Source: Haloplanus sp. XH21
Lineage (GTDB): Archaea; Halobacteriota; Halobacteria; Halobacteriales; Haloferacaceae
DNA: 64,000 bases
Direction: 5' to 3'
NCBI RefSeq assembly: GCF_023276355.1
Contig: NZ_JALLPL010000001.1
Location: 186,001-250,000, forward strand
In this document: positions 1 through 64,000 of the stretch, piece by piece
Position numbering within the stretch: position 1 is the first letter of the stretch
Layout: each line of letters starts with the position of its first letter
Notes under the pieces: generated by a model
Seen by the model: the letters and a program-made list of their open reading frames with translations, nothing else
What the model was told of the DNA's origin: nothing
Databases searched by the model: none
Made by a program: the position numbers and the translations under genes

Positions 1-1115
1 GCGTGGCGTTCACCCTCGACCACGACGGCCGCCGCGTGTTCACGACGCCCGGCTCGGGCTCGTTTCAGGACGCCGCACTCGCGGTGTACGGCCGCGAAGT
101 GGCCCGCGAGAGCACGACGCTGACCGCCGAGACGAGCGTCGAAATCGGCGACGAGGAAGCGGCGGTCGACCTCCGGGGCCTGCTCGCGTATCCGTCGGTC
201 ACGCGGTCGGCGAACGACCACGTTCGGATCGCCGTCAACGGGCGACCCGTCTCGGTACCGACGCTGCGCCAAGCGGTCGAACGGGGCTACGGCTCGCTCC
301 TCCCCGGTGATCGCCACCCTATCGTCGCGCTCGCGGTGTCGCTCCCGCCGCGAGCGGTGGACCCGAACGTGCATCCGACGAAGGAGACGGTGGCGCTTCG
401 GGCGGGCGACGCCGTCGCCGACGCCGTCGAGGCCGCGGTGAGCGACGCCCTGTCGACGGCCGACCTCCGGCGGTCGGCGGACGTGGCGATGGATCTGGAG
501 GCGGCGCTCGACCCCGTCGATTCCGGGCCGTCGGTGCTCGGCGACGCCGAGTTCGTCGGCCGGTTCCACGACCTGTATCTCCTGTGTGCGGCCGACGACG
601 ACCTGCTGGTGATCGATCAGCACGCCGCCCACGAGCGGATCAACTACGAGCGTCTCCGGATGGCGGTCGAATCCGAGGGCGTTCCCTCGGCCGACCTCGA
701 CCCGCCGGCGACGCTCTCGCTGTCACCCGGCGAAGTGGCCGCCGTCGAGAGCCACGACGACGCCCTCGCGCGCCTGGGCTTCGACTGTGCGCCCTTCGGC
801 GGCGGAACGGTTCGAATACGGGCAGTGCCCGCCCCGTTCGGCCGGGTGGCCGACCCGGAGTCCCTAGAGGCAGCGCTCGCCGCCCTGCGAGAGGGGGAGT
901 CAGCCGACTGGCGGGACGACCTGCTTGCGGACCTGGCCTGTCATCCGTCGCTGAAGGCGGGCGATACGCTCTCGGACGACGACGCGGCGGCGCTGATCGA
1001 GCGCCTGGGGGCGTGCGAGCAGCCGTTCTCGTGCCCGCACGGCCGGCCGACGGTGCTGGCCATCGACGAGGCGCATCTCGCGCAGGGGTTCGACCGCCAC
1101 CCGCGGCGGGGCTGA
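1..1115 (+). CDS. mutL: DNA mismatch repair protein MutL, C-terminal part (5' end outside window)
   Basis: MutL couples MutS mismatch recognition to downstream repair. The reading frame is open from the left edge, so only the last ~370 residues are present. The start holds the end of the ATPase/transducer domain, with the NVHPTK motif near residue 125. The C-terminal dimerisation domain follows. The stretch DQHAAHERINYE fits the DQHA(X)2E(X)4E metal-binding motif of MutL homologues with latent endonuclease activity. A CPHGRPT motif near the end is the second conserved element of that site. The seen motifs therefore predict a nicking-competent MutL. Its mutS partner is presumably upstream, outside the window. 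The convergent mer gene ends four bases after its stop. Confidence 0.93.
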   Translation, partial: VAFTLDHDGRRVFTTPGSGSFQDAALAVYGREVARESTTLTAETSVEIGDEEAAVDLRGLLAYPSVTRSANDHVRIAVNGRPVSVPTLRQAVERGYGSLLPGDRHPIVALAVSLPPRAVDPNVHPTKETVALRAGDAVADAVEAAVSDALSTADLRRSADVAMDLEAALDPVDSGPSVLGDAEFVGRFHDLYLLCAADDDLLVIDQHAAHERINYERLRMAVESEGVPSADLDPPATLSLSPGEVAAVESHDDALARLGFDCAPFGGGTVRIRAVPAPFGRVADPESLEAALAALREGESADWRDDLLADLACHPSLKAGDTLSDDDAAALIERLGACEQPFSCPHGRPTVLAIDEAHLAQGFDRHPRRG

Positions 1116-1118
1116 TCG

Positions 1119-2099
1119 CTACTCAGTCGCGCGGTCGTGGGCCGCGGCCGCAAGGTCGATCGCAGCGTCGAGATCCGGGCCGAGCGGCGATCCGATGACG
1201 ACGCTGTCGGCGTGTTCGAGGACGGCATCCAGGCGTGCAGCGACGGCGTCCGGCGTACCGGCGATGCAGAAGGCGTCGATCATGGCGGGCGTCACGAGGT
1301 CGAACGCGGCCGAGAACTCGCCCGCGCTGAGGTGGTCGCCGATGTCGGCCGCGCGGTCCGCGTCGAGGTCGTGGCGGGCGAGGACGGGCGGCGCCGCGCC
1401 GCCCGCGATGAAGGCCACAGGGGGGCGGGCGGCCTCGCGTGCGGCCTCGCCGTCGGCGGCGACGCTGACGCTCGCGTAGGCCGCGAGGTCGAAGTCGCCG
1501 AGACCGTCGAGGCGGTCGTCGAGGCCCTCCGCGACCTGGTCGCGCGCCCAGCGCAGGTCGGCGGGGTGCGAGCCGTTGAACAGCAGACCGTCGGCGTGTT
1601 TGGCGGCCATCTTGCACATATGCGGCCCCTCGCCGCCCACGTAGGTGGGGATGGACCCGGGCACGTCGAAGTTGAGGCCGGCGTCGGTCGCCTCGAAGGT
1701 GCCGTCGTGGGTGACGCGCTCGCCGTCCCAGAGCCGCTGGGCGACTTTGAACGCCTCGAGGACGGGCCGCAGACCCCGCTCCTCGACGAGGCCGAGATTC
1801 TCCAGGGTCGAGGGGTCGCCGGGACCGATGCCGAAGACGGCGCGGCCGTCGCTCGCCTCCGCGAGGGTGGCCACCTCGCCCGCGAGCGTCACCGGGTGGC
1901 GTTCGAGCGGGTTGACGACGCCGGGGCCGAGGCGAACGTCGTCGGTCGCGGCCGCGAGTCGCGAAAGGACGGCAAACGGCGAGCGGTTGTTGTAGTGGCT
2001 GGAGACGAAGACGGTGTCGTAGCCCGCGTCTTCGGCCGCCAGCCCGAGGTCGACCATGCGGTCGGTCGGATGCTCTGGCGTGAGTTCAATGCCCAGCAT
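1119..2099 (-). CDS. mer: F420-dependent methylenetetrahydromethanopterin reductase-like protein (luciferase-like family)
   Basis: The 326-residue protein has the luciferase-like TIM-barrel pattern of Mer: an N-terminal LGIELTPEHP strand, then GPGVVNPLERHPV and GPGDPSTLENLG motifs. In methanogens Mer reduces methylene-H4MPT with F420H2. Haloarchaea lack methanogenesis, so the homologue is thought to serve methylene-tetrahydrofolate reduction or a related F420-dependent step; that role is inferred. The start overlaps the end of cofE by 14 bases, so the two are probably co-transcribed. The pairing makes sense because cofE completes the F420 cofactor this enzyme would use. Confidence 0.9.
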   Translation of the reverse strand: MLGIELTPEHPTDRMVDLGLAAEDAGYDTVFVSSHYNNRSPFAVLSRLAAATDDVRLGPGVVNPLERHPVTLAGEVATLAEASDGRAVFGIGPGDPSTLENLGLVEERGLRPVLEAFKVAQRLWDGERVTHDGTFEATDAGLNFDVPGSIPTYVGGEGPHMCKMAAKHADGLLFNGSHPADLRWARDQVAEGLDDRLDGLGDFDLAAYASVSVAADGEAAREAARPPVAFIAGGAAPPVLARHDLDADRAADIGDHLSAGEFSAAFDLVTPAMIDAFCIAGTPDAVAARLDAVLEHADSVVIGSPLGPDLDAAIDLAAAAHDRATE

Positions 2100-2844
2100 A
2101 CGACCACCCCCGGAGCGCCTGGCGAACGAAGTCGCCCTCGACGTCGCGGAAGAGCGCGTCGCTCCCCGCGTGGTCGCCGAACTCGAAGTCGCGAACGACG
2201 ACGACGGGCGTCCCGCCCGCCCCCTCGCCAGCGACGAGATTGGCCGCGGCGGCGAGTTCGTCGACGACGGCCTGGACCGTCACGTCGAGTTCGCGCCCCT
2301 CCCGGTCGCGTTCGCCCCGCCAGTCGCGGGCGGCGGGCATCCCGGCCCACCCGATCGCGACGCCGCGTTGCCCGTGGCGGAACGGCCGGCCGCAGGTGTC
2401 GGTCACGATCACGCGGTCGGCGTCGAGGCCCGATTCGATGCGGGCGGCGCTCTCGCTCGGCCGTTTCGGCAGGAGCAACAGGTCGCCGCCGGGGACGTTC
2501 GAGCGGTCGATACCCGCGTTGACGGTGACGTGTCCGAACCGCGTCTCGGTCAGGAGGAAGGGCGCCTCCATCAGGAGGTCGGTGCTCTCTTCGAGCACCG
2601 CCTGGGCGAACCGCGGGTCTTTCTCGTCGCCAGTGGCGCGTTCGAGGTCGGCCGCGAGTTCGCGGGCGCGGGGGCCGGGGTCGAACGCCGAGAGGTCGGC
2701 GATACGACGCTCGACTTTCGAGACGACGGTGCTGGCGACACAGACCACGTCGTCCGGTCTGAGGTCGACCCGCTCGCGGATGAGCGCCGGGAGCGAGTCG
2801 CCCGGGTGCACCTCCGGCAGGTCCGGTACGGCGAAGACGTTCAT
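2086..2844 (-). CDS. cofE: Coenzyme F420-0:L-glutamate ligase
   Basis: CofE adds glutamate residues to F420-0 with GTP in the last steps of coenzyme F420 synthesis. The 252-residue product carries family hallmarks: an early P-x2-PGDSLPALI segment, DVVCVASTVVSKVE (the conserved KxE turn), TETRFGHVTVNAGIDRSN, and DTCGRPFRHGQRGVAIG. The open frame extends 36 codons further upstream, but that extension is not haloarchaeal in composition and overlaps the phosphodiesterase gene. The ATG at 2844, giving MNVFAVPDLPEV, is therefore chosen. It overlaps mer and is probably in the same transcript. Confidence 0.92.
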   Translation of the reverse strand: MNVFAVPDLPEVHPGDSLPALIRERVDLRPDDVVCVASTVVSKVERRIADLSAFDPGPRARELAADLERATGDEKDPRFAQAVLEESTDLLMEAPFLLTETRFGHVTVNAGIDRSNVPGGDLLLLPKRPSESAARIESGLDADRVIVTDTCGRPFRHGQRGVAIGWAGMPAARDWRGERDREGRELDVTVQAVVDELAAAANLVAGEGAGGTPVVVVRDFEFGDHAGSDALFRDVEGDFVRQALRGWSYAGH

Positions 2845-2917
2845 ACACCCCTTCGGGCAGGCACCGCCAAAAAGGGACGCGCCACTGGCGAAGGCGGCCG
2901 GTAGTTCAGCGGGCGTA

Positions 2918-3412
2918 TCAGTCGCGATGCAGGGCCACATCCAGGTCGCCATCGTCGACGGTTGCCGTGAGCATCGTCGTCTGCGTCGCCGGCGACGCCC
3001 CGGTCGCCGACCCCGGATTCAGGAGGCGCACGCCGTCGTGGACCGTGTCCCTCGGGTCGTGCGTGTGGCCGGCGACGCCGACGGCGTCGGGACCGGCGTG
3101 GTCCCGCACCGTCGACGCGACGCGGTCCTCGTACCCCATCCGGTCGCCCGTTCCGTGGGTGACGACGACGGTGACGCCGCCGCGGTCGACGGTGGCGACC
3201 GCCGGCAGGTCGATGCTGGCAGGGTCGACGTTGCCCCGCACCGCGGTGAGCGACCCGTCGGCGAGCGACCGGACCGTCCGGAGCGCCTCGGGCGTCTCGA
3301 AATCGCCGGTGTGGATGGTGTGATCCGCGGCCTCGACGCGCTCGCGAACCCAGTCCGGGATGCCGCTCGCTCGGGACGGGACGTGCGTGTCGCCGATGAT
3401 CGCCAACTCCAT
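2918..3412 (-). CDS. YfcE/MJ0936-type metallophosphodiesterase
   Basis: A 164-residue calcineurin-like phosphoesterase of the short YfcE/MJ0936 type. Metal-ligand motifs appear in order: GDTH near residue 8, GDFE near 37, RGNVD near 59, THGTG near 86 and GHTHDP near 114, ending in LNPGSAT. GNVD replaces the more usual GNCD/GNHD and keeps the asparagine. Relatives hydrolyse phosphodiester model substrates with manganese or nickel; the natural substrate is unknown. It lies 73 bases upstream of cofE in the same direction and could share its transcript. Confidence 0.88.
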   Translation of the reverse strand: MELAIIGDTHVPSRASGIPDWVRERVEAADHTIHTGDFETPEALRTVRSLADGSLTAVRGNVDPASIDLPAVATVDRGGVTVVVTHGTGDRMGYEDRVASTVRDHAGPDAVGVAGHTHDPRDTVHDGVRLLNPGSATGASPATQTTMLTATVDDGDLDVALHRD

Positions 3413-3511
3413 ATCGGGTCGTCGGCGAGCGCGAGGAAAATCGTTGCGGGCGCCGAGCGGCGGTGGAAGACGGGGGAAACGAGGGACGGGGGAGGGCCGC
3501 GCCAGCGGGGG

Positions 3512-3877
3512 TCAGGTTCCGGGCACGCCCAGCGCCGACACCGCACCGACGCCGAGGAGGTCCAGCGCAGCGAGGGCGAGCGTGGCCGCGGCCCAGGCGA
3601 TGGCCCCGACGCCGATAGCGCGGAGCCAACCGCCGTCGTACCGCCAGTTGACGACGCCGACCCACGCGACGGTCGCCAGGAGGCCGCCGATCAGCGGGAC
3701 CGGTTCGAGCAGCGCCCAGACGACGGCGCCGAGAAGCGCCGTCAGGACGGCGTGGGCGTAGCCACGCGCGTCGGAGACGACGAGTGCCCCCGCGTGGACC
3801 GCCGCGCCCCCGACCAAGAGGCTAACGGCGAAGGTCAACAGCCGATCCTCGATGCCGGGCATCGTGATGGGTGGCAT
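3512..3877 (-). CDS. Small haloarchaeal membrane protein of unknown function
   Basis: A 121-residue protein with about four hydrophobic segments (LLTFAVSLLVGGAAVHAGAL; AHAVLTALLGAVVWALL; IGGLLATVAWVGVV; AIGVGAIAWAAATLALAAL) and almost no soluble parts. This is the usual look of small haloarchaeal integral membrane proteins. No catalytic motif is visible and I do not recognise the family. MPGIEDR, five residues in, is an equally good start. The gene lies just downstream of the frameshifted exported-protein gene on the same strand. Confidence 0.72.
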   Translation of the reverse strand: MPPITMPGIEDRLLTFAVSLLVGGAAVHAGALVVSDARGYAHAVLTALLGAVVWALLEPVPLIGGLLATVAWVGVVNWRYDGGWLRAIGVGAIAWAAATLALAALDLLGVGAVSALGVPGT

Positions 3878-3883
3878 CGTGCG

Positions 3884-4338
3884 TTACGCGCTCCCCTCGC
3901 CGTCGCTGTCGGTCTCGTCGGCGCCGCCGTCAGCGGACGCCCCGTCACCGCTCTCTCCGTCGTCGGGCGTCGCGTCGCTGACGGCGTCACCGAGCGAGCC
4001 GTCGAGATCGCCGTGCAGGAACTCGCCGATGAGGCCGTGGATCGTCGAGAGTGATCGGGCACCTGCGCGGGGAGGTCAGCGGGCGGGCCGCGCCGGTCAG
4101 CGTCGTCACCCGCGGGTACGCCTTCGGGCGGGCCACCCGCCTCGTCGGCGGCGGAGTCGTCAGCGTCGTCCGACTCGTTAGCGGCCGCGTCGTCGGTATC
4201 GGCTGCCGCTTCGGCCTGGTCGTCGTACTGGTCGTCCGCACCGACATCCACGGGCGCGTTCCCGGGCACTGCGGCGACCGTCCCGACGGTCACCACGAGC
4301 GCCGCGAACACGACCGCGACGAGTTTGGTTCGAGTCAT
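3884..4338 (-). pseudogene. Exported acidic protein gene with a one-base frameshift
   Basis: The frame opens with a clear signal peptide (MTRTKLVAVVFAALVVTVGT, then an Ala-rich cleavage region) and a long Asp/Ala-rich stretch to DLPAQVPDH. From about position 4050 it turns Ser/Arg-rich, which is not haloarchaeal. In the neighbouring frame the sequence resumes as TIHGLIGEFLHGDLDGSLGD, then an acidic tail ending at a stop at 3884. Restoring one base near 4050 joins the halves into a ~151-residue protein. Either the gene is inactivated or the assembly has a one-base error. The native function is unknown. Confidence 0.6.
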
Positions 4339-4673
4339 CGTTGCAGGCATGCCCTGTGGCCGAGGGGTGTTGAATGGGCATCGCCGTAAACCCGAATTTC
4401 GCTGGATTGAGCCGCTATTAAGCGGATTTTAACGGCGATAAAGCGGGATGAATCCGGGTCGAGAGCGGCCGTCCCGCCGACGGATGACTTTTAACCGGGG
4501 CGCGAGTACGTTCTCACGGTGGCGATGAGGAGAGTTACCCCCGCTGAGCCCCGTGTGACGACAGCATTCACCCGAGCCACCGTTTCTCGACAGCCGTAGC
4601 CGTCGCTGCGTGACGACGCCCTCCAACCATGCTCGCAGTCACACTTTTGCCGCCGGACTCGGTAGGCGCGAGT
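4339..4673. other. Intergenic region with nested inverted repeats
   Basis: No gene is visible between the divergent exported-protein and dehydrogenase genes. Two nested inverted repeats stand out: ATCGCCGT/ACGGCGAT arms at 4380-4387 and 4432-4439, enclosing the small hairpin CCGCT-ATTA-AGCGG at 4412-4425. The segment is AT-richer than its surroundings. It may hold promoter or operator elements for the minus-strand exported protein, but no convincing TATA box lies at the expected distance. Confidence 0.35.
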
Positions 4674-5609
4674 ATGCCCTCGATCGAAACGCTCGGCGTT
4701 CACCACTCGGTCGGCGAGGTGTTTCCAACGGACGTGTTTCGCGACGCCCTCGCGGACGCCGGCCCGTCGGTTCGCGTCGTCGATCCGGACGGCGACCTCT
4801 CGGCGTGTGACGCTCTCGTGACGTTCGCCTACGAAGACCGCTTTCTCGACGCCGGCCTCGACTGGATCCACTCGATCCAGGCCGGCGTCGACCGCTTCCC
4901 GTTCGACGCCCTGGACGATCGGGGGATCGCCCTCACCAACAGCACGGGTATCCACGGCGACGTGGTCGGCGAGACGGCGCTGGGGTTCATGCTCGCGTTC
5001 GCCCGCCGCCTGCACGCCCATCGCTCGAATCAGGAAGCCGGCGTCTGGGAGCAACCGGCGTGGGACGAAGCCTTCCCCCTCCGCCGCGAGTCGGCCTGCG
5101 TCGTCGGCCTCGGCACGCTGGGCCAGGGTATCGCCACCCGCGCCGCGGCGCTCGGGATGGACGTCACCGGCGTCAAGCGAACGCCGACGCCGGTCGACGG
5201 CGTCGACGCCGTCTACCCGCCCGCGGACCTCCCCGAGGCCGTCGCCGACGCCCGGTTCGTCGCGCTCGCGGTGCCGCTGACCGAGGATACGAGAGGGCTG
5301 ATCGACGCGGCCGTCTTCGACGCCATGCGCGAGGACGCCTATCTCGTCAACGTCGCGCGTGGCCCCGTCGTCGACCAGGACGCCCTCGTCGACGCCATCC
5401 AGGGAGAGTCCATCGCGGGCGCCGCGCTCGACGTGTTCGAAACCGAACCCCTTCCCCCGGAGTCGCCGCTCTGGGATCACGGCGAGGTGATCGTCACCCC
5501 CCACGCCGCCGCGTTCACCGACGAGTACTACGAGCGCGTGGCGACCATCGTCCGCGAAAACATCCGGCGCCTCGACGCCGACGAATCGCTGACCAACCAG
5601 GTCGTTTAG
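4674..5609 (+). CDS. D-isomer-specific 2-hydroxyacid dehydrogenase
   Basis: A 311-residue NAD(P)-dependent oxidoreductase that interconverts 2-oxo acids and D-2-hydroxy acids. The Rossmann motif [10 protein letters not shown] lies near residue 140. Catalytic Arg sits in [12 protein letters not shown], the Glu in the DVFETEPLP region, and the His in VTPHAAAF. It resembles the short haloarchaeal D-2-hydroxyacid dehydrogenases; the substrate cannot be told from sequence. An upstream ATG at 4629 would add 15 residues. An ACACTTTTG box about 27 bases before 4674 and the usual family N terminus ([12 protein letters not shown]) favour the inner start. It ends tail-to-tail with engB, overlapping by four bases. 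Confidence 0.9.
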
Positions 5610-6220
5610 AGGAATTTCAGCAGGTCGTCCCGTTTCTGGTCGTGGAAATGTGACTCCAAGGCGTCCGTGAGCGAGTCGATATCGCCGCGCTTGGCGGTGA
5701 TCGGTGCGACGGTGTTCTGCCACTGTTGCCACGGCGGGTAGAGGCCGAGTCGATCACAGAGGTCGTCGAGGCGTTCGTCCCGGTCGTCGACCTTGTCCAT
5801 CTTGTTGACGGCGACGACCGTCGGAATCTCCAGTTCTTGGAGGAAATGGAAGAGCTCCACGTCGTGGGGCACCTCGCCCTCGCCGCTGTGGCGGTCGATG
5901 ATGTCGACGGCGCTCTTGCCGTCGACGACGAGGACGCCGGCGAGGATGTCGTCGGCGTTGGCCTCGATGTAGCGCACCACGTCGGTCTTGATCTGCTCGC
6001 GGTGCTCCTCGGAGACGCCGGACATGAAGCCGAAGCCGGGGAGGTCGGTGAACATGAAACTCTCCGACGTCCAGTCGAAATGGTTGGGCTGGCGGGTGAC
6101 GCCGGGCTTGCGCCCCGTCGACACCGAATGCCCCGTGAGTTCCCGCATCAGCGTCGACTTGCCGACGTTGGACCGGCCGACGAGCACGACCTCGTCGCGG
6201 TCCGGACGATCCTCGAACAT
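5606..6220 (-). CDS. engB: EngB/YihA-family GTP-binding protein
   Basis: A 204-residue TRAFAC-class GTPase. G1 is [10 protein letters not shown] near residue 15, G2 lies around [10 protein letters not shown]3 is DLPGFGF, G4 is NKMDK and G5 is ITAKRGD. The family binds large ribosomal subunits and takes part in their assembly in bacteria; the archaeal role is inferred to be similar. Length is normal. It is convergent with the dehydrogenase gene and divergent from the transporter gene. Confidence 0.92.
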
Positions 6221-6313
6221 GACTCCGTTTGGCGGGTGCGAGGTTTAAACTCGGCGTATGGGGGAAGCCGGAATGAACAGAGCTATATTCCCGTCAGCGC
6301 CGAGCGTGTCGGT

Positions 6314-7297
6314 GTGAGCACCACCGAGCGAATCTCCCGTGCGAGCAGACTGGCGAGCAAGTACTTCGTCCTCTGGGTCGTCGTGGCAGCGGGCGCCGCG
6401 CTGGTGAATCCGGACCCGTTCGTGCCGATCCTGAACTACGTCACGCCGTTGCTCGGCCTCATCATGCTGGGCATGGGGCTGACGCTCCAGCCGGCGGATT
6501 TCAAGCGGCTGGTCGACCGCCCGGTCGACGTCGGCATCGGGGCCGTGACGCAGTGGCTCGTGATGCCGCTGGCGGCCTACGGCCTGTATCTGGCGTTCGA
6601 CCTACCCGACGCCATCGGCGTCGGCCTCGTTCTCGTCGGCGCGGCCCCGGGCGGGACCGCCTCGAACGTGATGAGCTACCTCGGCCGGGGCGACGTGGCG
6701 CTCTCGGTCGCGATCACGACGCTGACGACGCTCGCCGCCCCCATCGTGATGCCGGCGTGGACGCTGTTCATCCTCGGCGAGAGCGTCGACGTGACGTTCG
6801 CGGAGATGTTCGTCAGCATCGTCCAGATCGTCATCATCCCGGTCGTGCTCGGCTTCGTCATCCGGTACGTGCTGGACCGACGCGCGCCGCGTGCGGCCGA
6901 GGTGGGCGTCGACGTGTTCCCCGTGATCAGCGTCGCGGCCATCGTGGCCATCGTCGCGGGCGTCGTCGGCGCGAACGTCGAGAACATCCTCACCGCCGGC
7001 GCGTTGGTCCTGTTGGCGGTCGTCATCCACAACGCGATCGGTCTCGGGGCCGGGTTCGGCGTCGGCCGAGCGATGGGCATGTCCGAAGACCGAACCCGGA
7101 CCTGCGCGTTCGAGGTCGGTCTCCAGAACAGCGGTCTCGCCGTCGCGCTGGCAACGGCGCTGTTCTCTCCGGCCGCGGCGCTCATCCCCGCGCTATTCAG
7201 CGTCTGGCACAACGTCACCGGGCCGGCGCTGGCGAGTTATTTCACGTGGCGCGACGAGTCAGAAGCGAGCGCCGAGGGCGGTGTCGCCGGCGACTGA
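6314..7297 (+). CDS. Bile acid:sodium symporter (BASS) family transporter
   Basis: A 327-residue membrane protein with about nine to ten hydrophobic segments. Family signatures include GMGLTLQPADFKRLV, the glycine-rich GAAPGGTASNVMSYLGRGD of the sodium-binding region, and EVGLQNSGLAVALA near the C terminus. BASS proteins use a sodium gradient to carry organic anions such as 2-oxo acids, pantothenate or bile acids; the substrate here is unknown. The frame is open well upstream over engB, but the haloarchaeal protein begins at the GTG at 6314 (VSTTERISRASR). Confidence 0.9.
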   Translation: MSTTERISRASRLASKYFVLWVVVAAGAALVNPDPFVPILNYVTPLLGLIMLGMGLTLQPADFKRLVDRPVDVGIGAVTQWLVMPLAAYGLYLAFDLPDAIGVGLVLVGAAPGGTASNVMSYLGRGDVALSVAITTLTTLAAPIVMPAWTLFILGESVDVTFAEMFVSIVQIVIIPVVLGFVIRYVLDRRAPRAAEVGVDVFPVISVAAIVAIVAGVVGANVENILTAGALVLLAVVIHNAIGLGAGFGVGRAMGMSEDRTRTCAFEVGLQNSGLAVALATALFSPAAALIPALFSVWHNVTGPALASYFTWRDESEASAEGGVAGD

Positions 7298-7319
7298 TAC
7301 GGTTTATTGGAAGTCAGTA

Positions 7320-7355
7320 CCGGTGAGTCGCCAAGACGGGCCGGCGACTCACCGG
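7320..7355. terminator. Strong hairpin between convergent genes
   Basis: A perfect 13-base inverted repeat (CCGGTGAGTCGCC and its complement) encloses a 10-base loop. It lies between the stops of the convergent transporter and NOG1-like genes. The position suits a bidirectional terminator or RNA-stabilising hairpin. There is no long T tract, so archaeal terminator function is inferred. Confidence 0.5.
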
Positions 7356-7388
7356 CAGACAGTTACAATATCCGGATGACTCCGACGG

Positions 7389-8393
7389 TTACCGAGACGG
7401 CAGGTCGGATTCCCAGTCGACCGTCGTAATGGCCAGGTCGAGCACGTCGTCGACGTTCTCGTCCTCGGCGACGCTCATGTAGGCGTCGGCCTCGACGTCG
7501 GTCGAGCGGTCGCTCTTGTTACAGACGGTGCGGACGGGCGCGTCGAATCGGTCGGCGACGGCGTCGCGGAGCGCAAGCTGGTCTTCGAGCGGGTAGCCAC
7601 ACGCCCCGCTCGCGTCGACGACGAAGAGCACGGCGTCCGCGAGGTGGGCGAGCGCGCTCACGGCCTGGCTCTCGATCTCGTTGCGGTCGGCCTCCGGCCG
7701 GTCGAGCAGTCCGGGCGTGTCGATGATCTGATAGCGGATGTGGTCGCGCTCGAAATGGCCGATCTGGATGCCGCGCGTGGTGAACGGGTAGCGCGCGATT
7801 TCGTTGCTCGCGCGGGTGACGTCGTTGACGAACGACGACTTGCCGACGTTGGGGTAGCCCGCGACGACGATGGTCGGTTCGTCGGGGCGGATGTCGGGCA
7901 GGTCACGGAGCGCGTTGCGGGCGTCGCCGACCCGCCGGAGGTCGGTCTCGACCTCCTCGACGACATCGGCCATGCGGGCGAAGGCCTGCTTGCGGTGTTT
8001 GCGCGCGGTGTCGACGTCCGTCTTCCGGAGTTTGCTGTTGTACTCCCGCTGGATAGCCTCCACCTGCCGACTCGCCCAGGTCACCTCGGAGAGGCTCGCC
8101 CGGAGGGCGTCGATGCCGGTCTGTTCGGTGCCGTCCTCGGCGGTGCGTGACGAGACCGACTCCCGCAGGACCGCGTCCGCGAGTTCGCGATAGAACGGAT
8201 CGACGATGTCGAAGTCCGGCCACTCCGTCACCACGTTCTCCAGATTGTCCGAGAGGATGTTGCCCGCCGTCTGCAGCATCGACTGCTGGGCCTCGAGTCC
8301 CGACTTCGACCGCCCGGAGCGGGCGGCCCGCGAGAAGGCCTTGTCGATGAGTTCCTCCGACCGGGGCGTAGTCGGTAGGTCTTCGAAAATCAT
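7389..8393 (-). CDS. NOG1-family GTP-binding protein
   Basis: A 334-residue protein with an N-terminal helical NOG1-type domain (residues 1-165) and a GTPase domain: G1 AGYPNVGKSS near 180, G3 DTPGLLDRP, G4 NKSD. NOG1 proteins take part in large ribosomal subunit maturation; this role is assumed by homology. The frame continues 63 codons upstream, but that part is Arg/Ser-rich and unlike the family. The ATG at 8393 (MIFEDLPTTPRSEE) matches archaeal homologues. Confidence 0.9.
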   Translation of the reverse strand: MIFEDLPTTPRSEELIDKAFSRAARSGRSKSGLEAQQSMLQTAGNILSDNLENVVTEWPDFDIVDPFYRELADAVLRESVSSRTAEDGTEQTGIDALRASLSEVTWASRQVEAIQREYNSKLRKTDVDTARKHRKQAFARMADVVEEVETDLRRVGDARNALRDLPDIRPDEPTIVVAGYPNVGKSSFVNDVTRASNEIARYPFTTRGIQIGHFERDHIRYQIIDTPGLLDRPEADRNEIESQAVSALAHLADAVLFVVDASGACGYPLEDQLALRDAVADRFDAPVRTVCNKSDRSTDVEADAYMSVAEDENVDDVLDLAITTVDWESDLPSR

Positions 8394-8487
8394 TGTCGGT
8401 ACTTCGACACGCGCGAATAAAAGGTCGTCCGTTCGGCCCCGTGAGCGCGGCTGTCGCCGTTGCCCGCCACCGAGGGCGATGGACGGC

Positions 8488-8991
8488 TTACCGGAGCGAC
8501 GGCACAGCGATCCGCATGCTCCCGTCCGATCGATCGAGATGAGCGCGCCAGCCGGTAACGCCGGCGACGACGAGGAGCACACCGCCGACTGCGAGCAGGA
8601 CCGGTTCGGCGCCGAGGACGAACCGGGTCGGCCCGAAGTGCGTCGAGACCTCCACGTAGAGCCCGGGGTCGAGCGCGTAGAGCAGGACAGCCCGGAGCGC
8701 GTAGAACAGGGCGACGACGCCCGTCGCCACGGGAATGATGGCGAGATATCGCTACCGAAGAGCGGCGACCGTTCCCGCGACGCCGACGAGAGCGAGGCGA
8801 GCGAGCAGTCGCTCCTCGTGGTTGAGGTCGCCGTCCCAGCCGGTCATGATCGTTCCCTCGGACCCCGGGGCGACGTGGACGAGGCCCTGATGGATGCCGA
8901 TGACGATAGCCACCAGACCGGCGAGCGCGGCCGCGACGGGGACCATCCGACGGGTTCGCATGCGGTCGTCTTGTCGTCGCGACAGCATCAA
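8488..8991 (-). pseudogene. Four-helix membrane protein split by one in-frame amber codon
   Basis: Two consecutive short frames, 8991-8752 (79 codons) and 8751-8488, are in the same phase and separated only by a TAG at 8754-8752. Read through, they give one ~167-residue protein with four hydrophobic segments. The sequence runs smoothly across the stop (VAGTVAALR, stop, RYLAIIPVATGVVALFY). The downstream piece has only a weak GTG at 8730, inside its first membrane helix. The simplest reading is a nonsense mutation (for example TGG to TAG) in one gene. Two translated halves are less likely. The ATG at 8961 is a plausible native start. Function unknown. Confidence 0.6.
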
Positions 8992-9003
8992 GGCTACGCC
9001 GCG

Positions 9004-9492
9004 CTACCGATCCAGATACTCCTGCTGAACCGCCACCACGTCCGCCGAGTCGTCGCAGTCGGCGTACCGGCGCAGGGGTTCGTCGTTGAGTTCGAGAAAC
9101 GTCTCGCCCCACGTGAACTTCGAGAGAATGCGCTCGGCGTGGGAGCGGTGGCCGAGGATGACGAGGCCGGCCGCCAGTGCTTCGACGGTCGTGAGTTGGA
9201 ACGGGTTGCCGAAGTTGACGGGATTGGCTGCGACCAGATAGGGGAGCGCGCGGTGGTCGCCGGGGAGAGAAAAGCGCGCCTCGCCGGCCGACTCCCACGA
9301 GCAGTCGAGGGCCACGAGCGTCTCCGTCGCGTCGGCGGGCGAGAGCGCCTGCTCCGCGTGGGGGTTGAGTACGACCCCGTACGGCGTCGCGCGGTCCGAC
9401 CGGTGAAGGGTCGCGAGGTCGAACCGGGCGAGTTTGCGGGCCGTGCATTTCTCGGGGTCGTCGTCGCCCGCGTAGCGCACGTGCAGATCCAC
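9004..9492 (-). CDS. tsr3: Tsr3-type rRNA aminocarboxypropyltransferase (DUF367)
   Basis: Tsr3 transfers the aminocarboxypropyl group of S-adenosylmethionine to a hypermodified uridine of small-subunit rRNA, a late ribosome-maturation step. The 162-residue protein shows the family core: [42 protein letters not shown] and [11 protein letters not shown]. Its length is normal for archaeal Tsr3, and the N terminus ([20 protein letters not shown]) matches the family start. Confidence 0.92.
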
Positions 9493-9622
9493 GCCGGAAC
9501 CAGGCGGTCGACGGCCAAAAGCACCGCGTTCGTGGACGTATTCGGTGCAGTCGCCGAAAGCATCCGACCGCGGCCGCGCTCGAGGGGGGAATGGTTTTCC
9601 CGGTCGGCGCGCACGGAAGCGT

Positions 9623-9973
9623 ATGAACGAGTCGGACGCCGAGGACGCCGAAGCGACGGTTCGCGCCTTCTACGCCGCCATCGACGACGGCGCGTACGAC
9701 CGTCTCCGGGAACTGCTCGCTCCCGAGTTCGTCCACCACCGGCCCGACCGAACGCTCGACGGCCGCGAGCGATTCGTCCGGTTCATGCGCGAGGAGCGCC
9801 CCCGGACCGACACCGAGCACGTCGTCGAGGCAGTGGCGGTGGCCGCGGACAGGGAAACGGTGTTCGTCCGCGGGCTGCTGCGGGCGGCCGACGGCGAGAC
9901 GCTGTTCGGGTTCGTGGACGTCCACCGAGTCGGCACGGCGGGCATCGAGGCGTTGTCGACCTACACGAAGTAG
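9623..9973 (+). CDS. SnoaL-like/NTF2-fold protein
   Basis: A 116-residue protein with the alpha+beta cone pattern of SnoaL-like and ester-cyclase relatives: [26 protein letters not shown], then alternating strands ending [16 protein letters not shown]. Such proteins bind small hydrophobic ligands or act as small isomerases or hydrolases. No specific substrate can be named. The frame opens 26 codons earlier, but the ATG at 9623 starts the acidic haloarchaeal sequence. Confidence 0.78.
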
Positions 9974-10005
9974 CCGCGGGGCGAGTCAGACCGTTTGCGG
10001 GAGTG

Positions 10006-11391
10006 TCAGTCCCTCTCGCCGGCACCGACCGCGCTCTCGCCAACCTTCTCGTGGCCCTCGATGACCTCCTTGCCGCCCATGTACGGCCGGAGCGCCTCGG
10101 GCACGGTGACGGTGCCGTCGTCGTTCTGGTAATACTCGAGAATGGCGACCATCACGCGGCCGACGGCGGTGCCGGAGGCGTTGAGCGTGTGGAGATACTC
10201 CGCCGACTCGTGGCGCTCGGGGCGGTACCGGAGGCCCGCGCGCCGAGCCTGGAAGTCCTCGAAGTTCGAGGCGCTGGAGACTTCGAGCCACCGGCCGCCG
10301 CGGTCGGGACCGTCCTCGGCGTCGGTGCCGGGCGCCCACACTTCGATGTCGTAGGTCTTGGCGGAGGCGAAGGTGAGGTCGCCGGTACAGAGCGTCAGGA
10401 TGCGGTAGGGGAGACCGAGACGACGGAGAACTTCCTCGGCCTCGTCGACGAGTCCGTCGAGGCGGTCGTAGCTCTCGGCCGGGTCGACGAAGTTGACGAG
10501 TTCCACCTTGTTGAACTGGTGGACGCGGACGATGCCCCGGGTCTCCGTCCCGTGCTCGCCCGCCTCGCGCCGGAAGTTGGGAGTGTACGCCTGGTGTTTC
10601 AGCGGCAGGTCGTCGCTGAGCAGGATGTCGTCGGCGTACATGTTGGTGACGGGCACCTCGGCGGTGGGGCAGAGCCAGAGGTCGTCGTCGTCGTAGTCCT
10701 CGGTCTCCTCGCCGCCGATGCGGTAGGCGTCCTCCGCGAACTTGGGGAGTTGGCCGGTCCCCTCCATCGACGTGGATTTGACCGGAATGGGGGGAAAGAG
10801 ATCAACGTAGCCCTGGTCGCGGTGGACATCCATCATGAACTGGATGAGCGCGTGTTCGAGGCGGGCGCCCGCCCCCTTCAGGAAGTAAAAGCCCGCGCCC
10901 GTGGTCTTGGCGCCGCGTTGCTCGTCGATGATGTCGAGGTCCTCGCCGAGGTCGTAGTGGGGCGTCACCGTGTCGGGCAGGTCACGCAGATCGTCGAAGC
11001 CGTGGCGCCGCGTTTCGACGTTATCGCTCTCGTCCTCGCCGACCGGCACGTCGTCGTGGGGGACGTTCGGGAGTTCCATCAGCCGCGATTCGAGTTCCGA
11101 TTCGAGTTCGTCGGCCCGGGATTCGACCTCCGCCAGACGCTCTTTGAGTTCCTGCGAGCGCTCGATGGCCTCCTCGGCCTCGGCCTCCTTGCCCTCCGAT
11201 TTCAGTTGGCCGATGCGCTCGCTCACCTGGTTGCGCTCGTGGCGGAGGTCGTCGCCCTCGCTCTTGAGCGACCGCCACTCCTCGTCGATCTCCAGCAGTC
11301 GGTCGAGATCGACGCCGTCGGCCATCCCCCGATCCTCGAGGGTCCGACGCACCACGTCCGGATTCTCGCGGAAATACTGCCTGCTGAGCAT
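10006..11391 (-). CDS. serS: Seryl-tRNA synthetase
   Basis: A 461-residue class II synthetase that charges tRNA-Ser and tRNA-Sec-type acceptors. Residues 1-110 form the long antiparallel coiled-coil arm, rich in Glu/Arg. The catalytic domain follows with FYFLKGAGARLEHAL, a TAEVPVTN segment, FRREAGEHGTETRGIVRVHQF (motif 2 region) and LNASGTAVGRVMVAILE (motif 3). It is the common SerRS type, not the rare methanogen form. The start MLSRQYFRENPD at 11391 is the conserved N terminus; the longer frame crosses the divergent hydrolase gene. Confidence 0.96.
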   Translation of the reverse strand: MLSRQYFRENPDVVRRTLEDRGMADGVDLDRLLEIDEEWRSLKSEGDDLRHERNQVSERIGQLKSEGKEAEAEEAIERSQELKERLAEVESRADELESELESRLMELPNVPHDDVPVGEDESDNVETRRHGFDDLRDLPDTVTPHYDLGEDLDIIDEQRGAKTTGAGFYFLKGAGARLEHALIQFMMDVHRDQGYVDLFPPIPVKSTSMEGTGQLPKFAEDAYRIGGEETEDYDDDDLWLCPTAEVPVTNMYADDILLSDDLPLKHQAYTPNFRREAGEHGTETRGIVRVHQFNKVELVNFVDPAESYDRLDGLVDEAEEVLRRLGLPYRILTLCTGDLTFASAKTYDIEVWAPGTDAEDGPDRGGRWLEVSSASNFEDFQARRAGLRYRPERHESAEYLHTLNASGTAVGRVMVAILEYYQNDDGTVTVPEALRPYMGGKEVIEGHEKVGESAVGAGERD

Positions 11392-11472
11392 TTGCCAGGG
11401 TTTCTCGCGGACGCGACAAAACCGTGTCGGGACTGTCCGAACGCTTTTCACCGACGACGACGGCGTTCGATC

Positions 11473-12378
11473 ATGGCTATCGGCGACCTCACTGCCGTCT
11501 CCGACGACACCGACTGCTACTACGTCGATGTCGGCGCGTTCGACGTGCCGGGCTACGGCTCCGTCTACCTCCTCGACGCGGAACGACCCGCCGTCGTCGA
11601 CACCGGCCTCGGCACCAACGTCGACCGCGTCGTCGGCGCACTCGACGAACTCGGTATCGACGCTCTGGACACCATCCTGACGACGCACGTCCACCTCGAC
11701 CACGCCGGCGGCGCCGGACACCTGCTCGATCACTACCCCGACGCGACGGTCCTGTCCCACGACATCGGCGTTCCACACCTGATCGACCCCTCGAAACTGG
11801 TCGCGGGGACGAAAGCGGCCGTCGCCGAACAGTGGAAATACTACGTCGACCCGAAACCCGTGCCCGAGGACCGGATCGAGGGGATCGAGGGCGGCGACAC
11901 CGTCGACCTCGGCGACCACCGCCTCGACGTGGTCCACGCGCCGGGCCACGCCCCCCATCAGGTCATGTTCCACGACCGAACCGACGACGTGCTCTTTACG
12001 GGCGACGCGGCGGGCATCCGACCGCCCGCCGAGGAGTCACTGTTCCCGACGTCGCCGCCGGTGAACTTCGATCTGGAGACGTGTCTCGACGACGCGGCGA
12101 CAGTCGCCGACCGAAACCCCGAGACCATCTGTTTCGGCCACTTCGGCGACGCGGCGTTCTCTCCCGATCTGATGGACGAGTACGGCGACATCCTCACCGA
12201 CTGGGTGGAGCAGGTGCGCGAGAAACGGGGAGAACTCGGCGACGACGACGCCGTCATCGAGCATTTCGCGGAGACGGCCGAACCGATCGAGCCGTGGGGG
12301 GAACGAAAGACGAAAGCCGAACACCGCCTCAACGTCCGGGGCGCCCTCGGCTACCTCGACCACATCGGCAGAAAGTGA
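11473..12378 (+). CDS. Metallo-beta-lactamase-fold hydrolase
   Basis: A 301-residue MBL-fold protein. The metal motif THVHLDHAGG lies at residues ~74-83, followed by APGHAPHQ, FTGDAAG and CFGHFGD, so all usual zinc ligands are present. A C-terminal helical extension (from DEYGDILTDWVEQ) is typical of haloarchaeal members. The family includes glyoxalase-II-like thioesterases and lactonases; the substrate is unknown. The start at 11473 follows closely after the divergent serS promoter region. Confidence 0.88.
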   Translation: MAIGDLTAVSDDTDCYYVDVGAFDVPGYGSVYLLDAERPAVVDTGLGTNVDRVVGALDELGIDALDTILTTHVHLDHAGGAGHLLDHYPDATVLSHDIGVPHLIDPSKLVAGTKAAVAEQWKYYVDPKPVPEDRIEGIEGGDTVDLGDHRLDVVHAPGHAPHQVMFHDRTDDVLFTGDAAGIRPPAEESLFPTSPPVNFDLETCLDDAATVADRNPETICFGHFGDAAFSPDLMDEYGDILTDWVEQVREKRGELGDDDAVIEHFAETAEPIEPWGERKTKAEHRLNVRGALGYLDHIGRK

Positions 12379-12489
12379 TCGTTCGTGGCGTTATATCGCG
12401 TGCATAGCAGATCTTATCCAATTTTTCCCGCCCTGACACGGATCGAAACGGCGGGTTTTATCCTCATCGCAGCCATCGTCACGAACACA

Positions 12490-12504
12490 ATGGAGGTGTG
12501 CTGA
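12490..12504 (+). promoter_or_regulatory. Four-codon leader ORF overlapping the antiporter start
   Basis: ATG GAG GTG TGC TGA (codes MEVC) begins at 12490, and its TGA overlaps the antiporter ATG as TGATG. The ribosome-binding site GGAGGTG lies inside this mini-frame. It could couple initiation at the antiporter to ribosomes entering at the first ATG, or it could be chance. No direct evidence of translation. Confidence 0.25.
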
Positions 12505-14369
12505 TGGCCGCCGGCGGTGGGAATCTCATCACGCTGGTCGCGGCCCTCATCGGCGTGGGCGTCGTCGCGCAGATCCTTTCGGACCGGTTCCGGGTGCCGA
12601 GCGTCGTGTTCCTGCTGGCGTCCGGCGTCGTCCTCGGTCCGGAGGTGCTCGGAATCGTCGGCCCCGACTCCTTCGGCAACGCGCTCTCGGCCATCGTCGG
12701 CCTCTCGGTGGCCATCATCGTCTTCGAAGGCGCCTTCCACCTGCGCATCGGCCGGCTCCGTGAGGCGCCGGCGGCGACGTTCAAGCTCGTGACGCTCGGG
12801 GCCGCCATCGCGCTCATCGGCACCGCGGCCGTCGTCCACTACGCCCTCGACGTGAACTGGCTGATCGCCTCGCTCGTCGGCGCGCTCCTGGTCGCGACCG
12901 GTCCGACGGTCATCGCGCCGATCCTGGAAGTGGTGCCGGTGCGAAACCGCGTCGGCACCGCCCTCGAAACCGAGGGGATCGTCAACGACGTGACGGCGGC
13001 GATCCTCGCGGTCGTCATCTTCGAGGCGATCATCGAGGATGTCCACGCGCCGAGCGAACTGTTCGTGCTGTTCGCCCAGCGACTGGGAAGCGGCATCGTC
13101 GTCGGCCTCGCGGTCGCGGCCATCGTCTTCTACGCGCTTCACTACGTCGATCTCTCGCCGGGGAACGCGCCGCAGAACGCGCGGCTGCTGGTGCTGGGTG
13201 GCGCGCTCGTGGCCTACGGCGGGGCCGAGGCAGTCGCCACCGAAGCCGGGATCGCCGCCGCCGCCACCGCGGGCATCATCCTCGGCAACGTCGACGTGCC
13301 CTACGAGGAGGAGATCACGGATTTCAAAGGCGACATCACGCTGATCGTCCTCTCGTTCGTCTTCATTACGCTCGCCGCCCTGCTCCAGTTCGAGTATCTC
13401 CTCGCGCTCGGACTCGGCGGCATACTCGTCGCCGCCGCCGTCGCGCTGGTGATCCGTCCCCTGCTGGTGTTCATCAGCACGGCCGGCGATCGGTTCACTC
13501 GCGGGGAGCGTCTGTTCATGAGCTTCGTCGGCCCGCGGGGGATCATCCCCGCGTCGGTCGCGACGCTGTTCGCCGTCGAGTTCCGGGCACAGGGGATGCC
13601 CGAAGAGGCGAACGTGCTCGTGGGCACCGTCTTCCTCGTGATCTTCCTGACGGTCGCACTGGAGGCTGGCTTCGCCAGACAGATCGCCGAATTCCTGGAC
13701 GTGATACCCATGCGTGTAATCATCATCGGCGCCGGGGACGTGGGGCAGACCCTCGCCCAGCGCCTCGAAGACCGCGGCGAAAACGTCGTCCTCATCGAAG
13801 AGGACGTGAACACCGTAGAGACGGCCCGCAACGCGGGGCTGACCGTCCACCACGGCGACGGCACCGACACCGAGGTGTTGCGCTCGGCGGGCGCCGACAA
13901 CGCCAAGATCGTCGCCACCACGACCGGCGACGACGACGTGAACCTGCTGGTCGCCCAGCTCGCGGAGTCGAAGTTCTCGCCCGAGACCATCCTCGCCCGC
14001 GTGAACAACCCCGCCAACGTGGACGCCTTCGAGGACCTGGGCGTCCGCGCCATCTCCGCCGTGGACGCGACGGCGATGGCCTTCGACGACTACATCGAAC
14101 GGCCCGCGCTCGTCAACTGGATGAGCGAGATCGGAGAGGAAGGCGAAGTCCAAGAGATCGAGGTGACCTCGGAGGACCTCATCGGCAAGTCCATCGCCGA
14201 AATCGGCCCGGATCTCCCGCCGCGCAGCCTGATCGCGCTCGTCTCCCGCGACGGCGAGACGATCGTCCCCGACGGCGACTGCGTCCTCGAACGCGGTGAC
14301 CGAATCACCGTCATCGGCGACGACGAGTCGGTGATGGAGGCGCTGTCGTTCGCCCACCCCGACGAGTAA
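12504..14369 (+). CDS. Cation/proton antiporter (CPA family) with C-terminal TrkA domains
   Basis: A 621-residue protein in two parts. Residues 1-395 form about 12-13 membrane segments of a sodium (or potassium)/proton exchanger, including VATGPTVIAPIL and the acidic ETEGIVNDVTAA motif of the ion path. From residue ~405 a TrkA_N nucleotide-binding domain begins (VIIIGAGDVGQTLAQRL), then a TrkA_C domain ending GDDESVMEALSFA. NAD(H) or a nucleotide bound there probably gates the antiporter. A GGAGGTG ribosome-binding site at 12492-12498 precedes the ATG at 12504. Confidence 0.92.
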   Translation: MAAGGGNLITLVAALIGVGVVAQILSDRFRVPSVVFLLASGVVLGPEVLGIVGPDSFGNALSAIVGLSVAIIVFEGAFHLRIGRLREAPAATFKLVTLGAAIALIGTAAVVHYALDVNWLIASLVGALLVATGPTVIAPILEVVPVRNRVGTALETEGIVNDVTAAILAVVIFEAIIEDVHAPSELFVLFAQRLGSGIVVGLAVAAIVFYALHYVDLSPGNAPQNARLLVLGGALVAYGGAEAVATEAGIAAAATAGIILGNVDVPYEEEITDFKGDITLIVLSFVFITLAALLQFEYLLALGLGGILVAAAVALVIRPLLVFISTAGDRFTRGERLFMSFVGPRGIIPASVATLFAVEFRAQGMPEEANVLVGTVFLVIFLTVALEAGFARQIAEFLDVIPMRVIIIGAGDVGQTLAQRLEDRGENVVLIEEDVNTVETARNAGLTVHHGDGTDTEVLRSAGADNAKIVATTTGDDDVNLLVAQLAESKFSPETILARVNNPANVDAFEDLGVRAISAVDATAMAFDDYIERPALVNWMSEIGEEGEVQEIEVTSEDLIGKSIAEIGPDLPPRSLIALVSRDGETIVPDGDCVLERGDRITVIGDDESVMEALSFAHPDE

Positions 14370-14453
14370 CGCCGAGCGAGCGGGCAGCGCTCGGGGCGCC
14401 CGCTATCAGTCGTTCCGACGACCTTAAACGGCTGCCACGAGAACAGCGTAGGG

Positions 14454-15821
14454 ATGACTGATCCGGCTCTCGAAGTCGTTGAGTTCCTCCTCACAGCCCA
14501 CGTCTATACGGACGACCGATCTCTCGAGGAGAGCGACCTGCCGCCGCGATTCCGGCGGGTCTTCTGGGCCGACGAGGACGACACCGACGACGCCGACGAC
14601 GACATGCCAACGGGTGGGATCGAACGACCGCTCGTCGTTACCGAGCGCACCGCGCGCCAGGCGACGGGCGTCGAACACCCGTGGGACGCCGTGTCAGACC
14701 TGCTGTTCACGGAGCAGGAGAACTTCTCCGGCCGCATCTCGCTGACACAGCCCGACATGGCCATCGACTGGGTGGTCGAACGGGCCGACCGCGAACGCAT
14801 CGCCACCAACCCGACGCTCGCGTCCGTCGTCGCCGACCGTGACGATGTCGACGTGACGCTCGAAGAGGCACGGGAACAGACCCGCCCGATCCACGCCGAC
14901 CGGGTGTGGATCGACAGCCTCCTCGACGCCTACTTCGACGAGGAGGAGGACGCCGAGATGCTCGATCTGGTCCAGGTGCGCGCCCCAGAGGAGATCGAGA
15001 TGACGCTCGACGACCTCGTGCTCACCGAGGACCAGGAAGGCGAGATCCAGAAGATCGTCAAGGCGATCGAACACCGGGAGTATCTGGCCGAGATCGGCCT
15101 GCGCGAGATCGGCAAACTCCTCTTCGTCGGACCACCGGGCACCGGGAAAACCACCGCAACGCGCGCACTGGCGCACGAACTCGGCCTGCCCTTCGTCGAG
15201 GTGAAGCTGTCGATGATCACCAGCCAGTATCTCGGTGAGACGGCGAAAAACGTCGAGAAGACCTTCGAGGTGGCCAAACGCCTCTCGCCGTGTATTCTCT
15301 TCATCGACGAGTTCGACTCGGTCGCCAAAACCCGACGGTCGGACGAACACGCCGCGCTCAAGCGGGCGGTCAACACCCTCCTAAAGAGCATCGACGACAT
15401 CAGCCTCATCCGCGACGAGGTGTTGCTGATCGGCGCGACCAACCACCCCGACCAGCTCGACGCGGCGGCGTGGCGACGCTTCGACGAAATCGTCAACTTC
15501 CCCAAGCCCGATCGGCAGATGCGCGCCGACATCCTCGAGGTGATCACCCGGCGGATGGACATCGCCGAGTTCGATCCGCAGGCGGTCGCGGAGCGCACCG
15601 AGGGCCTCACGGGGAGCGACCTGCGGATGGTGCTGCGGGAGGCCGTCCTCGAAGCCCTCACCGAGGAGCGCACGGCGCTCACGCAGGCGGACATCCTCGA
15701 CGCTGTCGACGACTTCGAGGAGCGGGACAACCTCAAGAACATGGACATGATCGACGGCGACGCCGACGCCCTCGTCGCGGGCGACGGCGGCCACGATCAC
15801 GACCACGACCACGATCACTGA
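14454..15821 (+). CDS. AAA+ ATPase with His/Asp-rich C-terminal tail
   Basis: A 455-residue protein. The N-terminal ~185 residues are acidic and specific to haloarchaea. The AAA+ module has Walker A GPPGTGKTT near 226, Walker B LFIDEFDS near 282, sensor GATNHPDQLD, and a C-terminal lid with GLTGSDLRMVLREA. It resembles ATPases of the FtsH/26S-regulatory class but lacks a protease domain, so it is likely a remodelling ATPase of unknown target. The last ten residues alternate His and Asp (HDHDHDHDH), a possible metal-binding tail. Confidence 0.88.
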   Translation: MTDPALEVVEFLLTAHVYTDDRSLEESDLPPRFRRVFWADEDDTDDADDDMPTGGIERPLVVTERTARQATGVEHPWDAVSDLLFTEQENFSGRISLTQPDMAIDWVVERADRERIATNPTLASVVADRDDVDVTLEEAREQTRPIHADRVWIDSLLDAYFDEEEDAEMLDLVQVRAPEEIEMTLDDLVLTEDQEGEIQKIVKAIEHREYLAEIGLREIGKLLFVGPPGTGKTTATRALAHELGLPFVEVKLSMITSQYLGETAKNVEKTFEVAKRLSPCILFIDEFDSVAKTRRSDEHAALKRAVNTLLKSIDDISLIRDEVLLIGATNHPDQLDAAAWRRFDEIVNFPKPDRQMRADILEVITRRMDIAEFDPQAVAERTEGLTGSDLRMVLREAVLEALTEERTALTQADILDAVDDFEERDNLKNMDMIDGDADALVAGDGGHDHDHDHDH

Positions 15822-15830
15822 GCGACCTAC

Positions 15831-16037
15831 TTACGCGCGCTCGTCTGTCCAGACCGGGCGATAGGACGGCCCCGGCCGGTCGGTCTCCGGACGCAACAGC
15901 GCTGACACCGCGCCAGCGACGGCGAGGAAGGGCAGGATCGGCAGGACGAACAACAGGCACAACGCCGCGACGGCGTGGCCGATCCGCGCCATGACCAGTT
16001 CCGCGATCGACATGCCGAGCGTTGCTCTCCGGTTCAT
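15831..16037 (-). CDS. Small haloarchaeal membrane protein
   Basis: A 68-residue protein with one long hydrophobic region (IGHAVAALCLLFVLPILPFLAVAGAVSALL), then a basic/acidic tail ending VWTDERA. The ATG at 16037 gives MNRRATLGMSIAELV and is preferred; the upstream ten codons are Pro/Ser-rich. Function unknown. It is convergent with the AAA+ gene. Confidence 0.6.
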   Translation of the reverse strand: MNRRATLGMSIAELVMARIGHAVAALCLLFVLPILPFLAVAGAVSALLRPETDRPGPSYRPVWTDERA

Positions 16038-16104
16038 ACTCGGCCGGGCGTGAGGCGGCGAATCCACTACTGCGTTTCGGTCCCGGTGACGGCGCGATCG
16101 CGGC

Positions 16105-17121
16105 TTAGACGTCGAGGACGGCGCGGAACCGGGCCTCGTTTTCCATCATCCGGGCGTAGGCGTCGCCGACCTCGCCGAGGTCGAACGTCTCGACGACGGG
16201 CGTGATCTCCCGGAGGGAACTGAACTCGAGCGTGTCCTGGGAGTCACGGGCGTGTCCGGAGCCCCACCCAGAGACGGAGCCACGGGTGCCGACGAGATGC
16301 TGGACATCGACGGGGACGGACTCGCCGGGGAGACCGACGACGACCACATCGCCGTCGGCGCCGAGACCGCCGACGACGGAGGAGATGGCGTCCGCCGACG
16401 GGGCCGTCGAGAGGACGACCCGTGCCCCACCGAGTTCCTGCAGCGCCTCAGCGGCGTCCGTGTCGCTCGCGTCGACGAAGTGGTCGGCGCCGAGATCGTA
16501 GGCGAGCGACTCCTTCCCCGGACTGCGGGAGATGGCGACGGTTTCGAAGCCGGCCGCGTGGGCGTACTGGATGCCGAGATGGCCGAGGCCACCGACGCCG
16601 ACGACGGCGACCAGGTCGCCGGGCCGGGCGTCGCTGTTCCGGAGGGCGTTGTACGTCGTCACGCCGGCACAGAGGAGGGGTGCCGCGTCGATGGGATCGA
16701 GGTCGTCGGGGACGGCCGCCACCGCTTCGGCGGGGACGGTCGTGTACTCGGCGTAGCCGCCGTCGAAGGTCAGCCCCGTGATGTCGGCGTTCTCACACTG
16801 GAGGAAGTCCCCGCGGCGACACGGTTCACAGGAGAAACAGTGGCCGCCGTGCCACCCGGCGCCGACGCGGTCGCCCTCGCTCCAAGCCGTGACATCGTCG
16901 CCGACGGCGTCGACGCGACCGACGACCTCGTGTCCGGGGATGCGGGGGTAGCTCACGCCGGGGAACGTCCCCTCCTTGACGAAGGCGTCGCTGTGACAGA
17001 CGCCACAGGCGTCGACGGCGATGCGGACCTCGTCCGGGGAGGGAGTGGGAACCGCTCGATCGACGAGTTCGAACTCGGCGCCAGCTTCGGGGATGACGGC
17101 TGCTCGCATCGTCTCTGACAT
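16105..17121 (-). CDS. adh: Zinc-dependent alcohol dehydrogenase (MDR superfamily)
   Basis: A 338-residue medium-chain dehydrogenase. Catalytic zinc motifs are CGVCHSD near residue 40 and PGHEVVG near 62. Structural-zinc cysteines lie in HCFSCEPCRRGDFLQCEN near 92-108. The NAD(P)-binding motif VVGVGGLGHLG is near 174. It is closest in type to the YahK/cinnamyl-alcohol-dehydrogenase group that reduces aldehydes; the natural substrate is unknown. The start at 17121 (MSETMRAAVIPEAG) is preferred over the inner MRAAV at 17109. Confidence 0.92.
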   Translation of the reverse strand: MSETMRAAVIPEAGAEFELVDRAVPTPSPDEVRIAVDACGVCHSDAFVKEGTFPGVSYPRIPGHEVVGRVDAVGDDVTAWSEGDRVGAGWHGGHCFSCEPCRRGDFLQCENADITGLTFDGGYAEYTTVPAEAVAAVPDDLDPIDAAPLLCAGVTTYNALRNSDARPGDLVAVVGVGGLGHLGIQYAHAAGFETVAISRSPGKESLAYDLGADHFVDASDTDAAEALQELGGARVVLSTAPSADAISSVVGGLGADGDVVVVGLPGESVPVDVQHLVGTRGSVSGWGSGHARDSQDTLEFSSLREITPVVETFDLGEVGDAYARMMENEARFRAVLDV

Positions 17122-17233
17122 ACAACCATGAACGGTTCGGACCGGCAAAAAGTCCGGGATCCACCTCCGGTCGGGTCGATAGCAGACAGGTCTAAGAGGA
17201 TCGCAACCGAGGAGAGGGTGTGACGACGATAGT

Positions 17234-18655
17234 ATGCCTCCGGGGGTGACTGATGCCGTCCTCGATACGCTCTCGGCGCGGATCGCGGTGCTCGACGAAT
17301 CGGGACGGATCGTCGAAGCGAACGCGTCGTGGCGAGCGTTCGACGCGGACACCGATCACCCGCTACTGCCGGCGACCGACGAGCCGTATCTGTCGGCGCT
17401 CCGTCGGTCCGCGAACGAGCAGGTTCGGGAAGTCGCCACACGGCTCCAGTCGGTGCTCGACGGCGACGGCGGTGTCGAGTATCCGTACCACGCCGACGAG
17501 GACGGCGACGCGCTGGTGATCCGGTTCGAACCGCTCGATCACGACGGCGACCGCTACGCCGTCGTGACACACGTCGGCCGCCACTCGGAGTCCCGGACGG
17601 CGGCCGATATCCACCTCAAGGAACGCGCGATGGACGAGGCGCCGGTTGGGATCGCCATCTCGAACCCGGATCTGGAAGACAACCCCGTCATCTACGCCAA
17701 CGCGGCTTTCGAGCGGATCACGGGCTATCCCGTCGGGGACATCGTGGGGCGGAACTGTCGGTTCCTGCAGGGCGCGGACTCCGACCCCGAAACGGTCGCG
17801 AAGATGCGCCACGCGATCGACAACCGGGAGCCGGTGACGGTCGAAGTGCGCAACTATCGGAAAAACGGCGAGCAGTTCTGGAACGAAGTGACCATCGCCC
17901 CGCTGTACGACGCGGACGGCGAACCCACGCATTTCGTCGGCTTCCAGCGCGACGTGACCGATCGCAAGGAGGCCGAGACGGCCCTGCAGACCGAGCGCGA
18001 TCGGCTCGCCGTGCTCAATCAGATCGTCCGCCACGACATCCGCAACGACATGTCGGTCGCGCTGGGGTGGGGGAACGAGCTCGCCGACAGTCTCGGTCCC
18101 GGATCGGCGGACATCCTCGAACGCATCATGACCGCGGCGACCCACACCAAGGAACTCACGGAGGCAGTCGGCGACCTCGCGGCAATCCTGGGGACGGTCG
18201 ACCCGGAACTCGAACCCATCCGTCTCGACACCGTTCTCGAAAAAGAGATCGCCCGTATGCGGTCGGATTTCGATTATCGCTCGCAGTCTATCTCCGTCCA
18301 CGCTGACGACCTACCCGAGGTTCGCGTCCTGGCGACACCGATTCTCTCCTCCGTGTTCGGCAATCTGCTTGACAACGCCGTCTTCCACAACGACAAGGCC
18401 GCTATCGAAATCGATGTCGACATCGCGGTAGACGCGGAGTCGGTGGTCGTTCGCATCGCCGACAACGGTCCGGGCGTTCCCGATGTCCACAAGCGCGAGG
18501 TGTTCGGACGCGGAGAGAAAGGGCTCGAAAGCCCGGGGAGCGGCCTCGGCCTCTATCTCGTCGACAACCTCGTCCGGACGTACGGCGGGACGGTCTGGAT
18601 CGAGGACAACGACCCCGAGGGCGCCGTGTTCTGCGTCGAACTCCAACGGCTCTGA
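17234..18655 (+). CDS. LOV-type blue-light sensor histidine kinase
   Basis: A 473-residue soluble sensor kinase with no membrane segment. Residues ~5-115 form a PAS-like domain. Residues ~132-245 form a second PAS domain with the LOV flavin signature: GRNCRFLQG with Cys175, NAAFERITGY before it, and RNYRKNGEQFWNE after. In LOV proteins this cysteine forms a light-driven adduct with FMN, so blue-light sensing is predicted. The kinase follows with H-box VRHDIRND (His267), N-box NLLDNAVFHND, and G-boxes DNGPGVP and GSGLGLYLV. No response regulator gene is adjacent. Confidence 0.88.
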   Translation: MPPGVTDAVLDTLSARIAVLDESGRIVEANASWRAFDADTDHPLLPATDEPYLSALRRSANEQVREVATRLQSVLDGDGGVEYPYHADEDGDALVIRFEPLDHDGDRYAVVTHVGRHSESRTAADIHLKERAMDEAPVGIAISNPDLEDNPVIYANAAFERITGYPVGDIVGRNCRFLQGADSDPETVAKMRHAIDNREPVTVEVRNYRKNGEQFWNEVTIAPLYDADGEPTHFVGFQRDVTDRKEAETALQTERDRLAVLNQIVRHDIRNDMSVALGWGNELADSLGPGSADILERIMTAATHTKELTEAVGDLAAILGTVDPELEPIRLDTVLEKEIARMRSDFDYRSQSISVHADDLPEVRVLATPILSSVFGNLLDNAVFHNDKAAIEIDVDIAVDAESVVVRIADNGPGVPDVHKREVFGRGEKGLESPGSGLGLYLVDNLVRTYGGTVWIEDNDPEGAVFCVELQRL

Positions 18656-18702
18656 TCGCGGAGTCGCGCAATACTTCACCCTGCCCCGAGTACGGCGCGC
18701 CG

Positions 18703-20595
18703 ATGGCGGACACCGACGGCGGGTTCGAGGATGTCCGGGAGAACGTCGACGGCCACCCGATGGTCAGCCTCCTGGCGTACGCCCGTCCCTACTGGCGCCG
18801 GCTGACTGCCGGCGTCATCGCCTCGTTCTGTACGCGCTTTGCCCGCCTCCTCCCGCCGATTCTCGTCGCGACGACCATCGACCGGATCATCCTCGGCTCG
18901 GCCGAGCCGGGACTGCTGGCCACCGCTGGCCTGCTCCCTAGCGGCACGATCACGGGACGGGCCGCCCGCATCGCGTTTCTCGAACGCCTCGTGGCCATCG
19001 CGGCGCTGGCGTATCTCCTCCGATCGGTGACTCGCTTCGTCTCGCGGTATCTCCTCCAGTCGGCCGCCCAGAAGATCCAACGCGACCTCCGGAACGAGAC
19101 GTACGATCACCTCCAGCATCTCTCGATGGACTTCTTCGTCGACCACCAGACCGGCGGCATGATGTCCATACTCAACAGTGATATCAACCGACTGGAGCAG
19201 TTCCTCAACACCGAGTTCCGACAGATGATCCGGGTCGTCGCCACCGTCGGCGGCATCGCCGTCATCCTCTGGACTTACTCGCCGCAACTCGCGGTCATCG
19301 CGCTGGCACCGGTCCCGCTCATCGGCCTCGCGAGCGGGTATTTCCTCACCTGGATCGAGCCACGATACAAGTCGATCCGGGAGTCGGTCGCCCGCCTCAA
19401 CACGCGTCTGGAGAACAACCTCGGCGGCGCCGCGGTCATCAAGGCGTTCAACCGGTACGGGTTCGAACACGAGCGCGTCGCCGAGCAGAGTCAGGACTAC
19501 CACGACGAGAAGGTGGGTGCGCTCCGCATCCGCCGGGCCTTCTTCGCCACCCTCCGGCTACTCACCGGCGTCGTGTTCGTCCTCGTCCTCTACATCGGCG
19601 GCCTCGACAACATCAACGAGGTCGAAGGCGCGCTCACGGCCGGGAGTTTCGCCCTGTTTTTCCTCTATTTGCGCCGCCTCTACTCGCCGATGCGCCGCGT
19701 TGGCAAGTCCGCGAACAAATATCAACTCGCAAAATCCAGCGCCGAGCGCGTGTTCGGCCTCCTCGGACGCGAACCGACCGTGACCTCGCCGACCGACCCC
19801 TACCGGCCGGAGACGGTCGAGGGCGACGTGACCTTCGACGACGTGACCTTCGGTTACGACGACCGGGACCCCGTGCTTCGGAACGTCTCGCTCGACGTGC
19901 CCGCGGGCGCTACCGTCGGTCTCGTCGGACCGACCGGCGCAGGGAAGTCGACGCTCGTGAAACTCATCCCACGGTTTCACGATGTGGACGCCGGGGCGGT
20001 CCGGGTCGACGGCGTCGATGTCCGCGAGTACGACCTCGGGGCACTCAGAGAGGAGATTGCCGTCGTCGAGCAGAGCCCCTACCTCTTCTCGGGGACCGTC
20101 GCCGAGAACATCGCCTACGGCGATCAGGACGCGCTGGCGGCCGAACGCGACGGTGAGACCACCGCTCGCGAGCGGGTCGTCGAGGCGGCGAGAGCGGCGG
20201 AAGCCCACGATTTCATCACCGACCTTCCCGAAGGGTACGACACGTTCGTCGGCGAACGCGGCGTGAAACTCTCGGGCGGTCAGCGCCAGCGGCTCGCCAT
20301 CGCTCGCGCCCTCCTCAACGATCCCGCGATCATCATCTTCGACGAGGCGACCAGCGATGTCGACACCGAGACTGAAGAGCGCATCCAGGAGAGCCTCGAC
20401 CGTCTCGTCGAGGACCGGACCGCGTTCGTCATCGCCCACCGCCTGTCGACCATTCAAGACGCCGACCGCATCGTCGTCCTGAAGAACGGCGAAATCGTCG
20501 AAACGGGGACCCACGACGACCTGCTCGGCGCGGATGGCGACTACGCCGCGCTATGGCGGGCACAGGCCGACGCCGCCCCCGTTGCCGACGATTGA
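18703..20595 (+). CDS. ABC exporter, fused permease and ATPase
   Basis: A 630-residue half-transporter that should act as a homodimer. Residues ~25-370 form the six-helix exporter membrane domain. The ATPase domain has Walker A GPTGAGKST near 409, Q-loop VVEQSPYLFSG, signature LSGGQRQRLAIARALL near 523, Walker B IIIFDEATSDVD and the H-loop AHRLSTI. It resembles the MsbA/MDR-type lipid and drug exporters. Substrate unknown. It lies 47 bases after the LOV kinase and may be co-transcribed with it. Confidence 0.93.
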   Translation: MADTDGGFEDVRENVDGHPMVSLLAYARPYWRRLTAGVIASFCTRFARLLPPILVATTIDRIILGSAEPGLLATAGLLPSGTITGRAARIAFLERLVAIAALAYLLRSVTRFVSRYLLQSAAQKIQRDLRNETYDHLQHLSMDFFVDHQTGGMMSILNSDINRLEQFLNTEFRQMIRVVATVGGIAVILWTYSPQLAVIALAPVPLIGLASGYFLTWIEPRYKSIRESVARLNTRLENNLGGAAVIKAFNRYGFEHERVAEQSQDYHDEKVGALRIRRAFFATLRLLTGVVFVLVLYIGGLDNINEVEGALTAGSFALFFLYLRRLYSPMRRVGKSANKYQLAKSSAERVFGLLGREPTVTSPTDPYRPETVEGDVTFDDVTFGYDDRDPVLRNVSLDVPAGATVGLVGPTGAGKSTLVKLIPRFHDVDAGAVRVDGVDVREYDLGALREEIAVVEQSPYLFSGTVAENIAYGDQDALAAERDGETTARERVVEAARAAEAHDFITDLPEGYDTFVGERGVKLSGGQRQRLAIARALLNDPAIIIFDEATSDVDTETEERIQESLDRLVEDRTAFVIAHRLSTIQDADRIVVLKNGEIVETGTHDDLLGADGDYAALWRAQADAAPVADD

Positions 20596-20681
20596 AGGGA
20601 TGCTGCGAGAGCGAGTCACCGAACACACCGCTGCCGACTTCCCGGGATACTCTTATTTGGATTACCCGTCGAAGGAGAGGT

Positions 20682-20999
20682 ATGAGTCGAGCGGTACCGG
20701 ACGGCTGGCTGAAGACGGGGCGACGCGAGTACGAGAACCGCACGGTCGAGGTGGAGGTGAAATTTCAGCCGACGCCGGAGCAAGACGGACGCTTCGAAGT
20801 GTGGGTCGTGAACGAAGAGGCCGAGGAATCGACGGCCATCGAGAACGCCAAGCCGTCGGAGACGGCCGTGCGGGAACTCGCGAAAGACGTGATGGTGGCG
20901 TTCACCGACGCGTACGAATCGGCCGTCGACGACGGTATGGGAGACGAGGCGGCCATCGCGCAGGCGATCGAAGAAGCGAGCGAGCGGCATCGTGCGTAA
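20682..20999 (+). CDS. Conserved haloarchaeal protein of unknown function
   Basis: A 105-residue acidic protein (MSRAVPDGWLKTGRREYENR, then KFQPTPEQDGRFEVWVVNEE and a helical C terminus). No catalytic motif is seen and the family is not recognised. The start is well supported: a GGAGAGG ribosome-binding site lies just before the ATG and an AT-rich TCTTATTTGG box about 30 bases upstream. It is the last chromosomal gene before the integrated element. Confidence 0.75.
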   Translation: MSRAVPDGWLKTGRREYENRTVEVEVKFQPTPEQDGRFEVWVVNEEAEESTAIENAKPSETAVRELAKDVMVAFTDAYESAVDDGMGDEAAIAQAIEEASERHRA

Positions 21000-21020
21000 A
21001 CTCGAGGCGGCGACGAATAG

Positions 21021-21053
21021 GCCACCGAGGGCGAGGATAGCCCAGTCGGTGGC
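21021..21053. terminator. Hairpin after the last chromosomal gene
   Basis: GCCACCGA and TCGGTGGC form an 8-base stem, extended inside by GGGC/GCCC with a two-base bulge and a seven-base loop. It starts 22 bases after the upstream stop codon and ends 19 bases before the tRNA-like repeat. It may terminate the upstream gene; termination is inferred from position only. Confidence 0.35.
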
Positions 21054-21071
21054 ACTGGTTACTGAATAGGA

Positions 21072-21093
21072 AGCCAAGGGCCGGATTTGAACC
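21072..21093 (-). repeat. Attachment-site copy of a tRNA 3' end (probably tRNA-Cys)
   Basis: Read on the minus strand this 22-base segment starts with the T loop (GGTTCAAATCC), continues as the T-stem 3' arm CCGGC, the acceptor 3' arm CCTTGGC and a final T. The implied acceptor 5' arm, GCCAAGG, and discriminator U73 fit tRNA-Cys. The 5' side of the T stem no longer pairs fully, so this is a fragment and not a tRNA gene. With the integrase gene 50 bases away it marks the left edge of an integrated element. The intact tRNA should sit at the other edge, which was not found in the window. Confidence 0.65.
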
Positions 21094-21112
21094 AGTGGTT
21101 CACATGCCATAA

Positions 21113-21118
21113 TTTAAA
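21113..21118 (+). promoter_or_regulatory. TATA box of the integrase gene
   Basis: TTTAAA lies 25-30 bases before the integrase ATG at 21143, the spacing of a leaderless haloarchaeal promoter. It sits just inside the attachment-site repeat, so integrase expression does not depend on chromosomal sequence. Confidence 0.6.
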
Positions 21119-21142
21119 GAGGGTCGAGATAGATGTTCGAAT

Positions 21143-22396
21143 ATGAGCGATCCCGGCGCGCAAATCGAGACGCTGCGCGACCGCATCGAGGCGTCCGACA
21201 AGATTTCCGACACCGACCGGTCGGCCCTGTTCGACTTCAGCGACGAGCTCTACCTGCTCCAGACGAAGTACAGCGACCATCGGCACCTGAAGCTGCTCCG
21301 CCACTGCACTCGCATGGCCGAACACGTCGGCGGGCTGGCCGAGGCCCTCGAGGACCGCGACGCGACGGAGGACATCGTCCGCTGGATCAACCGAACCTAC
21401 GACAACGAGGAGACCAACCGCGACTACCGGGTGGCCCTCAGCGTCTTTGGCCGGCGCACCACCGACGAGAACGGGGACGATCCGCCAGAGAGCATTGAGT
21501 GGGTCCCGTCCGGAACGTCCAGTAACTACGATCCCGCGCCCAACCCCGGCGACATGCTCCACTGGGAGGCGGACGTCCTCCCGATGATCGAGGCGACCCG
21601 ATACAGTCGGGACGCTGCCTTGATCGCTACCGCTTGGGACTCGGGGGCGCGGAGCGGTGAGATTCGCGGGCTTTCGGTCGGTGACGTGACTGACCACCGC
21701 CACGGCTACCAGCTCACTTTCCAGGGGAAGACCGGCCAGCGGACAGTCACGCTGATTCCCTCGGTCCCGTACCTCCAGCAGTGGCTCTCGGATCACCCCG
21801 CGCGGGACGACCCCAACGCCCCGCTCTGGTGCAAGCTCGACCGGCCCGAGGAGTTCTCCTACCGGATGTTCACGAAGATCCTCGAAGGGGCCGCGGACAA
21901 GGCGGATATCGACAAGCCCGTCACGTTCACTAACTTCCGGAAGAGCTCCGCGAGCTATCTCGCCTCGCAGGGGATGAACCAGGCCCACATCGAGGACCAC
22001 CACGGCTGGGTCCGGGGCAGCGACGTGGCCAGCCGCTACGTCAGCGTCTTCGGCCAGGACGCCGACCGCGAACTCGCGAAAGTCCACGGAGTGGAGCTCG
22101 ACGACGACGAGGAGCCGGAACCCATCGCCCCGATGGAATGCCCGCGCTGCGGGCGAGACACCCCTCGAGAGAAGGACTTCTGCGTCTGGTGTGACCAGGC
22201 GACGTCCCACGATGCCGTCCAAGATATCAAGGCCGAGGAGCAGGATCTCCGGGATTCCATCCTCACGCTCATCCGGGAGGATCCCGAACTCCTCAATGAC
22301 ATCGAGCGCGCGCAGGACGCGATGACGGTCTTCGAGGAGCGGCCCGACCTCTTCGAGGATGCCAAACGGTTCCGTGAGGCGCTGGGCGGCAACTGA
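21143..22396 (+). CDS. int: Tyrosine recombinase (integrase) with C-terminal zinc ribbon
   Basis: A 417-residue site-specific recombinase, expected to integrate and excise the element at the adjacent tRNA-end repeat. Catalytic residues read as Arg170 (DSGARSGEIRG), Lys196 (FQGKTGQ), Arg266 (TNFRKSS), His287 (DHHGW) and nucleophile Tyr299 (SRYVSVFG). The first His of the usual HxxR box is Thr263, as in some archaeal relatives. A zinc ribbon follows (Cys333/336/347/350) and then a helical tail. The N-terminal ~110 residues form the DNA-binding arm domain. It ends tail-to-tail with the next small gene. Confidence 0.9.
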   Translation: MSDPGAQIETLRDRIEASDKISDTDRSALFDFSDELYLLQTKYSDHRHLKLLRHCTRMAEHVGGLAEALEDRDATEDIVRWINRTYDNEETNRDYRVALSVFGRRTTDENGDDPPESIEWVPSGTSSNYDPAPNPGDMLHWEADVLPMIEATRYSRDAALIATAWDSGARSGEIRGLSVGDVTDHRHGYQLTFQGKTGQRTVTLIPSVPYLQQWLSDHPARDDPNAPLWCKLDRPEEFSYRMFTKILEGAADKADIDKPVTFTNFRKSSASYLASQGMNQAHIEDHHGWVRGSDVASRYVSVFGQDADRELAKVHGVELDDDEEPEPIAPMECPRCGRDTPREKDFCVWCDQATSHDAVQDIKAEEQDLRDSILTLIREDPELLNDIERAQDAMTVFEERPDLFEDAKRFREALGGN

Positions 22397-22398
22397 CA

Positions 22399-22593
22399 TC
22401 ACTGCAGCGCCTCCTTGCCTTGCTGAAGTTCCTCGATTACCTGGTTAATCTCTGGGTCGGAGAGTCCCCTGATAAGTAGGGCACCCGCGTAAGCACGTAG
22501 CTCGAGGCTGCTCCCGTGCTTGAGGATGTACTCGAGATCTTCGCGGTTTTCTCGAACGTACCGACGCGTCGATTCGGGCACGTCATTGGTCAT
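22399..22593 (-). CDS. Small protein convergent with the integrase
   Basis: A 64-residue helical, charged protein (MTNDVPESTRRYVRENREDL, then LSDPEINQVIEELQQGKEAL). Its stop is two bases from the integrase stop. Small genes in this position often travel with haloarchaeal integrases and may modulate excision or transcription; this is inference, as no DNA-binding fold can be assigned with confidence. Confidence 0.6.
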   Translation of the reverse strand: MTNDVPESTRRYVRENREDLEYILKHGSSLELRAYAGALLIRGLSDPEINQVIEELQQGKEALQ

Positions 22594-22616
22594 GGTTCGA
22601 TCACCTCACCCAGGTC

Positions 22617-22730
22617 ATGTCCGTCCGATTCCGTGGGAATCACGGGCTGCTGATGGTGATTCCGGAGTCCGGAGGGTATGCTCAGTTCACCGTACATGGC
22701 GACACGATGATACGGATACTCGCCGAATAG
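22617..22730 (+). CDS. Possible 37-residue protein
   Basis: ATG at 22617 opens a 37-codon frame (MSVRFRGNHGLLMVIPESGG, then YAQFTVHGDTMIRILAE). It is divergent from the 64-residue gene and 23 bases from its start. Codons are reasonable and the predicted strands are compact, resembling the small beta-rich proteins common in elements. There is no homology basis, so the call is weak. Confidence 0.3.
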   Translation: MSVRFRGNHGLLMVIPESGGYAQFTVHGDTMIRILAE

Positions 22731-22744
22731 CGGCTATCGGGGCA

Positions 22745-22762
22745 TTTCGGAAATTTCCGAAA
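22745..22762. promoter_or_regulatory. 18-base perfect palindrome, probable operator
   Basis: TTTCGGAAATTTCCGAAA is its own reverse complement over all 18 bases. Partial copies of the TTCGGAAA half-site follow within 70 bases. Such a cluster next to an integrase module suits a dimeric repressor site or an initiator-protein site. The binding protein is unknown. Confidence 0.45.
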
Positions 22763-23148
22763 CCTTCCGGAAACGCCAAAGGGAGGTTCCCCTCCTGTGA
22801 TTCAGTGTGATGAACCGTTTTCGGAAAAGGCGCCAGTTCGGGAACCAGCTCGCAGTCAAATCTGTCGGAGAACCGCCATACAGCTCTTCGTCTGTTCGAT
22901 ACGAATTAGTGAAAGTCCAGACATTCGATTGACTGTTGTCTGACGGATCTCAGAAACAATGTACAGGATACTGAGGCTGTACACGACAGAGCAGCCTTCA
23001 ATTCGCCGTCTTATGTGTGAAACAGCCGTTGAACGTGTGTTCCAAGCCGGGTGGTTTGTACTAGTACAGCAGTAATTGATTCGGAAATGGGATCGTCGTA
23101 GTGTAGCATATCTGGTAACTGCATTACTTTCACTCCGGCGTCTTATCT

Positions 23149-23155
23149 TTTATAA
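23149..23155 (+). promoter_or_regulatory. TATA box of the 481-residue membrane-anchored protein gene
   Basis: TTTATAA ends 24 bases before the ATG at 23179, typical of a leaderless haloarchaeal transcript. It supports that ATG over the upstream TTG and GTG codons in the same frame. Confidence 0.6.
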
Positions 23156-23178
23156 CCGCCCAGAGCAATTTGTTAGTG

Positions 23179-24624
23179 ATGGCTATCGGAAAGTTCGTTT
23201 GGCGAAACAAATGGTGGATTCTTATCTATCTCATAGCGATACCTGCACTCACTCTCCTCACACGCCTCAATCACGTTCCTTCTCAATACCTCTTAGCGAC
23301 CATCCCATTATTGGCGATATTAGGCCAGTATAATACCATTCAAGAGAAGTTTGAGACCTATAAGAAGAACCGACGTATCGAGAGGCGTCAAAAGAAGTTC
23401 GACAAGATACTAAGAAAATTCGAGGACAGATTCGAAGACTCGATCTTGAACTTCGAGGGGGCGGAGCCTTCTGAAAACCTTATCGACTATTGTGACGGCG
23501 TTTTCCCGGAGGAATATGAACAATATCTCCACATATTCTACGTATATCTGGCCGAAGAAGCGGAGTTCGACTTGAACCACTTCGAGCGAAATTCGCTTGA
23601 CGACTCAATCATCTCCTTTTGCCGAGGTTTTGATTTGAGAAACCCGACGGACGAGACGGTTCAAACTGCATGGGGAATTCATAGCGTACTTTGTACGACA
23701 TCGACTGAAATATCGTTTGACAACGCTTCTGCTGACGTTTTCGATTATGACTGTCTTGATGAGCGATTTATTCGTAAGTACGTTGAGAAGGAAAGGTTAA
23801 TCTCTGAACTAACTTCAGAGCGACAGGAAATCCGAAATTACAAACAAACACTATCCACGCTATACCAAAATGGTAAGCTGAATGAGTTCGGTATTAAGCA
23901 GATCCTCTCTGGCTTCGAAAATGAGATCAAAACAGCACGAACCGACAAGACGCATTTTCTCATCCTGATGAACCAACTTCAGCACGATAGTGATATTCAA
24001 TCCAAAATTGAAGACTCGGTTAAAAGTGACGGTGGTTCTACTTATTCCATCTACTTGCGAATATCCAATTCATATTACAGTTCCTTCTTGGCTGTGGTTG
24101 ACGGCGACGAGGACATTAGCGAGTTCTATGAAACTCACGTAGAACCATACTACCAAGAAACAGAAGCCGATGGTTGGCTATCAGTCCACAAAGCGAAGTT
24201 CGAGGGGAGCATCCTTGAAAGAAGGTATGAAGAAACACAACCTTCTGATAATGCTAAAAAGGCCATAGCACGAACCAATATTTTAGCAGAAGGCCAAGAA
24301 GTCGTGAAGCTCAATTTGGAGGATAAACTCATCGAATCGTATCTATCTACTGACGAGTTGTTGACAGTATTACCACTCAACCTATTCCTCCCGGATTTGA
24401 GTTCGGAGAAGAGAGAAACGTTGATTCAGAATAATGAAGACATAAAGGAGGAGTTCAATATATCCAAGCTGACCGATTGGGCGAATCCAAACTATCCGCC
24501 GTCAGAGATTGCTGATTACCTACAAAGAACCTACTTCCCGGAGGACTCTCAGCAGGAATGGGAGCAAAATGTCCAAACGGTTGTACAAAGGGCGAATGAG
24601 GTTAATCAAGCCTTGACCGCGTGA
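23179..24624 (+). CDS. Membrane-anchored protein of unknown function
   Basis: A 481-residue protein. Two hydrophobic segments lie at the N terminus (WWILIYLIAIPALTLL near 12-27 and YLLATIPLLAILG near 37-49). A basic coiled coil follows (QEKFETYKKNRRIERRQKKF), then about 400 mostly helical cytoplasmic residues. No nuclease or NTPase motif is visible. The gene has clearly lower GC than the chromosome, with many A/T-ending codons, a sign of transfer. This architecture (N-terminal hairpin anchor plus large soluble domain) is common among orphan defence or surface-exclusion proteins, but no function is assigned. Confidence 0.75.
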   Translation: MAIGKFVWRNKWWILIYLIAIPALTLLTRLNHVPSQYLLATIPLLAILGQYNTIQEKFETYKKNRRIERRQKKFDKILRKFEDRFEDSILNFEGAEPSENLIDYCDGVFPEEYEQYLHIFYVYLAEEAEFDLNHFERNSLDDSIISFCRGFDLRNPTDETVQTAWGIHSVLCTTSTEISFDNASADVFDYDCLDERFIRKYVEKERLISELTSERQEIRNYKQTLSTLYQNGKLNEFGIKQILSGFENEIKTARTDKTHFLILMNQLQHDSDIQSKIEDSVKSDGGSTYSIYLRISNSYYSSFLAVVDGDEDISEFYETHVEPYYQETEADGWLSVHKAKFEGSILERRYEETQPSDNAKKAIARTNILAEGQEVVKLNLEDKLIESYLSTDELLTVLPLNLFLPDLSSEKRETLIQNNEDIKEEFNISKLTDWANPNYPPSEIADYLQRTYFPEDSQQEWEQNVQTVVQRANEVNQALTA

Positions 24625-24900
24625 AGTCTGCTACGTCTCAACTACATCGAGGAGGACCTGCCATGCTTCGGCAATCGGTATAACAAGGACAGTTTTCGTG
24701 GAGTGTTCCGTCGGGTAGCGAAGGGGGTTGGCCTAGATCTTGAAGGCCGTGACTTGTCGCCCTACTGTACCCCGTAGTCGACTGCGACGTTCGTAGCTGA
24801 GGGGGGTTTAGCTGTGGCGGAGCAGCAGTGTCGGTATAAGTCGAAGCAGGCCACTCAGAATATGAGCACAGTTCGGTGGGTCGGTAAAGCGATACTGTGA
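24625..24900 (+). pseudogene. Remnant of a second tyrosine recombinase
   Basis: Directly after the preceding stop, in the same phase, 91 codons read as integrase-like protein with one internal TAG at 24775. The first part ends FRRVAKGVGLDLEGRDLSPY; the second reads TATFVAEGGLAVAEQQCRYK, then SKQATQN. In active haloarchaeal integrases this kind of segment spans the HxxR box to just before the catalytic Tyr. Here the N-terminal half, the Arg box and the Tyr are missing, so it is a decayed C-terminal fragment. The assignment rests on pattern recognition only. Confidence 0.45.
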
Positions 24901-25087
24901 ACAGTATCGACTGGCGATTGACGTCGCCCCCTCTGAGAGCGAGGACTACCACCCCTCATTCGACCATTAGATTCGGAGTTGTTCGTAGCTGTCATAGTTC
25001 TCTTCCATGTCTTGGACAGGGGTGCAGTCCACAGGTTTTGCGCCGGGTTCTTCGACACATCGTACTCAGATGTCTACCTGAACCAAA

Positions 25088-25094
25088 CTTATTA
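25088..25094 (+). promoter_or_regulatory. TATA-like box of the first DUF4238 gene
   Basis: CTTATTA lies 27-33 bases before the ATG at 25121, consistent with a leaderless transcript for the first DUF4238 gene. Confidence 0.45.
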
Positions 25095-25120
25095 CTGATT
25101 ACTACCCACTACTTTGAAGA

Positions 25121-26197
25121 ATGCCAGAATATCGAAATCAGCACTATGTGCCGCAGTTCTATCTCAGCCGCTTCTCAAACGACGGTGACCGAATCAACCT
25201 CTATAATACTCAAGCGCGACAGGAATTCAACGAGCCAATCTCACGAGTTTGTTCACGAAGCTACTTCTACAGTGATAACACCGACATCGAGAGAGCAATC
25301 GGCCAGATCGAAGGCTCATTGGCGGAAGGATTGAATGAGATAATTGACGCAGAGGCAGTCAGCGAATTCCAAGTAAGGGAGGAGTTGAAACCGAACTGGC
25401 TGCAAGTAATGCAGTTCCTCACCTTCCAGGAGGCTAGAACTGCGTTATCAAGAGAGGAATTAGAACGTGATAGCGACTTTTTCTTCGAGGAGTTTGTCCG
25501 TGCTGGCGTTGAAGCAGGTGAACTTGAGCCAGAGCATTTAGAAGGGGTTCAAGCAGGAGAGATAACACTAGAGTGGGACCAGAGTCCGCAACTCAGTTCT
25601 ATGCTGTATCAAATCCATTGCGCCCCGCTACTCGCAGACCTCTACGGGACGATCTTTATCAATGAGACCAGCTCAAAATTCGTCACTAGTGATCATCCGG
25701 TTGTTCGGCACAATCCATACTACGCTGATGAAGGATATACTCAGCTTGCTGGTTGGCAGGCCCGGGGTCTGCAGATTTACTGTCCGCTGACGTCCGAGCA
25801 TTACCTGCTTCTTCACGATCCAGAGTGCTACGATGTCGAAAGTCATCCGGACGGATCCCTGGTGATCGATGACGAAGACATGGTTGAAGACCTAAACCGA
25901 TTACAGCTGGTGCATTGTGAGGATAACGTGTTCTATGGCGAGTCGGGAAGACAGGCTGAAATGCAGGAACTGCATGATGAACTAGAGCCGTTGGTAGACC
26001 AAGATAGATCTTCGCGTGGAGCATTTGAATCCCAAAATGGAAGAGGAATTTATACGCACATCAGCGTTCCTGAGTTTGTTCCGGATCTGCCTTTTGTTTC
26101 GGAAAGTTCTGGAGTAGAATTCACGCCGGAAAGGGTCGAAGGCTCACGTAGAGAGCAAGAGAGAATTTGGGAAGAGCAATTTGGAGACGTGATTTAA
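25121..26197 (+). CDS. DUF4238 protein, first of a tandem pair
   Basis: A 358-residue protein of the DUF4238 family. The hallmark N terminus (NQHYVPQFYLSRFSND) and the central KFVTSDHPVVRHNP motif are present, followed by IYCPLTSEHYLLLHDPE. A conserved Cys-Ser-Arg pair precedes SYFYSDN, as in the paralogue. The biochemical role is unknown. Family members are scattered across accessory regions of bacteria and archaea, which fits a defence or effector role only loosely. GC is low compared with the chromosome. Confidence 0.85.
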   Translation: MPEYRNQHYVPQFYLSRFSNDGDRINLYNTQARQEFNEPISRVCSRSYFYSDNTDIERAIGQIEGSLAEGLNEIIDAEAVSEFQVREELKPNWLQVMQFLTFQEARTALSREELERDSDFFFEEFVRAGVEAGELEPEHLEGVQAGEITLEWDQSPQLSSMLYQIHCAPLLADLYGTIFINETSSKFVTSDHPVVRHNPYYADEGYTQLAGWQARGLQIYCPLTSEHYLLLHDPECYDVESHPDGSLVIDDEDMVEDLNRLQLVHCEDNVFYGESGRQAEMQELHDELEPLVDQDRSSRGAFESQNGRGIYTHISVPEFVPDLPFVSESSGVEFTPERVEGSRREQERIWEEQFGDVI

Positions 26198-26286
26198 GGG
26201 CCTATCAAAACATAGAAATGTGAATATTTTGTGGAACGCCTCAGGAAGGTCTATAGACCCGCAATTATCCACTTCTACATAGCAAC

Positions 26287-27426
26287 ATGGTGAAGCGGAA
26301 GAACCAGCATTACGTACCCCAGCACTACCTCCGTGCCTGGGCCACTAACCAAAAACTCAATGTTCTACCGCTATCCGCCAACCAATCCTTCTTGGAGGCC
26401 ACTAGTTCCGTATGCTCACGTGACTACTTCTATGGTAACCCGCCAGTAGCAGAGAAAGAACTTGCTAACCTGGACGGCTATCACGCCCGACCGATAACAG
26501 AACTCCGTGACGGAATCGACTTAACAGATCTATCTAATCAGTATATCTCGCTCCTCCTCTCGTTTATCACAACACAGCGATCCCGGACCAAGTCCACGAA
26601 AGAAGATATCAGAAGTGGTGAGGAATATCTGCGAGAAGCTGTCAAAGACGATATGGGTGCCGATCGATACGAGGGTCAGATCAATTGGAAGTCCGAGCTA
26701 AGCGAGCAGGAAAAGGAGGATAGTATGGTGGACGCCTCTCTTCTTGGAACTCATCACTTCCTCATAGCACTGGGAATCTTCGGCTATATCGGTATCGGAG
26801 ATCTACATGGCGTGATGTTGTGTAACCTCACCAGCCGAGAGTTCATTGTCTCTGATGCGCCGATGGTCCACGACATCCCCCGATACAAGCACGAAATGGG
26901 GTTAGTCCCAGCAGGCTTAGGGAATCGAGGACTCCAAATCTTCTGTCCAATAGATCGAAACCGGATTTTGCTCCTTTACGACCCTGAAGTCTACGTATTC
27001 GACAGCAATTCCAAGAATCAGGTCTTGATCAGATCTCCGGATGTCGTTGACGAGTTGAACCTACTTCAGTTCCATAATGCAGAGAGCATTGTGATGTTCA
27101 ACTCAAGTAGTGAGGATTACATTCTGGATTTGCATGACCGAATTGATGAAGTTCGACGCAGAGAGGTAATTACGGTTACACGGGAAACAGAGACAGGGGA
27201 GGACTTTGAATTGGATGAGATTCCTGCCTACCAAGTTCCGAAGCTGTCACCAGACCTCCCAAGCAGCCAGACCATGACTCACTTGCCTTACTTAAAACGG
27301 CGTCCAGCTTCTCAAGCCGAGAAAGCGCGAAAACTGGTGCATTCCATCTTCAATGAACTCGATTGGGCCTCTGACTTATCGCTTATTTACTCCATCCGGC
27401 TGCTCGAAGAGCTACTAGAGCTGTAG
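26287..27426 (+). CDS. DUF4238 protein, second of a tandem pair
   Basis: A 379-residue paralogue of the preceding protein. It shares NQHYVPQHYLRAW, VCSRDYFYGN, EFIVSDAPMVHDIP and LQIFCPIDRNRILLLYDPE at matching spacing, but the two differ over most of their length. It is an old divergence, not a recent copy. The C terminus is extended by a helical segment ending LLEELLEL. The 89-base gap holds a CTATAG box, so it may have its own promoter. Both copies may act as a pair; function unknown. Confidence 0.85.
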   Translation: MVKRKNQHYVPQHYLRAWATNQKLNVLPLSANQSFLEATSSVCSRDYFYGNPPVAEKELANLDGYHARPITELRDGIDLTDLSNQYISLLLSFITTQRSRTKSTKEDIRSGEEYLREAVKDDMGADRYEGQINWKSELSEQEKEDSMVDASLLGTHHFLIALGIFGYIGIGDLHGVMLCNLTSREFIVSDAPMVHDIPRYKHEMGLVPAGLGNRGLQIFCPIDRNRILLLYDPEVYVFDSNSKNQVLIRSPDVVDELNLLQFHNAESIVMFNSSSEDYILDLHDRIDEVRRREVITVTRETETGEDFELDEIPAYQVPKLSPDLPSSQTMTHLPYLKRRPASQAEKARKLVHSIFNELDWASDLSLIYSIRLLEELLEL

Positions 27427-27443
27427 TTCTCTTTTCTCGATAA

Positions 27444-28655
27444 TCAGGCGGCATCCGGTTTGTCGAAGTAGTCAAACGGATCTCCAAGTTCTCCGAAAGC
27501 GTGCCAAACATGGGTTAAGAACTCCTCCACCACTTCATCGCTGCTCACATCATAGGACTCCAACGTTACAGCAGGTAACGTGGCCACTGCACGATCAAGC
27601 TCACTCGACTCTCGGTTTTCCCCCAATGCAAGATAGAACCCGTCTGCGTCAAGAAAGCTAAGGTACAAGAAGATCGGAGTCCGGACATCAAGATCATACA
27701 AGAAACCCGTGTAGTCCGGAAGACGGTCTTGCAAGATCTCGTAAAGCGTTAGAAAGCCAATCCGGTCCTCGTCTTTTCTTTGATTCCTGAAATGGAATGA
27801 GTGAACCGCTTCGATACGACCGTCTCTGAACAGTTGGACGTACTCGGATGATGGATTGTCCTCTCCCGATCTTTTGCTGAAGTTCTTGATGTCTTGGGAG
27901 TTGACTATGCCATCGATGTTCCGTTTTGCAGCTGAGTGAATATTCCCTCTATCTCTGTGGAAGAGTGGAAGACCTGCTATCTCCTGCTCTGCTTTCGAGA
28001 TATCGATTTCTGGTTGCATCGAGAAAGCGGTCGCCGGGATAACGTGCAACACCATACATGGTCCGGGTTCAAATGGTGCTGGGGTATCGGCACTCCGGAT
28101 TTTTGCGGTTCGATCTGCGAGGAATTGTTCGACCTCTTCTGTCAACCTGTATTGTTCAAGGAACTTCTCGCGGAGTTCTCCTACGTCTAACGGGTATTTT
28201 CCTGCGGAGTTGCGGGCGTAGAACGGTTTCTTGGATTTGAGTGTGACGCGGTGAGGTGAAATCGTGCTTTGCTGGACTCTGATGACTGCGACGTATCCTT
28301 CTCCATCTGGGTTCGGGATTGTCCGTATTTCGTGGGTGTTGAGCCGGGGCTGAGTATTATTCCGTATTATGTTCTCCCAGTCGAGTTTGTACTGGTCTCT
28401 GTCGTGGTCGGTGGTCCACCACAGCTTTTCATCCTCTTCATCTTCAATATCATCCGGGTCTGGGACGCCGATCAGGAGATCTCCACCCGTAGTGTTTGCA
28501 AAGGATGTGACCTCGGCTAAGAACTTCTCCTTGTGACCGTTATCACGAGGATTGAGTTGGCGTTTGAACTCGAGTTGTTTGCGTTCAGGCGTTCCACTTT
28601 CCAGCAGCGCCTGTATCTGTTCTATAGATATTGAGTCCAGATCCGGTGAGAGCAT
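27444..28655 (-). CDS. AlbA_2/Schlafen-type domain protein
   Basis: A 403-residue protein. Residues ~15-165 form an AlbA_2 (Schlafen-like, divergent AAA_4) domain. The visible core is QLEFKRQL, with the acidic/basic pair of the Schlafen active-site region, followed by KEKFLAEVTSFANTTGGDLL and IGVPDPDD. Schlafen-type domains bind or cleave nucleic acids, and several serve in anti-phage or transcriptional roles. The C-terminal ~230 residues are unassigned. It is convergent with the second DUF4238 gene, with 17 bases between stops. A TTTATG box near 28682-28688 (minus strand) fits a leaderless start at 28655. Confidence 0.8.
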   Translation of the reverse strand: MLSPDLDSISIEQIQALLESGTPERKQLEFKRQLNPRDNGHKEKFLAEVTSFANTTGGDLLIGVPDPDDIEDEEDEKLWWTTDHDRDQYKLDWENIIRNNTQPRLNTHEIRTIPNPDGEGYVAVIRVQQSTISPHRVTLKSKKPFYARNSAGKYPLDVGELREKFLEQYRLTEEVEQFLADRTAKIRSADTPAPFEPGPCMVLHVIPATAFSMQPEIDISKAEQEIAGLPLFHRDRGNIHSAAKRNIDGIVNSQDIKNFSKRSGEDNPSSEYVQLFRDGRIEAVHSFHFRNQRKDEDRIGFLTLYEILQDRLPDYTGFLYDLDVRTPIFLYLSFLDADGFYLALGENRESSELDRAVATLPAVTLESYDVSSDEVVEEFLTHVWHAFGELGDPFDYFDKPDAA

Positions 28656-29009
28656 ACTAAAAACGGAACCATGATTGGAACATAAAGACTAGCCAATCAA
28701 CACGGAATTCAAAGCCATTAGCGGTAGTGTTAGAACTCATGCCCCCCAGGAATGAGTGCCCGGGGTATTTTGCTGCTTGAACGGCAAAACTACTTTCACG
28801 CAGACACATCCCATTACCGGAAAACAGGGGGAGACGGAGGGATAACGGTTCATCCATAGAAAACGAGAAATCCGAAACCGGCGTAAAACCGGGTTACAGG
28901 GCTCGGAATGTTTCTCAGTCTTGGAAGGGGTAATGACGCCAGACAATATTTAAGCTGATAATGTCGTTCAGGCGAACTACTATATAGACACTGTGCGGGA
29001 ACAAGGAAT
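28656..29009. other. Divergent promoter region without a gene
   Basis: No credible gene is seen. Short frames on the minus strand (28657-28946) have poor composition. The region holds the promoter of the AlbA_2 gene at its left end and the TATATA box of the Nmad gene at its right. A weak TTTTGC/GCAAAA hairpin lies in the middle. Confidence 0.4.
28981..28986 (+). promoter_or_regulatory. TATA box of the Nmad3-Nmad2 gene
   Basis: TATATA lies 24-29 bases before the ATG at 29010, the spacing of a leaderless haloarchaeal promoter, and supports that start. Confidence 0.65.
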
Positions 29010-30473
29010 ATGCAGGCGCTTCTGCTGAGGGTTGGACTAGATTACGGCACGGGTGGCGGGTTAGCACCGATTTACGATGATGGGACGTTCGAGTACATCC
29101 CTATTCCTGAAAGCTATGAAACGACGCAGCAGCAGACCTTTGGTGGGGTAACGACGCGAGACGGACGTCCTTACGCCGAGTACGTCGGATCCAATAACGA
29201 ATCCAGGCCTCTCCATCTTGATCCGGAGTTCACGACCTACACATATGGGGACCCCACTCGGAAACGATCCCAATTAGCGGAACTCACCGAAGACGACTTG
29301 CTCATCTTCTATGCTGGCCTCAAACCGAAGACTTCCGCGGGTCATCCGCGTCTGTACGTGATTGGCTACTTCACCGTTGATGCCATTCACGAACTGGACG
29401 GCAAGACGCCAACCGAACGGGCGGACCTGTCCGATCGGCTCTCGAACAACGCGCACATACAGCGGACGAAGTTGACGCCGGAGTCGAAACATCCCGACCA
29501 AGATGCGTATCCTGTTATCGTCGAGGGGAAGCCCGACCAGAGCCGGCTACTCGAGAAAGCGCGCCCGTTGACTGACGCTTACGTCAGCGGAACCAATCAG
29601 CAGTATCATATGCTAGACTCCGTAGCCCGGATTTCGGGCTACAGCACGGAAAAAGATCTCACGCGTGCCTCGGGCCGTTGGCTGGAACCGACTGATGAAG
29701 GGTTACTTCGGGCGTGGTTAGATGACGAAACAACAGGACTGGTCGGGTCGGACACCAGACTCTACTCCTATGTCTTGACTCATGACTCCGGATTTGCACC
29801 AAACGTCAGCCACGGGTACTGTACGTTGGCAACGTGCAAGCCCAAAATCCGGATGAACGCTAACGTGGGTGACTGGGTGATTGGAACAGGGTCGCTTACG
29901 AGGGACGATAACGAAGAACGATTACTCTACGCGATGAGGGTGGAGGAAGTATTGCCCTACGACGAGTACTTTGAGCGCGAAGACTTCGAGTACAAGAAGC
30001 CGAAGGATAGTGACCTCCATGACTCGCAAGGCGATAACATCTACTACACGGGAAAGCCGCTGGGTGGTGAGCGGATTGAGGACTCGGACACGTATCGCGC
30101 TGCCACGCCCGATGGTGATCGGATTTATTACCGAGATTCGTATCCGTTCGTGCAACTCGATAATCCCAATCACCCGCCATCCCGAATCAAGGCGGATACC
30201 CCGAATGATCCCGACCGACAGGCGGTCCTCGTGAGTCGACAGTTCTGGTACTTCGGTGGAAAAGAGGTTCACCTCCCAGAAGACGATAACCTGCGAGAGG
30301 CCCTTATCAAAGGATACCAAAACCCCAATGGGAAGATAGGCCAGAAGAAGACCACGAACGAGGACAGGATAAACCAGTTCGTGTCATGGCTCGTCGAAAA
30401 CTATCGAATTGGAGTCCATTCTTATCCGCGTGACGCTGGTGAGACAGACGACCACGAGCACACGAATTGCTGA
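29010..30473 (+). CDS. Nmad3-Nmad2 fusion protein (nucleotide-modification-associated domains)
   Basis: A 487-residue protein that looks like two domains in one chain. Residues ~1-235 resemble Nmad3: LLLRVGLDYGTGGGLAPIYD, FEYIPIPES, then DLLIFYAGL. Residues ~245-460 resemble Nmad2: SYVLTHDSGFAPNVSHGYCT, LATCKPKIR and VGDWVIGTGS. These domains were named from comparative genomics as companions of DNA or nucleotide base-modifying enzymes in phages and mobile elements; their reactions are unproven. The fusion suggests the two act together. No base-modifying partner enzyme is adjacent in the window. Confidence 0.78.
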   Translation: MQALLLRVGLDYGTGGGLAPIYDDGTFEYIPIPESYETTQQQTFGGVTTRDGRPYAEYVGSNNESRPLHLDPEFTTYTYGDPTRKRSQLAELTEDDLLIFYAGLKPKTSAGHPRLYVIGYFTVDAIHELDGKTPTERADLSDRLSNNAHIQRTKLTPESKHPDQDAYPVIVEGKPDQSRLLEKARPLTDAYVSGTNQQYHMLDSVARISGYSTEKDLTRASGRWLEPTDEGLLRAWLDDETTGLVGSDTRLYSYVLTHDSGFAPNVSHGYCTLATCKPKIRMNANVGDWVIGTGSLTRDDNEERLLYAMRVEEVLPYDEYFEREDFEYKKPKDSDLHDSQGDNIYYTGKPLGGERIEDSDTYRAATPDGDRIYYRDSYPFVQLDNPNHPPSRIKADTPNDPDRQAVLVSRQFWYFGGKEVHLPEDDNLREALIKGYQNPNGKIGQKKTTNEDRINQFVSWLVENYRIGVHSYPRDAGETDDHEHTNC

Positions 30474-30600
30474 GGCCCGCGAGTCCGGTCAATTCGTGTT
30501 TTCTCGACGTCGCAAACGAGAGAGAATTATTAACCAAGAGGTTCCATCGCTCGGGATAAAACTACTCTCTGTGAACAGTTCTATCGAACGCTCAGGCCAG

Positions 30601-33207
30601 TTACTCCAAATGAGAGGCAGAGCGACTGCTTCTGGATGGACGAGAATCTGGACAGCGATACATTCGATCACGCGTAGAACCCTCAGCAACTATCAGACCG
30701 TAGCGTTCTAACTTCTTCAAATACGTCCGAACCGTTCGGTTTGACTTCGGCTCATCAACCCTGCTTCGATATTCCTCGAAGAGCTCTTGGGGAGCGATTC
30801 GCTCCTGCTCCTCGATCACCCGAAAGACAGCTTGCTGGTGGGACGTAAGCCGATCCAAGTGCTCCTGTCGCAGCTCTCGGCGGGCTTCAGGAAGCGCCCG
30901 CTCGACGAGGTTCTGAGTGATTCGATCTGCTGCGTCCTCGTCCGCCCGTCGAGCAGCGATTCTGAGCGTCGTAATCGCCACTCGCGCGTCGCCGTCCGCG
31001 GCGTCGGCGATGCGCTCGAACTCGGACCGTTTTATGTCCCTCGACACCGACCTTGCTGTGGCCCGCTCATCGAGGATGTCGACGAGCTCCTCCACGGCGT
31101 ACCGGTCGAGATGGAGTCGCTCACAGCCACCAAGTCGGCTCGCCAGTCGGTCGTCAAGTCCGTCGAGTAGGTCCTCCTCCCGGTTTGCGATAAGGAGAAG
31201 CGAGAATCGTGGGAGATTGAGAAGATCGTAGAGGAGGTCCTCGTCATCTAACTGGTCGACCTCGTCGAGAATCAGGACACAGTGTGACTCGTCGTAGTCG
31301 CGCAACCGGTCAAGAATGACGTCCGTCGCAGTCGACTGTCGGTGGATATCAGCTGCGCCTTCAAGCTCGTCCAGAATCCGGTAGAGAGTCTGGAAGGGAG
31401 AGTGATCCTCCCAGCAATTGACGTAGACCGCGTCAACCCCTGGGGTCTCTCGACAGAACTGGTCGACGGTGTACTTCGCGATGCAGGTCTTTCCGGATCC
31501 TGGCGGACCGGTGATGAGAATGGTATCGTGCTGCTCGCCGCGGGTGAGTGGCTCCAGAACGGCCGCGAGCTGGTTCACCTCGTCGTCGCGATGGACCACT
31601 GAGTCGGGGATGGATGAAAACGGCCCGGCTCCAGCCCCTCGTTCCGTTCCATCTCTTTCGACGGGGGCGCTCTCAGTTCCATCGTTCTCGACACTCGGTG
31701 CTTCCATTGCGGTCGCGTCGGACTCAGATTCATTAACCGATGCCGAGGAAGGACTCGGGATCTCATGTGACGGGGGGATAACCAGGAAGTTGGCGAGTTC
31801 GTTCCCGTTCAAAACAAGGTCCGGGCGGGATTCGCTCCTGTTCGTGATCGCGAACCGGTTCCCGCTGGTCGCAACCGACCGCGACGTGAAGCGTTCGAGG
31901 ACTGCGCGGGCGTGTCGCTCCCCGGACCCCGGGAGGTAGCCGTGTGATCGGAGCCGGCGGCCGTCCATCTCGTAGAACCGGCCATCGATGAGGTCAAAAA
32001 CTGAACACAAGGGATCCAAATACGCGTCTACATCCTCCGATGCATCCTCGTCGACAGCGAGTGCGAGCAACCGGAGGTTGCCCGAGAACGTTCGCTTCGG
32101 GGAGTTGGCTCGGACGAGGTCGTACCGGGTCGCCTCATCGACGCTCGCCGGTCGGGAGGGGCCTTCACCGGTGGGTGACTGGGTTCGTCGTGGGTGAGAA
32201 CTGCTTGACGTGCGGCGAGTCGAACGAGTGGATCGACCGTTACTGGCGGACATCCGCCCACGGCCCGAGGATTCGAACCCAAGGATCTTCTGGAGGAGGG
32301 TGTCCGTCCCGTCCAACAGCTCACCGGTTCGGCGCCGGGCGTCACGGGACCAGTCCGGTTTCCGCTGGAACACCACCTGGAAGGCGACCGGCATCGGCGC
32401 CTCGACGAGGTGTTTCATCAAGGGAGCGAGCGGGAGTTGAGCACGTCCGATCCGCTCGACAGTCGAACTCGGTTCATCAGCGAGAAAATCAGTGAGTCCG
32501 GTGAGTGTCGTCATCCAGTCCTTGCGGCGCTCGGCGGCGCCATACCACTGGACGCCATAGGGCTGGACCTCGGCCAGCGATGGACGGGCCAGGATGTGTC
32601 CTTCGTCTGTCGGCGTCGGTTTCTCGAGTGCGGTTAGCGGCTCGTCCTCGTCGTACGTACCTGGGGAAGCCAAGTCAATTCCGTCCAGACTGACTTCGGT
32701 ATCAGTCCCATCCGAGGTTGCCTCCACCTCTGGCGGTCGACGTGCATCTGCAGGTTGACTAGGCTCGACAGCTGCGTCCCCACCGTCCGAGACGGTCGCT
32801 CGCTCATCACCCGCGAGCGCTGTTGACTCGTAATAGAGCCGACCATCCTTGAGACGCTCACTAAACTCCTCCCGAGTGTATGCAACCGGCCGGACCAATC
32901 GCTTCATGACGTCGACCTCGACGCGATCGAGGTTGTAGGACGCCGGATAGATGGACCGGAGCCGCTGTTCGAGGGCGTCAAGGTGGTCATCAGCACCGTA
33001 ATAGAATTTCACCGGCTGCCCTTCGCCCACGCTGAGCGCAACGAATTCGAAGCAGAGCGGTGGCTGGCTGTGGAACGGGTTCAATCGGCGGAGGAGCGAC
33101 TCGGATTCGTTCTTCGATAGTTTGTGGAGACTGGTGATCGTGTCCGGGATGTCTCGAGGGACGATCGGTTCCTCTCCAGGGATGACCCGAAGGTAGGGCC
33201 GCTTCAC
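30601..33207 (-). CDS. Conjugation-ATPase-type N-terminal region fused to Orc1/Cdc6 ATPase
   Basis: An 868-residue protein, last gene of the secretion operon. Residues ~1-500 resemble the non-ATPase part of large haloarchaeal conjugation ATPases (RPYLRVIPGEEPIVPRDIPD, FEFVALSVGEGQPVKFYYGA, and NELANFLVIPP later) and include an acidic linker. The C-terminal part is Orc1/Cdc6-like AAA+: Walker A GPPGSGKTC near 565, VNCWEDHSPFQTLYRILDEL, Walker B LILDEVDQLDD near 645, DGDARVAITTLR, and a winged helix near 790-860. Orc1/Cdc6 binds replication origins, so this may link DNA transfer to replication or initiator-type DNA binding. It overlaps the preceding gene by four bases. Confidence 0.75.
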   Translation of the reverse strand: MKRPYLRVIPGEEPIVPRDIPDTITSLHKLSKNESESLLRRLNPFHSQPPLCFEFVALSVGEGQPVKFYYGADDHLDALEQRLRSIYPASYNLDRVEVDVMKRLVRPVAYTREEFSERLKDGRLYYESTALAGDERATVSDGGDAAVEPSQPADARRPPEVEATSDGTDTEVSLDGIDLASPGTYDEDEPLTALEKPTPTDEGHILARPSLAEVQPYGVQWYGAAERRKDWMTTLTGLTDFLADEPSSTVERIGRAQLPLAPLMKHLVEAPMPVAFQVVFQRKPDWSRDARRRTGELLDGTDTLLQKILGFESSGRGRMSASNGRSTRSTRRTSSSSHPRRTQSPTGEGPSRPASVDEATRYDLVRANSPKRTFSGNLRLLALAVDEDASEDVDAYLDPLCSVFDLIDGRFYEMDGRRLRSHGYLPGSGERHARAVLERFTSRSVATSGNRFAITNRSESRPDLVLNGNELANFLVIPPSHEIPSPSSASVNESESDATAMEAPSVENDGTESAPVERDGTERGAGAGPFSSIPDSVVHRDDEVNQLAAVLEPLTRGEQHDTILITGPPGSGKTCIAKYTVDQFCRETPGVDAVYVNCWEDHSPFQTLYRILDELEGAADIHRQSTATDVILDRLRDYDESHCVLILDEVDQLDDEDLLYDLLNLPRFSLLLIANREEDLLDGLDDRLASRLGGCERLHLDRYAVEELVDILDERATARSVSRDIKRSEFERIADAADGDARVAITTLRIAARRADEDAADRITQNLVERALPEARRELRQEHLDRLTSHQQAVFRVIEEQERIAPQELFEEYRSRVDEPKSNRTVRTYLKKLERYGLIVAEGSTRDRMYRCPDSRPSRSSRSASHLE

Positions 33208-34976
33208 GACGCGTCACCCCCTCGATTGACCTGACTGTCATCGTCGGCCGCATCGCCCCCCTCGTCTGTGGCGGGTTCTTCAGCCACGACGACGCGAGCC
33301 TCGCGGAGCACGCGGTCGTCAAGACGGTAGCCGAGCCGGTAGACGTTGACGATATCACCAGGGTCGGCGTCAGTCGCGGGCACTGTTTTGACTACCTGAT
33401 GCCGCGTGGGATCGACCGTCCCGCTCGTGTCGATCTCTTGGACTCCTTCCCGCTCGAGGATCGACTTGATCTGACGGTCGATCAGCTCGATCCCATCGGT
33501 GATCTCGGCTGCTGCATCGTCCTCGAGGACGGTTTCGGCGTCGAGTGCCCGCTGGAAATTATCCCGGATGTCGAAGAGATCGGTGAGCAGATCCTCTCGC
33601 TCGTCGTCGTTCGAGTCGGCTGCGCGGGTCTCTTGCAGTTCTTGTCGGACCTGGGCCAGGCGGGCTTCCAGGTCCTGCAGCTGTTCTTCGCGGTCGTGGA
33701 GTTCCGACTCCAGGTACGACGCCCAACCGCGGGTCTGCCGCAGTTCCTCCTCACGATCGAGGCGACTGGCGCCGCCGACGTCCCTTTCGTGTTCGTCACG
33801 CGTCGACTCGTCAAGTTTGCCGAATTGGTTCGTCTCCGGGGAATCCCCTCGGCCTCCAATCAGTGACGTCGAAGGCCACGGAATCACCTGGTGCCAGCGG
33901 TACGTGAGTTGTCGAACCCAGCGACTGAATGCAGCCCCTCGTTCCGTGAACGCGAAGTATCGACGCACCGCGTATAACAGGCCGACGACGAGCGGAACGA
34001 TCGCCACCGCAAGGGTGTTCGATTCGGAGCCGGGCAGTCCAATGACACCATCGTATAGCATGAGCCCCACGGCGTACTGGACGGGAAACTTCCAGATGGC
34101 CGGGTGAATCTGCAGTCCGTAGCTCCAGCGGTCCTCCAGCAGGGTTGCATGCAAGAAATAGACGAGTCCGAATGTACCCGCGCTCCAGGTGAGCACTCCT
34201 ATCGGTAGAAATACCGAACCGAGAACATTGAGCTGGCTCAGCACCCAGCCGAACCAACCAAGCAGGCCACCAGCGGCACAGATGGTCAAATAGTGCCAGC
34301 GAGGACGGGTTCGGCCCGTATCCCGATCCAGGTCTGTAACGTGGCGCTGATATTCGACGAGATGGGTGAGGTATCCGAGGCCGATGACACCCAGGACAAG
34401 AAACGGGCGGGCGACGAGGAACAACACCGACTCGTGATAGATATTCACCGTCGCTGCGAACCATCGAACCCCAGTATTTGGCGACAGGAACAGAGCACCC
34501 GTGAGCGCGGCGAAGACTGCGACCCCAGCGAGGACGGCCGCTACGATGCCAAGGATCGTGACGACCCGTCCCACGAAGACTGTTTGCTCCGGGAGTAGTG
34601 AATCTCGCCTTTCGGGAGCTATCTCGTCGACGGAGAGGGGAACAGGAATGCGAGTGTAAACCGGTCGAAAAGCTGCTCTGAAGCGGGTTAGCCAATCTCC
34701 GACGAGGGTACGGTGGGTCGCTCGACGGCGCTCTCGAATTCGGGTCTCGATCGTCTCCCAGTCATATCGGTCATCACACTCATGGCAAACAACAGCAGGT
34801 TCACCGTCTACTTCAGCATAGAATGCCCCAGGTTCTCCACCGCGATGGGCTCTATAAGCTGTTGAATCACAAGACTCGCAGGTGAACACGTCCCTTGGCC
34901 CGTCCATAAATTCCCAATATGCATCCTCATCATGAGGAAATGAGTCGCCGCTCGGATCTCCAGAATCTTCAGTCAT
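33204..34976 (-). CDS. Membrane protein with zinc ribbon and C-terminal GrpE domain
   Basis: A 590-residue protein with an unusual domain order. A zinc ribbon lies at residues ~33-67 (FTCESCDS and VVCHECDD). About six membrane segments span ~130-345. A coiled coil (LDREEELRQTRGWASYLESE onward, ~400-460) leads to a GrpE domain (~465-575): LLTDLFDIRDNFQRALDAE, then VDPTRHQVVKTVPATDADPG and LDDRVLREARVVVAEEP. GrpE is the nucleotide-exchange factor of DnaK (Hsp70). Anchored in a secretion operon it could recruit DnaK to the channel to unfold or refold transferred protein. It overlaps VirB4 by eight bases upstream and the next gene by four. Confidence 0.8.
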   Translation of the reverse strand: MTEDSGDPSGDSFPHDEDAYWEFMDGPRDVFTCESCDSTAYRAHRGGEPGAFYAEVDGEPAVVCHECDDRYDWETIETRIRERRRATHRTLVGDWLTRFRAAFRPVYTRIPVPLSVDEIAPERRDSLLPEQTVFVGRVVTILGIVAAVLAGVAVFAALTGALFLSPNTGVRWFAATVNIYHESVLFLVARPFLVLGVIGLGYLTHLVEYQRHVTDLDRDTGRTRPRWHYLTICAAGGLLGWFGWVLSQLNVLGSVFLPIGVLTWSAGTFGLVYFLHATLLEDRWSYGLQIHPAIWKFPVQYAVGLMLYDGVIGLPGSESNTLAVAIVPLVVGLLYAVRRYFAFTERGAAFSRWVRQLTYRWHQVIPWPSTSLIGGRGDSPETNQFGKLDESTRDEHERDVGGASRLDREEELRQTRGWASYLESELHDREEQLQDLEARLAQVRQELQETRAADSNDDEREDLLTDLFDIRDNFQRALDAETVLEDDAAAEITDGIELIDRQIKSILEREGVQEIDTSGTVDPTRHQVVKTVPATDADPGDIVNVYRLGYRLDDRVLREARVVVAEEPATDEGGDAADDDSQVNRGGDAS

Positions 34977-37908
34977 TGGGATGGTTATCGAGATCAGTTT
35001 CGAGGTTCTCTATCTCCTCTTGATCTAATGTCCTTCTTAGTTCTAAAGGGTCAGCATCGTTCAGCAATTGGGCTATCTCCCTCTGATCGAGGTCGTCGGT
35101 TTGGTTGAGTAGTGGACTTCCAGAATCCGCAGTCTCGTTTTCGGCCTCATCTTTCGTTAGGTCACTATCAGAGTGATCGGAACGGGCCTCCGAATCCGTT
35201 GGCTGTTCCCCGTCACCCGCCCCGTTAGCGACGGCCGTCGTTCCCTGATCATCGCCAGCTTCCCCGGCCTCGGCGGTAGCCTGGCCAGACTTCTCGGTAG
35301 ACCCTCCGTCGTTCGGTGAGTCAGCATGGATCCCCTCTCGCTGACTACCTTTTTCGGAAGTCGCTCTCGTTATCAGCGCTTCTTCCTCTGGGAAGGCGTG
35401 AACGTTGACCGGGAACCGACCGGCCTCTCCGACTTCGATTAGTGCTTGGCTGTAGCCGTACTCATCGGACCCCGGTTTCGCGTTCCGAATGAACTGGGCC
35501 TCGGGACCGGAGAGGTCGAGCCACTCCTCGGCGTTCGCGTCGGTCAGCCCCTCGACCTGATGGAAGATTTTGAGCACGCAATTGTCCGCGATGGCCTTCG
35601 TCTTCTGTGCCAGTTCGTCCGAATCGGCCCGGCTGAAGAATTCATCGACGGTCTGGGTGATGAGTTGGAGGGACAGATCGTAGTGCCGGGCGTGCCGGGT
35701 CGCACGCTCCAAGAACGACAGACTGGCCTCGTTCTGCATCAGGTAATGCGCCTCGTCGATCGCGAAGATCGCCTTCTTGTCCGTCTGCTTCGCCCGTTCG
35801 TAAACAGCCCGCAGGACCAACTGGAGCATTAACCCCGTCTTCTGTTTCCCCTCGATCTGCTGCATGTCCAGATACAGCACGTCGGAGCCGGAGATGTCTA
35901 TCTCCGTCTCCCGGGCCAGATTCGCGTACTCCCCACCTTCACGGAAGGGGGCCAGATCCATCCGGAGTTGGCTTGCCCGCTTCAGCCAGAGATCCGCTTC
36001 GATATCGGGGACCGTCTCGGGATTGTCACCAACGTATTCGACCGGATTCTGTGAGATGTCGGTGAGGATGTCCTGGAGATCACGGAGGGTCGGGCTCTCG
36101 TTGTGGTGGGTGGCCGGATCGGGCGTGATACCCTTCCGACGATAGGCCTCCTTGATCGCGACCGAGAGGACGCCCCGCTTGCCCGTCAGCGACATGTCCT
36201 CCATGGTGAAGAACGCCTGGATGAACTCCATGACGTCCTTTTGGACGGTCTTCGTGTACGGGTCGAGGTCGGGATTCTTCTCCAGAACGGCGTCGGGGGT
36301 CGGCGTAATCTCCAGCGGGTTCAGGCCACGCTTCCCGCTCAAGACCACCCGCTCGCCCCCGAGGATGTCCGTGAGTGCCCCGAGATCCCCGAACGGATCC
36401 GCAACGATCACCATCGTATCGTCGTCCTTTGCATAGGTCCGGAGCAGGCCCAAGATGGTATTGAACGTCTTGCCTGCCCCGATGTTCCCGGCAACGAAGC
36501 AGTTGTATCCTTTCTCCCGAGCGAACCGGTCCACAACAACGGGGCTGCCCGTAACCGAGTGGTACCCCATCAACACGCCCGACTCCTCGATGAGCGTCCC
36601 CGAGGAGAACGGGTAGAGCGCACCGACTGCCCCGCCGAGCATCGTCGCCGTTTGGCCGATCACGTCCTTGCCAATTGGACTGGTGGCGACCAGCGCGTCG
36701 GCCTGTCGATACGTCGCGCTCTTGGCTGTCAATTGCACGGACTGGAGGTTCCTTGTAACCCGCTCGGCTGCTTGCTCAACCTCCTCCTTTTCCTCACCGC
36801 GGACCGTCAGGTAGATACTCACATCGAAGATCTGCTGGGACCCGCCGACCAGTTGCGAATAGATCGCCTGGTGGTCGTCGAGCGTCTGTTCGGTGTCGAT
36901 TTGGGTGACATCACCCCGTTCTGACTTTTCTGCCTGCTTGACCTTCAGATCACGAATGCTCTTCTTGAGCTCCCCGATGGTTTTGGTGGGATCCCGCGGC
37001 TTGACGTGGATACTGTAGTCGAGGTCGATATCCGGAACGCGAGTGAGAGCCCGGTCGAGCATTCCAACTCCGGCCGTGTCCGGGTAGTCAACGATGACTA
37101 CCGTTTTCACCCACTGCTCGCCCACCTGCGCGGCCTTCGAGGTGAGCGTAACGCTCGGGGCTGCAATCAACGACGAGTGTAGATCGCCGACCTCTGTGAC
37201 GCTAGCCGGTTCATCGGTTCCGCTGACTCCATCCACGTCAGCGGGTGATTGGTCAGTCTCGGTTTCAGTGTCGACGGTCTCAGTGACCGATTCGGATCGG
37301 TCGGCCCCCAATTGTCGGTCGTGGTTCCGATGACCGATTGCGATGCCAGCACAAAGGACGAGTACAGTGAGGCCGAGTCCGTACAGCCCCGCTACCCAGA
37401 GAGTCGGTGACGGCACGCTCAAGCGCCAGCTATCTGGAAGGGCCGATATGAACCACCCAACCGCGCTGAGACAGCCGACCGTCCCGATCGCCGCCGCGAA
37501 GTCCAATCTCCTCGAATTCGAGAGGAGGACTGTCGCCCCAGCGAGGAGGACCGGGACGCCGCTGGCTCCCATTCCGTAGGCGGCTTCGAGAGCAAGCCCA
37601 TATCGAGTAGCCTCGGAGGGAAGCTGCAAGCCATAGATGTAACTCCCGACGCCAGCAGCGATCAACAAGACGCCAAGTCCGACGAGCCCACTCCCGAGAT
37701 AGATCTTGAGTTTCGTAGCCGATTGCCCGTCGTGGCCCGAAATCCAGCTCCCTAGTGACGAATATACCGAACCGTCGTCGCGATCTCCGAAAGTCTCGGC
37801 AGTGGTCGATGGTCGAGCCGAGTTCTCGTTACGGTCGTCGCGTCTACTTCCTCCATCCCCTGTTGACGTGTCGTCTTGGTCAGATGGCGTCGATTTTGTT
37901 TGAGCCAT
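34969..37908 (-). CDS. VirB4/TraC-like secretion ATPase with N-terminal membrane domain
   Basis: A 979-residue ATPase expected to energise assembly and transport of the type IV secretion apparatus. The N-terminal ~195 residues hold about four membrane segments, which bacterial VirB4 proteins usually lack or carry as a separate VirB3 fusion. The VirB4 domain follows: Walker A VAGNIGAGKTF at 474-482, VADPFGDLGAL, Walker B AIFAIDEAHYLM, and LQLITQTVDEFFSRAD. The last ~150 residues are low-complexity and acidic. The start overlaps the preceding stop by one base. Confidence 0.88.
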   Translation of the reverse strand: MAQTKSTPSDQDDTSTGDGGSRRDDRNENSARPSTTAETFGDRDDGSVYSSLGSWISGHDGQSATKLKIYLGSGLVGLGVLLIAAGVGSYIYGLQLPSEATRYGLALEAAYGMGASGVPVLLAGATVLLSNSRRLDFAAAIGTVGCLSAVGWFISALPDSWRLSVPSPTLWVAGLYGLGLTVLVLCAGIAIGHRNHDRQLGADRSESVTETVDTETETDQSPADVDGVSGTDEPASVTEVGDLHSSLIAAPSVTLTSKAAQVGEQWVKTVVIVDYPDTAGVGMLDRALTRVPDIDLDYSIHVKPRDPTKTIGELKKSIRDLKVKQAEKSERGDVTQIDTEQTLDDHQAIYSQLVGGSQQIFDVSIYLTVRGEEKEEVEQAAERVTRNLQSVQLTAKSATYRQADALVATSPIGKDVIGQTATMLGGAVGALYPFSSGTLIEESGVLMGYHSVTGSPVVVDRFAREKGYNCFVAGNIGAGKTFNTILGLLRTYAKDDDTMVIVADPFGDLGALTDILGGERVVLSGKRGLNPLEITPTPDAVLEKNPDLDPYTKTVQKDVMEFIQAFFTMEDMSLTGKRGVLSVAIKEAYRRKGITPDPATHHNESPTLRDLQDILTDISQNPVEYVGDNPETVPDIEADLWLKRASQLRMDLAPFREGGEYANLARETEIDISGSDVLYLDMQQIEGKQKTGLMLQLVLRAVYERAKQTDKKAIFAIDEAHYLMQNEASLSFLERATRHARHYDLSLQLITQTVDEFFSRADSDELAQKTKAIADNCVLKIFHQVEGLTDANAEEWLDLSGPEAQFIRNAKPGSDEYGYSQALIEVGEAGRFPVNVHAFPEEEALITRATSEKGSQREGIHADSPNDGGSTEKSGQATAEAGEAGDDQGTTAVANGAGDGEQPTDSEARSDHSDSDLTKDEAENETADSGSPLLNQTDDLDQREIAQLLNDADPLELRRTLDQEEIENLETDLDNHPND

Positions 37909-39092
37909 CAGGAATCACCTCCAGGTGACGGCGACGTGTCCCCTTCATCCACCGCTGGTTCGCCACGAACCACCGGTGCCGTTCTAACAGACGGCGTCGG
38001 ATCGTCGTCACTCCGAGCCCCTGGCCCCCAGAAATCCTTGAGGAGAGCCGCCAGTTCGGATGTAGAGATGCGTGTCGTGCTGCACCCCTCGAGTCCCGTG
38101 AGTTCCTCCTCGATGGTAGTCAACCGGTGATCGAGTTCGGCCACCTGCTTGGCTTCGAGCTCCTGGGGAGACACGTCGCGTCGACTTGCCTGCAATGTCG
38201 TGACGAAGCCGCCAACATACGAAAGGTCTTCCAGCTTCGCGAGGATACCGGCCTCGTTCACCGCGTTGAGGTCTCGATGGACATCGAGCGCGCTGACGGA
38301 GACGATAACGTAGAACTCGCGGATACTCGTTCCTCGGCGGTCGAATTCCCGGGGAAGCTTCTCTTGATACGTTTGAAGAAGCGACCGGAATTCCGGATTG
38401 AAATCCGTCGTTTGATCCTCCAGCCGATCGCGATACCCCTTCGTGATCCGCTCGGGATCGACCGGCGTTACCGTACTATAGATCTGGAACGGGAACTCGA
38501 TGCCGTTGACGATACTGCCGAAGCGATTGACTGCGTGCTCCCAGTCGGCCCGCGTAGCCAGCGCCATGTTCGCCGGCGAGACCTGCACCGCCCCGAACAC
38601 GTATCCATCTTCTCGCTTTCCAGCTCGATGCGCGACGTGGAAGCGGTCGATATCCGTCAGGTCCTGGGTTCGCGTTTTTGTGCTAGCTGGTAGATTCTCG
38701 GTCATACGATGGGTAACACCTCGATTGCTGGACTGTCGCTGATCCTGGATCTCGGGGGCGAATTCAGTCGATGAGTCGGCGTCTTCGGGCTGCCGTGCAG
38801 GTCTGAGCGTGAGGACCGCTGGTCGTCTGAGGTGCTGCAAGCGTGCCTTCAGCCAGGCTTCCGTCGTGAGATGCCCAGGTGAGGCGTAAATGAGGATGAG
38901 TACCCCCGCGACAAGCCAACCGGCGATACCCCAGCCGATCGCTCGAATCTCCGGTGGAGTGTTCCCAACGACAAACATGCCAGCGAACAGCGTGGGAATC
39001 AGGAGCTTCAGGTCCCCTAGCGTGAACCCAAAGAAGTCATCAGGCTCACCCAACTCGGTCAAAATTCGTTTCGTTGGATCGTTCGTGCTCAT
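37908..39092 (-). CDS. PrgI/VirB3-like membrane protein
   Basis: A 394-residue protein. The first ~75 residues resemble PrgI/VirB3 proteins, with two membrane segments (FGFTLGDLKLLIPTLFAGMF and GWGIAGWLVAGVLILIYASP). The remaining ~300 residues are soluble and look like the N-terminal region often found before VirB4 ATPases (DIDRFHVAHRAGKREDGYVF, REFYVIVSVSALD). Together with the next gene it rebuilds the VirB3-VirB4 pair of bacterial systems. Spacing to the upstream gene is two bases. Confidence 0.75.
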   Translation of the reverse strand: MSTNDPTKRILTELGEPDDFFGFTLGDLKLLIPTLFAGMFVVGNTPPEIRAIGWGIAGWLVAGVLILIYASPGHLTTEAWLKARLQHLRRPAVLTLRPARQPEDADSSTEFAPEIQDQRQSSNRGVTHRMTENLPASTKTRTQDLTDIDRFHVAHRAGKREDGYVFGAVQVSPANMALATRADWEHAVNRFGSIVNGIEFPFQIYSTVTPVDPERITKGYRDRLEDQTTDFNPEFRSLLQTYQEKLPREFDRRGTSIREFYVIVSVSALDVHRDLNAVNEAGILAKLEDLSYVGGFVTTLQASRRDVSPQELEAKQVAELDHRLTTIEEELTGLEGCSTTRISTSELAALLKDFWGPGARSDDDPTPSVRTAPVVRGEPAVDEGDTSPSPGGDS

Positions 39093-39094
39093 GA

Positions 39095-40876
39095 TTAGTT
39101 GCTCCTGTTAGTGTGGTCCGCCTCGAACGTCGACTCGAACCCGTAATCTTGAGCCTGATAGACGACATCTCTAGCTTCCTCGTCGAACCTAGCGTGTTGC
39201 TGATCGTAGTGCCACTGTGGAGTGACATCGTAGAGCTGGCCCTGGTCGTCTCTGAGATACATGTCGGACTTATCGGAGTAGAGATGCGTATCAGCCATCT
39301 GCGGGTATTTCCGGCTCATTACGTCGTATTTCGTTAGTTGATCTTGTTGGGTTACTTTCTGGAACTTCCCCTTCTTGGAGTAGCCGAATGTGTAGGTCCT
39401 TTCTTCGGGGAGCTGCTCCCCAAATCCGGTTCCCGGTGTAATCCGTGATTGCACCCGCTCACTATCGATTCCACCAGTCACGTCATCCCAGGGTCTGGAC
39501 GTCGAATCGGTTCCAAACCCACCTCTACCAGAGCCAGCACCCATCCCACTACCGACATCCGACTGTCCACCACCGGGGAGTCGAACAAGTGGCCCCGAGA
39601 CACCGGTCGTCCCAGCTCCGCCTCCCGAACCACCGACGGATTCCTGGAGTTGGGACTGCAGCGCAGTTGATCGGCCGTGAACCGGGAGTCGATCGCCAAC
39701 CGAACTGCCGGCAACTGAAGATGAGGCCGCCGTTGCACTACTCTGGCTTGCCGCACTAACTCCGGCTCTGGCATTCCGGAATCCACGCGCCCCCCGGCGT
39801 GCGACGCTGCTAAAGCCACGACCGGCCAGATATCCCGCAGTGAGGTAGGCGAGTGGGAGGCCAGCGCGCCCGCCAAACAAGACGAACAACGGAGCGACGA
39901 GGGCCATCACCCAGAAGACGAACATCATGAGACCGTACGCCGTCGTCGCCGCACCACTCACACCAGGCATGACCGCGATCGAACCCAGGGATTGCCGGAG
40001 CGCGTCCTGGATCGAGTAGCCCACGAGCAGGATCGCTGCTGTGGGGACGGTCATGAACACGAACGGTACGAACATACCGCCGATCGAGTCTGCCACGCCG
40101 GAGACGTACTTCATCGGTCCCTCGTCGATGATCCACAGCGGGATCAACACCGGCATCAGTGGCATCAGCACGTAGATGGCCACCTGGCGGGTGAAGAACA
40201 CGAGCAGGAGCAAGAAGGCGAGGACGCCCGACGAGAAGTACAGCAGGATGGCAGTGATGAGTCCACCGCCGATGTTCGCGAAGAACTCGTTGATGGTGCC
40301 GACCATCTGCTCGCCCGACGGAGCGATCGTCGTCGTCAACGCGCCACCCAGGTGGAGCACGAAGGCTCCGACCGGCCACCAGGCGATCAGCATCAGGAAG
40401 CCGAAGGCCGCCCGGCGGGTCAACCGGGTGCGCTGATACTCGCCCTGTGCCGTGTGCGTGAACAGGCGGGTGAACTGCACGAGGAGGACGATGACCGCCC
40501 ACAGCGCGATACCAATCGGGAGCGTTTTCGTCAGGTACAGGTCGTATAGGCTTGCCCAGGGTGCGTTGTCGGGAGCGCTGAAGAACGCCATCTCGCCGTT
40601 CCGATACGGCGCTGGCGTGTCGACGATGAACTCGACGATACCGGTGAACAGGCCCTGAACGAGGTCTTGGAGGCTGTCGATGACCCACTCGACGATGCCC
40701 ATGAACCCGTCACAGATCCACTTCGAGCCGGGAGACATTCCCGAACAGGGGTCGGACTCGGTGGTCGTCGAGTCGGATTGTGCTGCGACCGGCGACGCGA
40801 GAATCGATGACAGCACCAGGGTACAAGCTACGACGACTGTTCCCAGCCACGACCAGCGAGGTCGAATCCCGGTCAT
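39095..40876 (-). CDS. VirB6/TrbL-like polytopic channel protein
   Basis: A 593-residue protein with a signal peptide (VVVACTLVLSSILASPVAAQ), a Cys-containing extracellular segment (PCSGMSPGSKWICDG), and about seven to eight membrane segments up to residue ~370. A Gly/Ser-rich cytoplasmic tail follows. This fits the inner-membrane channel component of type IV secretion. The ATG at 40876 (MTGIRPRWSW) overlaps the upstream stop as ATGA, which decides the start over a frame eight codons longer. Confidence 0.78.
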   Translation of the reverse strand: MTGIRPRWSWLGTVVVACTLVLSSILASPVAAQSDSTTTESDPCSGMSPGSKWICDGFMGIVEWVIDSLQDLVQGLFTGIVEFIVDTPAPYRNGEMAFFSAPDNAPWASLYDLYLTKTLPIGIALWAVIVLLVQFTRLFTHTAQGEYQRTRLTRRAAFGFLMLIAWWPVGAFVLHLGGALTTTIAPSGEQMVGTINEFFANIGGGLITAILLYFSSGVLAFLLLLVFFTRQVAIYVLMPLMPVLIPLWIIDEGPMKYVSGVADSIGGMFVPFVFMTVPTAAILLVGYSIQDALRQSLGSIAVMPGVSGAATTAYGLMMFVFWVMALVAPLFVLFGGRAGLPLAYLTAGYLAGRGFSSVARRGARGFRNARAGVSAASQSSATAASSSVAGSSVGDRLPVHGRSTALQSQLQESVGGSGGGAGTTGVSGPLVRLPGGGQSDVGSGMGAGSGRGGFGTDSTSRPWDDVTGGIDSERVQSRITPGTGFGEQLPEERTYTFGYSKKGKFQKVTQQDQLTKYDVMSRKYPQMADTHLYSDKSDMYLRDDQGQLYDVTPQWHYDQQHARFDEEARDVVYQAQDYGFESTFEADHTNRSN

Positions 40877-42798
40877 TCGACTCCCCTCCAAGGTGGCCAC
40901 AGTCTCCCTTTCCCCAGCAACCGGTCGATGAGATAGATGCCGAACAGCAGGGGTGAGAGCCAGAGCACGACCAAGAACGCTGCCGTCAGGAGCCGCTGTG
41001 GATCAGGCCATTCCGTCGGCGGGGCGACCGACGCCCGAGCAGAGTCGTAGACCGGGTCGGTCGCCCACCAGGGCCCTGGCTCGTATTCGGCCGTGACGAA
41101 CCGTCCGGCGAGCGGAACGGTCACGACGGCAGTCCCCGAGGCGTTCGGTTCGACGGCTTCGCCGTTGACCACGACCACACCTGGCCGGGATCGGAGATCG
41201 ATCGGCTGGTCGGTCGCTGCCTCGCGCAGGGAGAACCGAACCGTGGCCGTGCCCTCCGAGCGGTTCACTCCCAGCAACTCCATTTCGAGCGCGGTGGCCT
41301 GCTGATTCCGAGTCGTCCGAACGGCTGTCTTTGTCTGGGTACCCCGAACGAGTCCGTGGACCGTCACTCGCCCGTCGAGTTCGACTGCCCCGTCGCTCCT
41401 GACGACGACCACCGATCCGATCGAATACGGGCCGTCGACGACAGGGATGGTGATCGAATCATGAAGTGTTGGGGGCTCTCGTTCGGGACCCCAGACTTGT
41501 GTGACCTCGAGCTCGCCGAACCCGGCTCGCGTGTAGGCCCCGCCATCGGACGGGAAGGCATGCACCTGCAGCGGGATCGCGTCGGATTGCCGGTGAGTGG
41601 TCCCCGTCTCCGTCCCCTCGACAAGCGTGTCCCAGTGGCGGTTCCGGGCCGAGTAGAAATGCCAGATGTTGTGGACGGTATCGCCGTTCTGGAGCTGGTA
41701 CATCGCCCACGGATCGCCGTCACTCTGGTTGACGGCGAGGGCGCTACTGCCGTCGGTGAAGGTCGTTCGGGTCGCTGTCGGCAAGAGCGAGTAGACGTCG
41801 ACATCGACCGTATCCCGGACGGTCACCTCGTGGCTCAGTACCTCGACATCGGACGTTTGGTGGGTGTCATAGGTGGCATCACAGTCAGTCTCAGTCTGGG
41901 TGTTGTTGTTCGTCTCGGTCGGATGTGTGTCGCAGTCCTCGGTAGCCGTTCGGTACGTCTTGCGCGTCGTTTTCTCGACCGTCGCCGAGATGGTCACCTC
42001 CAGCGTCAGGCGGTCAGTGGAATTCGGAATCGAGTCGAAGGCGAGCCGTGGCCTGTGCGTCGGGTCGGTCGTGGCCACCGGCTCTCCGTCAGCCAGGAGT
42101 GTGACGTTGCTCATCTCGTGCTCGAGGAGTCGCCACGTGACCGACTCCGCCTCCAGGACTGTCTCCCCCGGGTCGGGGGCTGGGGGATCGTAGTCGCGGT
42201 GCTCGTCCGGTGGGAGCCCGATTCGGTAGTCGGTCGTTCCAAGCACCTGTCCGGAGGGTCGGATGTAGTGTCGCGTGTCGTCGGGGGAGATGTGGGCGAC
42301 AGTACTCGGCTGAATCGCGAACACCTCAATGTACGCGTCCTCGATCCAACGCTCGTCGGTCAGGTCGGCGTGTGGCGGATAGACGGACGCGTTCGCATCC
42401 GTGCGGGGGAACTCTTGGTGATCACCCGCGTTCCAGGTTTCGACGGCGTCCGGCGGCCGACTGAATGCGTAATCAGTCGCCGACAGGACCACTCCGGAAA
42501 CCGTTCCGTCACCGGTCGCCCCCGCCTCGTCGACGTCACCCGACCAGAGCCGGGGGAATACGGTCGCGTTGACACCGTGGCCGCGACTCGGGACGCTGAA
42601 GTTGCCATCATCATCGTGGCCGGAGTCAGTTGCGTTCGAACCGACCTCGTTAGCCGGCTTAGGCGATGAATCGCTGCTGGTGGGCGGTTCGGGAACCGAT
42701 TGCTGCGTCGCCGTTCCAGCCCCAGTCGCGGTGAGGGTGCTAATGATCACGAGGATCACCACCCCGATGATGACGGGCCGTCGTGTCTGGTTGCACAT
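40873..42798 (-). CDS. Large surface protein of the secretion operon
   Basis: A 641-residue protein with an N-terminal signal sequence (PVIIGVVILVIISTLTATGA), ~560 extracellular residues rich in Thr/Asp/Val with beta-sandwich character, and one C-terminal membrane segment (LLTAAFLVVLWLSPLLFGIY) followed by a basic tail. NxS/T sequons are frequent, so glycosylation is likely. Two Cys in TATEDCDTHPTE and TETDCDATYD may form a disulphide. Probably an exposed adhesin or pore-forming part of the conjugation apparatus. The ATG at 42798 (MCNQTRRPVIIG) gives the signal peptide directly. Confidence 0.75.
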   Translation of the reverse strand: MCNQTRRPVIIGVVILVIISTLTATGAGTATQQSVPEPPTSSDSSPKPANEVGSNATDSGHDDDGNFSVPSRGHGVNATVFPRLWSGDVDEAGATGDGTVSGVVLSATDYAFSRPPDAVETWNAGDHQEFPRTDANASVYPPHADLTDERWIEDAYIEVFAIQPSTVAHISPDDTRHYIRPSGQVLGTTDYRIGLPPDEHRDYDPPAPDPGETVLEAESVTWRLLEHEMSNVTLLADGEPVATTDPTHRPRLAFDSIPNSTDRLTLEVTISATVEKTTRKTYRTATEDCDTHPTETNNNTQTETDCDATYDTHQTSDVEVLSHEVTVRDTVDVDVYSLLPTATRTTFTDGSSALAVNQSDGDPWAMYQLQNGDTVHNIWHFYSARNRHWDTLVEGTETGTTHRQSDAIPLQVHAFPSDGGAYTRAGFGELEVTQVWGPEREPPTLHDSITIPVVDGPYSIGSVVVVRSDGAVELDGRVTVHGLVRGTQTKTAVRTTRNQQATALEMELLGVNRSEGTATVRFSLREAATDQPIDLRSRPGVVVVNGEAVEPNASGTAVVTVPLAGRFVTAEYEPGPWWATDPVYDSARASVAPPTEWPDPQRLLTAAFLVVLWLSPLLFGIYLIDRLLGKGRLWPPWRGVE

Positions 42799-42894
42799 GG
42801 GTGAGTGGCGTCGATGGGGCTCGTCGCGGCCGCCGCCCTCGTAGCGGCCACCGAGATAGCAGGCCAATCCGCTCGTGTGCTCGATCCCATTCGT

Positions 42895-43320
42895 TCAGAA
42901 GAATGGGACCAGATTGACACACGACGCGATACCGGTGCCGGTGAGTCCGATCAGCATCTGGATGAGGAACGCCAGCAACGGTGCCGTGACGGCCGTGTAT
43001 CCGGCACGATTCCGCCAGTCCAGGTAGAACCGTGCCTGTTCGGCGTCGCGAGCGACGCCGGCGCGAGCGTGCATGAACGCGGCGAACACGGCGCCGACGA
43101 TCATGGCGAGCGACACCACCAGCGGGACGACGCCGTTGATGAATTCGGCGATTGGCGTCCCACAGAGCGTATTGCCGACCTCGGTCTGAGCGGCGGCGGG
43201 GCCGACGAACAGCGTCAGCGAGAAGCCACTCACGAGGACCGCTCCTACGGCGCTCCGTGTCGAGCCAGTGGTTCGAACCTGTTGCAGGGCGTTTTGCAGG
43301 TGGTTCGCTATCGGTACCAT
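42895..43320 (-). CDS. VirB2/TrbC-like pilin-type membrane protein
   Basis: A 141-residue protein, first in the operon. A signal-like segment (AVGAVLVSGFSLTLFVGPAA) ends in AQ, and two membrane helices follow (VVPLVVSLAMIVGAVFAAF and VTAPLLAFLIQMLIGLTG) separated by a short basic loop. Cys residues lie before the first and after the second helix. Small two-helix proteins in this position are the VirB2/TrbC pilin subunits of type IV secretion; the match is by architecture. Its promoter probably includes the TTAATTTAG stretch just upstream on the minus strand. Confidence 0.65.
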   Translation of the reverse strand: MVPIANHLQNALQQVRTTGSTRSAVGAVLVSGFSLTLFVGPAAAQTEVGNTLCGTPIAEFINGVVPLVVSLAMIVGAVFAAFMHARAGVARDAEQARFYLDWRNRAGYTAVTAPLLAFLIQMLIGLTGTGIASCVNLVPFF

Positions 43321-43411
43321 ATAGTACTAAATTAATGAAGCATGCGTGTTATACTCACTCACGCTGACGGTGTCAGGGGGGCTGAACACCGACAGCTGAG
43401 TAAATGGCTCA

Positions 43412-43753
43412 ATGGGAAATCGTCTTACAATAGATCCCGAAGGAGGTTTATTTCGACTATTGTTTGGGGAATTGTCTGTTCAGTACAGATGCTTACCGAC
43501 CACCACGTTATTCGCCGTGACTTCGGTCAATACACTCGTTTTCTGGCAGTCCTATAGCACGCTCCAACGTGTTCTCATCACACCTTTCGTTTCCATAGTA
43601 TTCTATGGCAGGTTCACGCAGGTCCCAGACTTGGCTATCACACTCGCTCTCGGCGTGTTCTTCCTCCCGCTCGTACTCGTGGGCGTCGTCACGTTCGACC
43701 ACTTGTTCTGTGTGTACTCACGGTCGTCTGGGCGCCAGACTGCCACTACATAG
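43412..43753 (+). CDS. Small two-helix membrane protein
   Basis: A 113-residue frame with two hydrophobic regions (VLITPFVSIVFYGRF and LAITLALGVFFLPLVLVGVV) and a polar C terminus (FDHLFCVYSRSSGRQTATT). It is divergent from the secretion operon. The N-terminal ~40 residues are less convincing, and the real start may be inside. No family is recognised. Confidence 0.45.
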   Translation: MGNRLTIDPEGGLFRLLFGELSVQYRCLPTTTLFAVTSVNTLVFWQSYSTLQRVLITPFVSIVFYGRFTQVPDLAITLALGVFFLPLVLVGVVTFDHLFCVYSRSSGRQTATT

Positions 43754-43775
43754 TAGCAATCCGAGGGTACGCGCA

Positions 43776-44038
43776 GTGAACCGGGACCAACTATTGGTGA
43801 CAGGTGTCCTCGCACTTCTTGCTGCGAGCTTTGTCGGCGGGTGCGTGTACGCGGTGACAGTGGATTACTACCTCCAGTAGGACAGAACGAGTCCGATTGC
43901 GAGAATTCGTCCATCGTCATCGAACCCAGTCAGGATGTTATCCAAATTACTGACGGCTGCACCGACGGTGACTCTAGTAAGAACGAACCGCCTGTGACCG
44001 ATCCCGTCCTCGAACCGGGGGATGTGACTTGCGTATGA
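43776..44038 (+). pseudogene. Short membrane protein, probably frameshifted
   Basis: GTG at 43776 opens a 34-codon frame (VNRDQLLVTGVLALLAASFV, then GGCVYAVTVDYYLQ) that stops at 43880. In another phase the sequence continues as VGQNESDCENSSIVIEPSQD, then a Cys/Asp-rich stretch to a stop at 44038. One added base near 43875 joins them into a single-pass protein with an acidic two-Cys exterior. This suggests a frameshift, but the short frame could also be complete. Confidence 0.35.
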
Positions 44039-44040
44039 TA

Positions 44041-44247
44041 CTACCCGGAATACGCTACGGGACGTACCGCGGGTGTGCCCGAGACCACATCTAAGTCCAC
44101 GGCGGCATCAAAATCTGCACGACGTCCGTCGACGAAATCTGTAATCTCGAATAACGCGCTTTTCAGGCGGATACTATCCGAGAACCCGAAGTACCCCAGC
44201 CAAATCTCTGTATCGGGGCACAACCGACGGCTCGTTTCTTCAATCAA
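44041..44247 (-). CDS. Possible 68-residue protein
   Basis: A TTG-started frame on the minus strand with haloarchaeal-like acidic composition (LCPDTEIWLGYFGFSDSIRL, then FVDGRRADFDAAVDLDVVSG). No ATG or GTG start, no promoter at the right distance and no recognised family. An opposing frame on the plus strand is Ser/Lys-rich and less likely. Listed only as a possibility. Confidence 0.22.
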   Translation of the reverse strand: MIEETSRRLCPDTEIWLGYFGFSDSIRLKSALFEITDFVDGRRADFDAAVDLDVVSGTPAVRPVAYSG

Positions 44248-44336
44248 CGAAATACTTTTTTAGTGCCCTAGAGTGGACTTAGTTAGTCAAAAACCCGACA
44301 GAGCCGCTGTTGGGAGTCAAAGCACGCTGCCCTGAG

Positions 44337-44343
44337 GCTATAT
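44337..44343 (+). promoter_or_regulatory. TATA box of the nuclease-kinase operon
   Basis: CTATATA lies 26-32 bases before the ATG at 44369. The upstream ATG at 44345 would overlap this box and be untranscribed, so the box argues for 44369 as the first codon. Confidence 0.55.
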
Positions 44344-44368
44344 AATGGGATTCGAATCAGAGACACAA

Positions 44369-45040
44369 ATGAAAATGGTTGCAAGGAACGTACTGGATAG
44401 TAGCTTCACTGGCGGGCCAACAAACGTAATCGAGGAGTTCTCGTACGGCGCTGGCCGCACCGATCTCGTACTGACTAAAGAATCAGAAACATATCGAGAA
44501 CACCGACTCGATGTCCTCGGAATCAATACCGCAATTGAACAGGATTCCCACCTGCGTGCCTTCCTGCTCCTGCATAGCCGCGACGAAATTTCGAAAGACT
44601 ACTTTTTCCGCCTTGGAGCGATGGATGAACGCAAAAAGAGGTCAGCACTCAAGTGGCTCATCACCAACGGATTTGTAGAGGAACTCGAAGATGACCGAAT
44701 CCGAACCGCCCCTCATCTCCGCAGACACATCACCCGCTCGTACTCAATCGAACTGAAACTTAAAAATTGGCAGAAGGCGGTGAAACAGGCCTTCCGCTCC
44801 AAATCCTTCTCAGACTACCAGTACGTCGCCCTCGATGACGACTACATTCTCCGGGCAATCGACAACATCGACGTCTTCAAAGATTACGGAGTCGGCCTCA
44901 TCTCCATCGATCAGGGTTCCGAGCAATACGTTGTGCACTATGATCCGGACCGGGAAACCCCATACTCACCACTGAACAAGTGGAGACTCAATGAAACAAC
45001 TATGTGGGATGAGTTCCCTTGCTACGCTAGTTCAGATTAA
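44369..45040 (+). CDS. Predicted PD-(D/E)XK-type nuclease with internal winged helix
   Basis: A 223-residue protein (start at 44369 from the TATA position; an ATG at 44345 adds eight residues). YGAGRTDLVL resembles the Asp motif, and SIELKLKNWQKAVKQAF the E-x-K motif, of the restriction-endonuclease-like fold; YQYVALDDDY and VGLISID continue the core strands. Between the motifs lies a winged-helix-like stretch (LRAFLLLHSRDEISKDYFFR to LITNGFVEELEDDRI). It may therefore bind DNA and cleave it. The fold is inferred from motif order, not from a known family. It is the first gene of a four-gene operon, with one base to the kinase gene. Confidence 0.6.
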   Translation: MKMVARNVLDSSFTGGPTNVIEEFSYGAGRTDLVLTKESETYREHRLDVLGINTAIEQDSHLRAFLLLHSRDEISKDYFFRLGAMDERKKRSALKWLITNGFVEELEDDRIRTAPHLRRHITRSYSIELKLKNWQKAVKQAFRSKSFSDYQYVALDDDYILRAIDNIDVFKDYGVGLISIDQGSEQYVVHYDPDRETPYSPLNKWRLNETTMWDEFPCYASSD

Positions 45041-45041
45041 T

Positions 45042-45905
45042 ATGTCCGGTGCTCTCACTATTGACCAAATCACCGCCCATTTCGAGGACGTCGACATCCA
45101 ACGCGAGATCGAAGGTGGTGCGAATAAACAAGTGTACGAGGCAAAGTACGAGGGGCAGACTATAGCGTTCAAAATCCTCCCAATCGACAACAGACGAGCC
45201 GAGGGATACGCAAAACGGGAGATCGAAACCATGCAGAAAATTGACTCCCCAATTCTGGTCGACCTTCATGGCTATACTGCTACGGAAATCGATGGAACCT
45301 ACGTGTTCGCCATCCTCGAAGAATTCGTCCCCGGGAACACGCTCAAGGACGTTCTCGAAGAAAACGGCGGTGACCTCGAACTCGGCATTGATGTGACGCG
45401 ATCGCTCCTGTCGGTCCTCGCGGCCTTTGACGAGGACGACATTATCCACCGAGATATCAAGCCTGGGAACATAATGGTTCGCCCGAGCGGCGATATCACT
45501 CTGCTTGACGTGGGTATCGCACGAATGCAAAACCGAACAAGCCTCACACCCACTTTCGCCCCGCACGCACCTGGGACATACGCATATTCAGCCCCCGAGC
45601 AGTTGAACAACGAGAAAGAAATCCAAGGATGCCGGACAGATCTATTCGCAACAGGTATCGTGATGTTCGAGTCCATCACCGGAGAGCACCCCTTCGCACC
45701 GGACGACATCGATATTACCATCCCCGATGCAATCCTACAAGAAGAGCGAAAAGAACTGGACGGATACATCGAAAACAAAGACTTTGAAGCACAACTCAAC
45801 GAATTCTTCAAGAAGATGACCGCATTCGAGCCCTACGAACGATTCCGGAAGCCAAAGTTCGCACGTCAAGAATTCAACAATATCACAGGTGGTGCCGATG
45901 TTTGA
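45042..45905 (+). CDS. Serine/threonine protein kinase (eukaryote-type)
   Basis: A 287-residue protein made almost only of a kinase domain. Glycine loop EGGANKQVYEAKY, Lys44 (IAFKIL), Glu60 (KREIETM), catalytic loop IIHRDIKPGN (Asp138, Lys140, Asn143), DVG at Asp156 in place of DFG, GTYAYSAPEQ, and RTDLFATGIVMFE are all present. All catalytic residues are kept, so it should be active. There is no membrane or sensor domain. The ATG at 45042 lies one base after the nuclease stop; the end overlaps the next gene by eight bases. Targets are unknown, possibly its operon partners. Confidence 0.9.
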   Translation: MSGALTIDQITAHFEDVDIQREIEGGANKQVYEAKYEGQTIAFKILPIDNRRAEGYAKREIETMQKIDSPILVDLHGYTATEIDGTYVFAILEEFVPGNTLKDVLEENGGDLELGIDVTRSLLSVLAAFDEDDIIHRDIKPGNIMVRPSGDITLLDVGIARMQNRTSLTPTFAPHAPGTYAYSAPEQLNNEKEIQGCRTDLFATGIVMFESITGEHPFAPDDIDITIPDAILQEERKELDGYIENKDFEAQLNEFFKKMTAFEPYERFRKPKFARQEFNNITGGADV

Positions 45906-47103
45906 AGAGTCCAGCTTCCTCGTCCAAATCGGCCACAACGGCCACCTCATGGTCGAAGACCTCCTTCAACGAGGCTACGCAGATGGCGCAATCCTCAGCC
46001 CTGCTGACTATAGCAAAGGCGACAACGAGGATATCTCGGACACCATCCATCGCTACGACGGCACCGTTCTCTTCGATCCACAGTTCTACATCCCACGGTC
46101 CGACCGACCCAAGTTCGACCACTACGATTACTACCAGGAATTCGGAGGCGACGACTTCGACACCGTAGCGGTCGGCTCAGAGAACGAAGCACTCTGCCGA
46201 GAGCTCGTCAACTTACAAGATGATTTAGATGTCGATGCTTACATCGCCCCCGCACGAGTCCTGGATACGTTCTCCGACCAGAAAATCGAAGAATGGGTGG
46301 AACTCACGGGAATGTTCCTTCACATCGCTGAAGAAGAAGGGCGCGACATTCCGGTGTTCGCATCGCTCCCTGTCGACCAACAACCGTTGACCGATAAGAG
46401 CCAGCGAAGCAAACTCCTAAACAACGCCACGCGAGTTGACCCAGACGGGTTCTACGTATCTACCGAATTCGACACAGACAATAGATACCCACTAACGGGC
46501 GTTTCGAACGTGTATTCCGTTCTGGACCTGTTGAATAGCTTGAAGCAGAACCACTACGAGGTTGTCGTCGGCCACACTCACCAGGTCGCTCACCTATATC
46601 TCGGGATTGGGGTAGATGCCTTCGCTTCCGGTCACTACGTGAATCTCCGCGCGTTCGACACACGACGTTGGGACCCCAACAACGAGCAGGGGGGTGGCCG
46701 ACAGGTCATCAAGTACTACTCCGACAAACTGCTGAACGAACTACGAGTGGATCAAGACCTCGATCTGATGTACCAGAAGGACGGATTCGACCTAGAGACC
46801 GTCCGAACCCCATCGGACTACGACGATCAGCTCTTCGAAAGCTCCGACCCGCCGTCCACTGTTGGTTGGGCGCTGCGTGACGCTTCTTGGGACCACTACA
46901 TCTGGTCTTGTTACGATATCTCGAGGAAATACCGCGGGAAATCAATAGATGAACGAATAGCGACCGCAGAGCAAACTGTGGAAGACGCCGAGGAGCTGTA
47001 TGAGGAAATTGAAGATGAGTTCGGGATGCTCACTGAACCGACGAAGCAAATCTATGGTGACTGGAAAGCCTCTCTGTCCACGATAAAGTCTGATGTCCTG
47101 TAG
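45898..47103 (+). CDS. Protein of unknown function, possible TIM-barrel
   Basis: A 401-residue protein. Alternating strands end in acidic or His residues (GAILSPADYS, VLFDPQFYIP, AYIAPARVLD, IPVFASLPVD, GFYVSTEFDT, YEVVVGHTHQVAHLYLGIG), a pattern suggesting an alpha/beta barrel. DAFASGHYVNLRAFD could be part of a phosphate- or base-binding site, loosely like tRNA-guanine transglycosylase relatives, but I cannot name a family. A helical C-terminal region follows. The start at 45898 overlaps the kinase gene by eight bases, so translation is probably coupled. Confidence 0.7.
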   Translation: MFEESSFLVQIGHNGHLMVEDLLQRGYADGAILSPADYSKGDNEDISDTIHRYDGTVLFDPQFYIPRSDRPKFDHYDYYQEFGGDDFDTVAVGSENEALCRELVNLQDDLDVDAYIAPARVLDTFSDQKIEEWVELTGMFLHIAEEEGRDIPVFASLPVDQQPLTDKSQRSKLLNNATRVDPDGFYVSTEFDTDNRYPLTGVSNVYSVLDLLNSLKQNHYEVVVGHTHQVAHLYLGIGVDAFASGHYVNLRAFDTRRWDPNNEQGGGRQVIKYYSDKLLNELRVDQDLDLMYQKDGFDLETVRTPSDYDDQLFESSDPPSTVGWALRDASWDHYIWSCYDISRKYRGKSIDERIATAEQTVEDAEELYEEIEDEFGMLTEPTKQIYGDWKASLSTIKSDVL

Positions 47104-47118
47104 AGAGTTGACATAGGA

Positions 47119-47805
47119 ATGAAGATAGGAGTTATCTCCGACATCCATGCAAATGCTCCCGCTCTTCGTGTCGTACTGGATGGTCTAGCCGACAGGGATG
47201 TTGACCAGACCCTTTGTGCTGGTGATGTAGTAGGCTACTACCCGTTCCCGAACGAAGTCATCTCACTCCTTGCAGAGCACGATGTTCGGTCGATCGTCGG
47301 GAATCACGATGCTGCTGTTCTTGATGAAACGCCCTCAGGATTTAGTATCGATGCTAAGCGTGCAGCTGATTGGACGAGGCGACAACTGACGCCCGAGAGC
47401 AACGCATTTCTCGAATCACTTCCGATGACAATCGAGGAAACTATCGATGGTCGAGAGGTATACGTGGTTCACGGCTCTCCGGAAGACCCGCTGAACGAGT
47501 ACATCTGGGGAGATGAAGTCGACGAACGAGCACTCGACTATTGGTTTGATAATCGGCCAGACTTGGTTATCTTTGGACACACCCATCGACCGTTCGTGAA
47601 GGAGATCGGGTCGACAACCGTACTAAATCCAGGGAGTGTAGGCCAGCCTCGGGATAGGAATCCTCGCTCTGCATTCGCTGTAGTTGACTTGAAGTCTCTG
47701 TCTGTGGACCGGTATCGGGTTGATTATGATATCGAAGCCGTCGCAGATGAGACTGGAAAATACCTTCCTCGTAAGCTCGGCGACCGACTGTACGAAGGTC
47801 GATGA
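47119..47805 (+). CDS. Metallophosphoesterase
   Basis: A 228-residue calcineurin-like phosphoesterase with a complete metal site: SDIHAN near residue 8, AGDVVGY, GNHDA, VHGSPED and FGHTHRPF, then LNPGSVGQPRDRN. It belongs to the single-domain group with protein-phosphatase-like and phosphodiesterase members. It starts 15 bases after the preceding gene. Next to a protein kinase it could reverse phosphorylation, or degrade a nucleotide product of the barrel-like protein; both are guesses. Confidence 0.88.
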   Translation: MKIGVISDIHANAPALRVVLDGLADRDVDQTLCAGDVVGYYPFPNEVISLLAEHDVRSIVGNHDAAVLDETPSGFSIDAKRAADWTRRQLTPESNAFLESLPMTIEETIDGREVYVVHGSPEDPLNEYIWGDEVDERALDYWFDNRPDLVIFGHTHRPFVKEIGSTTVLNPGSVGQPRDRNPRSAFAVVDLKSLSVDRYRVDYDIEAVADETGKYLPRKLGDRLYEGR

Positions 47806-47912
47806 CGTTGATGGGAATTAGTAGTGAATCTCCTAGCTGGAATGATCGATGAATTCGACATACTGTACCACGTTCAACAGAGGGACTTAGATCTTAAACG
47901 TTCAATTCCGGT

Positions 47913-48833
47913 TTACCGATGATATAGACGCCAGAGGTAGCCAGGTGTCGAGGCGGTGATTTCATCAACGATTGACGTCCACGGGTGCTCACCGTGGAAT
48001 GCCCGAACATATGTAGCCGACACGTCCGTTGCCTCGCTCACGAGTAGCATTGAGCCGAAGAGGGCATATTCAGGGAGGAACGCAACGTTACTCCACCGAT
48101 ATCGTGGTCGGAGATGTCCCAAGGGTCGCCACAGCGGGTGAGCTCGAAGCGCGGCTAGTTCTTCGTCGGTTACACCGAGATCGCGAACGGCCACCGGTTC
48201 AATCCCGCCCCGGCGGGTCCCGTGGGCGAGAACACCCTCCAAGAGCGTCTTCGTTCGCTGTCTCTTGGCGAGATGGGCTAGCGAATCGTGTTTTAGTTCG
48301 GCGGCAAGGTACGCTTGCGCACGGATTGAGACAGCCTGTTCGAACCCCTCCTGCAGATACGGGTGCATCCATGTTGGCGAGTCAAACCGGTGCTGATAGG
48401 CGTGGCACAGCTCCGACGCTAAATACGTGTACGCCGTCGACTCGGAAAGCCGCCCTGGGCTCACGCCGATCCAGCCCGTCCGGGCAGAGTACCGCCCGCC
48501 GATGAACACGAGCGTCAATGACGCCGGCAGATCACTCGTGAGGAGCGCGAGACGCTCGCGTCGCGAATAGTCGTAGACGAGGTGCTCGCGCCACCTGTCG
48601 CGGTACGGTGTCGAGTCGACGTCAAGCAGGTCGTCGTAGAATCGCATGAGCTTGTCCAGGCGTTCGTGGAGGTCGGCCTCGCTGGCGAGAGGGCCGTCGA
48701 GATCTTGCAGGAGTGACTCGGTCAGTGGGGGTGCGTCTGGGTACTCCGCCCGGTACGCCTCGATCGCGTCTGCGCAGGTTGATCGCAGCTGTTCGGAGAA
48801 CGCTTCGTCGTTCAATTGTATTGACCGTTTCAT
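47913..48833 (-). CDS. Metalloprotease-like protein with altered HExxH motif
   Basis: A 306-residue protein. The segment ASELCHAYQHRFDSPTW, followed by LQEGFEQAVS, resembles the zinc-protease helix pair HExxH...E, but the first His is Ser (SELCH). An additional His three residues on (AYQH) could substitute as ligand. It is either an inactive relative or a variant site. No signal peptide, so cytoplasmic. It lies just downstream of the P450 gene on the same strand and may be co-expressed. Confidence 0.55.
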   Translation of the reverse strand: MKRSIQLNDEAFSEQLRSTCADAIEAYRAEYPDAPPLTESLLQDLDGPLASEADLHERLDKLMRFYDDLLDVDSTPYRDRWREHLVYDYSRRERLALLTSDLPASLTLVFIGGRYSARTGWIGVSPGRLSESTAYTYLASELCHAYQHRFDSPTWMHPYLQEGFEQAVSIRAQAYLAAELKHDSLAHLAKRQRTKTLLEGVLAHGTRRGGIEPVAVRDLGVTDEELAALRAHPLWRPLGHLRPRYRWSNVAFLPEYALFGSMLLVSEATDVSATYVRAFHGEHPWTSIVDEITASTPGYLWRLYHR

Positions 48834-48888
48834 AAACTGCTGAAGAACAGAGGGTGGGAAGTTGCTTGATGTGGTGTGACGGAATAGA

Positions 48889-50274
48889 TTACCGGCGACG
48901 AATTCGCAACGGGATACCTTCCTTCGTTCGAGTCGTCACCCGAGGCGACAGGTCGAGATCTCCCGTTCGCTCCCAATCGAGCCGGTATTCTTGACCGATC
49001 GTCGCGAGGACAACTTTGGCTTCGAGCAACGCGAACTCCCGACCGATACAGGAACGTCGGCCGCCGCCGAACGGGGCGTACGCGAAGTCGGGGAGCTCCT
49101 TCTCGAACTCGTCCGTCCATCGCTCGGGACGGAACGCGAGCGGCTCGTCGTAGAACTGCTCGTCCCGGTGGACGTGAATGATCGACAGATGGAGTTCGTG
49201 CCCGGCCGGAATGCTGTAGCCGCCGATTTCGACTTTCGTCTTCGTCCGCCGAGGAATCGTGTGGACCGGCGGATACAGCCGGAGCGCTTCTGTGATGATC
49301 CGTTCGGTAACCTCCAAGTCATCGAGGTCCTCGGCAGACGGGGGGTCGCCGTCGAGGACCGTGTCGAGCTCCGCGTGGAATCGGTCGCGAATGTCCGGAT
49401 GCGTCGCCAGCAGATACCACGTGAACCCGAGTGCGGCCGCTGTCGTCTCGTGACCGGCGAACACCATCGTCACCAACTGGTCTTCGATCTCCTCGGTCGT
49501 GAGCTGTGCGGCGTCATCGGTTTCCCGGGCACGCTGGAGCTGGGTGAGGAGATCGTGTACGGCTGATTCGGCGGGAACTCGGTGGTTACTCAGCGAGGAG
49601 TTCTCCACGCCCGAATCTGTGTTCGAGGGGTTCTCCTGCTTATTGTCATCAAGCAGTGCTCTGACTTCCCGTCTGAGTCGCTTGGTCGATTGCTTGAAGC
49701 GTCGACGAGCCGGTGTTGGCACCCAGGGCGGCAACATCCACGATGACGGTGCGAACCATTCGTTGAGACCATCGGCCGCCTCGCGGAGCTCTTGGTCTTC
49801 GCCGGGGACTAGCCGGCGACCGAACAAGGTCGCGAAGAGGACCTCGAGTGTCAGATCCCGCATTTCCGTCTCCATGTCGTGTGACTCGCCATCGGTCCAG
49901 GTCGTGAGCCGTCGATTGGTGCAGGCCACCATCTGATCCGTGTAGCCACGGATTCGGTCGCGGTAGAATAACGGCTGGAGCATCTCGCGCTGCCGTCGCC
50001 ACCGCTGGCCCTCCACCGAGAGCAACCCGTTGCCGAACGCCCGGCGGTAATCCTCAGTCTTCCCGAACGCGTCGACGTCGGTTACCAGCACCCGATTGAA
50101 GTACTCGGGGTGGGCGAAGACGAAGACGTCGTCAATTCCCGGCAGCTCCATGCGGTAGATGTCGCCACACTCGGCGACGGCATCCTCCACAAACGCGAAC
50201 GGATCCCGAGCAAAATGGATCGCGTTCTTGAGGACTGGGTAGCCGGACGGTGATGGAGGCAGCCGGGACGCCAC
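48889..50274 (-). CDS. Cytochrome P450
   Basis: A 461-residue heme monooxygenase without a membrane anchor. Oxygen-binding I-helix MVFAGHETTAAALG, K-helix EALRLYPP (E-x-x-R), the FRPERW meander and the heme loop FGGGRRSCIGREFA (Cys near 407) are all intact. It resembles the haloarchaeal CYP174-type enzymes; substrate unknown, and its redox partner is not nearby. A TATTTATTT box at 50299-50307 (minus strand) is best placed for the GTG at 50274; a TTG at 50283 is the alternative start. Confidence 0.92.
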   Translation of the reverse strand: MASRLPPSPSGYPVLKNAIHFARDPFAFVEDAVAECGDIYRMELPGIDDVFVFAHPEYFNRVLVTDVDAFGKTEDYRRAFGNGLLSVEGQRWRRQREMLQPLFYRDRIRGYTDQMVACTNRRLTTWTDGESHDMETEMRDLTLEVLFATLFGRRLVPGEDQELREAADGLNEWFAPSSWMLPPWVPTPARRRFKQSTKRLRREVRALLDDNKQENPSNTDSGVENSSLSNHRVPAESAVHDLLTQLQRARETDDAAQLTTEEIEDQLVTMVFAGHETTAAALGFTWYLLATHPDIRDRFHAELDTVLDGDPPSAEDLDDLEVTERIITEALRLYPPVHTIPRRTKTKVEIGGYSIPAGHELHLSIIHVHRDEQFYDEPLAFRPERWTDEFEKELPDFAYAPFGGGRRSCIGREFALLEAKVVLATIGQEYRLDWERTGDLDLSPRVTTRTKEGIPLRIRRR

Positions 50275-50298
50275 GATACTCAACCCTTGTTACGGATA

Positions 50299-50307
50299 CA
50301 AAATAAA
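50299..50307 (-). promoter_or_regulatory. TATA box of the P450 gene
   Basis: TATTTATTT on the minus strand lies 25-33 bases before the GTG at 50274. The divergent regulator has a separate ATAATTT box near 50334-50340, so both genes share a ~100-base control region. Confidence 0.5.
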
Positions 50308-50382
50308 TACTGGCGGCGGATAGCAGTCCAGCCATAATTTCATGGTAATGGGTGACATAGATTCGAGAATAGGTGAATTGAG

Positions 50383-51489
50383 ATGACCCGCGATGCACGC
50401 GCGGTCACGAACCCACTCACTAACGAACAAATCGTCGTCCGGGAGTTCATTAGCGAACTCGCTGGCTCGTCTCGCCTCGAGGTAGTCCGCACGCTCGAGG
50501 GGCGAGTAATGACGCCGTCGGACATCGATTGCCACGGGCCGATCGCCCGACAGACCGCCTCGAAGCATCTCACCCAGTTCACCGACCGTGGCCTGACGAA
50601 ACCCACGGCCGGGGAGTGCGGCTACGAGCTGACGGCCGGTGGGAAGGTCATAGTAGATGCCGTCGAGCGATGTCTACAACAGGTTGATCGCGACGCCCTA
50701 ACCCACCTGTCCGGATCTACGCATGCGCTCCCCCTGTTGCAAACGCTGTCCGAGTACCCGGCACGACCGAGCGAACTCGCCAGGAACACCCCCGGCTCGC
50801 CGTCTCGACCAACCGTCCAGCGGGAGTTGCAGACGTTTGCGGAACACGGCTGGAGCATGGAGGTCGATGGACATCACCAGATTACACACGCCGGGAAGCG
50901 CGTGCTAGACGCTTATGACGAACTCGGCGTGACGGTCGAACAGGTGATGGAGAAGGCACCGTGGTTTCAGCGGCTCGATCCGATTCACGCCGACATCCCG
51001 GTTGCTGCGCTCGACGGTGCAAGGCTGTACGTCTCGAGTCCGGACTCGCCGGGGATCGTTCTCGCGGCCGCCCTCAAGCTCTGCGATCCACGACTGGACC
51101 GTTTCCGGGTCCTGACGTCGATCTTCAACCCCACGCTCTTCAGAGCGTACGATATGTTGCTCAAACTCGGGCTCAAGGGAGAGGCAATCGTCGATGCGTC
51201 ACTCTATGAACGGCTGCACGAGGAGGGGATGGAACACTTTCTGGATGACTCCGACTACGATGCGTTCGATATCTACCGACTCGAAGTGCCACTGACCCTC
51301 GGGATCGGGATCTACGACGAACAGCAGGTGGCGATTGGCGTGTACAATGAGGCCGGCGGTGGTGAACACATCGCCATGATTCTGAGCACCAATGACGCTA
51401 TCGTCGAGTGGGGAGCTGGGTTATTCGAATCATATCGCGAGGAGGCCTGTCCAGCCAATAAACCGGACTCCGAACTCGTCAGTGGATGA
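50383..51489 (+). CDS. Winged-helix transcriptional regulator, probably of the P450 gene
   Basis: A 368-residue protein with two N-terminal winged-helix units (SSRLEVVRTLEGRVMTPSDI; ALPLLQTLSEYPARPSELAR) and a C-terminal alpha/beta sensor domain (LYVSSPDSPGIVLAAALKLC, then FRVLTSIFNP and LGIGIYDEQQVAIGVYNEAG). This is the haloarchaeal HTH plus DUF1724-like layout. It is divergent from the P450 gene, 108 bases apart, and is the natural candidate for its regulator. An AGGTGA ribosome-binding site precedes the ATG, and a TATA box lies 43-50 bases upstream, so the transcript has a short leader. Confidence 0.82.
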   Translation: MTRDARAVTNPLTNEQIVVREFISELAGSSRLEVVRTLEGRVMTPSDIDCHGPIARQTASKHLTQFTDRGLTKPTAGECGYELTAGGKVIVDAVERCLQQVDRDALTHLSGSTHALPLLQTLSEYPARPSELARNTPGSPSRPTVQRELQTFAEHGWSMEVDGHHQITHAGKRVLDAYDELGVTVEQVMEKAPWFQRLDPIHADIPVAALDGARLYVSSPDSPGIVLAAALKLCDPRLDRFRVLTSIFNPTLFRAYDMLLKLGLKGEAIVDASLYERLHEEGMEHFLDDSDYDAFDIYRLEVPLTLGIGIYDEQQVAIGVYNEAGGGEHIAMILSTNDAIVEWGAGLFESYREEACPANKPDSELVSG

Positions 51490-51588
51490 GTGATTAGGGA
51501 ATGTAGTCGATAGCTATGCTACTGATACCTTTGGATTAGCTTGGATCGTGGAACACAATTTATTTTGGCTCGCTAATTTGAGTGGAAG

Positions 51589-52992
51589 ATGATGCAACGG
51601 TTCGGGGTCGTCAACTTTATCGGTTCCTACGATATCTTCGGCAAGGCGATCCCTGGACTAGTTGGACTGGCAGGATTAATTTCGATTTTACCTGTCGATT
51701 CAGGGCTCGTACTCATCCCTCAAGAGATTACGATCACCAGTGTTGCTGGATTTATTGTAGTCGCATTCGCGCTTGGGCTTGCATTCGGAGAAAGTGTACA
51801 TAATCTGGCTGTCAATATTGAGGCTGTCGTCGGCTGGTTTTCCGGTCGGTTTCGAGGTATCGCCGACCTAATCCGATCTGGACTCTCTTGGCTCCGAGTT
51901 CAAATTGGCTTCTCTCAGGAGCAGCCTGGTAACACCGATGCTGAACCAGAGGCAGAAGTTACCTCAGACAGCTCTGAAGCGGACGTTGAGGAGTTAGCAG
52001 TCCCACCCGAAGACGAAGAGCGAGGAGGATTTGCCGTTGAAGGATTGTATCCAAGCGATATCACGGGCCGCGTCTACGAATGGATTCTCAGGCGGTTGAA
52101 CGGTATCTCAGTTGCGCTCACTAGTCATCGGCGACTCTTCGAAGACCGAGTCATCGATCAGCTTGATCCATATCGCGACCCGGCAGACCGTTCTGATCTC
52201 TCATATCAAGCTTTCATCCGGGCTGTTCGAAACGAGTTCAACGTGGATATCGACGATTTTGAGCGCATCCACGAACTCTACCCACAGATCACCAGCCGGA
52301 TCGAATCAGCCGGTGTAAACCGTGCGCAGGGGTTTCAGGTTCGGTTTTCGTTTTGCCGCAGCATGTGGGTTGTCCTGGGTACCTATACCGTTCTGTACAC
52401 AGCGTTATTCGTTCACCGAGAGTATGCGGCACTTCGTGAGGGGATAATTGATGCCCCTTACGTCGTTGGAGAACTAACCCGGTCGTTCCCACTTTTGGCG
52501 ATTTTTCCGATTGCCATTGGGATAGCTTGGGGCGTAGGATACGCTACAGAGTGGTGGTTAGACACCACACGTCCAAGCTTTGGGATTGTTCTCGGAGTGA
52601 TGACTATGAGCGGATTGCTTGTACTATTGGTTCTCTCATTTGTCCCCTCTGTTCCAGTGGGGATCTCAATTCTCGTGATGAAGCCGGTTTCCGCGTTAGC
52701 AACAGTTGTGGTTGATGCAATTGAGGGACTCATTTTATTGTTCGTACAGCTCAGAGGCGACGAAATCGCCGTTTCCAATATCGTCTTTTTCACTGTCACT
52801 GGGAACCTAGAGACCGAATTCATCCTATTGCTTGGACTTGCCACCCTAGCCTTCTTCGATGCATCCGGCGATTACAAGCAGTACTATGTCCAGTATCTTA
52901 TCGCGGATTTCTGTACCATCAGTAACACCGATCAGCTACCGGACGATGATGAACCAGCGGAGTCAACGGATGACGAATCAGGAGAAGAATAA
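51589..52992 (+). CDS. Multi-pass membrane protein, possible toxin partner of the Panacea gene
   Basis: A 467-residue protein. Two membrane segments sit near the N terminus (GLVGLAGLISILPVDSG region and VAGFIVVAFALGLAFG), then an acidic cytoplasmic region (~100-250) and about five further membrane segments up to ~430, with an acidic tail. The opening YDIFGKAIPGLVGL resembles membrane effectors of abortive-infection systems. A TTTATTTT box 23-30 bases upstream fits a leaderless start. It is followed by a Panacea-type antitoxin gene, and a membrane toxin-antitoxin pair is possible. No family is assigned. Confidence 0.72.
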   Translation: MMQRFGVVNFIGSYDIFGKAIPGLVGLAGLISILPVDSGLVLIPQEITITSVAGFIVVAFALGLAFGESVHNLAVNIEAVVGWFSGRFRGIADLIRSGLSWLRVQIGFSQEQPGNTDAEPEAEVTSDSSEADVEELAVPPEDEERGGFAVEGLYPSDITGRVYEWILRRLNGISVALTSHRRLFEDRVIDQLDPYRDPADRSDLSYQAFIRAVRNEFNVDIDDFERIHELYPQITSRIESAGVNRAQGFQVRFSFCRSMWVVLGTYTVLYTALFVHREYAALREGIIDAPYVVGELTRSFPLLAIFPIAIGIAWGVGYATEWWLDTTRPSFGIVLGVMTMSGLLVLLVLSFVPSVPVGISILVMKPVSALATVVVDAIEGLILLFVQLRGDEIAVSNIVFFTVTGNLETEFILLLGLATLAFFDASGDYKQYYVQYLIADFCTISNTDQLPDDDEPAESTDDESGEE

Positions 52993-53009
52993 AGTGGCTT
53001 TTCCGTGCC

Positions 53010-53039
53010 AAACTACAATAAGTAGGGGAAGTGTAGTTT
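53010..53039. promoter_or_regulatory. Inverted repeat and TATA box before the Panacea gene
   Basis: AAACTACA (53010-53017) and TGTAGTTT (53032-53039) are exact reverse complements, 14 bases apart. The right arm overlaps the TAGTTTA TATA-like box of the gene starting at 53068. This is the classic placement for an autoregulatory operator. It could also act as a hairpin after the membrane-protein stop. Confidence 0.5.
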
Positions 53040-53067
53040 ACAAAGGGAAAACGGAGATAACACACCT

Positions 53068-53637
53068 ATGAGTTCTCAAGGCATCGAAACCTCGCTCAGT
53101 CCGGATGACTTTCAGGAACTCAAAGGTGTAATCAAAGAATTTCTCAGCAAGTATCGATACCTGTACGAGTTTAGAGTCCAGAAGCTCGTGTTCTACGCTG
53201 AGGTCTATGCTATCGATAATTACGAGCGTCGTCTTACCGATGCTTCTTGGAAGCCATACATCTATGGGAGCTTTTCCGAAGATGTACGGGTAGCTGTCCG
53301 TGATCTCGACGTGCCCACACAGACAGTCTATCGAAACGGGGATGAAACGATCAAGTACCTCAATAAAGGCCTGAGTGGCCAGCACTTGGAGAGTAATGCA
53401 AAACGGGAGATCATTAATCGCGTCCATGGGCGTACCCGGAACCAGAGTACCCAAGAACTGGCACAGTTCAGCAAAAGCCACTGGCTCTTCGAACACACAG
53501 ATTATGAATCTGTAATGTCATTTGAAAGGTATCTGAACTATATCCAAGATATTGATGAAGGCGACCGGAGCCTCTTCGACTCAGACCATCCAGAGATTCG
53601 GGATGATAGCCTCGTTCAGATAAACAACGAGGTATGA
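53068..53637 (+). CDS. Panacea-domain (DUF4065/SocA-like) antitoxin
   Basis: A 189-residue protein of the Panacea family. The core VQKLVFYAEVYAIDNYERRL, TDASWKPYIYGSFSEDV and a long helical C terminus are present. Panacea domains neutralise unrelated toxins in toxin-antitoxin pairs, including some that act at the membrane. The upstream multi-pass protein is the obvious partner candidate; the downstream gene is on the other strand. It has its own TATA box and inverted repeat. Confidence 0.8.
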   Translation: MSSQGIETSLSPDDFQELKGVIKEFLSKYRYLYEFRVQKLVFYAEVYAIDNYERRLTDASWKPYIYGSFSEDVRVAVRDLDVPTQTVYRNGDETIKYLNKGLSGQHLESNAKREIINRVHGRTRNQSTQELAQFSKSHWLFEHTDYESVMSFERYLNYIQDIDEGDRSLFDSDHPEIRDDSLVQINNEV

Positions 53638-53657
53638 AAATATAGCCGCCACTAAAA

Positions 53658-55211
53658 TCATTCTGGAGAGGTTTTGAAAAGCTGCTCGCGTATCTCTGCG
53701 CCATACCATAGTGTACGGTCGTCGATCTGTTCGTTGACATCCTGTATGGACACGTCCTGTGATGAAACTAGATCAAGGTACTCCAAGATGAGGTCTGCAT
53801 AGAGTTCGCGAGCGCGGTTGAGGAACGTGCTTGCAAGGAATTCCTCGTCCTCGACCGTAATCCACTCACCATCGCTCGGTTCGTCTGGGAGTGTTGTATC
53901 CTCGTGGACGACCTCGTTCCGGTAATCATACAGCGTTCTGAAGAACTCTCCTATCTGTTCTGACGACCAATTGCGAGCGTTCTGCTCACCCAGAAGCACT
54001 GCCGTCCGCACACCGAGCCGGTATTTGTTCCCGCCAGGAGAGCCACCTTTCAGCACGGTCGTTTCGCAGCCGACGACGCAGTCGACTAATTGATCCTCGA
54101 GAGACTCCCGGCTGAACATTCGCTCGAACCGGGCCAGCGGATTCTGAAACTTGTCATGGCCTGGGGCGATTCGGCGTCGATGATCTCGCCACAGTCGAGG
54201 AATCTCCAGGGCACGATCTTCAGCGATATGCGTTCCTTCCGTCGAACTCGGGCACTCGAATTCGAGTTCAAAGGTGACCGGTGCCGCAATTCCACGGTAC
54301 GTTTCCCAGCCTGGCACCACGTTGTAGCCCTTCTCGTAGCCAACAGTTCCCATCGGGCAGAGGAGCCGCAGACACCGACGAACGGTCGCCGCGAGATACT
54401 CTATTACGTTGGTCAGCTGCTGCCAGGGATAGACGTCGGCCGGTGTGACGTCAAAATCGGGACGTTCCCAGGGGGAGATTTCGGTGTCATCGATCTCGCG
54501 AGCGATCTCTCTAAAGGGCCGCCGGCGTCGGAGAACGATTTCTAGCGCTGCGTTCGGGCCGCCTGCATCGAGCGTCTCGACTGGTTCGAGGACGCTCGTC
54601 CCCGGGGCTTCGTGCGTCGCGATTCCGGCTTCCTCCAGACGGTCTAAGGGGCGAATCCGGAGCGTGTCAACGGCGTATGGTCCCAGATAGTCCGGGCTAC
54701 CTTGGATCTCCGTATCGAGGTCAATCGTGATGTCTGGCTCGATGGAGATGTTCTTTAGAACGAGCAGAAAACGGGAGTACTCTCGATCGGTGAACCGGGG
54801 CTCGAACTGCTCCTCGAAGGCGTTTGCGAAGGCATCCTCGTCGAACTGAAACTCGCCGGCGTAATTCAACACGACCCCGACGAACTCGAACAGTCCCCGT
54901 TCGATAGACTCGACACGGTTGGCTTCGGATAACTGATCGTCGTCTGGAGGATCCGGGAGCTGATCGTAGATGACCTGGGCCGCCTCTGCAAATTCGCCAG
55001 CATAGAGATTATCGAAGAGATCCCTGTCGTCGAAGAGGTCACCGGGAGCTGGAACCGAGACTTCCTCGGTGTTCTGCATAAACCCGCCAGCACTCAGCTG
55101 ATTGAACGTCCGTGTTGGTGGATCGACATCCACGTCGGAGTGCCGTTCGATGACGGCTTGGACTCCATCTTTGATTAGCGGGCGCACATCAGCGCCCCAC
55201 TCAGGTGGCAT
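53658..55211 (-). CDS. HEPN-type RNase-like protein
   Basis: A 517-residue protein. The first ~330 residues are an unassigned acidic region. The C-terminal ~150 resemble Apea-like HEPN domains: FERMFSRESLEDQLVDCVVG, GGNKYRLGVRTAVLL and LYDYRNEVVHED. The RNEVVH segment (near 430) fits the R-x4-6-H motif of HEPN ribonucleases. HEPN RNases commonly kill or arrest infected cells. It follows the coiled-coil membrane-protein gene by 39 bases and is probably in the same operon, next to a GmrSD enzyme. Confidence 0.65.
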   Translation of the reverse strand: MPPEWGADVRPLIKDGVQAVIERHSDVDVDPPTRTFNQLSAGGFMQNTEEVSVPAPGDLFDDRDLFDNLYAGEFAEAAQVIYDQLPDPPDDDQLSEANRVESIERGLFEFVGVVLNYAGEFQFDEDAFANAFEEQFEPRFTDREYSRFLLVLKNISIEPDITIDLDTEIQGSPDYLGPYAVDTLRIRPLDRLEEAGIATHEAPGTSVLEPVETLDAGGPNAALEIVLRRRRPFREIAREIDDTEISPWERPDFDVTPADVYPWQQLTNVIEYLAATVRRCLRLLCPMGTVGYEKGYNVVPGWETYRGIAAPVTFELEFECPSSTEGTHIAEDRALEIPRLWRDHRRRIAPGHDKFQNPLARFERMFSRESLEDQLVDCVVGCETTVLKGGSPGGNKYRLGVRTAVLLGEQNARNWSSEQIGEFFRTLYDYRNEVVHEDTTLPDEPSDGEWITVEDEEFLASTFLNRARELYADLILEYLDLVSSQDVSIQDVNEQIDDRTLWYGAEIREQLFKTSPE

Positions 55212-55250
55212 TCTATCAGGGACTACTCTACCCTTCCACTTAGTTCACCG

Positions 55251-55940
55251 TTAGACCGGCTGATTCTCGTCCGCCGCGTCCGTCGTGTCATCATCCACTG
55301 ACCGCTTGGGTGACTCGTCCGTAATCTCCGTAATTTCTCGATAGAGGTGTAGGAATACGTAACCGAGACCACACACCCACGCTGCGAACACAGCTATCGA
55401 GCGTACACCTGCTGGTCCGAGCTCGGTTGATATCCCCAACACACGAAGGAGGTACGCGAGCGAAGGCACAACGACCGCCAAGAGAATCGCGATCACACTC
55501 GCTTTGAGAGTTCCTGTTACATTCGCTGGGTCAAGAGCATCGTATCGGCTCACGAGCCGCTGTCGTTCGTCGGTGAGTGCTTCCCGTCGACTCCGCAACT
55601 GGATCCAGCGGCGATGGTTTCGATTGTGCCGTCTGGCGCTCTGGATGTCGGCTTGAACGTTCGCCGCCTGTGAGTCTTCCGACTCGCGATAGAACTCCCG
55701 TTCCGGCGACAACCGGGGTTTTTCGACATACCGAGGCTCGTCAATATTGTGCGTCTTGTCCTCGATATCGGTCTGTTCTCTGTCGAGACCTCGAAGCTTG
55801 GCGTCGATCTCCTCGATCCGGCGGTTGATCCAGTGGCGTTCGGCCTTGAGATTCGAGAGGTTACTGACTAAGAGGGCGGTCAGAATCCCGATAAAGACGC
55901 TTGCCGAAGTAGCGAGTGCGGCGTAGAAACCTGCTGGCAT
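55251..55940 (-). CDS. Coiled-coil membrane protein
   Basis: A 229-residue protein with one N-terminal membrane helix (ALATSASVFIGILTALLVSN), a ~115-residue coiled coil rich in Glu/Arg (NLKAERHWINRRIEEIDAKL onward) and two C-terminal membrane helices (VIAILLAVVVPSLAYLLRVL and VFAAWVCGLGYVFLHLY). The ATG at 55940 (MPAGFYAALATS) is chosen over a longer frame that runs into the divergent GmrSD promoter. It may be a membrane sensor or anchor for the HEPN protein; this rests on gene order only. Confidence 0.65.
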   Translation of the reverse strand: MPAGFYAALATSASVFIGILTALLVSNLSNLKAERHWINRRIEEIDAKLRGLDREQTDIEDKTHNIDEPRYVEKPRLSPEREFYRESEDSQAANVQADIQSARRHNRNHRRWIQLRSRREALTDERQRLVSRYDALDPANVTGTLKASVIAILLAVVVPSLAYLLRVLGISTELGPAGVRSIAVFAAWVCGLGYVFLHLYREITEITDESPKRSVDDDTTDAADENQPV

Positions 55941-55980
55941 ACGTTCGTAGGTGGGGTTTGGTCCCCTATTGGTACTGGAA

Positions 55981-55987
55981 TTTATTA
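55981..55987 (+). promoter_or_regulatory. TATA box of the GmrSD gene
   Basis: TTTATTA lies 26-32 bases before the ATG at 56013, consistent with a leaderless transcript. The region between the two divergent starts is only 72 bases. Confidence 0.5.
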
Positions 55988-56012
55988 CGGCGGCATTTAA
56001 ACACCTGCTAAC

Positions 56013-58430
56013 ATGCCGAAGGCGGATCAAAAAACAGTCTCACAGGTCTTTTCGGACGCAAAATTACAAGTCCCACTCTATCAGCGAAGCTACGCTTGGG
56101 AACCGCAGCAGGTCGAGGACCTCCTGAACGACATCGACTACGTCTATCGCCGGCGCTACGGCTCTCCGAACGCTCGCAGCGTGACTACTGCTCCATCCGA
56201 TGCGGGCAGCAACGACATGAACGGGAATTCAGACGTCTACCACTACTTCGGGACGTTGGTTCTCAACGCGAGAGGCAAGCAGGACATGATGGGGTCGGAG
56301 TGGACCGTTTACGACATAATTGACGGGCAACAGCGGCTCACGACGACCAACGTCTTCATCGCCTGCATCGTGGAGGAGCTCGAGGCGATCGCGGATGCAT
56401 TCGATGCTGCGGGGCTCGGCAAGGAGGATCTCCCGGAAGGTGTCGTTCGCCCTCCTGGCTATCTCGCGACGAATTACACGGAGAACTATCTCAAGCTTGG
56501 CGACCGGAAGGAGGGCCGCCATCTTGAGCCCGGAGAACTCACTGAAGCAGCGTATGCAGAACTCATCATCGACCAGGGTGATCCACAGACGATCCTTGAC
56601 AATGACGAGCGGCTTGTCCCGGAGAAGAAGCTGGCCAGAGCGAAAGAAATCATCCAGAAGTGGATCCGTGAGAAGCGGGAACTCTTCCTCGGTGATGAAG
56701 ACCTGGGGCAGGCTACGGAAGCGGATCTCCTCGAATACTATACGGCCATCAAGCGGTATACGGGTGTTCTCACTTCCCAATTCAAACTCACCTCTCAAGA
56801 GGTCGAGAGCACGGACGAGGCAGGTCGGCTCTTCGAGGCTGTCAACGACCGAGGACGGGATATCACCCTTGCCGACAAGGTCAAATCGTACCTGATCTAC
56901 GTCTCCGGCGAATTCGACACGTTGGACTCAGAAGCAGTCGCCCGCCGATTCAACGACGCAGTCGAAACGGTCGCCCAGTACGCCACCGACGATGACGATA
57001 TCGACCAACTGGTTCAGTTCCACTGGGAGCTCTTTACGGGAGAGTACAAGAAAGTCCGCAAGAACCGATCTGGCCCGACGCCAATCCACCGGCGTATCAA
57101 GGAATCACCCCGCCATATTCCCCTCGAACGGGATCCAGAAGAGGTCGCGACGTGGGTCAACAACTACGTCGACACGCTCTCGAGCGTCTCCAAATCCTAC
57201 GTCCAAGCGAATTATCTCGACGTTTTCAACCGGCAAACCGACGTCTCGCCCCAGGTCCAGGCTCGCGTCAAGTCCCTCCACAACATCAACTTCTCCAATA
57301 TCGCGCCGCTCATCATCGCAGCCATCGAGCGATACGATGCTGACAGCCCGGAGTTCGCGCGGATTGCCACGCTCTGTGAGGTTTATTCGTTCCGCGTCTA
57401 CCAGGTCGCCAAACGATCGCAACGAACCGCACGCCGCGAGTTCAAGGAGGCAGCGCACCGGCTCTACGCCTCCGAGTTCGAGGACGGCTTCGTCGAGGAT
57501 CTGTTCGGTGAAGCGGTCGTCGACCCGCCCTACGAGAACCCAGCTGCCGCCGTCGACGAGGTGACGGCGTATCTCGACAATTACATCGGCCGGCACTGCC
57601 CCGATAACGACTTCGTCGAGTACCTGACGCGGTCGGACATCATCCAGGGGAGCGACACGCGCGGGTGGCCGGGCTTCTGTAACAAGGGTGCGATCCGGTT
57701 CCTGTTGTTCGAGTACGAGAAGCACCTTCGCCAGGAGAAGAACACGGATACGTCGCTGAAAATGCTCCCCAGCGTGATGGACCTCGACGAGTTCACGATC
57801 GAGCACATCGCGCCGCGAACGCCGGAGACCAGCGCTGCGGAGCTTGAAAATCACGAGGAGAACGTGAATCGGTTGGGGAATCTCGCGCTCCTCGGGCCGA
57901 AGGATAATCCGTCAGCGTCGAACGACGAGTATGCGACAAAGTACGAGGAGATCTACCAAGACGCGCAGATGGAGATCCTTGGTGATGACCTCCCAGCTCC
58001 GGCAGCGGGCTGGGACGTCGACGCGCTGGATGCACGAGCGCGGGATATCGTGGCCTTCGCGCTCGACCACTGGAGTGGCGAATCGGCGGCCGTCGTTACG
58101 ATGGCACAGGGAAGTTCCGACGAAGCTGAGGAGGCAGCCACTGATCCGAGGACGGACACCGCGTTCACCATCCGTGATGATGCACAACGGACGTATGCGG
58201 AGGACCTCGACGTGGATCCTTCGCGAGTGAAACTTGTCCGACAGGGTGACGCGGATATGCCGAGTTCAGGCGCCGATGGGGTAACCGAACTCCCACAGTG
58301 CTCCTGTGGAGCGCTCTACACTCGCATCTCCGATGGAGAGGATGACACAGAGATGTACGAGTGCGTCTGTGGGTCCTCGTTAGAAGCTCCGAATCTCGCT
58401 GGGATCACTCGGTCGGTTCTCGCTGACTGA
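56013..58430 (+). CDS. GmrSD-type modification-dependent restriction enzyme
   Basis: An 805-residue type IV restriction-like protein. The DUF262 (GmrS) domain has QVPLYQRSYAWE near 18 and IIDGQQRLTT near 103, the NTP-binding and hydrolysis signature. The DUF1524 (GmrD) domain has the His-Me nuclease motif FTIEHIAPRTPET near 595 with the following RLGNLALLGPKDNPSASND. A C-terminal extension (~690-805) carries a zinc-ribbon-like CSCGALY...CVCGSS, which is not part of the standard enzyme. GmrSD proteins cut DNA with modified (for example glucosylated) cytosines; target here unknown. Confidence 0.9.
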   Translation: MPKADQKTVSQVFSDAKLQVPLYQRSYAWEPQQVEDLLNDIDYVYRRRYGSPNARSVTTAPSDAGSNDMNGNSDVYHYFGTLVLNARGKQDMMGSEWTVYDIIDGQQRLTTTNVFIACIVEELEAIADAFDAAGLGKEDLPEGVVRPPGYLATNYTENYLKLGDRKEGRHLEPGELTEAAYAELIIDQGDPQTILDNDERLVPEKKLARAKEIIQKWIREKRELFLGDEDLGQATEADLLEYYTAIKRYTGVLTSQFKLTSQEVESTDEAGRLFEAVNDRGRDITLADKVKSYLIYVSGEFDTLDSEAVARRFNDAVETVAQYATDDDDIDQLVQFHWELFTGEYKKVRKNRSGPTPIHRRIKESPRHIPLERDPEEVATWVNNYVDTLSSVSKSYVQANYLDVFNRQTDVSPQVQARVKSLHNINFSNIAPLIIAAIERYDADSPEFARIATLCEVYSFRVYQVAKRSQRTARREFKEAAHRLYASEFEDGFVEDLFGEAVVDPPYENPAAAVDEVTAYLDNYIGRHCPDNDFVEYLTRSDIIQGSDTRGWPGFCNKGAIRFLLFEYEKHLRQEKNTDTSLKMLPSVMDLDEFTIEHIAPRTPETSAAELENHEENVNRLGNLALLGPKDNPSASNDEYATKYEEIYQDAQMEILGDDLPAPAAGWDVDALDARARDIVAFALDHWSGESAAVVTMAQGSSDEAEEAATDPRTDTAFTIRDDAQRTYAEDLDVDPSRVKLVRQGDADMPSSGADGVTELPQCSCGALYTRISDGEDDTEMYECVCGSSLEAPNLAGITRSVLAD

Positions 58431-58528
58431 GGTGGTGTCTCGCCTTTTTGTAACGTGGTCAGCTGGAGATAACTAGTCGTATCTTACCAAACAATTCGGC
58501 TGCATCGCTTGGCTATATTTTGGTAAGA

Positions 58529-59077
58529 TTAGTCAACGAGAAGTCCCTCCACCTTCGTCTGAAGGTGATTGAATGCCTCCTCCGCAGTCTCTACATCTGC
58601 TGCGCCGGTTATCACGACATTACCATTCGCGAAGACTAACAGCACGGCTGGGAAATCCGGCGGTCGGTAGATGAGACCAGGGAACTGCTCGGGTTCGTAC
58701 TCGACTGCTTCTAGTCCCAGTCCGACCGACAGCGCATTGAGGTTCACCGATCGCTGCAACTCTCCCGTACAGACGACGTTTTGGACGGTAAACCCGGTCT
58801 CGATGGATGTATTGATGATGTCCAGCCCGGCGAGGGTTTGCAGGAACGCACGGTTTGTCTCGTGTAATTCCTCGAAGCTGGAACGGCCGCTGATGATGTA
58901 CTTGCCACTCCGGTAGAGGGTGATGAGTGGTCCATCCTCGACGAGCCGTACGTAGAGACCGTGGTAGTTCTCGGGATCGTATTCGGTGTACGGAACCGGG
59001 AGATCAGCTTCGACTTCCGCAATGTCCAGTTCGACACCGACATCGCCTGAGCCAACGGCGTTCGCGATCTCAACCAT
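58529..59077 (-). CDS. tbp: TATA-binding protein, accessory copy 1
   Basis: A 182-residue TBP with the usual two direct repeats (~1-90 and ~92-180). Conserved blocks include VEYEPEQFPGLIYRPP with the matching TEYDPENYHGLYVRL of repeat 1, and KYIISG with its counterpart NVVITG. TBP binds TATA boxes and recruits TFB and RNA polymerase. The surface is less acidic than the haloarchaeal main TBP, and the gene lies in a defence cluster, so it is an accessory copy. The ATG directly abuts the helicase stop (TAAATG), so it is translated from the helicase mRNA. Confidence 0.9.
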   Translation of the reverse strand: MVEIANAVGSGDVGVELDIAEVEADLPVPYTEYDPENYHGLYVRLVEDGPLITLYRSGKYIISGRSSFEELHETNRAFLQTLAGLDIINTSIETGFTVQNVVCTGELQRSVNLNALSVGLGLEAVEYEPEQFPGLIYRPPDFPAVLLVFANGNVVITGAADVETAEEAFNHLQTKVEGLLVD

Positions 59078-62044
59078 TTAGTCCCCTCCGGACGGCGGTG
59101 ACACAACGAACGCTGCCGTCACGAGGTCTGGTTCCTGCGGCGTGACGTGCTTCTCTTCCTCAAGCCGGGACAGTTCCTCTTCACGCTCTCGTCGCAGACT
59201 TTCGAGCTTCTGCTTCGCGTTCCCAATCGGCGCGGACATATCCGCACCCTGCTCAGCCCGCTGTTGGTACTGCTCTAACCGCTCTTCCCACTCTTCGATT
59301 TGCTCTTCGAAGTATCGCCCAGCGTGCTCGCGTTTGATTTCGATCTCCCGTTCTCGTTCGGTTCGGGCCTCTTCGGCAAACGACTCAACGTGCGTCCACG
59401 CCTCCATTTCTGCGCCCTCGTAGAGGTCCTCCGCCATACTCGAAAGCCGATCAACCTCGTGCGACGACGAGACATCACTGGGAGCGGCCGTCTTCGAGAG
59501 TTCTGGAACATCCGTCATTACACTGCCATCCGGGCGAGCATAGAAGCGAACGAACTTCTCGGTCACCACATCCCCGGCACCGGAGACGTAGCCAAGGCGG
59601 TAATTGAACAGGATGCCAGGCGTTCGAGACGCCGTCGCAGCGATTTTCGTCGCAATTTCACCCTGGATCCGGTCACTGTCCAAGCAGAATTCGATGAGCG
59701 ACTCGACGAGAGGATGGTCAAGCGAGATGAACTCAACATCATCCTCCTCCATCGCGATATCCTTGGTGAAAGTGGCCCGTGGGTACTGTCGTGCCACCTG
59801 ATTTCCACTCAAGACCTCAGGGACATCCAACTGGAACACGTCACCCTCCATCCGGGCCGGTCCGGGTCGAACACCCTTGATGGAGCCGCCGAATTCGTCA
59901 AAGAACACGCGCACGAGCGTCTCGATGTCGTCCTCGGACACCTCGCCGTGTTGACTGCGTTCGATCACGTCGAGAATCTCGTCGTCCTCGCCGGAGAGGT
60001 CGAAGCGATCGCGAATCAGGAACTCGTTTTCGACAGTCTGAATCGCTTCGCGTTTCTCCTCGATGGTCGCCTCGATATCGGCGACGACACGTTCAGTCGG
60101 CTCGCCTTCAGCGATAGCCGCCATGATCGTCTCGTCCAAGTCGACGTCCTCGAGGACGCGACCGAGGACATCTGAGCGCATCCCGAGGTCCGACTCGATC
60201 TGATTCGTCTTCTCGATGAGCAGGTTGAGGATCTCGCTCTCGCGGGTATCGGCGAAGAAGAGGTTGCGAATCTCGACCGTGTGCTCCTGGCCGTAGCGGT
60301 GGAGCCGCCCCATCCGCTGGTCGATCCGGATGGGATTCCACGGGAGGTCGTAGTTCACCATGATGTGGGCGAACTGAAGGTTGAGCCCCTCTTGGGCGGC
60401 GTCGGTCGCGAGCATCAGATTAGCTTCCTCCTCGAATTTGCTCATCTCTTCTCGTCGACGGGACTGCTCGAGGTCGCCGTACACCTGGGCGACGTCGTGG
60501 TCAGCGAAGACCTCGTCACGTAGATACTCCAGCGTGTCCGTGTATTCGGTGAAAATCAGGATTTTCTCGTCGGGGTCCTCTGAGAGAATTCGGTCGACGA
60601 ACTGTCGGAGCAATCGGGCCTTCGAGTCCGTCTCGATGTTCTTGGCCTGCTGCCAGAGCTGTTTCACGCGGTCCAGCTCCTGCTGGACTTGCGACTGATT
60701 GAGCGTAATCGTGACCGTCTCAAGCGCCTCCTCGACCCGAGCGCGTTCTGCGTCGGTCAGTGTCTCGGGTTCGGTACTATACCGCGGAATGAGGTTCTGA
60801 ACCTCGTCAGGGAGGTCTTCTGCGACGGCGTCGTTCTGAATCGCCCGCATCCGGTTTTCGAGGGACTTCCGGATCGCGTAGATACTCGAGACCAGCCGCT
60901 TCTGGTAGATGACCATCGTGAACCCCGCCGCCTGGTTCTCCTCCTGCTGAGCAAGGTTGTAGTATTCGCGGATATACTCGGTGACGTCGTCGTACAGCTT
61001 CCGCTCCTCGCGTGTCATCTCGACCGGGAGTGCCTCGATGTTCTTCTCGGGGAACATTCGGGTCCCGTCGGTCTCGTACATATCGTCCTTCAGCCGCCGG
61101 ATCATCAGGTCCTCAAGCGCCTCGGGACTGATCTGCGACTCGTGGCTGAAGCGATACGGGTCGAGCAGACTCACGAGGAAGTAGAACTGGTCTGATTTCC
61201 CCTTGTGCGGGGTCCCGGTGAGCAGCAGCAGCGCATCGGAGTTGTCGGCGACGGCCTCACCGACCTGATACCGCTGTGTCCGCTCGATTGAGTCGTCGCT
61301 CGACCGTCTGGCCGTAAGGTGATGGGCCTCGTCGAAGACCGCAACGTCCCACTCCTCGTCGAGATTCTGGAGGGCATCGAGGACGGAGACGCGGTCCGAC
61401 TCAGGGTCGTCCGTGGTCTGCTTCGCGAAGTCGATGGAGGTGATAATGAGATCCTCTTGCTTCCAGACGTTCTGGTTGGGGTGGGACTTCCGGTGTGTAC
61501 GGACCGTCTCGCGGTCGTAGATGACGAAGTTGCGGTCGAACTTCTCGCGCATCTCCTCCTGCCACTGGACGGTCAGCGGCGCCGGCGCGACGATGAGCAC
61601 CCGGTCGGCGCGGTCGCGTGCGATGAGCTCTTCGATGACGATGCCGGCTTCGATGGTCTTCCCGAGGCCGACTTCGTCGCCGATGAGGTAGCGGTGGTCG
61701 TAGGAGTTGAGGATCTCGTAGGCGGCCTGGACCTGGTACGGTTCGATCTCGATGCGGTTGCTGGTCAGCGAGAGAAAGCGGTCGTACTTGTAGGCGAGAT
61801 CCAGCCGGATCGCCCGCTCTCGGAGGTCGTAATGGAGCGGGGCGTCGGATTGGCCCGCTGTGAGGCGGTCGACGAGCGAATCGAGTTTCTCGATGTGAGG
61901 GAGGCCGCTAGGGAGTTTGCGGAGCTGGCCCTCCGAGGTGTAGACGTGGAGGAGATGACCTCCGTTGGGCCGTTCCTCGATTTTCGTGATTTCTCCACGC
62001 CCGCCGGCGAACTTGACGTAGTCGCCAATCTCGAAGTTATTCAT
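59078..62044 (-). CDS. SNF2-type helicase of a DISARM-like locus
   Basis: A 988-residue superfamily 2 helicase. Motif I GDEVGLGKTIEAG is near 117, DEAH (VFDEAHHL) near 238, motif III LTGTPHKG, motif V TDAAQEGLNLQ near 545 and motif VI QRMGRLHRYGQ near 577. The ~60-residue N terminus (FEIGDYVKFAGGRGEITKIE) and the long C-terminal coiled coil are outside the core. The size, type and neighbouring adenine methyltransferase fit DrmD of class 1 DISARM defence, though drmA, drmB and drmC are not in the window. It overlaps a methyltransferase remnant upstream and abuts TBP copy 1 downstream. Confidence 0.85.
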   Translation of the reverse strand: MNNFEIGDYVKFAGGRGEITKIEERPNGGHLLHVYTSEGQLRKLPSGLPHIEKLDSLVDRLTAGQSDAPLHYDLRERAIRLDLAYKYDRFLSLTSNRIEIEPYQVQAAYEILNSYDHRYLIGDEVGLGKTIEAGIVIEELIARDRADRVLIVAPAPLTVQWQEEMREKFDRNFVIYDRETVRTHRKSHPNQNVWKQEDLIITSIDFAKQTTDDPESDRVSVLDALQNLDEEWDVAVFDEAHHLTARRSSDDSIERTQRYQVGEAVADNSDALLLLTGTPHKGKSDQFYFLVSLLDPYRFSHESQISPEALEDLMIRRLKDDMYETDGTRMFPEKNIEALPVEMTREERKLYDDVTEYIREYYNLAQQEENQAAGFTMVIYQKRLVSSIYAIRKSLENRMRAIQNDAVAEDLPDEVQNLIPRYSTEPETLTDAERARVEEALETVTITLNQSQVQQELDRVKQLWQQAKNIETDSKARLLRQFVDRILSEDPDEKILIFTEYTDTLEYLRDEVFADHDVAQVYGDLEQSRRREEMSKFEEEANLMLATDAAQEGLNLQFAHIMVNYDLPWNPIRIDQRMGRLHRYGQEHTVEIRNLFFADTRESEILNLLIEKTNQIESDLGMRSDVLGRVLEDVDLDETIMAAIAEGEPTERVVADIEATIEEKREAIQTVENEFLIRDRFDLSGEDDEILDVIERSQHGEVSEDDIETLVRVFFDEFGGSIKGVRPGPARMEGDVFQLDVPEVLSGNQVARQYPRATFTKDIAMEEDDVEFISLDHPLVESLIEFCLDSDRIQGEIATKIAATASRTPGILFNYRLGYVSGAGDVVTEKFVRFYARPDGSVMTDVPELSKTAAPSDVSSSHEVDRLSSMAEDLYEGAEMEAWTHVESFAEEARTEREREIEIKREHAGRYFEEQIEEWEERLEQYQQRAEQGADMSAPIGNAKQKLESLRREREEELSRLEEEKHVTPQEPDLVTAAFVVSPPSGGD

Positions 62045-62192
62045 AGTAAACTACCGATTCGACGGTTCCCCCATCAGCCAAGCCGTAGAGGGTGTGCTCC
62101 TTAACCAGAAATTCATCGAGATAATCGAGGTACTCATTGATGGTACGGGTGAATATATTCTTGTGACGATTGTCGATAAACGGGGATACATT
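62037..62192 (-). pseudogene. C-terminal remnant of a methyltransferase gene
   Basis: A 51-codon open stretch ends INEYLDYLDEFLVKEHTLYG, LADGGTVESVVYYE, then stop. It resembles the end of the intact methyltransferase gene (YDLYGLTDEEIEVVESEEG), and its stop overlaps the helicase start as ATGAATAA, much as the intact gene's stop overlaps the helicase remnant. No start or upstream domain remains. The match is short, so it is uncertain on its own; it is supported by the helicase and TBP duplication around it. Confidence 0.45.
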
Positions 62193-62219
62193 CTACAGTA
62201 TGATGAAAGAAGAGTCATT

Positions 62220-62765
62220 TCACATTCCAACCCCCTCGAGCAGGGTTATCACCGACTCAATTGTGTCTGCTGCGAGTGATTCGTTTGTTACACCTGTTAT
62301 GACCACTTTTCCAGTCGCAAAAACCAGGGCAACTGAATCAATGGATGGAGGACGAAAAATAAGACCAGGGAACTGCTCGGGCTCGTACTCAACATTTTCT
62401 AGTCCGGCGTGGATAGCTAATGCCGACAAATTAATACTGTTTTCAAGGTCGCATGTGAATACCATATTCTTGATGGAAAAATGTAGATCTTCTTGACTGC
62501 TTGTAACGCCCATCTCTTCAAGTAAATCAAGAACATTTGAGCGTGTGTTTTGTAGCCCATCTTTCGATGTTGCACCACTGATAATATACTTTCCAGTTCG
62601 TGCTACAACAACGGTTGGGCCTTCGTCTTTAAATTTGAAATATAGTCCTGGGCCTTTGATATAGACAATTTCAAGCGGCAAATCATCAGCTAATCTACGG
62701 AGGTCTATTTCAACGTCAAGTGCCCCAGAACCTACTATATTAACAACTTCTAATTTATTATTCAT
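62220..62765 (-). CDS. tbp: TATA-binding protein, accessory copy 2
   Basis: A 181-residue TBP paralogue of copy 1, with the same two-repeat layout: GKYIISGATS in repeat 1, VEYEPEQFPGLIFRPP in repeat 2, then GKVVITGVTN. Parts of the DNA are nearly identical to copy 1 around the EPEQFPGLI block, but codon use is much more AT-rich and the protein is less acidic. It begins at the ATG inside the end of the helicase remnant, mirroring the helicase-TBP junction of copy 1. Confidence 0.88.
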   Translation of the reverse strand: MNNKLEVVNIVGSGALDVEIDLRRLADDLPLEIVYIKGPGLYFKFKDEGPTVVVARTGKYIISGATSKDGLQNTRSNVLDLLEEMGVTSSQEDLHFSIKNMVFTCDLENSINLSALAIHAGLENVEYEPEQFPGLIFRPPSIDSVALVFATGKVVITGVTNESLAADTIESVITLLEGVGM

Positions 62766-62931
62766 ATTTGACCAACTGTCTTGTCGGGGAAGGCCACGGG
62801 GGATTTGCGAAGCTGTCCCTCTGTAGTGGAGACATAAGGAGGTGACCGCCGTTCAGTTGTTCTTCGATCTTCGTGACTTCTCTATGTCTACCAGCGAATT
62901 TGACGCAATCATTGACAACGAAGCCAGTCAT
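62762..62931 (-). pseudogene. N-terminal remnant of a second helicase gene
   Basis: The ATG at 62931 overlaps the methyltransferase stop (ATGA) and opens MTGFVVNDCVKFAGRHREVT, KIEEQLNGGHLL, clearly matching the intact helicase start (NNFEIGDYVKFAGGRGEITK, IEERPNGGHLL). After GGHLL a one-base shift is needed: the next frame reads YVSTTEGQLRKSPVAFPD, matching HVYTSEGQLRKLPSGLPH. It then stops, and TBP copy 2 begins. The rest of this helicase is deleted. Confidence 0.8.
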
Positions 62932-64000
62932 CCTTCTTCTGACTCAACGACTTCTATTTCCTCATCGGTCAACCCGTAGAGATCATAGACGATTTCGTCG
63001 ATGAGTCGGTCAGTCTTTACGATCTTCTCGTCCAACTCTTCGGCACGCTCTTTTGTTTTAATATACCTCCGGAGATCGTCAACGACCTCGTCGGGGTCAG
63101 GGAGTGTGATGACCTTCAGCCGATCAATTAGCGAGTTGGTCTTCGTGGCATTGTCTCGGAAGCCTGCAAAGCCGTCGGCCTCCTCAACTGCGACAGGGAC
63201 GAACGCTCCAACCAGCGCGGCCTCCTCCTCGCTGAGGTCGGTTAGTGCGAACGCTTCTTTGTAGTCGGTTTCCGTGTATCCCCACTGATCTGTGTCGTGT
63301 TCATTCTCGTTCTCGGGCTTGTATCGGGCCGTTGCGTAGATGGTAACGCGGCGACCGTCACGTTCGGTTTTCACATCGCCGACACGAAGGTTCTCGTAGT
63401 CTTCGGTGGTGGCGTTAAGGATGCTGGAGTTAGTAGGCTGAAAGAGCCCGATATCGGGAAGAGTAGGGCCATCAGTGTAGTTGCCCAGGTAGTCGAGGAG
63501 ATCGAGGTTGAGATCTCGAAGTGAGTCATAATCTGATTCGATACTCTGTGCTAAGAAGGACAAAACATCGTGCTTAGTTCGGTCTGTTTGTTGGCGGAGG
63601 TGATCGACGAATTGTTTCAGTGAGGTATCCGAATTGATATACTCCATATACTCTGAGTTAATGTTGTAGTCATCAGACTCCGAAGAAGTCAAATCAAGAT
63701 CTTTTATTGGGAGTTTTCGTAGATGAGACGGTTTGACTTCATATTCGTCAAATACCCAATTGAAGTACGAATCAAGCAACTCCGAGTTCAGGAGTGCTAA
63801 AATATAACCTAAGTCATAGTTCACTTCGTCATTCAATACAACGTTAGATACACGATTTAGGTTGTAATACTGTTCGCGGTCAAGAGTTGCAACCAATTTC
63901 CGAGCAAGCCCCCGTCGGGTTCTCTGAAGTAGAATTTTGTCATCTGTAAAAATATACTCAGGAGGAAGTGTACGGGCTTTATCGCCATACTCTTCAATTA
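62928..64000 (-). CDS. Adenine-specific DNA methyltransferase, C-terminal part (5' end outside window)
   Basis: The frame is open to the right edge. The visible ~357 residues look like the specificity (TaqI_C-type) half of a large N6-adenine methyltransferase: IFTDDKILLQRTRRG at the edge, YNLNRVSNVVLNDEVNYDLG, YILALLNSELLDSYFNW, KPSHLRKLPIKDLDL, then a helical end (LIDEIVYDLYGLTDEEIEVV). The catalytic NPPY motif would lie outside. In class 1 DISARM the DrmMI methyltransferase sits next to the DrmD helicase, matching this order. Its stop overlaps the helicase remnant. Confidence 0.78.
   Translation of the reverse strand, partial: IEEYGDKARTLPPEYIFTDDKILLQRTRRGLARKLVATLDREQYYNLNRVSNVVLNDEVNYDLGYILALLNSELLDSYFNWVFDEYEVKPSHLRKLPIKDLDLTSSESDDYNINSEYMEYINSDTSLKQFVDHLRQQTDRTKHDVLSFLAQSIESDYDSLRDLNLDLLDYLGNYTDGPTLPDIGLFQPTNSSILNATTEDYENLRVGDVKTERDGRRVTIYATARYKPENENEHDTDQWGYTETDYKEAFALTDLSEEEAALVGAFVPVAVEEADGFAGFRDNATKTNSLIDRLKVITLPDPDEVVDDLRRYIKTKERAEELDEKIVKTDRLIDEIVYDLYGLTDEEIEVVESEEG

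Follow-up and report, generated by a model that had tools for sequence, protein, structure and literature searches.

The clustering of a protein kinase, a predicted nuclease, a phosphoesterase and a protein of no recognised family in a haloarchaeal genome raises the question as to whether the four belong to one system and, if so, what that system does. The cluster lies within the window, the 64,000 nucleotide stretch of Haloplanus sp. XH21 that we analysed as a whole.

Anatomy of the cluster

The first-pass annotation had described four genes separated by gaps or overlaps of +1, -8 and +15 bases, and we found this organisation, with four intact genes on the same strand, across 44345-47805 (Table 1). 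All four are under purifying selection, with dN/dS values in a close pair of relatives of 0.06 for gene A, 0.05 for both B and C and 0.15 for D. The string CTATATAA had been taken for the TATA box of the operon, however it abuts the start codon of A, and while that start (MGFxSE) is kept in relatives the string upstream is not. It was therefore rejected as promoter, since no transcript containing all of A could arise from it.

Table 1 Positions of the genes and of selected elements within the window
Feature	Position	Strand	Description
CTATATAA string	44337..44344	+	Formerly called TATA box; not the gene A promoter as annotated
Gene A	44345..45040	+	231 aa; predicted nuclease of PD-(D/E)xK fold, interrupted by a winged helix; putative effector
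Catalytic Asp D40 codon of A (GRTDLV)	44462..44464	+	Invariant in 13 sequences
Winged-helix insertion of A, about residues 61-124	44525..44716	+	MecI/BlaI/MarR wHTH match, residues 61-128
ExK motif of A (E136-L-K138)	44750..44758	+	E and K invariant in 13 sequences
Gene B	45042..45905	+	287 aa; intact, predicted Hanks-type Ser/Thr protein kinase (PF00069); predicted relay
Gene C	45898..47103	+	401 aa; predicted TIM barrel of TGT type, lacking the nucleophile; putative kinase sensor/adaptor
D60-P61 of C	46075..46080	+	Invariant in 22/22 relatives; probable equivalent of the TGT beta-3 barrel Asp
Gene D	47119..47805	+	228 aa; predicted calcineurin-like metallophosphoesterase; accessory; predicted reset

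Judged by its modelled core and its D and (D/E)xK motifs, the product of gene A is a member of the PD-(D/E)xK nuclease superfamily. The AF2 model (pLDDT 85) is ordered alpha-beta-beta-(wHTH)-beta-alpha-beta, and its structural matches in the PDB are led by PaqCI (Z 12.0), followed by XisH-family proteins (10.2-10.4), Can2 (8.6) and Cdn1 (8.2). Residues E6, D40, E136, K138 and Q148 are invariant among 13 diverse relatives. Both the nuclease fold and the internal winged helix proposed from the first reading are present in the model, but the notion of a DNA-directed winged helix holds less well as this domain is dispensable in several relatives, being missing from the A homologues of Polaromonas, G630 and G588. 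No meaningful family match to A was obtained in Pfam, NCBIfam or PADLOC, and the one match in PHROGs was to the unnamed phrog_22231 (5e-13). A weak match to AriA (E 0.016) and matches to DUF5461/TRCF were dropped as noise.

The family match to PF00069 (1.5e-31) and the presence in the window of all the expected motifs (K, HRDIKPGN, DVG and APE) identify gene B as coding for a putative Hanks-type Ser/Thr kinase, in keeping with the intact eukaryote-type kinase first proposed. Among the PADLOC kinase models the closest to B were PD-T4-6 (2e-42) and MAD6 (8e-39), matches which are confined to the kinase domain and are generic for Hanks kinases. Gene D likewise lived up to its earlier description as a complete metallophosphoesterase, with full DxH, GDxxG, GNHD, HGSP and GHxH motifs and a match to PF12850 (7e-30) pointing to a calcineurin-like phosphoesterase. 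The copy of D in relative L012 reads GQTH.

A predicted tRNA-guanine-transglycosylase fold in gene C

The product of gene C had been said to belong to no recognised family, and profile searches agree, with no sequence match in Pfam, NCBIfam, PHROGs or PADLOC, nor in sequence searches of the PDB. Its AF2 model (pLDDT 72.5, pTM 0.79, with low confidence at residues 65-92 and 246-272) is predicted to adopt the TIM-barrel fold of the tRNA-guanine transglycosylases (TGTs). The best 50 PDB matches listed were all TGTs, with Z scores of 18.6-19.3 over about 300-316 aligned residues (VIA-align), and a Foldseek search with the model placed a TGT at rank 1. At the level of sequence PF01702 gave no match to 12 members of the C family at E values up to 10 and none to further relatives, hhalign against the ArcTGT of the same genome gave no significant match, and hhalign against 30 archaeal TGTs reached a non-significant probability of 2%. 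The link to TGTs rests therefore on the fold together with two relatives, the Priestia protein and the distant L080 relative, which are the only members of the family with a CxCxxC zinc-like signature; the CxCxxC...H zinc site is absent from the window protein and from every haloarchaeal member.

Residues D60, P61, P118 and G245 of C are invariant among 22 relatives, and D60, aligned by hand from strand order, is the probable equivalent of the Asp that closes strand 3 of the TGT barrel. At the position of the TGT nucleophile, at the end of strand 8, none of the 22 relatives has an Asp (GVDAFASG in C vs GCDLFDSA in TGT, in a register likewise assigned by hand from strand order). It had been recognised at the outset that the idea of a dedicated system would fail if this protein turned out to belong to a housekeeping family of known role. 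This is not the case, as C combines a predicted TGT fold with loss of the nucleophile and the haloarchaeal genome has a separate tRNA transglycosylase elsewhere.

Recurrence and mobility of the module

The same idea would also have been undermined had the neighbours varied freely among relatives, whereas we found A, B and C adjacent in 21 loci from two domains of life, comprising 10 in haloarchaea, 2 in methanogen-class archaea, 3 on bacterial plasmids and 6 on predicted viral contigs, the viral set having been picked with the nuclease profile and hence selected through A. These loci show several gene orders and orientations, and because the arrangement recurs across orders it is not a product of chance. 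For every pair of genes the protein distances are correlated (r 0.74-0.89), and in scans of the module loci A, B, C and D were the only genes that recurred. D accompanies the core in 8 of 10 haloarchaeal modules and in 0 of 5 methanogen or plasmid modules. The four-gene operon of the first-pass annotation accordingly describes this locus; as a unit, the core is A+B+C, three genes of about 2.8 kb, with D as a lineage-specific addition.

B and C form a single fused protein in two bacterial plasmids (Priestia and Kocuria), where hhalign covered the whole C domain at 1e-6 and 4e-11. In the L080 relative A and C are present with the kinase missing and in Gordonia C stands by itself, which shows that C does not strictly depend on the kinase.

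In whole-genome searches centred on archaea the distribution of the module was sporadic: the genus had 1 carrier among 12 genomes, the family 6 among 170 and the class 9 among 391. A pattern search of genome contigs with C returned one relative only, a figure that reflects the limit of such a search. Integrases flank several copies and others are found on plasmids or predicted viral contigs. The window copy sits in a defence island, near genes for a BrxHII/DrmD-like helicase, a GmrSD/HEC-06-like protein, SocA/Panacea and a TraG-like ATPase. Those copies that lie on predicted viral contigs would be as compatible with superinfection exclusion or with a selfish role as with defence of the host.

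Likely function and relation to known systems

While the anatomy of the module is well supported by computation, its function and trigger we infer from fold, mobility and neighbourhood. The phosphorylation-controlled response, perhaps a defence, that was put forward from the first reading is partly supported. Tentatively, and with a probability of roughly 45%, we read it as a mobile conflict module that is most likely antiviral; a switchable device for protection against viruses, or for protection of the element itself, is the most likely purpose. C would serve kinase B as its sensor or adaptor subunit, and binding of a trigger by C (our best guess being a nucleic acid or nucleobase) would switch B on. 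Phosphorylation by B would then release nuclease A, which would cut DNA and stop the infection or the cell. In haloarchaea D would act by dephosphorylation to reset the switch, a step that is not a core feature as D is missing from most lineages. More doubtfully, C could be a TGT-derived reader of 7-deazaguanine-modified invader DNA that signals by phosphorylation to the nuclease, or could alternatively sense the guanine-swapping machinery of a virus or its tRNA equivalent. The former is biologically reasonable since haloviruses such as HVTV-1 bear modifications of this type (PMC6884629, PMC8651126), and the anti-restriction modification of a virus would in that event trigger its own destruction.

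The locus could also be an addiction or maintenance module of a mobile element, with a nuclease or kinase toxin, a kinase/phosphoesterase balance as antidote and virus protection as a by-product. The plasmids, integrase neighbourhoods and predicted viral contigs in which it is carried, its tight gene overlaps and the KKP precedent of a kinase toxin with a phosphatase antitoxin (PMC11341870) all speak for such a role. We nevertheless regard it as unlikely, given that a core of three proteins, one of them a large protein of TGT fold, exceeds the needs of a toxin-antitoxin pair and that the obvious antidote, D, is missing from most lineages. It is improbable that C actively modifies DNA bases in a restriction-modification-like scheme, with kinase and phosphoesterase steps and with A cutting unmodified DNA. 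TGT relatives do modify DNA in Dpd systems (PMC12839542, PMC6884629) and the invariant barrel Asp is kept in C, however the nucleophile Asp is lost throughout the 22 relatives, a protein-type Hanks kinase would be odd as a base kinase and further Dpd genes were not seen in the module.

We give little credence to a switch in which C, binding tRNA like its TGT relatives, responds to damaged tRNA or to tRNA processing by a virus, and in which RNA or single-stranded nucleic acid is the substrate of A; the TGT fold of C and the CRISPR ancillary nucleases of the Can2/Card1/Cdn1 type among the structural neighbours of A are consistent with it, whereas the winged helix of haloarchaeal A is more typical of DNA binding and PaqCI, the best structural match of A, is a DNA restriction enzyme. 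Very unlikely is a non-defence regulatory operon of integrative elements, governing for instance excision or transfer. The consistent mobile context and the XisH-like fold of A speak for it, but the elements, plasmids and predicted viral contigs that carry the same core are unrelated and span two domains of life, shared transfer genes were not seen adjoining it and the window copy lies in a defence island.

Set against described systems, the module resembles the KKP antiphage toxin-antitoxin, composed of two kinases and a PP2C phosphatase (PMC11341870), in being mobile and phosphorylation-based and in pairing a Hanks kinase with an adjoining phosphatase; it differs in having one kinase, an optional calcineurin-type enzyme, a nuclease and a TGT-fold protein. 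A restriction-type nuclease fold is likewise coupled with a Hanks kinase in BREX PglW and kinase-bearing DndF, where a NERD nuclease is fused to a Ser/Thr kinase (PMC12839542), but here the nuclease is small and separate from the kinase, the TGT-fold partner is new and the PglW model aligns with B over its kinase part alone, at 47 bits against a cut-off of 990. The locus is accordingly not of the BREX type in which the nuclease-kinase PglW is accompanied by PglZ, PglX and BrxC. A TGT homologue within a defence locus also occurs in the BREX-related capture systems with GNAT and TGT (PMC12839542), which have HerA/FtsK, PglZ and a BrxC-like protein as their basis, while those three components are not in the module. 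The models for PD-T4-6/Stk2-type single-kinase defence and for the MADS kinase MAD6 match the kinase domain of B but the gene sets differ. With TGT/ArcTGT/QTRT1 (PF01702) and the DNA-acting paralogue DpdA, C has in common the TIM-barrel fold (about 316 residues, Z 19.3), the invariant strand-3 Asp and, in Priestia and L080, CxCxxC. It departs from them in having no sequence-level match, no nucleophile Asp and no haloarchaeal CxCxxC, and in being tied to a kinase and a nuclease. Without that nucleophile, and with no Dpd protein in a PADLOC scan of the module, the locus falls outside the Dpd systems.

We found no description of a kinase-TGT-nuclease system or of this gene set in the open-access literature. 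In archaea, bacteria and predicted viruses alike, a TGT-fold family unnamed in four profile libraries is tied to a kinase and a nuclease, in a module that is easy to test owing to its small size. Should it prove to act in defence, we know of no earlier system where a tRNA-modification enzyme put to new use governs a nuclease under kinase control, and phosphorylation signalling in archaeal immunity could then be tested on it.

Gene order, conservation and mobility

The first-pass annotation described an operon of a nuclease (A), a kinase (B), a protein of unrecognised family (C) and a metallophosphoesterase (D). All four same-strand reading frames were recovered with gaps of +1, -8 and +15 bases, and family matches with complete motifs bear out B and D. 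C indeed has no match that rises above noise in Pfam, NCBIfam, PHROGs or PADLOC, with no NCBIfam model (June 2026) recognising it, while the sole family match of A in these collections is an unnamed PHROG. The proposed TATA box did not hold up as the promoter of A as annotated: the TATA-like string abuts the start codon, and relatives keep the MGF start but not the string. The G+C content of the four-gene block is 50-54%, that of the flanks mostly 56-65%.

Coordinates of the features discussed (window positions unless a locus is named)
Feature	Position	Strand	Detail
Two tandem proteins, common NQHYVPQ motif at start	25121-27426		no PADLOC match
AlbA_2 (Schlafen-type) gene	27444-28655		convergent to NQHYVPQ pair
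590-aa protein, C-terminal GrpE domain	33204-34976		GrpE match 1.4e-31
TraG-like ATPase	34969-37908		neighbour of GrpE-domain protein
TATA-like string	44337-44344
A, PD-(D/E)xK nuclease	44345-45040	+	231 aa
B, Hanks-type kinase	45042-45905	+	287 aa; PF00069, 1.5e-31
C, predicted TGT-fold protein	45898-47103	+	401 aa
D, calcineurin-like metallophosphoesterase	47119-47805	+	228 aa; PF12850, 7e-30
GmrSD-type protein	56013-58430		PF03235/PF07510; close to HEC-06 and Orf5 PADLOC models
BrxHII/DrmD-like SNF2 helicase (988 aa) and fragment matching type IIG restriction-modification enzyme end	58529-63896		PADLOC 4e-170 (helicase)
L012, D copy	6482-7168
L031, C relative, Gordonia plasmid pGBRO01	6040-7248
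L034, PhiCh1 ORF84, distant A relative	3992-4756
L035, phiH1, distant A relative	3992-4762
L077, metallophosphoesterase, predicted viral contig	241-1014		PF00149, 3e-14
L080, A and C relative	4267-7531

Relatives were sought with C, picked as the unknown protein. In every other haloarchaeal genome with a C relative A, B and C are adjacent and in the same order, giving ten haloarchaeal modules with the window included. The recurring core is A, B and C, adjacent in 21 loci in total; D follows it in 8 of the 10 haloarchaeal modules and is absent from two (L013, L014). Two genomes from another class of the same phylum have the order B-C-A without D, a Polaromonas plasmid has A-B-C, and in Priestia and Kocuria plasmids A is convergent with a single protein of 675-677 aa comprising kinase and C. 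Homology is backed by hhalign E-values of 1e-6 to 8e-16 for the C parts and 5e-8 to 3e-21 for the A parts. Scanning predicted viral contigs with an A profile gave 10 loci, with kinase and C beside A in 6; we also saw A with part of C where the contig stops (L081), a locus truncated by its contig end (L076), A alone (L083), and A with a C relative and no kinase (L080). The last, which neighbours a nucleoside-deoxyribosyltransferase-like protein, may be a simpler form related to the module.

The 13-kb Gordonia plasmid locus contains a C relative but neither A nor B; the neighbours of this C relative are a phosphotransferase gene and one for a HEPN-associated protein. More distant A relatives are also seen without B and C alongside, as in haloviruses phiH and PhiCh1, where they lie near methyltransferase genes, so the wider family of A is not exclusive to the module. 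In PhiCh1 and phiH1 an N4-cytosine methyltransferase is encoded two genes ahead of the A relative, a Natronosalvus plasmid (L026) is arranged similarly, and this arrangement is possibly viral restriction-modification. As for phosphatases, the enzyme adjoining the module in L077 is only weakly like haloarchaeal D, a hint that they were recruited more than once and that recruitment there was possibly independent; in the D copy of L012 the metal-binding GHTH motif reads GQTH, and this copy is, from its sequence, perhaps inactive.

The gene set is present in 1 of 12 genomes of the genus, 6/170 of the family, 8/392 of the order and 9/391 of the class. Integrases lie within a few kb of four copies (L008, L012, L013, L030), a transposase adjoins L014, and other copies are plasmid-borne. 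An accessory island had been proposed for the window copy, and the neighbours within ~20 kb (BrxHII/DrmD-like helicase, GmrSD/HEC-06-like, SocA/Panacea and AlbA_2 proteins, TraG-like ATPase) agree, placing it in a defence-rich mobile island. The helicase region, which lies at the edge of the window, is a further defence locus, and the GrpE-domain protein sits in a conjugation-like gene block, an odd site for a chaperone cofactor.

Protein distances between pairs of haloarchaeal loci correlate among all four genes (r 0.74-0.89; values this high arose in 0 to 3 of 5000 permutations), which fits inheritance as a unit, though shared host phylogeny may contribute. For the closest pair (L030 and L073) dN/dS is 0.06 for A, 0.05 for B, 0.05 for C and 0.15 for D; all four genes are maintained, D least strictly.

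Predicted folds of C and A

A model of C built from 8 sequences (pLDDT 72.5, pTM 0.79) is a predicted (beta-alpha)8 barrel. Its best PDB match with Foldseek is a tRNA-guanine transglycosylase (TGT; 5e-6), other TIM barrels being close behind, and after re-ranking with VIA-align all 50 entries listed are TGTs (Z 18.6-19.3; ~291-316 residues aligned at ~10% identity). Sequence profiles do not detect this link. A CxCxxC motif with a His after it, the arrangement of the TGT zinc site, is present in two C relatives (Priestia, CNCRHC; L080, CNCPVC). The TGT family uses a strand-3 Asp and a nucleophile Asp in catalysis. D60-P61 of C, invariant in 22/22 relatives, matches the strand-3 position (VTDSGSFQ in the genome's own ArcTGT) in a register set by eye from strand order, the weakest step. 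In that register none of the 22 has Asp where TGT carries its nucleophile, at the end of strand 8 (ArcTGT GCDLFDSA vs window C GVDAFASG), so that C, if the register is right, would be unable to act as a normal transglycosylase. Separate TGT genes are present elsewhere in the genome.

The nuclease with an internal winged helix was likewise recognisable in the model of A (pLDDT 85), where the winged helix interrupts a PD-(D/E)xK core. Foldseek alone gave no match under 1e-3; with VIA-align the core matches PaqCI (Z 12.0), XisH-family proteins (10.2-10.4), Can2 (8.6) and Cdn1 (8.2), and the insertion matches MecI/BlaI/MarR. Residues E6, D40, E136, K138 and Q148 are invariant in 13 diverse relatives. 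The winged helix is not essential to the module, being missing from the A proteins of Polaromonas and two further relatives (G630, G588).

Possible function and known systems

We favour, at a probability of about 45%, a sensor-kinase-nuclease conflict module with an optional phosphatase reset and defence as its likeliest use. The B-C fusions suggest most simply that C would sense for the kinase or serve as its adaptor. A is the only obvious effector, and D, where present, could undo phosphorylation. The same conserved and mobile gene set could also be read as an addiction module, an unlikely but serious alternative, or as a modification-restriction system, which we consider rather improbable. 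An RNA-directed switch is doubtful to a similar degree, and regulation of the carrying element would be the most surprising outcome. For the sensor itself, haloviruses with 7-deazaguanine DNA exist (PMC6884629, PMC8651126); they motivate, and do not support, C as a TGT-derived reader of such modified invader DNA, which we hold to be improbable.

In the open-access literature we found no description of a kinase-TGT-nuclease gene set, and one may exist outside it. Several known systems share single aspects with the conflict module, none its gene set. Kinase-phosphatase defence is known in KKP, which, unlike the module, has two kinases and a PP2C (PMC11341870); PglW and DndF couple a nuclease to a kinase, and a TGT is found in BREX-related capture systems (PMC12839542). 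The TGT paralogue of Dpd systems is an active one.

Follow-up and report, generated by a model that had tools for sequence, protein, structure and literature searches.

Genes for TATA-binding proteins (TBPs) are regular members of DNA-modification operons in haloarchaea. We observed methyltransferase, restriction-helicase or BREX genes at 17 of 19 loci carrying a TBP similar to the one called TBP2 here, versus none of 20 core-TBP loci (p = 3e-9). We consider this a more interesting result than the history of the locus in which TBP2 lies. The window, 64,000 nt of Haloplanus sp. XH21 (contig 1 bases 186001-250000; positions >64000 are given as extended window coordinates), carries TBP2 and a second TBP gene, TBP1, in what is probably, as judged from the sequence, a single working DNA-modification operon of presumed defence function, remodelled by recombination.

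On the minus strand the order is type IIG-like methyltransferase, helicase 5' remnant, TBP2, a spacer with a methyltransferase 3' remnant, SNF2 helicase and TBP1 (Table 1). The first-pass annotation had listed all six elements at or very near these coordinates and had called both TBP genes intact; both are indeed full-length. The mirrored junctions that it described are present as well: the methyltransferase stop overlaps the ATG of the helicase remnant, and TATGAATAA occurs at the TBP2 start and again at the helicase start. The middle of the locus is AT-rich.

Table 1. Features of the operon in window coordinates
Feature	Position	Strand	Remarks
Intact type IIG-like methyltransferase gene, 3' part	62928..64000	-	Whole gene 67031-62928, 1367 aa, starts beyond the window
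Helicase 5' remnant, 57-aa ORF	62758..62931	-	Helicase homology is nt 1-146 (62931-62786)
TBP2, intact TATA-binding protein, 181 aa	62220..62765	-	Pfam and residue check of lobes
Methyltransferase 3'-end remnant	62045..62119	-	Supported part of spacer 62219-62045 only
SNF2-family helicase/translocase, intact, 988 aa, BrxHII/HmaA/DrmD-like	59078..62044	-	Profile matches
TBP1, intact, 182 aa, original TATA-binding protein of the unit	58529..59077	-	Pfam and residue check
Putatively imported recombination block, in-window part	61970..64000	-	~99% identical to Halobellus clavatus; runs to ~65750

That 62931-62786 is a helicase 5' remnant is certain. Alignment of this stretch with the helicase 5' end gave 20 identical residues of 32 and a protein score of 101, the maximum among 500 shuffles being 52; the DNA score was 86 versus 30 for shuffles. 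By blastn the remnant is colinear with the end of the methyltransferase gene and the start of the helicase gene of Halolamina. Among relatives, its best match lies in the same helicase clade as the intact helicase, and its fit to several other units equals that to the resident helicase.

The methyltransferase remnant, placed at 62037-62192 in the first-pass annotation, could be retained in part. Plain protein matching did not convincingly beat shuffled sequence: the score against the resident methyltransferase was 41, below the shuffle maximum of 49, the profile rank was about 75 of 2001, and an end-anchored protein match was equalled by 21 of 1000 shuffles. Anchored DNA alignment alone did so. 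With the alignment anchored at the helicase ATG, the last 75 nt (62119-62045) scored 29, a value reached by 0 of 1000 shuffles and by one of 2000 genuine 75-mers that precede an ATG and are similar in composition; the blastn match to Halolamina CBA1230 reaches 23 nt into the spacer upstream of the helicase gene. We accept a methyltransferase 3' remnant for 62119-62045 only, a call that is weak by protein and supported by the anchored DNA alignment.

Lone methyltransferase-helicase-TBP units, the single-copy state that a search of relatives should reveal, are widespread: besides plasmids of Halolamina, Halorientalis, Halobacterium (pNRC100) and Halorubrum, many other genomes carry one. On the Halolamina plasmid pCBA1230-02 the single unit consists of a 63-aa ORF, methyltransferase, helicase and TBP. 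DNA identity to Halolamina CBA1230 changes along the locus: it is 86% in the 5' part of the methyltransferase gene and 72.6% over the methyltransferase 3' end with the helicase remnant, the methyltransferase specificity region having no DNA match, and it rises to 95.2% in the stretch that starts 23 nt ahead of the helicase gene and runs through TBP1, the DUF262 gene and beyond. At the protein level the methyltransferase is 98.7% identical to that of CBA1230 over aa 1-450 and ~77% over aa 450-780, and its C-terminus is nearest to lineages other than CBA1230. By alignment, then, the methyltransferase gene is a mosaic, CBA1230-like over aa 1-450 and of another lineage in the remainder. A search for the donor of the 3' half gave best matches of 62% and 60%, with neither helicase nor TBP in the stretch read; in the plasmid collection, values over the whole query were ~41% or less among the matches listed.

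Several observations concern related units and the surroundings of this one. Halorientalis marina has a plasmid (NZ_CP095490.1) on which two complete units (L168, L180) lie apart from each other and show an identical pattern of matches; they may represent a genuine duplication. Locus L051 (contig 5 of G157) has two distinct members of the helicase gene family in tandem with one TBP gene between them, the first helicase gene being broken by stop codons. At 53658-58430 of the window lie a DUF262/GmrSD-type gene and two more genes, conserved with the unit on pCBA1230-02, where the counterpart of one of these genes is annotated as a HEPN-domain protein. Upstream of the unit (L009 10616-14004) a calcineurin-like phosphoesterase gene adjoins a gene for an SMC/Rad50-like ATPase, with weak matches to defence models.

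Halobellus clavatus (L177) has the identical six elements with identical junctions; therefore, the arrangement is no assembly artefact of the Haloplanus genome. A block of ~3.8 kb (~65750-61970), spanning from the middle of the methyltransferase gene to the first ~75 nt of the intact helicase gene, is ~99% identical between the window and Halobellus clavatus. Its flanks diverge by several percent on either side, and the TBP1 of Halobellus clavatus has just 73% identity to TBP1 of the window. Synonymous divergence (dS) within the methyltransferase section of the block amounts to 0.023, compared with 0.22 for the helicase gene, which points to import of the block by recombination. On this comparison the two lineages recently shared the block, which in each adjoins a different resident version of helicase-TBP1; both remnants predate its exchange between the Haloplanus and Halobellus lineages. 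The window and the Halobellus locus together record remodelling of an operon through exchange of a methyltransferase-TBP block.

Both TBPs match PF00352 in two stretches each (134.7 bits for TBP1, 126.9 bits for TBP2; cut-off 22.9). TBP1 shares 94.5% identity with the TBP of Halolamina and 41% with TBP2; the two are not, as expected of duplicates, more alike than they are to other lineages. In the tree TBP1 falls within the clade of terminal TBPs (SH-aLRT 99), and TBP2 falls outside it, grouping with TBPs of other restriction/BREX systems (SH-aLRT 85); TBP2 also stayed outside the terminal clade in a more careful tree built from a smaller sequence set. Constraining TBP2 to stand beside TBP1 and its two closest relatives cost 19.8 log units (p-AU 0.068), and placing it with the whole terminal clade was not rejected (p-AU 0.34). 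Thus, a recent duplication of the TBP1/TBP2 pair is disfavoured, the latter value applying to an ancient link.

In our reading the locus probably, though by no means surely, took shape when a block of a diverged unit recombined into a single operon, one helicase and one methyltransferase being mostly lost. The ancestral unit A would have comprised the 63-aa ORF, the type IIG-like methyltransferase, the SNF2 helicase and TBP1, as on pCBA1230-02. A piece of the diverged unit B would have carried the methyltransferase from ~aa 430-450 onward, the helicase start and TBP2, and would have entered the A methyltransferase gene by recombination. The product would be a hybrid intact methyltransferase, a helicase stub, TBP2 and the 3' stub of the A methyltransferase, followed by the helicase and TBP1 of A. 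The block structure is directly visible in the alignments; the order in which crossover and deletions took place is one that we infer.

The first-pass annotation had instead proposed that one three-gene unit was duplicated in tandem and that one copy then decayed. What stands of this proposal is that two units are merged head to tail and that one helicase and one methyltransferase gene have largely disappeared; the duplication itself is not supported. It would call for very fast divergence of TBP2 along with the deletions, and it conflicts with the low TBP1-TBP2 identity, with the mosaic of 72.6% and 95.2% DNA identity and the AT-rich block, and with the ~99% Halobellus block lying between diverged flanks. 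We regard it as quite improbable, even with the gene order and both remnants in its favour, a deep common origin of TBP2 and the terminal TBPs not rejected, and whole units repeated elsewhere, as in Halorientalis marina (L168 and L180). A somewhat unlikely alternative is that TBP2 arrived by itself at the border between methyltransferase and helicase, and that the remnants stem from an independent exchange of the 3' part of the methyltransferase gene. This border would be a recurrent landing place: a TBP gene stands between methyltransferase and helicase at four other loci (L057, L067, L088, L089), these TBPs are of at least three unrelated types, and no remnants were seen there; the relatives of TBP2, moreover, belong to other restriction systems. 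Still, TBP2 in the window lies between two stubs, one of a helicase 5' end and one of a methyltransferase 3' end, in the order that fusion of two units should produce, and recombination of a block from a diverged unit remains our preferred history.

The two TBPs are asymmetric. We took the positions of the wedging Phe residues from known TBP structures; the paired Phe is typical of core TBPs and optional for the family. The pair does not occur in both lobes: it is intact in the C-lobe of TBP1 and TBP2, and the N-lobe positions hold Tyr/Tyr in TBP1 and have lost both Phe in TBP2. Most TBP2-like proteins lack the N-lobe pair, with Tyr or another residue at these positions, and nearly all retain the C-lobe pair. 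The intercalated TBPs of L057 and L067 have the reverse asymmetry, with a canonical N-lobe and a degenerate C-lobe, opposite to the terminal TBP of the same operon. TBP1 is under purifying selection (dN/dS 0.08-0.12). The earlier suggestion that selection has kept the TBP genes agrees with this for TBP1; TBP2 offers 5 informative differences only (3 synonymous, 2 non-synonymous), too few for a claim on selection, and several units have no detectable TBP. No relatives of TBP2 were found in viral contigs.

The TBP2-like loci were picked by TBP2 similarity alone (20 loci, 19 of them usable, ~10-18 kb read at each), and one fixed BLAST criterion was used for these and for the core-TBP loci. The DL1 plasmid gives one query pair and is also a test locus (L127); without it the count is 16 of 18. 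Among 58 proteins neighbouring TBP2-like TBPs, 12 match N6_Mtase and 10 match Eco57I in Pfam, and Pfam also supports the methyltransferase neighbourhood of L123. The systems that hold TBP2-like TBPs include type I, type IIG-like and BREX operons. On annotated plasmids the TBP genes lie inside BREX loci, adjoin DUF1156/DUF499 genes or are divergent to a small methyltransferase gene. Four loci (L141, L142, L143, L144) have TBP genes within BREX operons or divergent in them. Among open-licence full texts, we found no paper connecting haloarchaeal TBPs with restriction or BREX operons. Part at least of the haloarchaeal TBP surplus belongs to DNA-modification operons, not to host stress regulation, which is one possible reason for the large number of TBP genes that haloarchaea retain.

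As for what such TBPs do, we tentatively suggest, somewhat short of an even judgement, that they may act as dedicated initiation factors of their cassette. The methyltransferase would mark and check DNA, with the helicase as its ATP-driven translocase partner, and cassette-dedicated TBPs would make transcription less dependent on host TBPs; the canonical C-lobe would still touch DNA and TFB, and the altered N-lobe would shift promoter choice. With the same reserve, several haloarchaeal system types could possibly carry asymmetric TBPs of their own in this role, the C-lobe canonical and the N-lobe re-specified, and units could gain a second such TBP by block recombination. Should TBPs indeed drive the cassettes that encode them, a mobile immune system would be under the control of a basal transcription factor, and the altered lobes would amount to a natural library of TATA specificities.

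It is unlikely that these proteins are ordinary accessory host TBPs riding on plasmids, their adjacency to methyltransferases being functionally meaningless. Haloarchaeal TBPs are multicopy and some units have no detectable TBP, as this explanation would have it; in Halobacterium NRC-1, according to PMC2121645, deletion of tbpC has no apparent phenotype, a result that also speaks against our dedicated-factor reading. We take tbpC to be the TBP gene of the NRC-1 unit. Against the accessory-TBP explanation stand the strong methyltransferase association over several system types and the common lobe changes.

We also considered a structural role, in which the TBP would be a DNA-bending part of the defence complex and possibly a substrate of the SNF2 helicase. 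In eukaryotes Mot1 acts on TBP, and the proposal is by analogy. The SNF2 helicase and TBP genes adjoin and overlap in many units, the N-lobe changes concern DNA contacts, and TBPs are cited in TOTE/TALON conflict systems in passages of a preprint (PMC12458937). At L121 and L122, however, TBPs accompany methyltransferases with no helicase detected within several kb, and we hold this role to be decidedly improbable; dedicated initiation factors remain the function that we favour.

Upstream of the operon we observed a 21-nt box, TAGTCTAAGTAAAGACTATAT, which 19 units share at a distance of 39-42 nt from the start of their first ORF. Its mean pairwise identity is 0.83, against 0.28 and 0.36 in the flanks, and at <=3 mismatches it occurs once in the genome, at window ~67256-67278 (C1:253258-253276, extended). 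The box combines a TATA-like part with a 7-bp inverted repeat; from its sequence, it could be recognised by a TBP/TFB pair, by a repressor (for which the 63-aa product is one candidate) or by the two of them. It is also present, sometimes degenerate, in units with no detected TBP (L061, L068, L082, L086), which weakens the TBP reading. Being an inverted repeat kept in such units, it may be an operator for a non-TBP protein rather than a TBP-specific element. By eye no promoter motif in common with BREX or type I systems was seen, the 21-nt box being confined to the methyltransferase-helicase-TBP unit type. The 63-aa ORF (L009 9036-9227; window ~67035-67226) is conserved, lies directly 5' of the methyltransferase gene and is usual in units. 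It had no Pfam match, and since its structure model is of low confidence (pLDDT 60, pTM 0.35), an AbrB/MazE-type likeness of the product, as of a small regulator, stays a guess.

The nearest known relatives of the unit are found among restriction and defence systems. The single 1367-aa methyltransferase chain contains the Pfam domains Eco57I, N6_Mtase, MmeI_Mtase and TaqI_C (PF07669, PF02384, PF20473, PF12950), i.e. a methyltransferase fused to specificity domains, the domain set of type IIG restriction-modification enzymes (Eco57I/MmeI-like). It differs from these in that a separate SNF2 helicase and a TBP follow and that the nuclease is putative: by eye, the N-terminus has a PDY...DAK stretch resembling the PD-(D/E)xK motif, without a family match. 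Likeness to DISARM class 1 (DrmMI, DrmD) and BREX (PglX, BrxHII) is seen in the top scores, DrmMI for the methyltransferase and BrxHII for the SNF2-type helicase, which matches the HmaA and DrmD models as well. Membership in BREX was rejected, as pglZ and brxC are missing from the operon: neither had a match in ~96 kb around the unit, and the sole PglZ match of the genome (C1:1813874) is ~1.5 Mb off. Membership in DISARM was rejected as well, with the DUF1998 protein DrmB absent from the operon and the DrmD score of the helicase (446 bits) under the curated cut-off of 610; DUF1998/MZB matches are distant from the unit, those to PF09369 being only at C1:845810 and on contig C2.

With respect to the TBPs, the closest parallel is the set of multiple haloarchaeal TBPs (Halobacterium NRC-1 TbpA-F), a unit with its own TBP being present on pNRC100; earlier work regards these TBPs as global regulators, and placement in a DNA-modification operon is absent from the passages of PMC2121645 consulted. 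The TOTE/TALON systems are alike in being conflict-system operons that contain TBP genes; in the available passages of PMC12458937, TALON differs in being reported from Bacillati, with TPR-CSD and nuclease genes.
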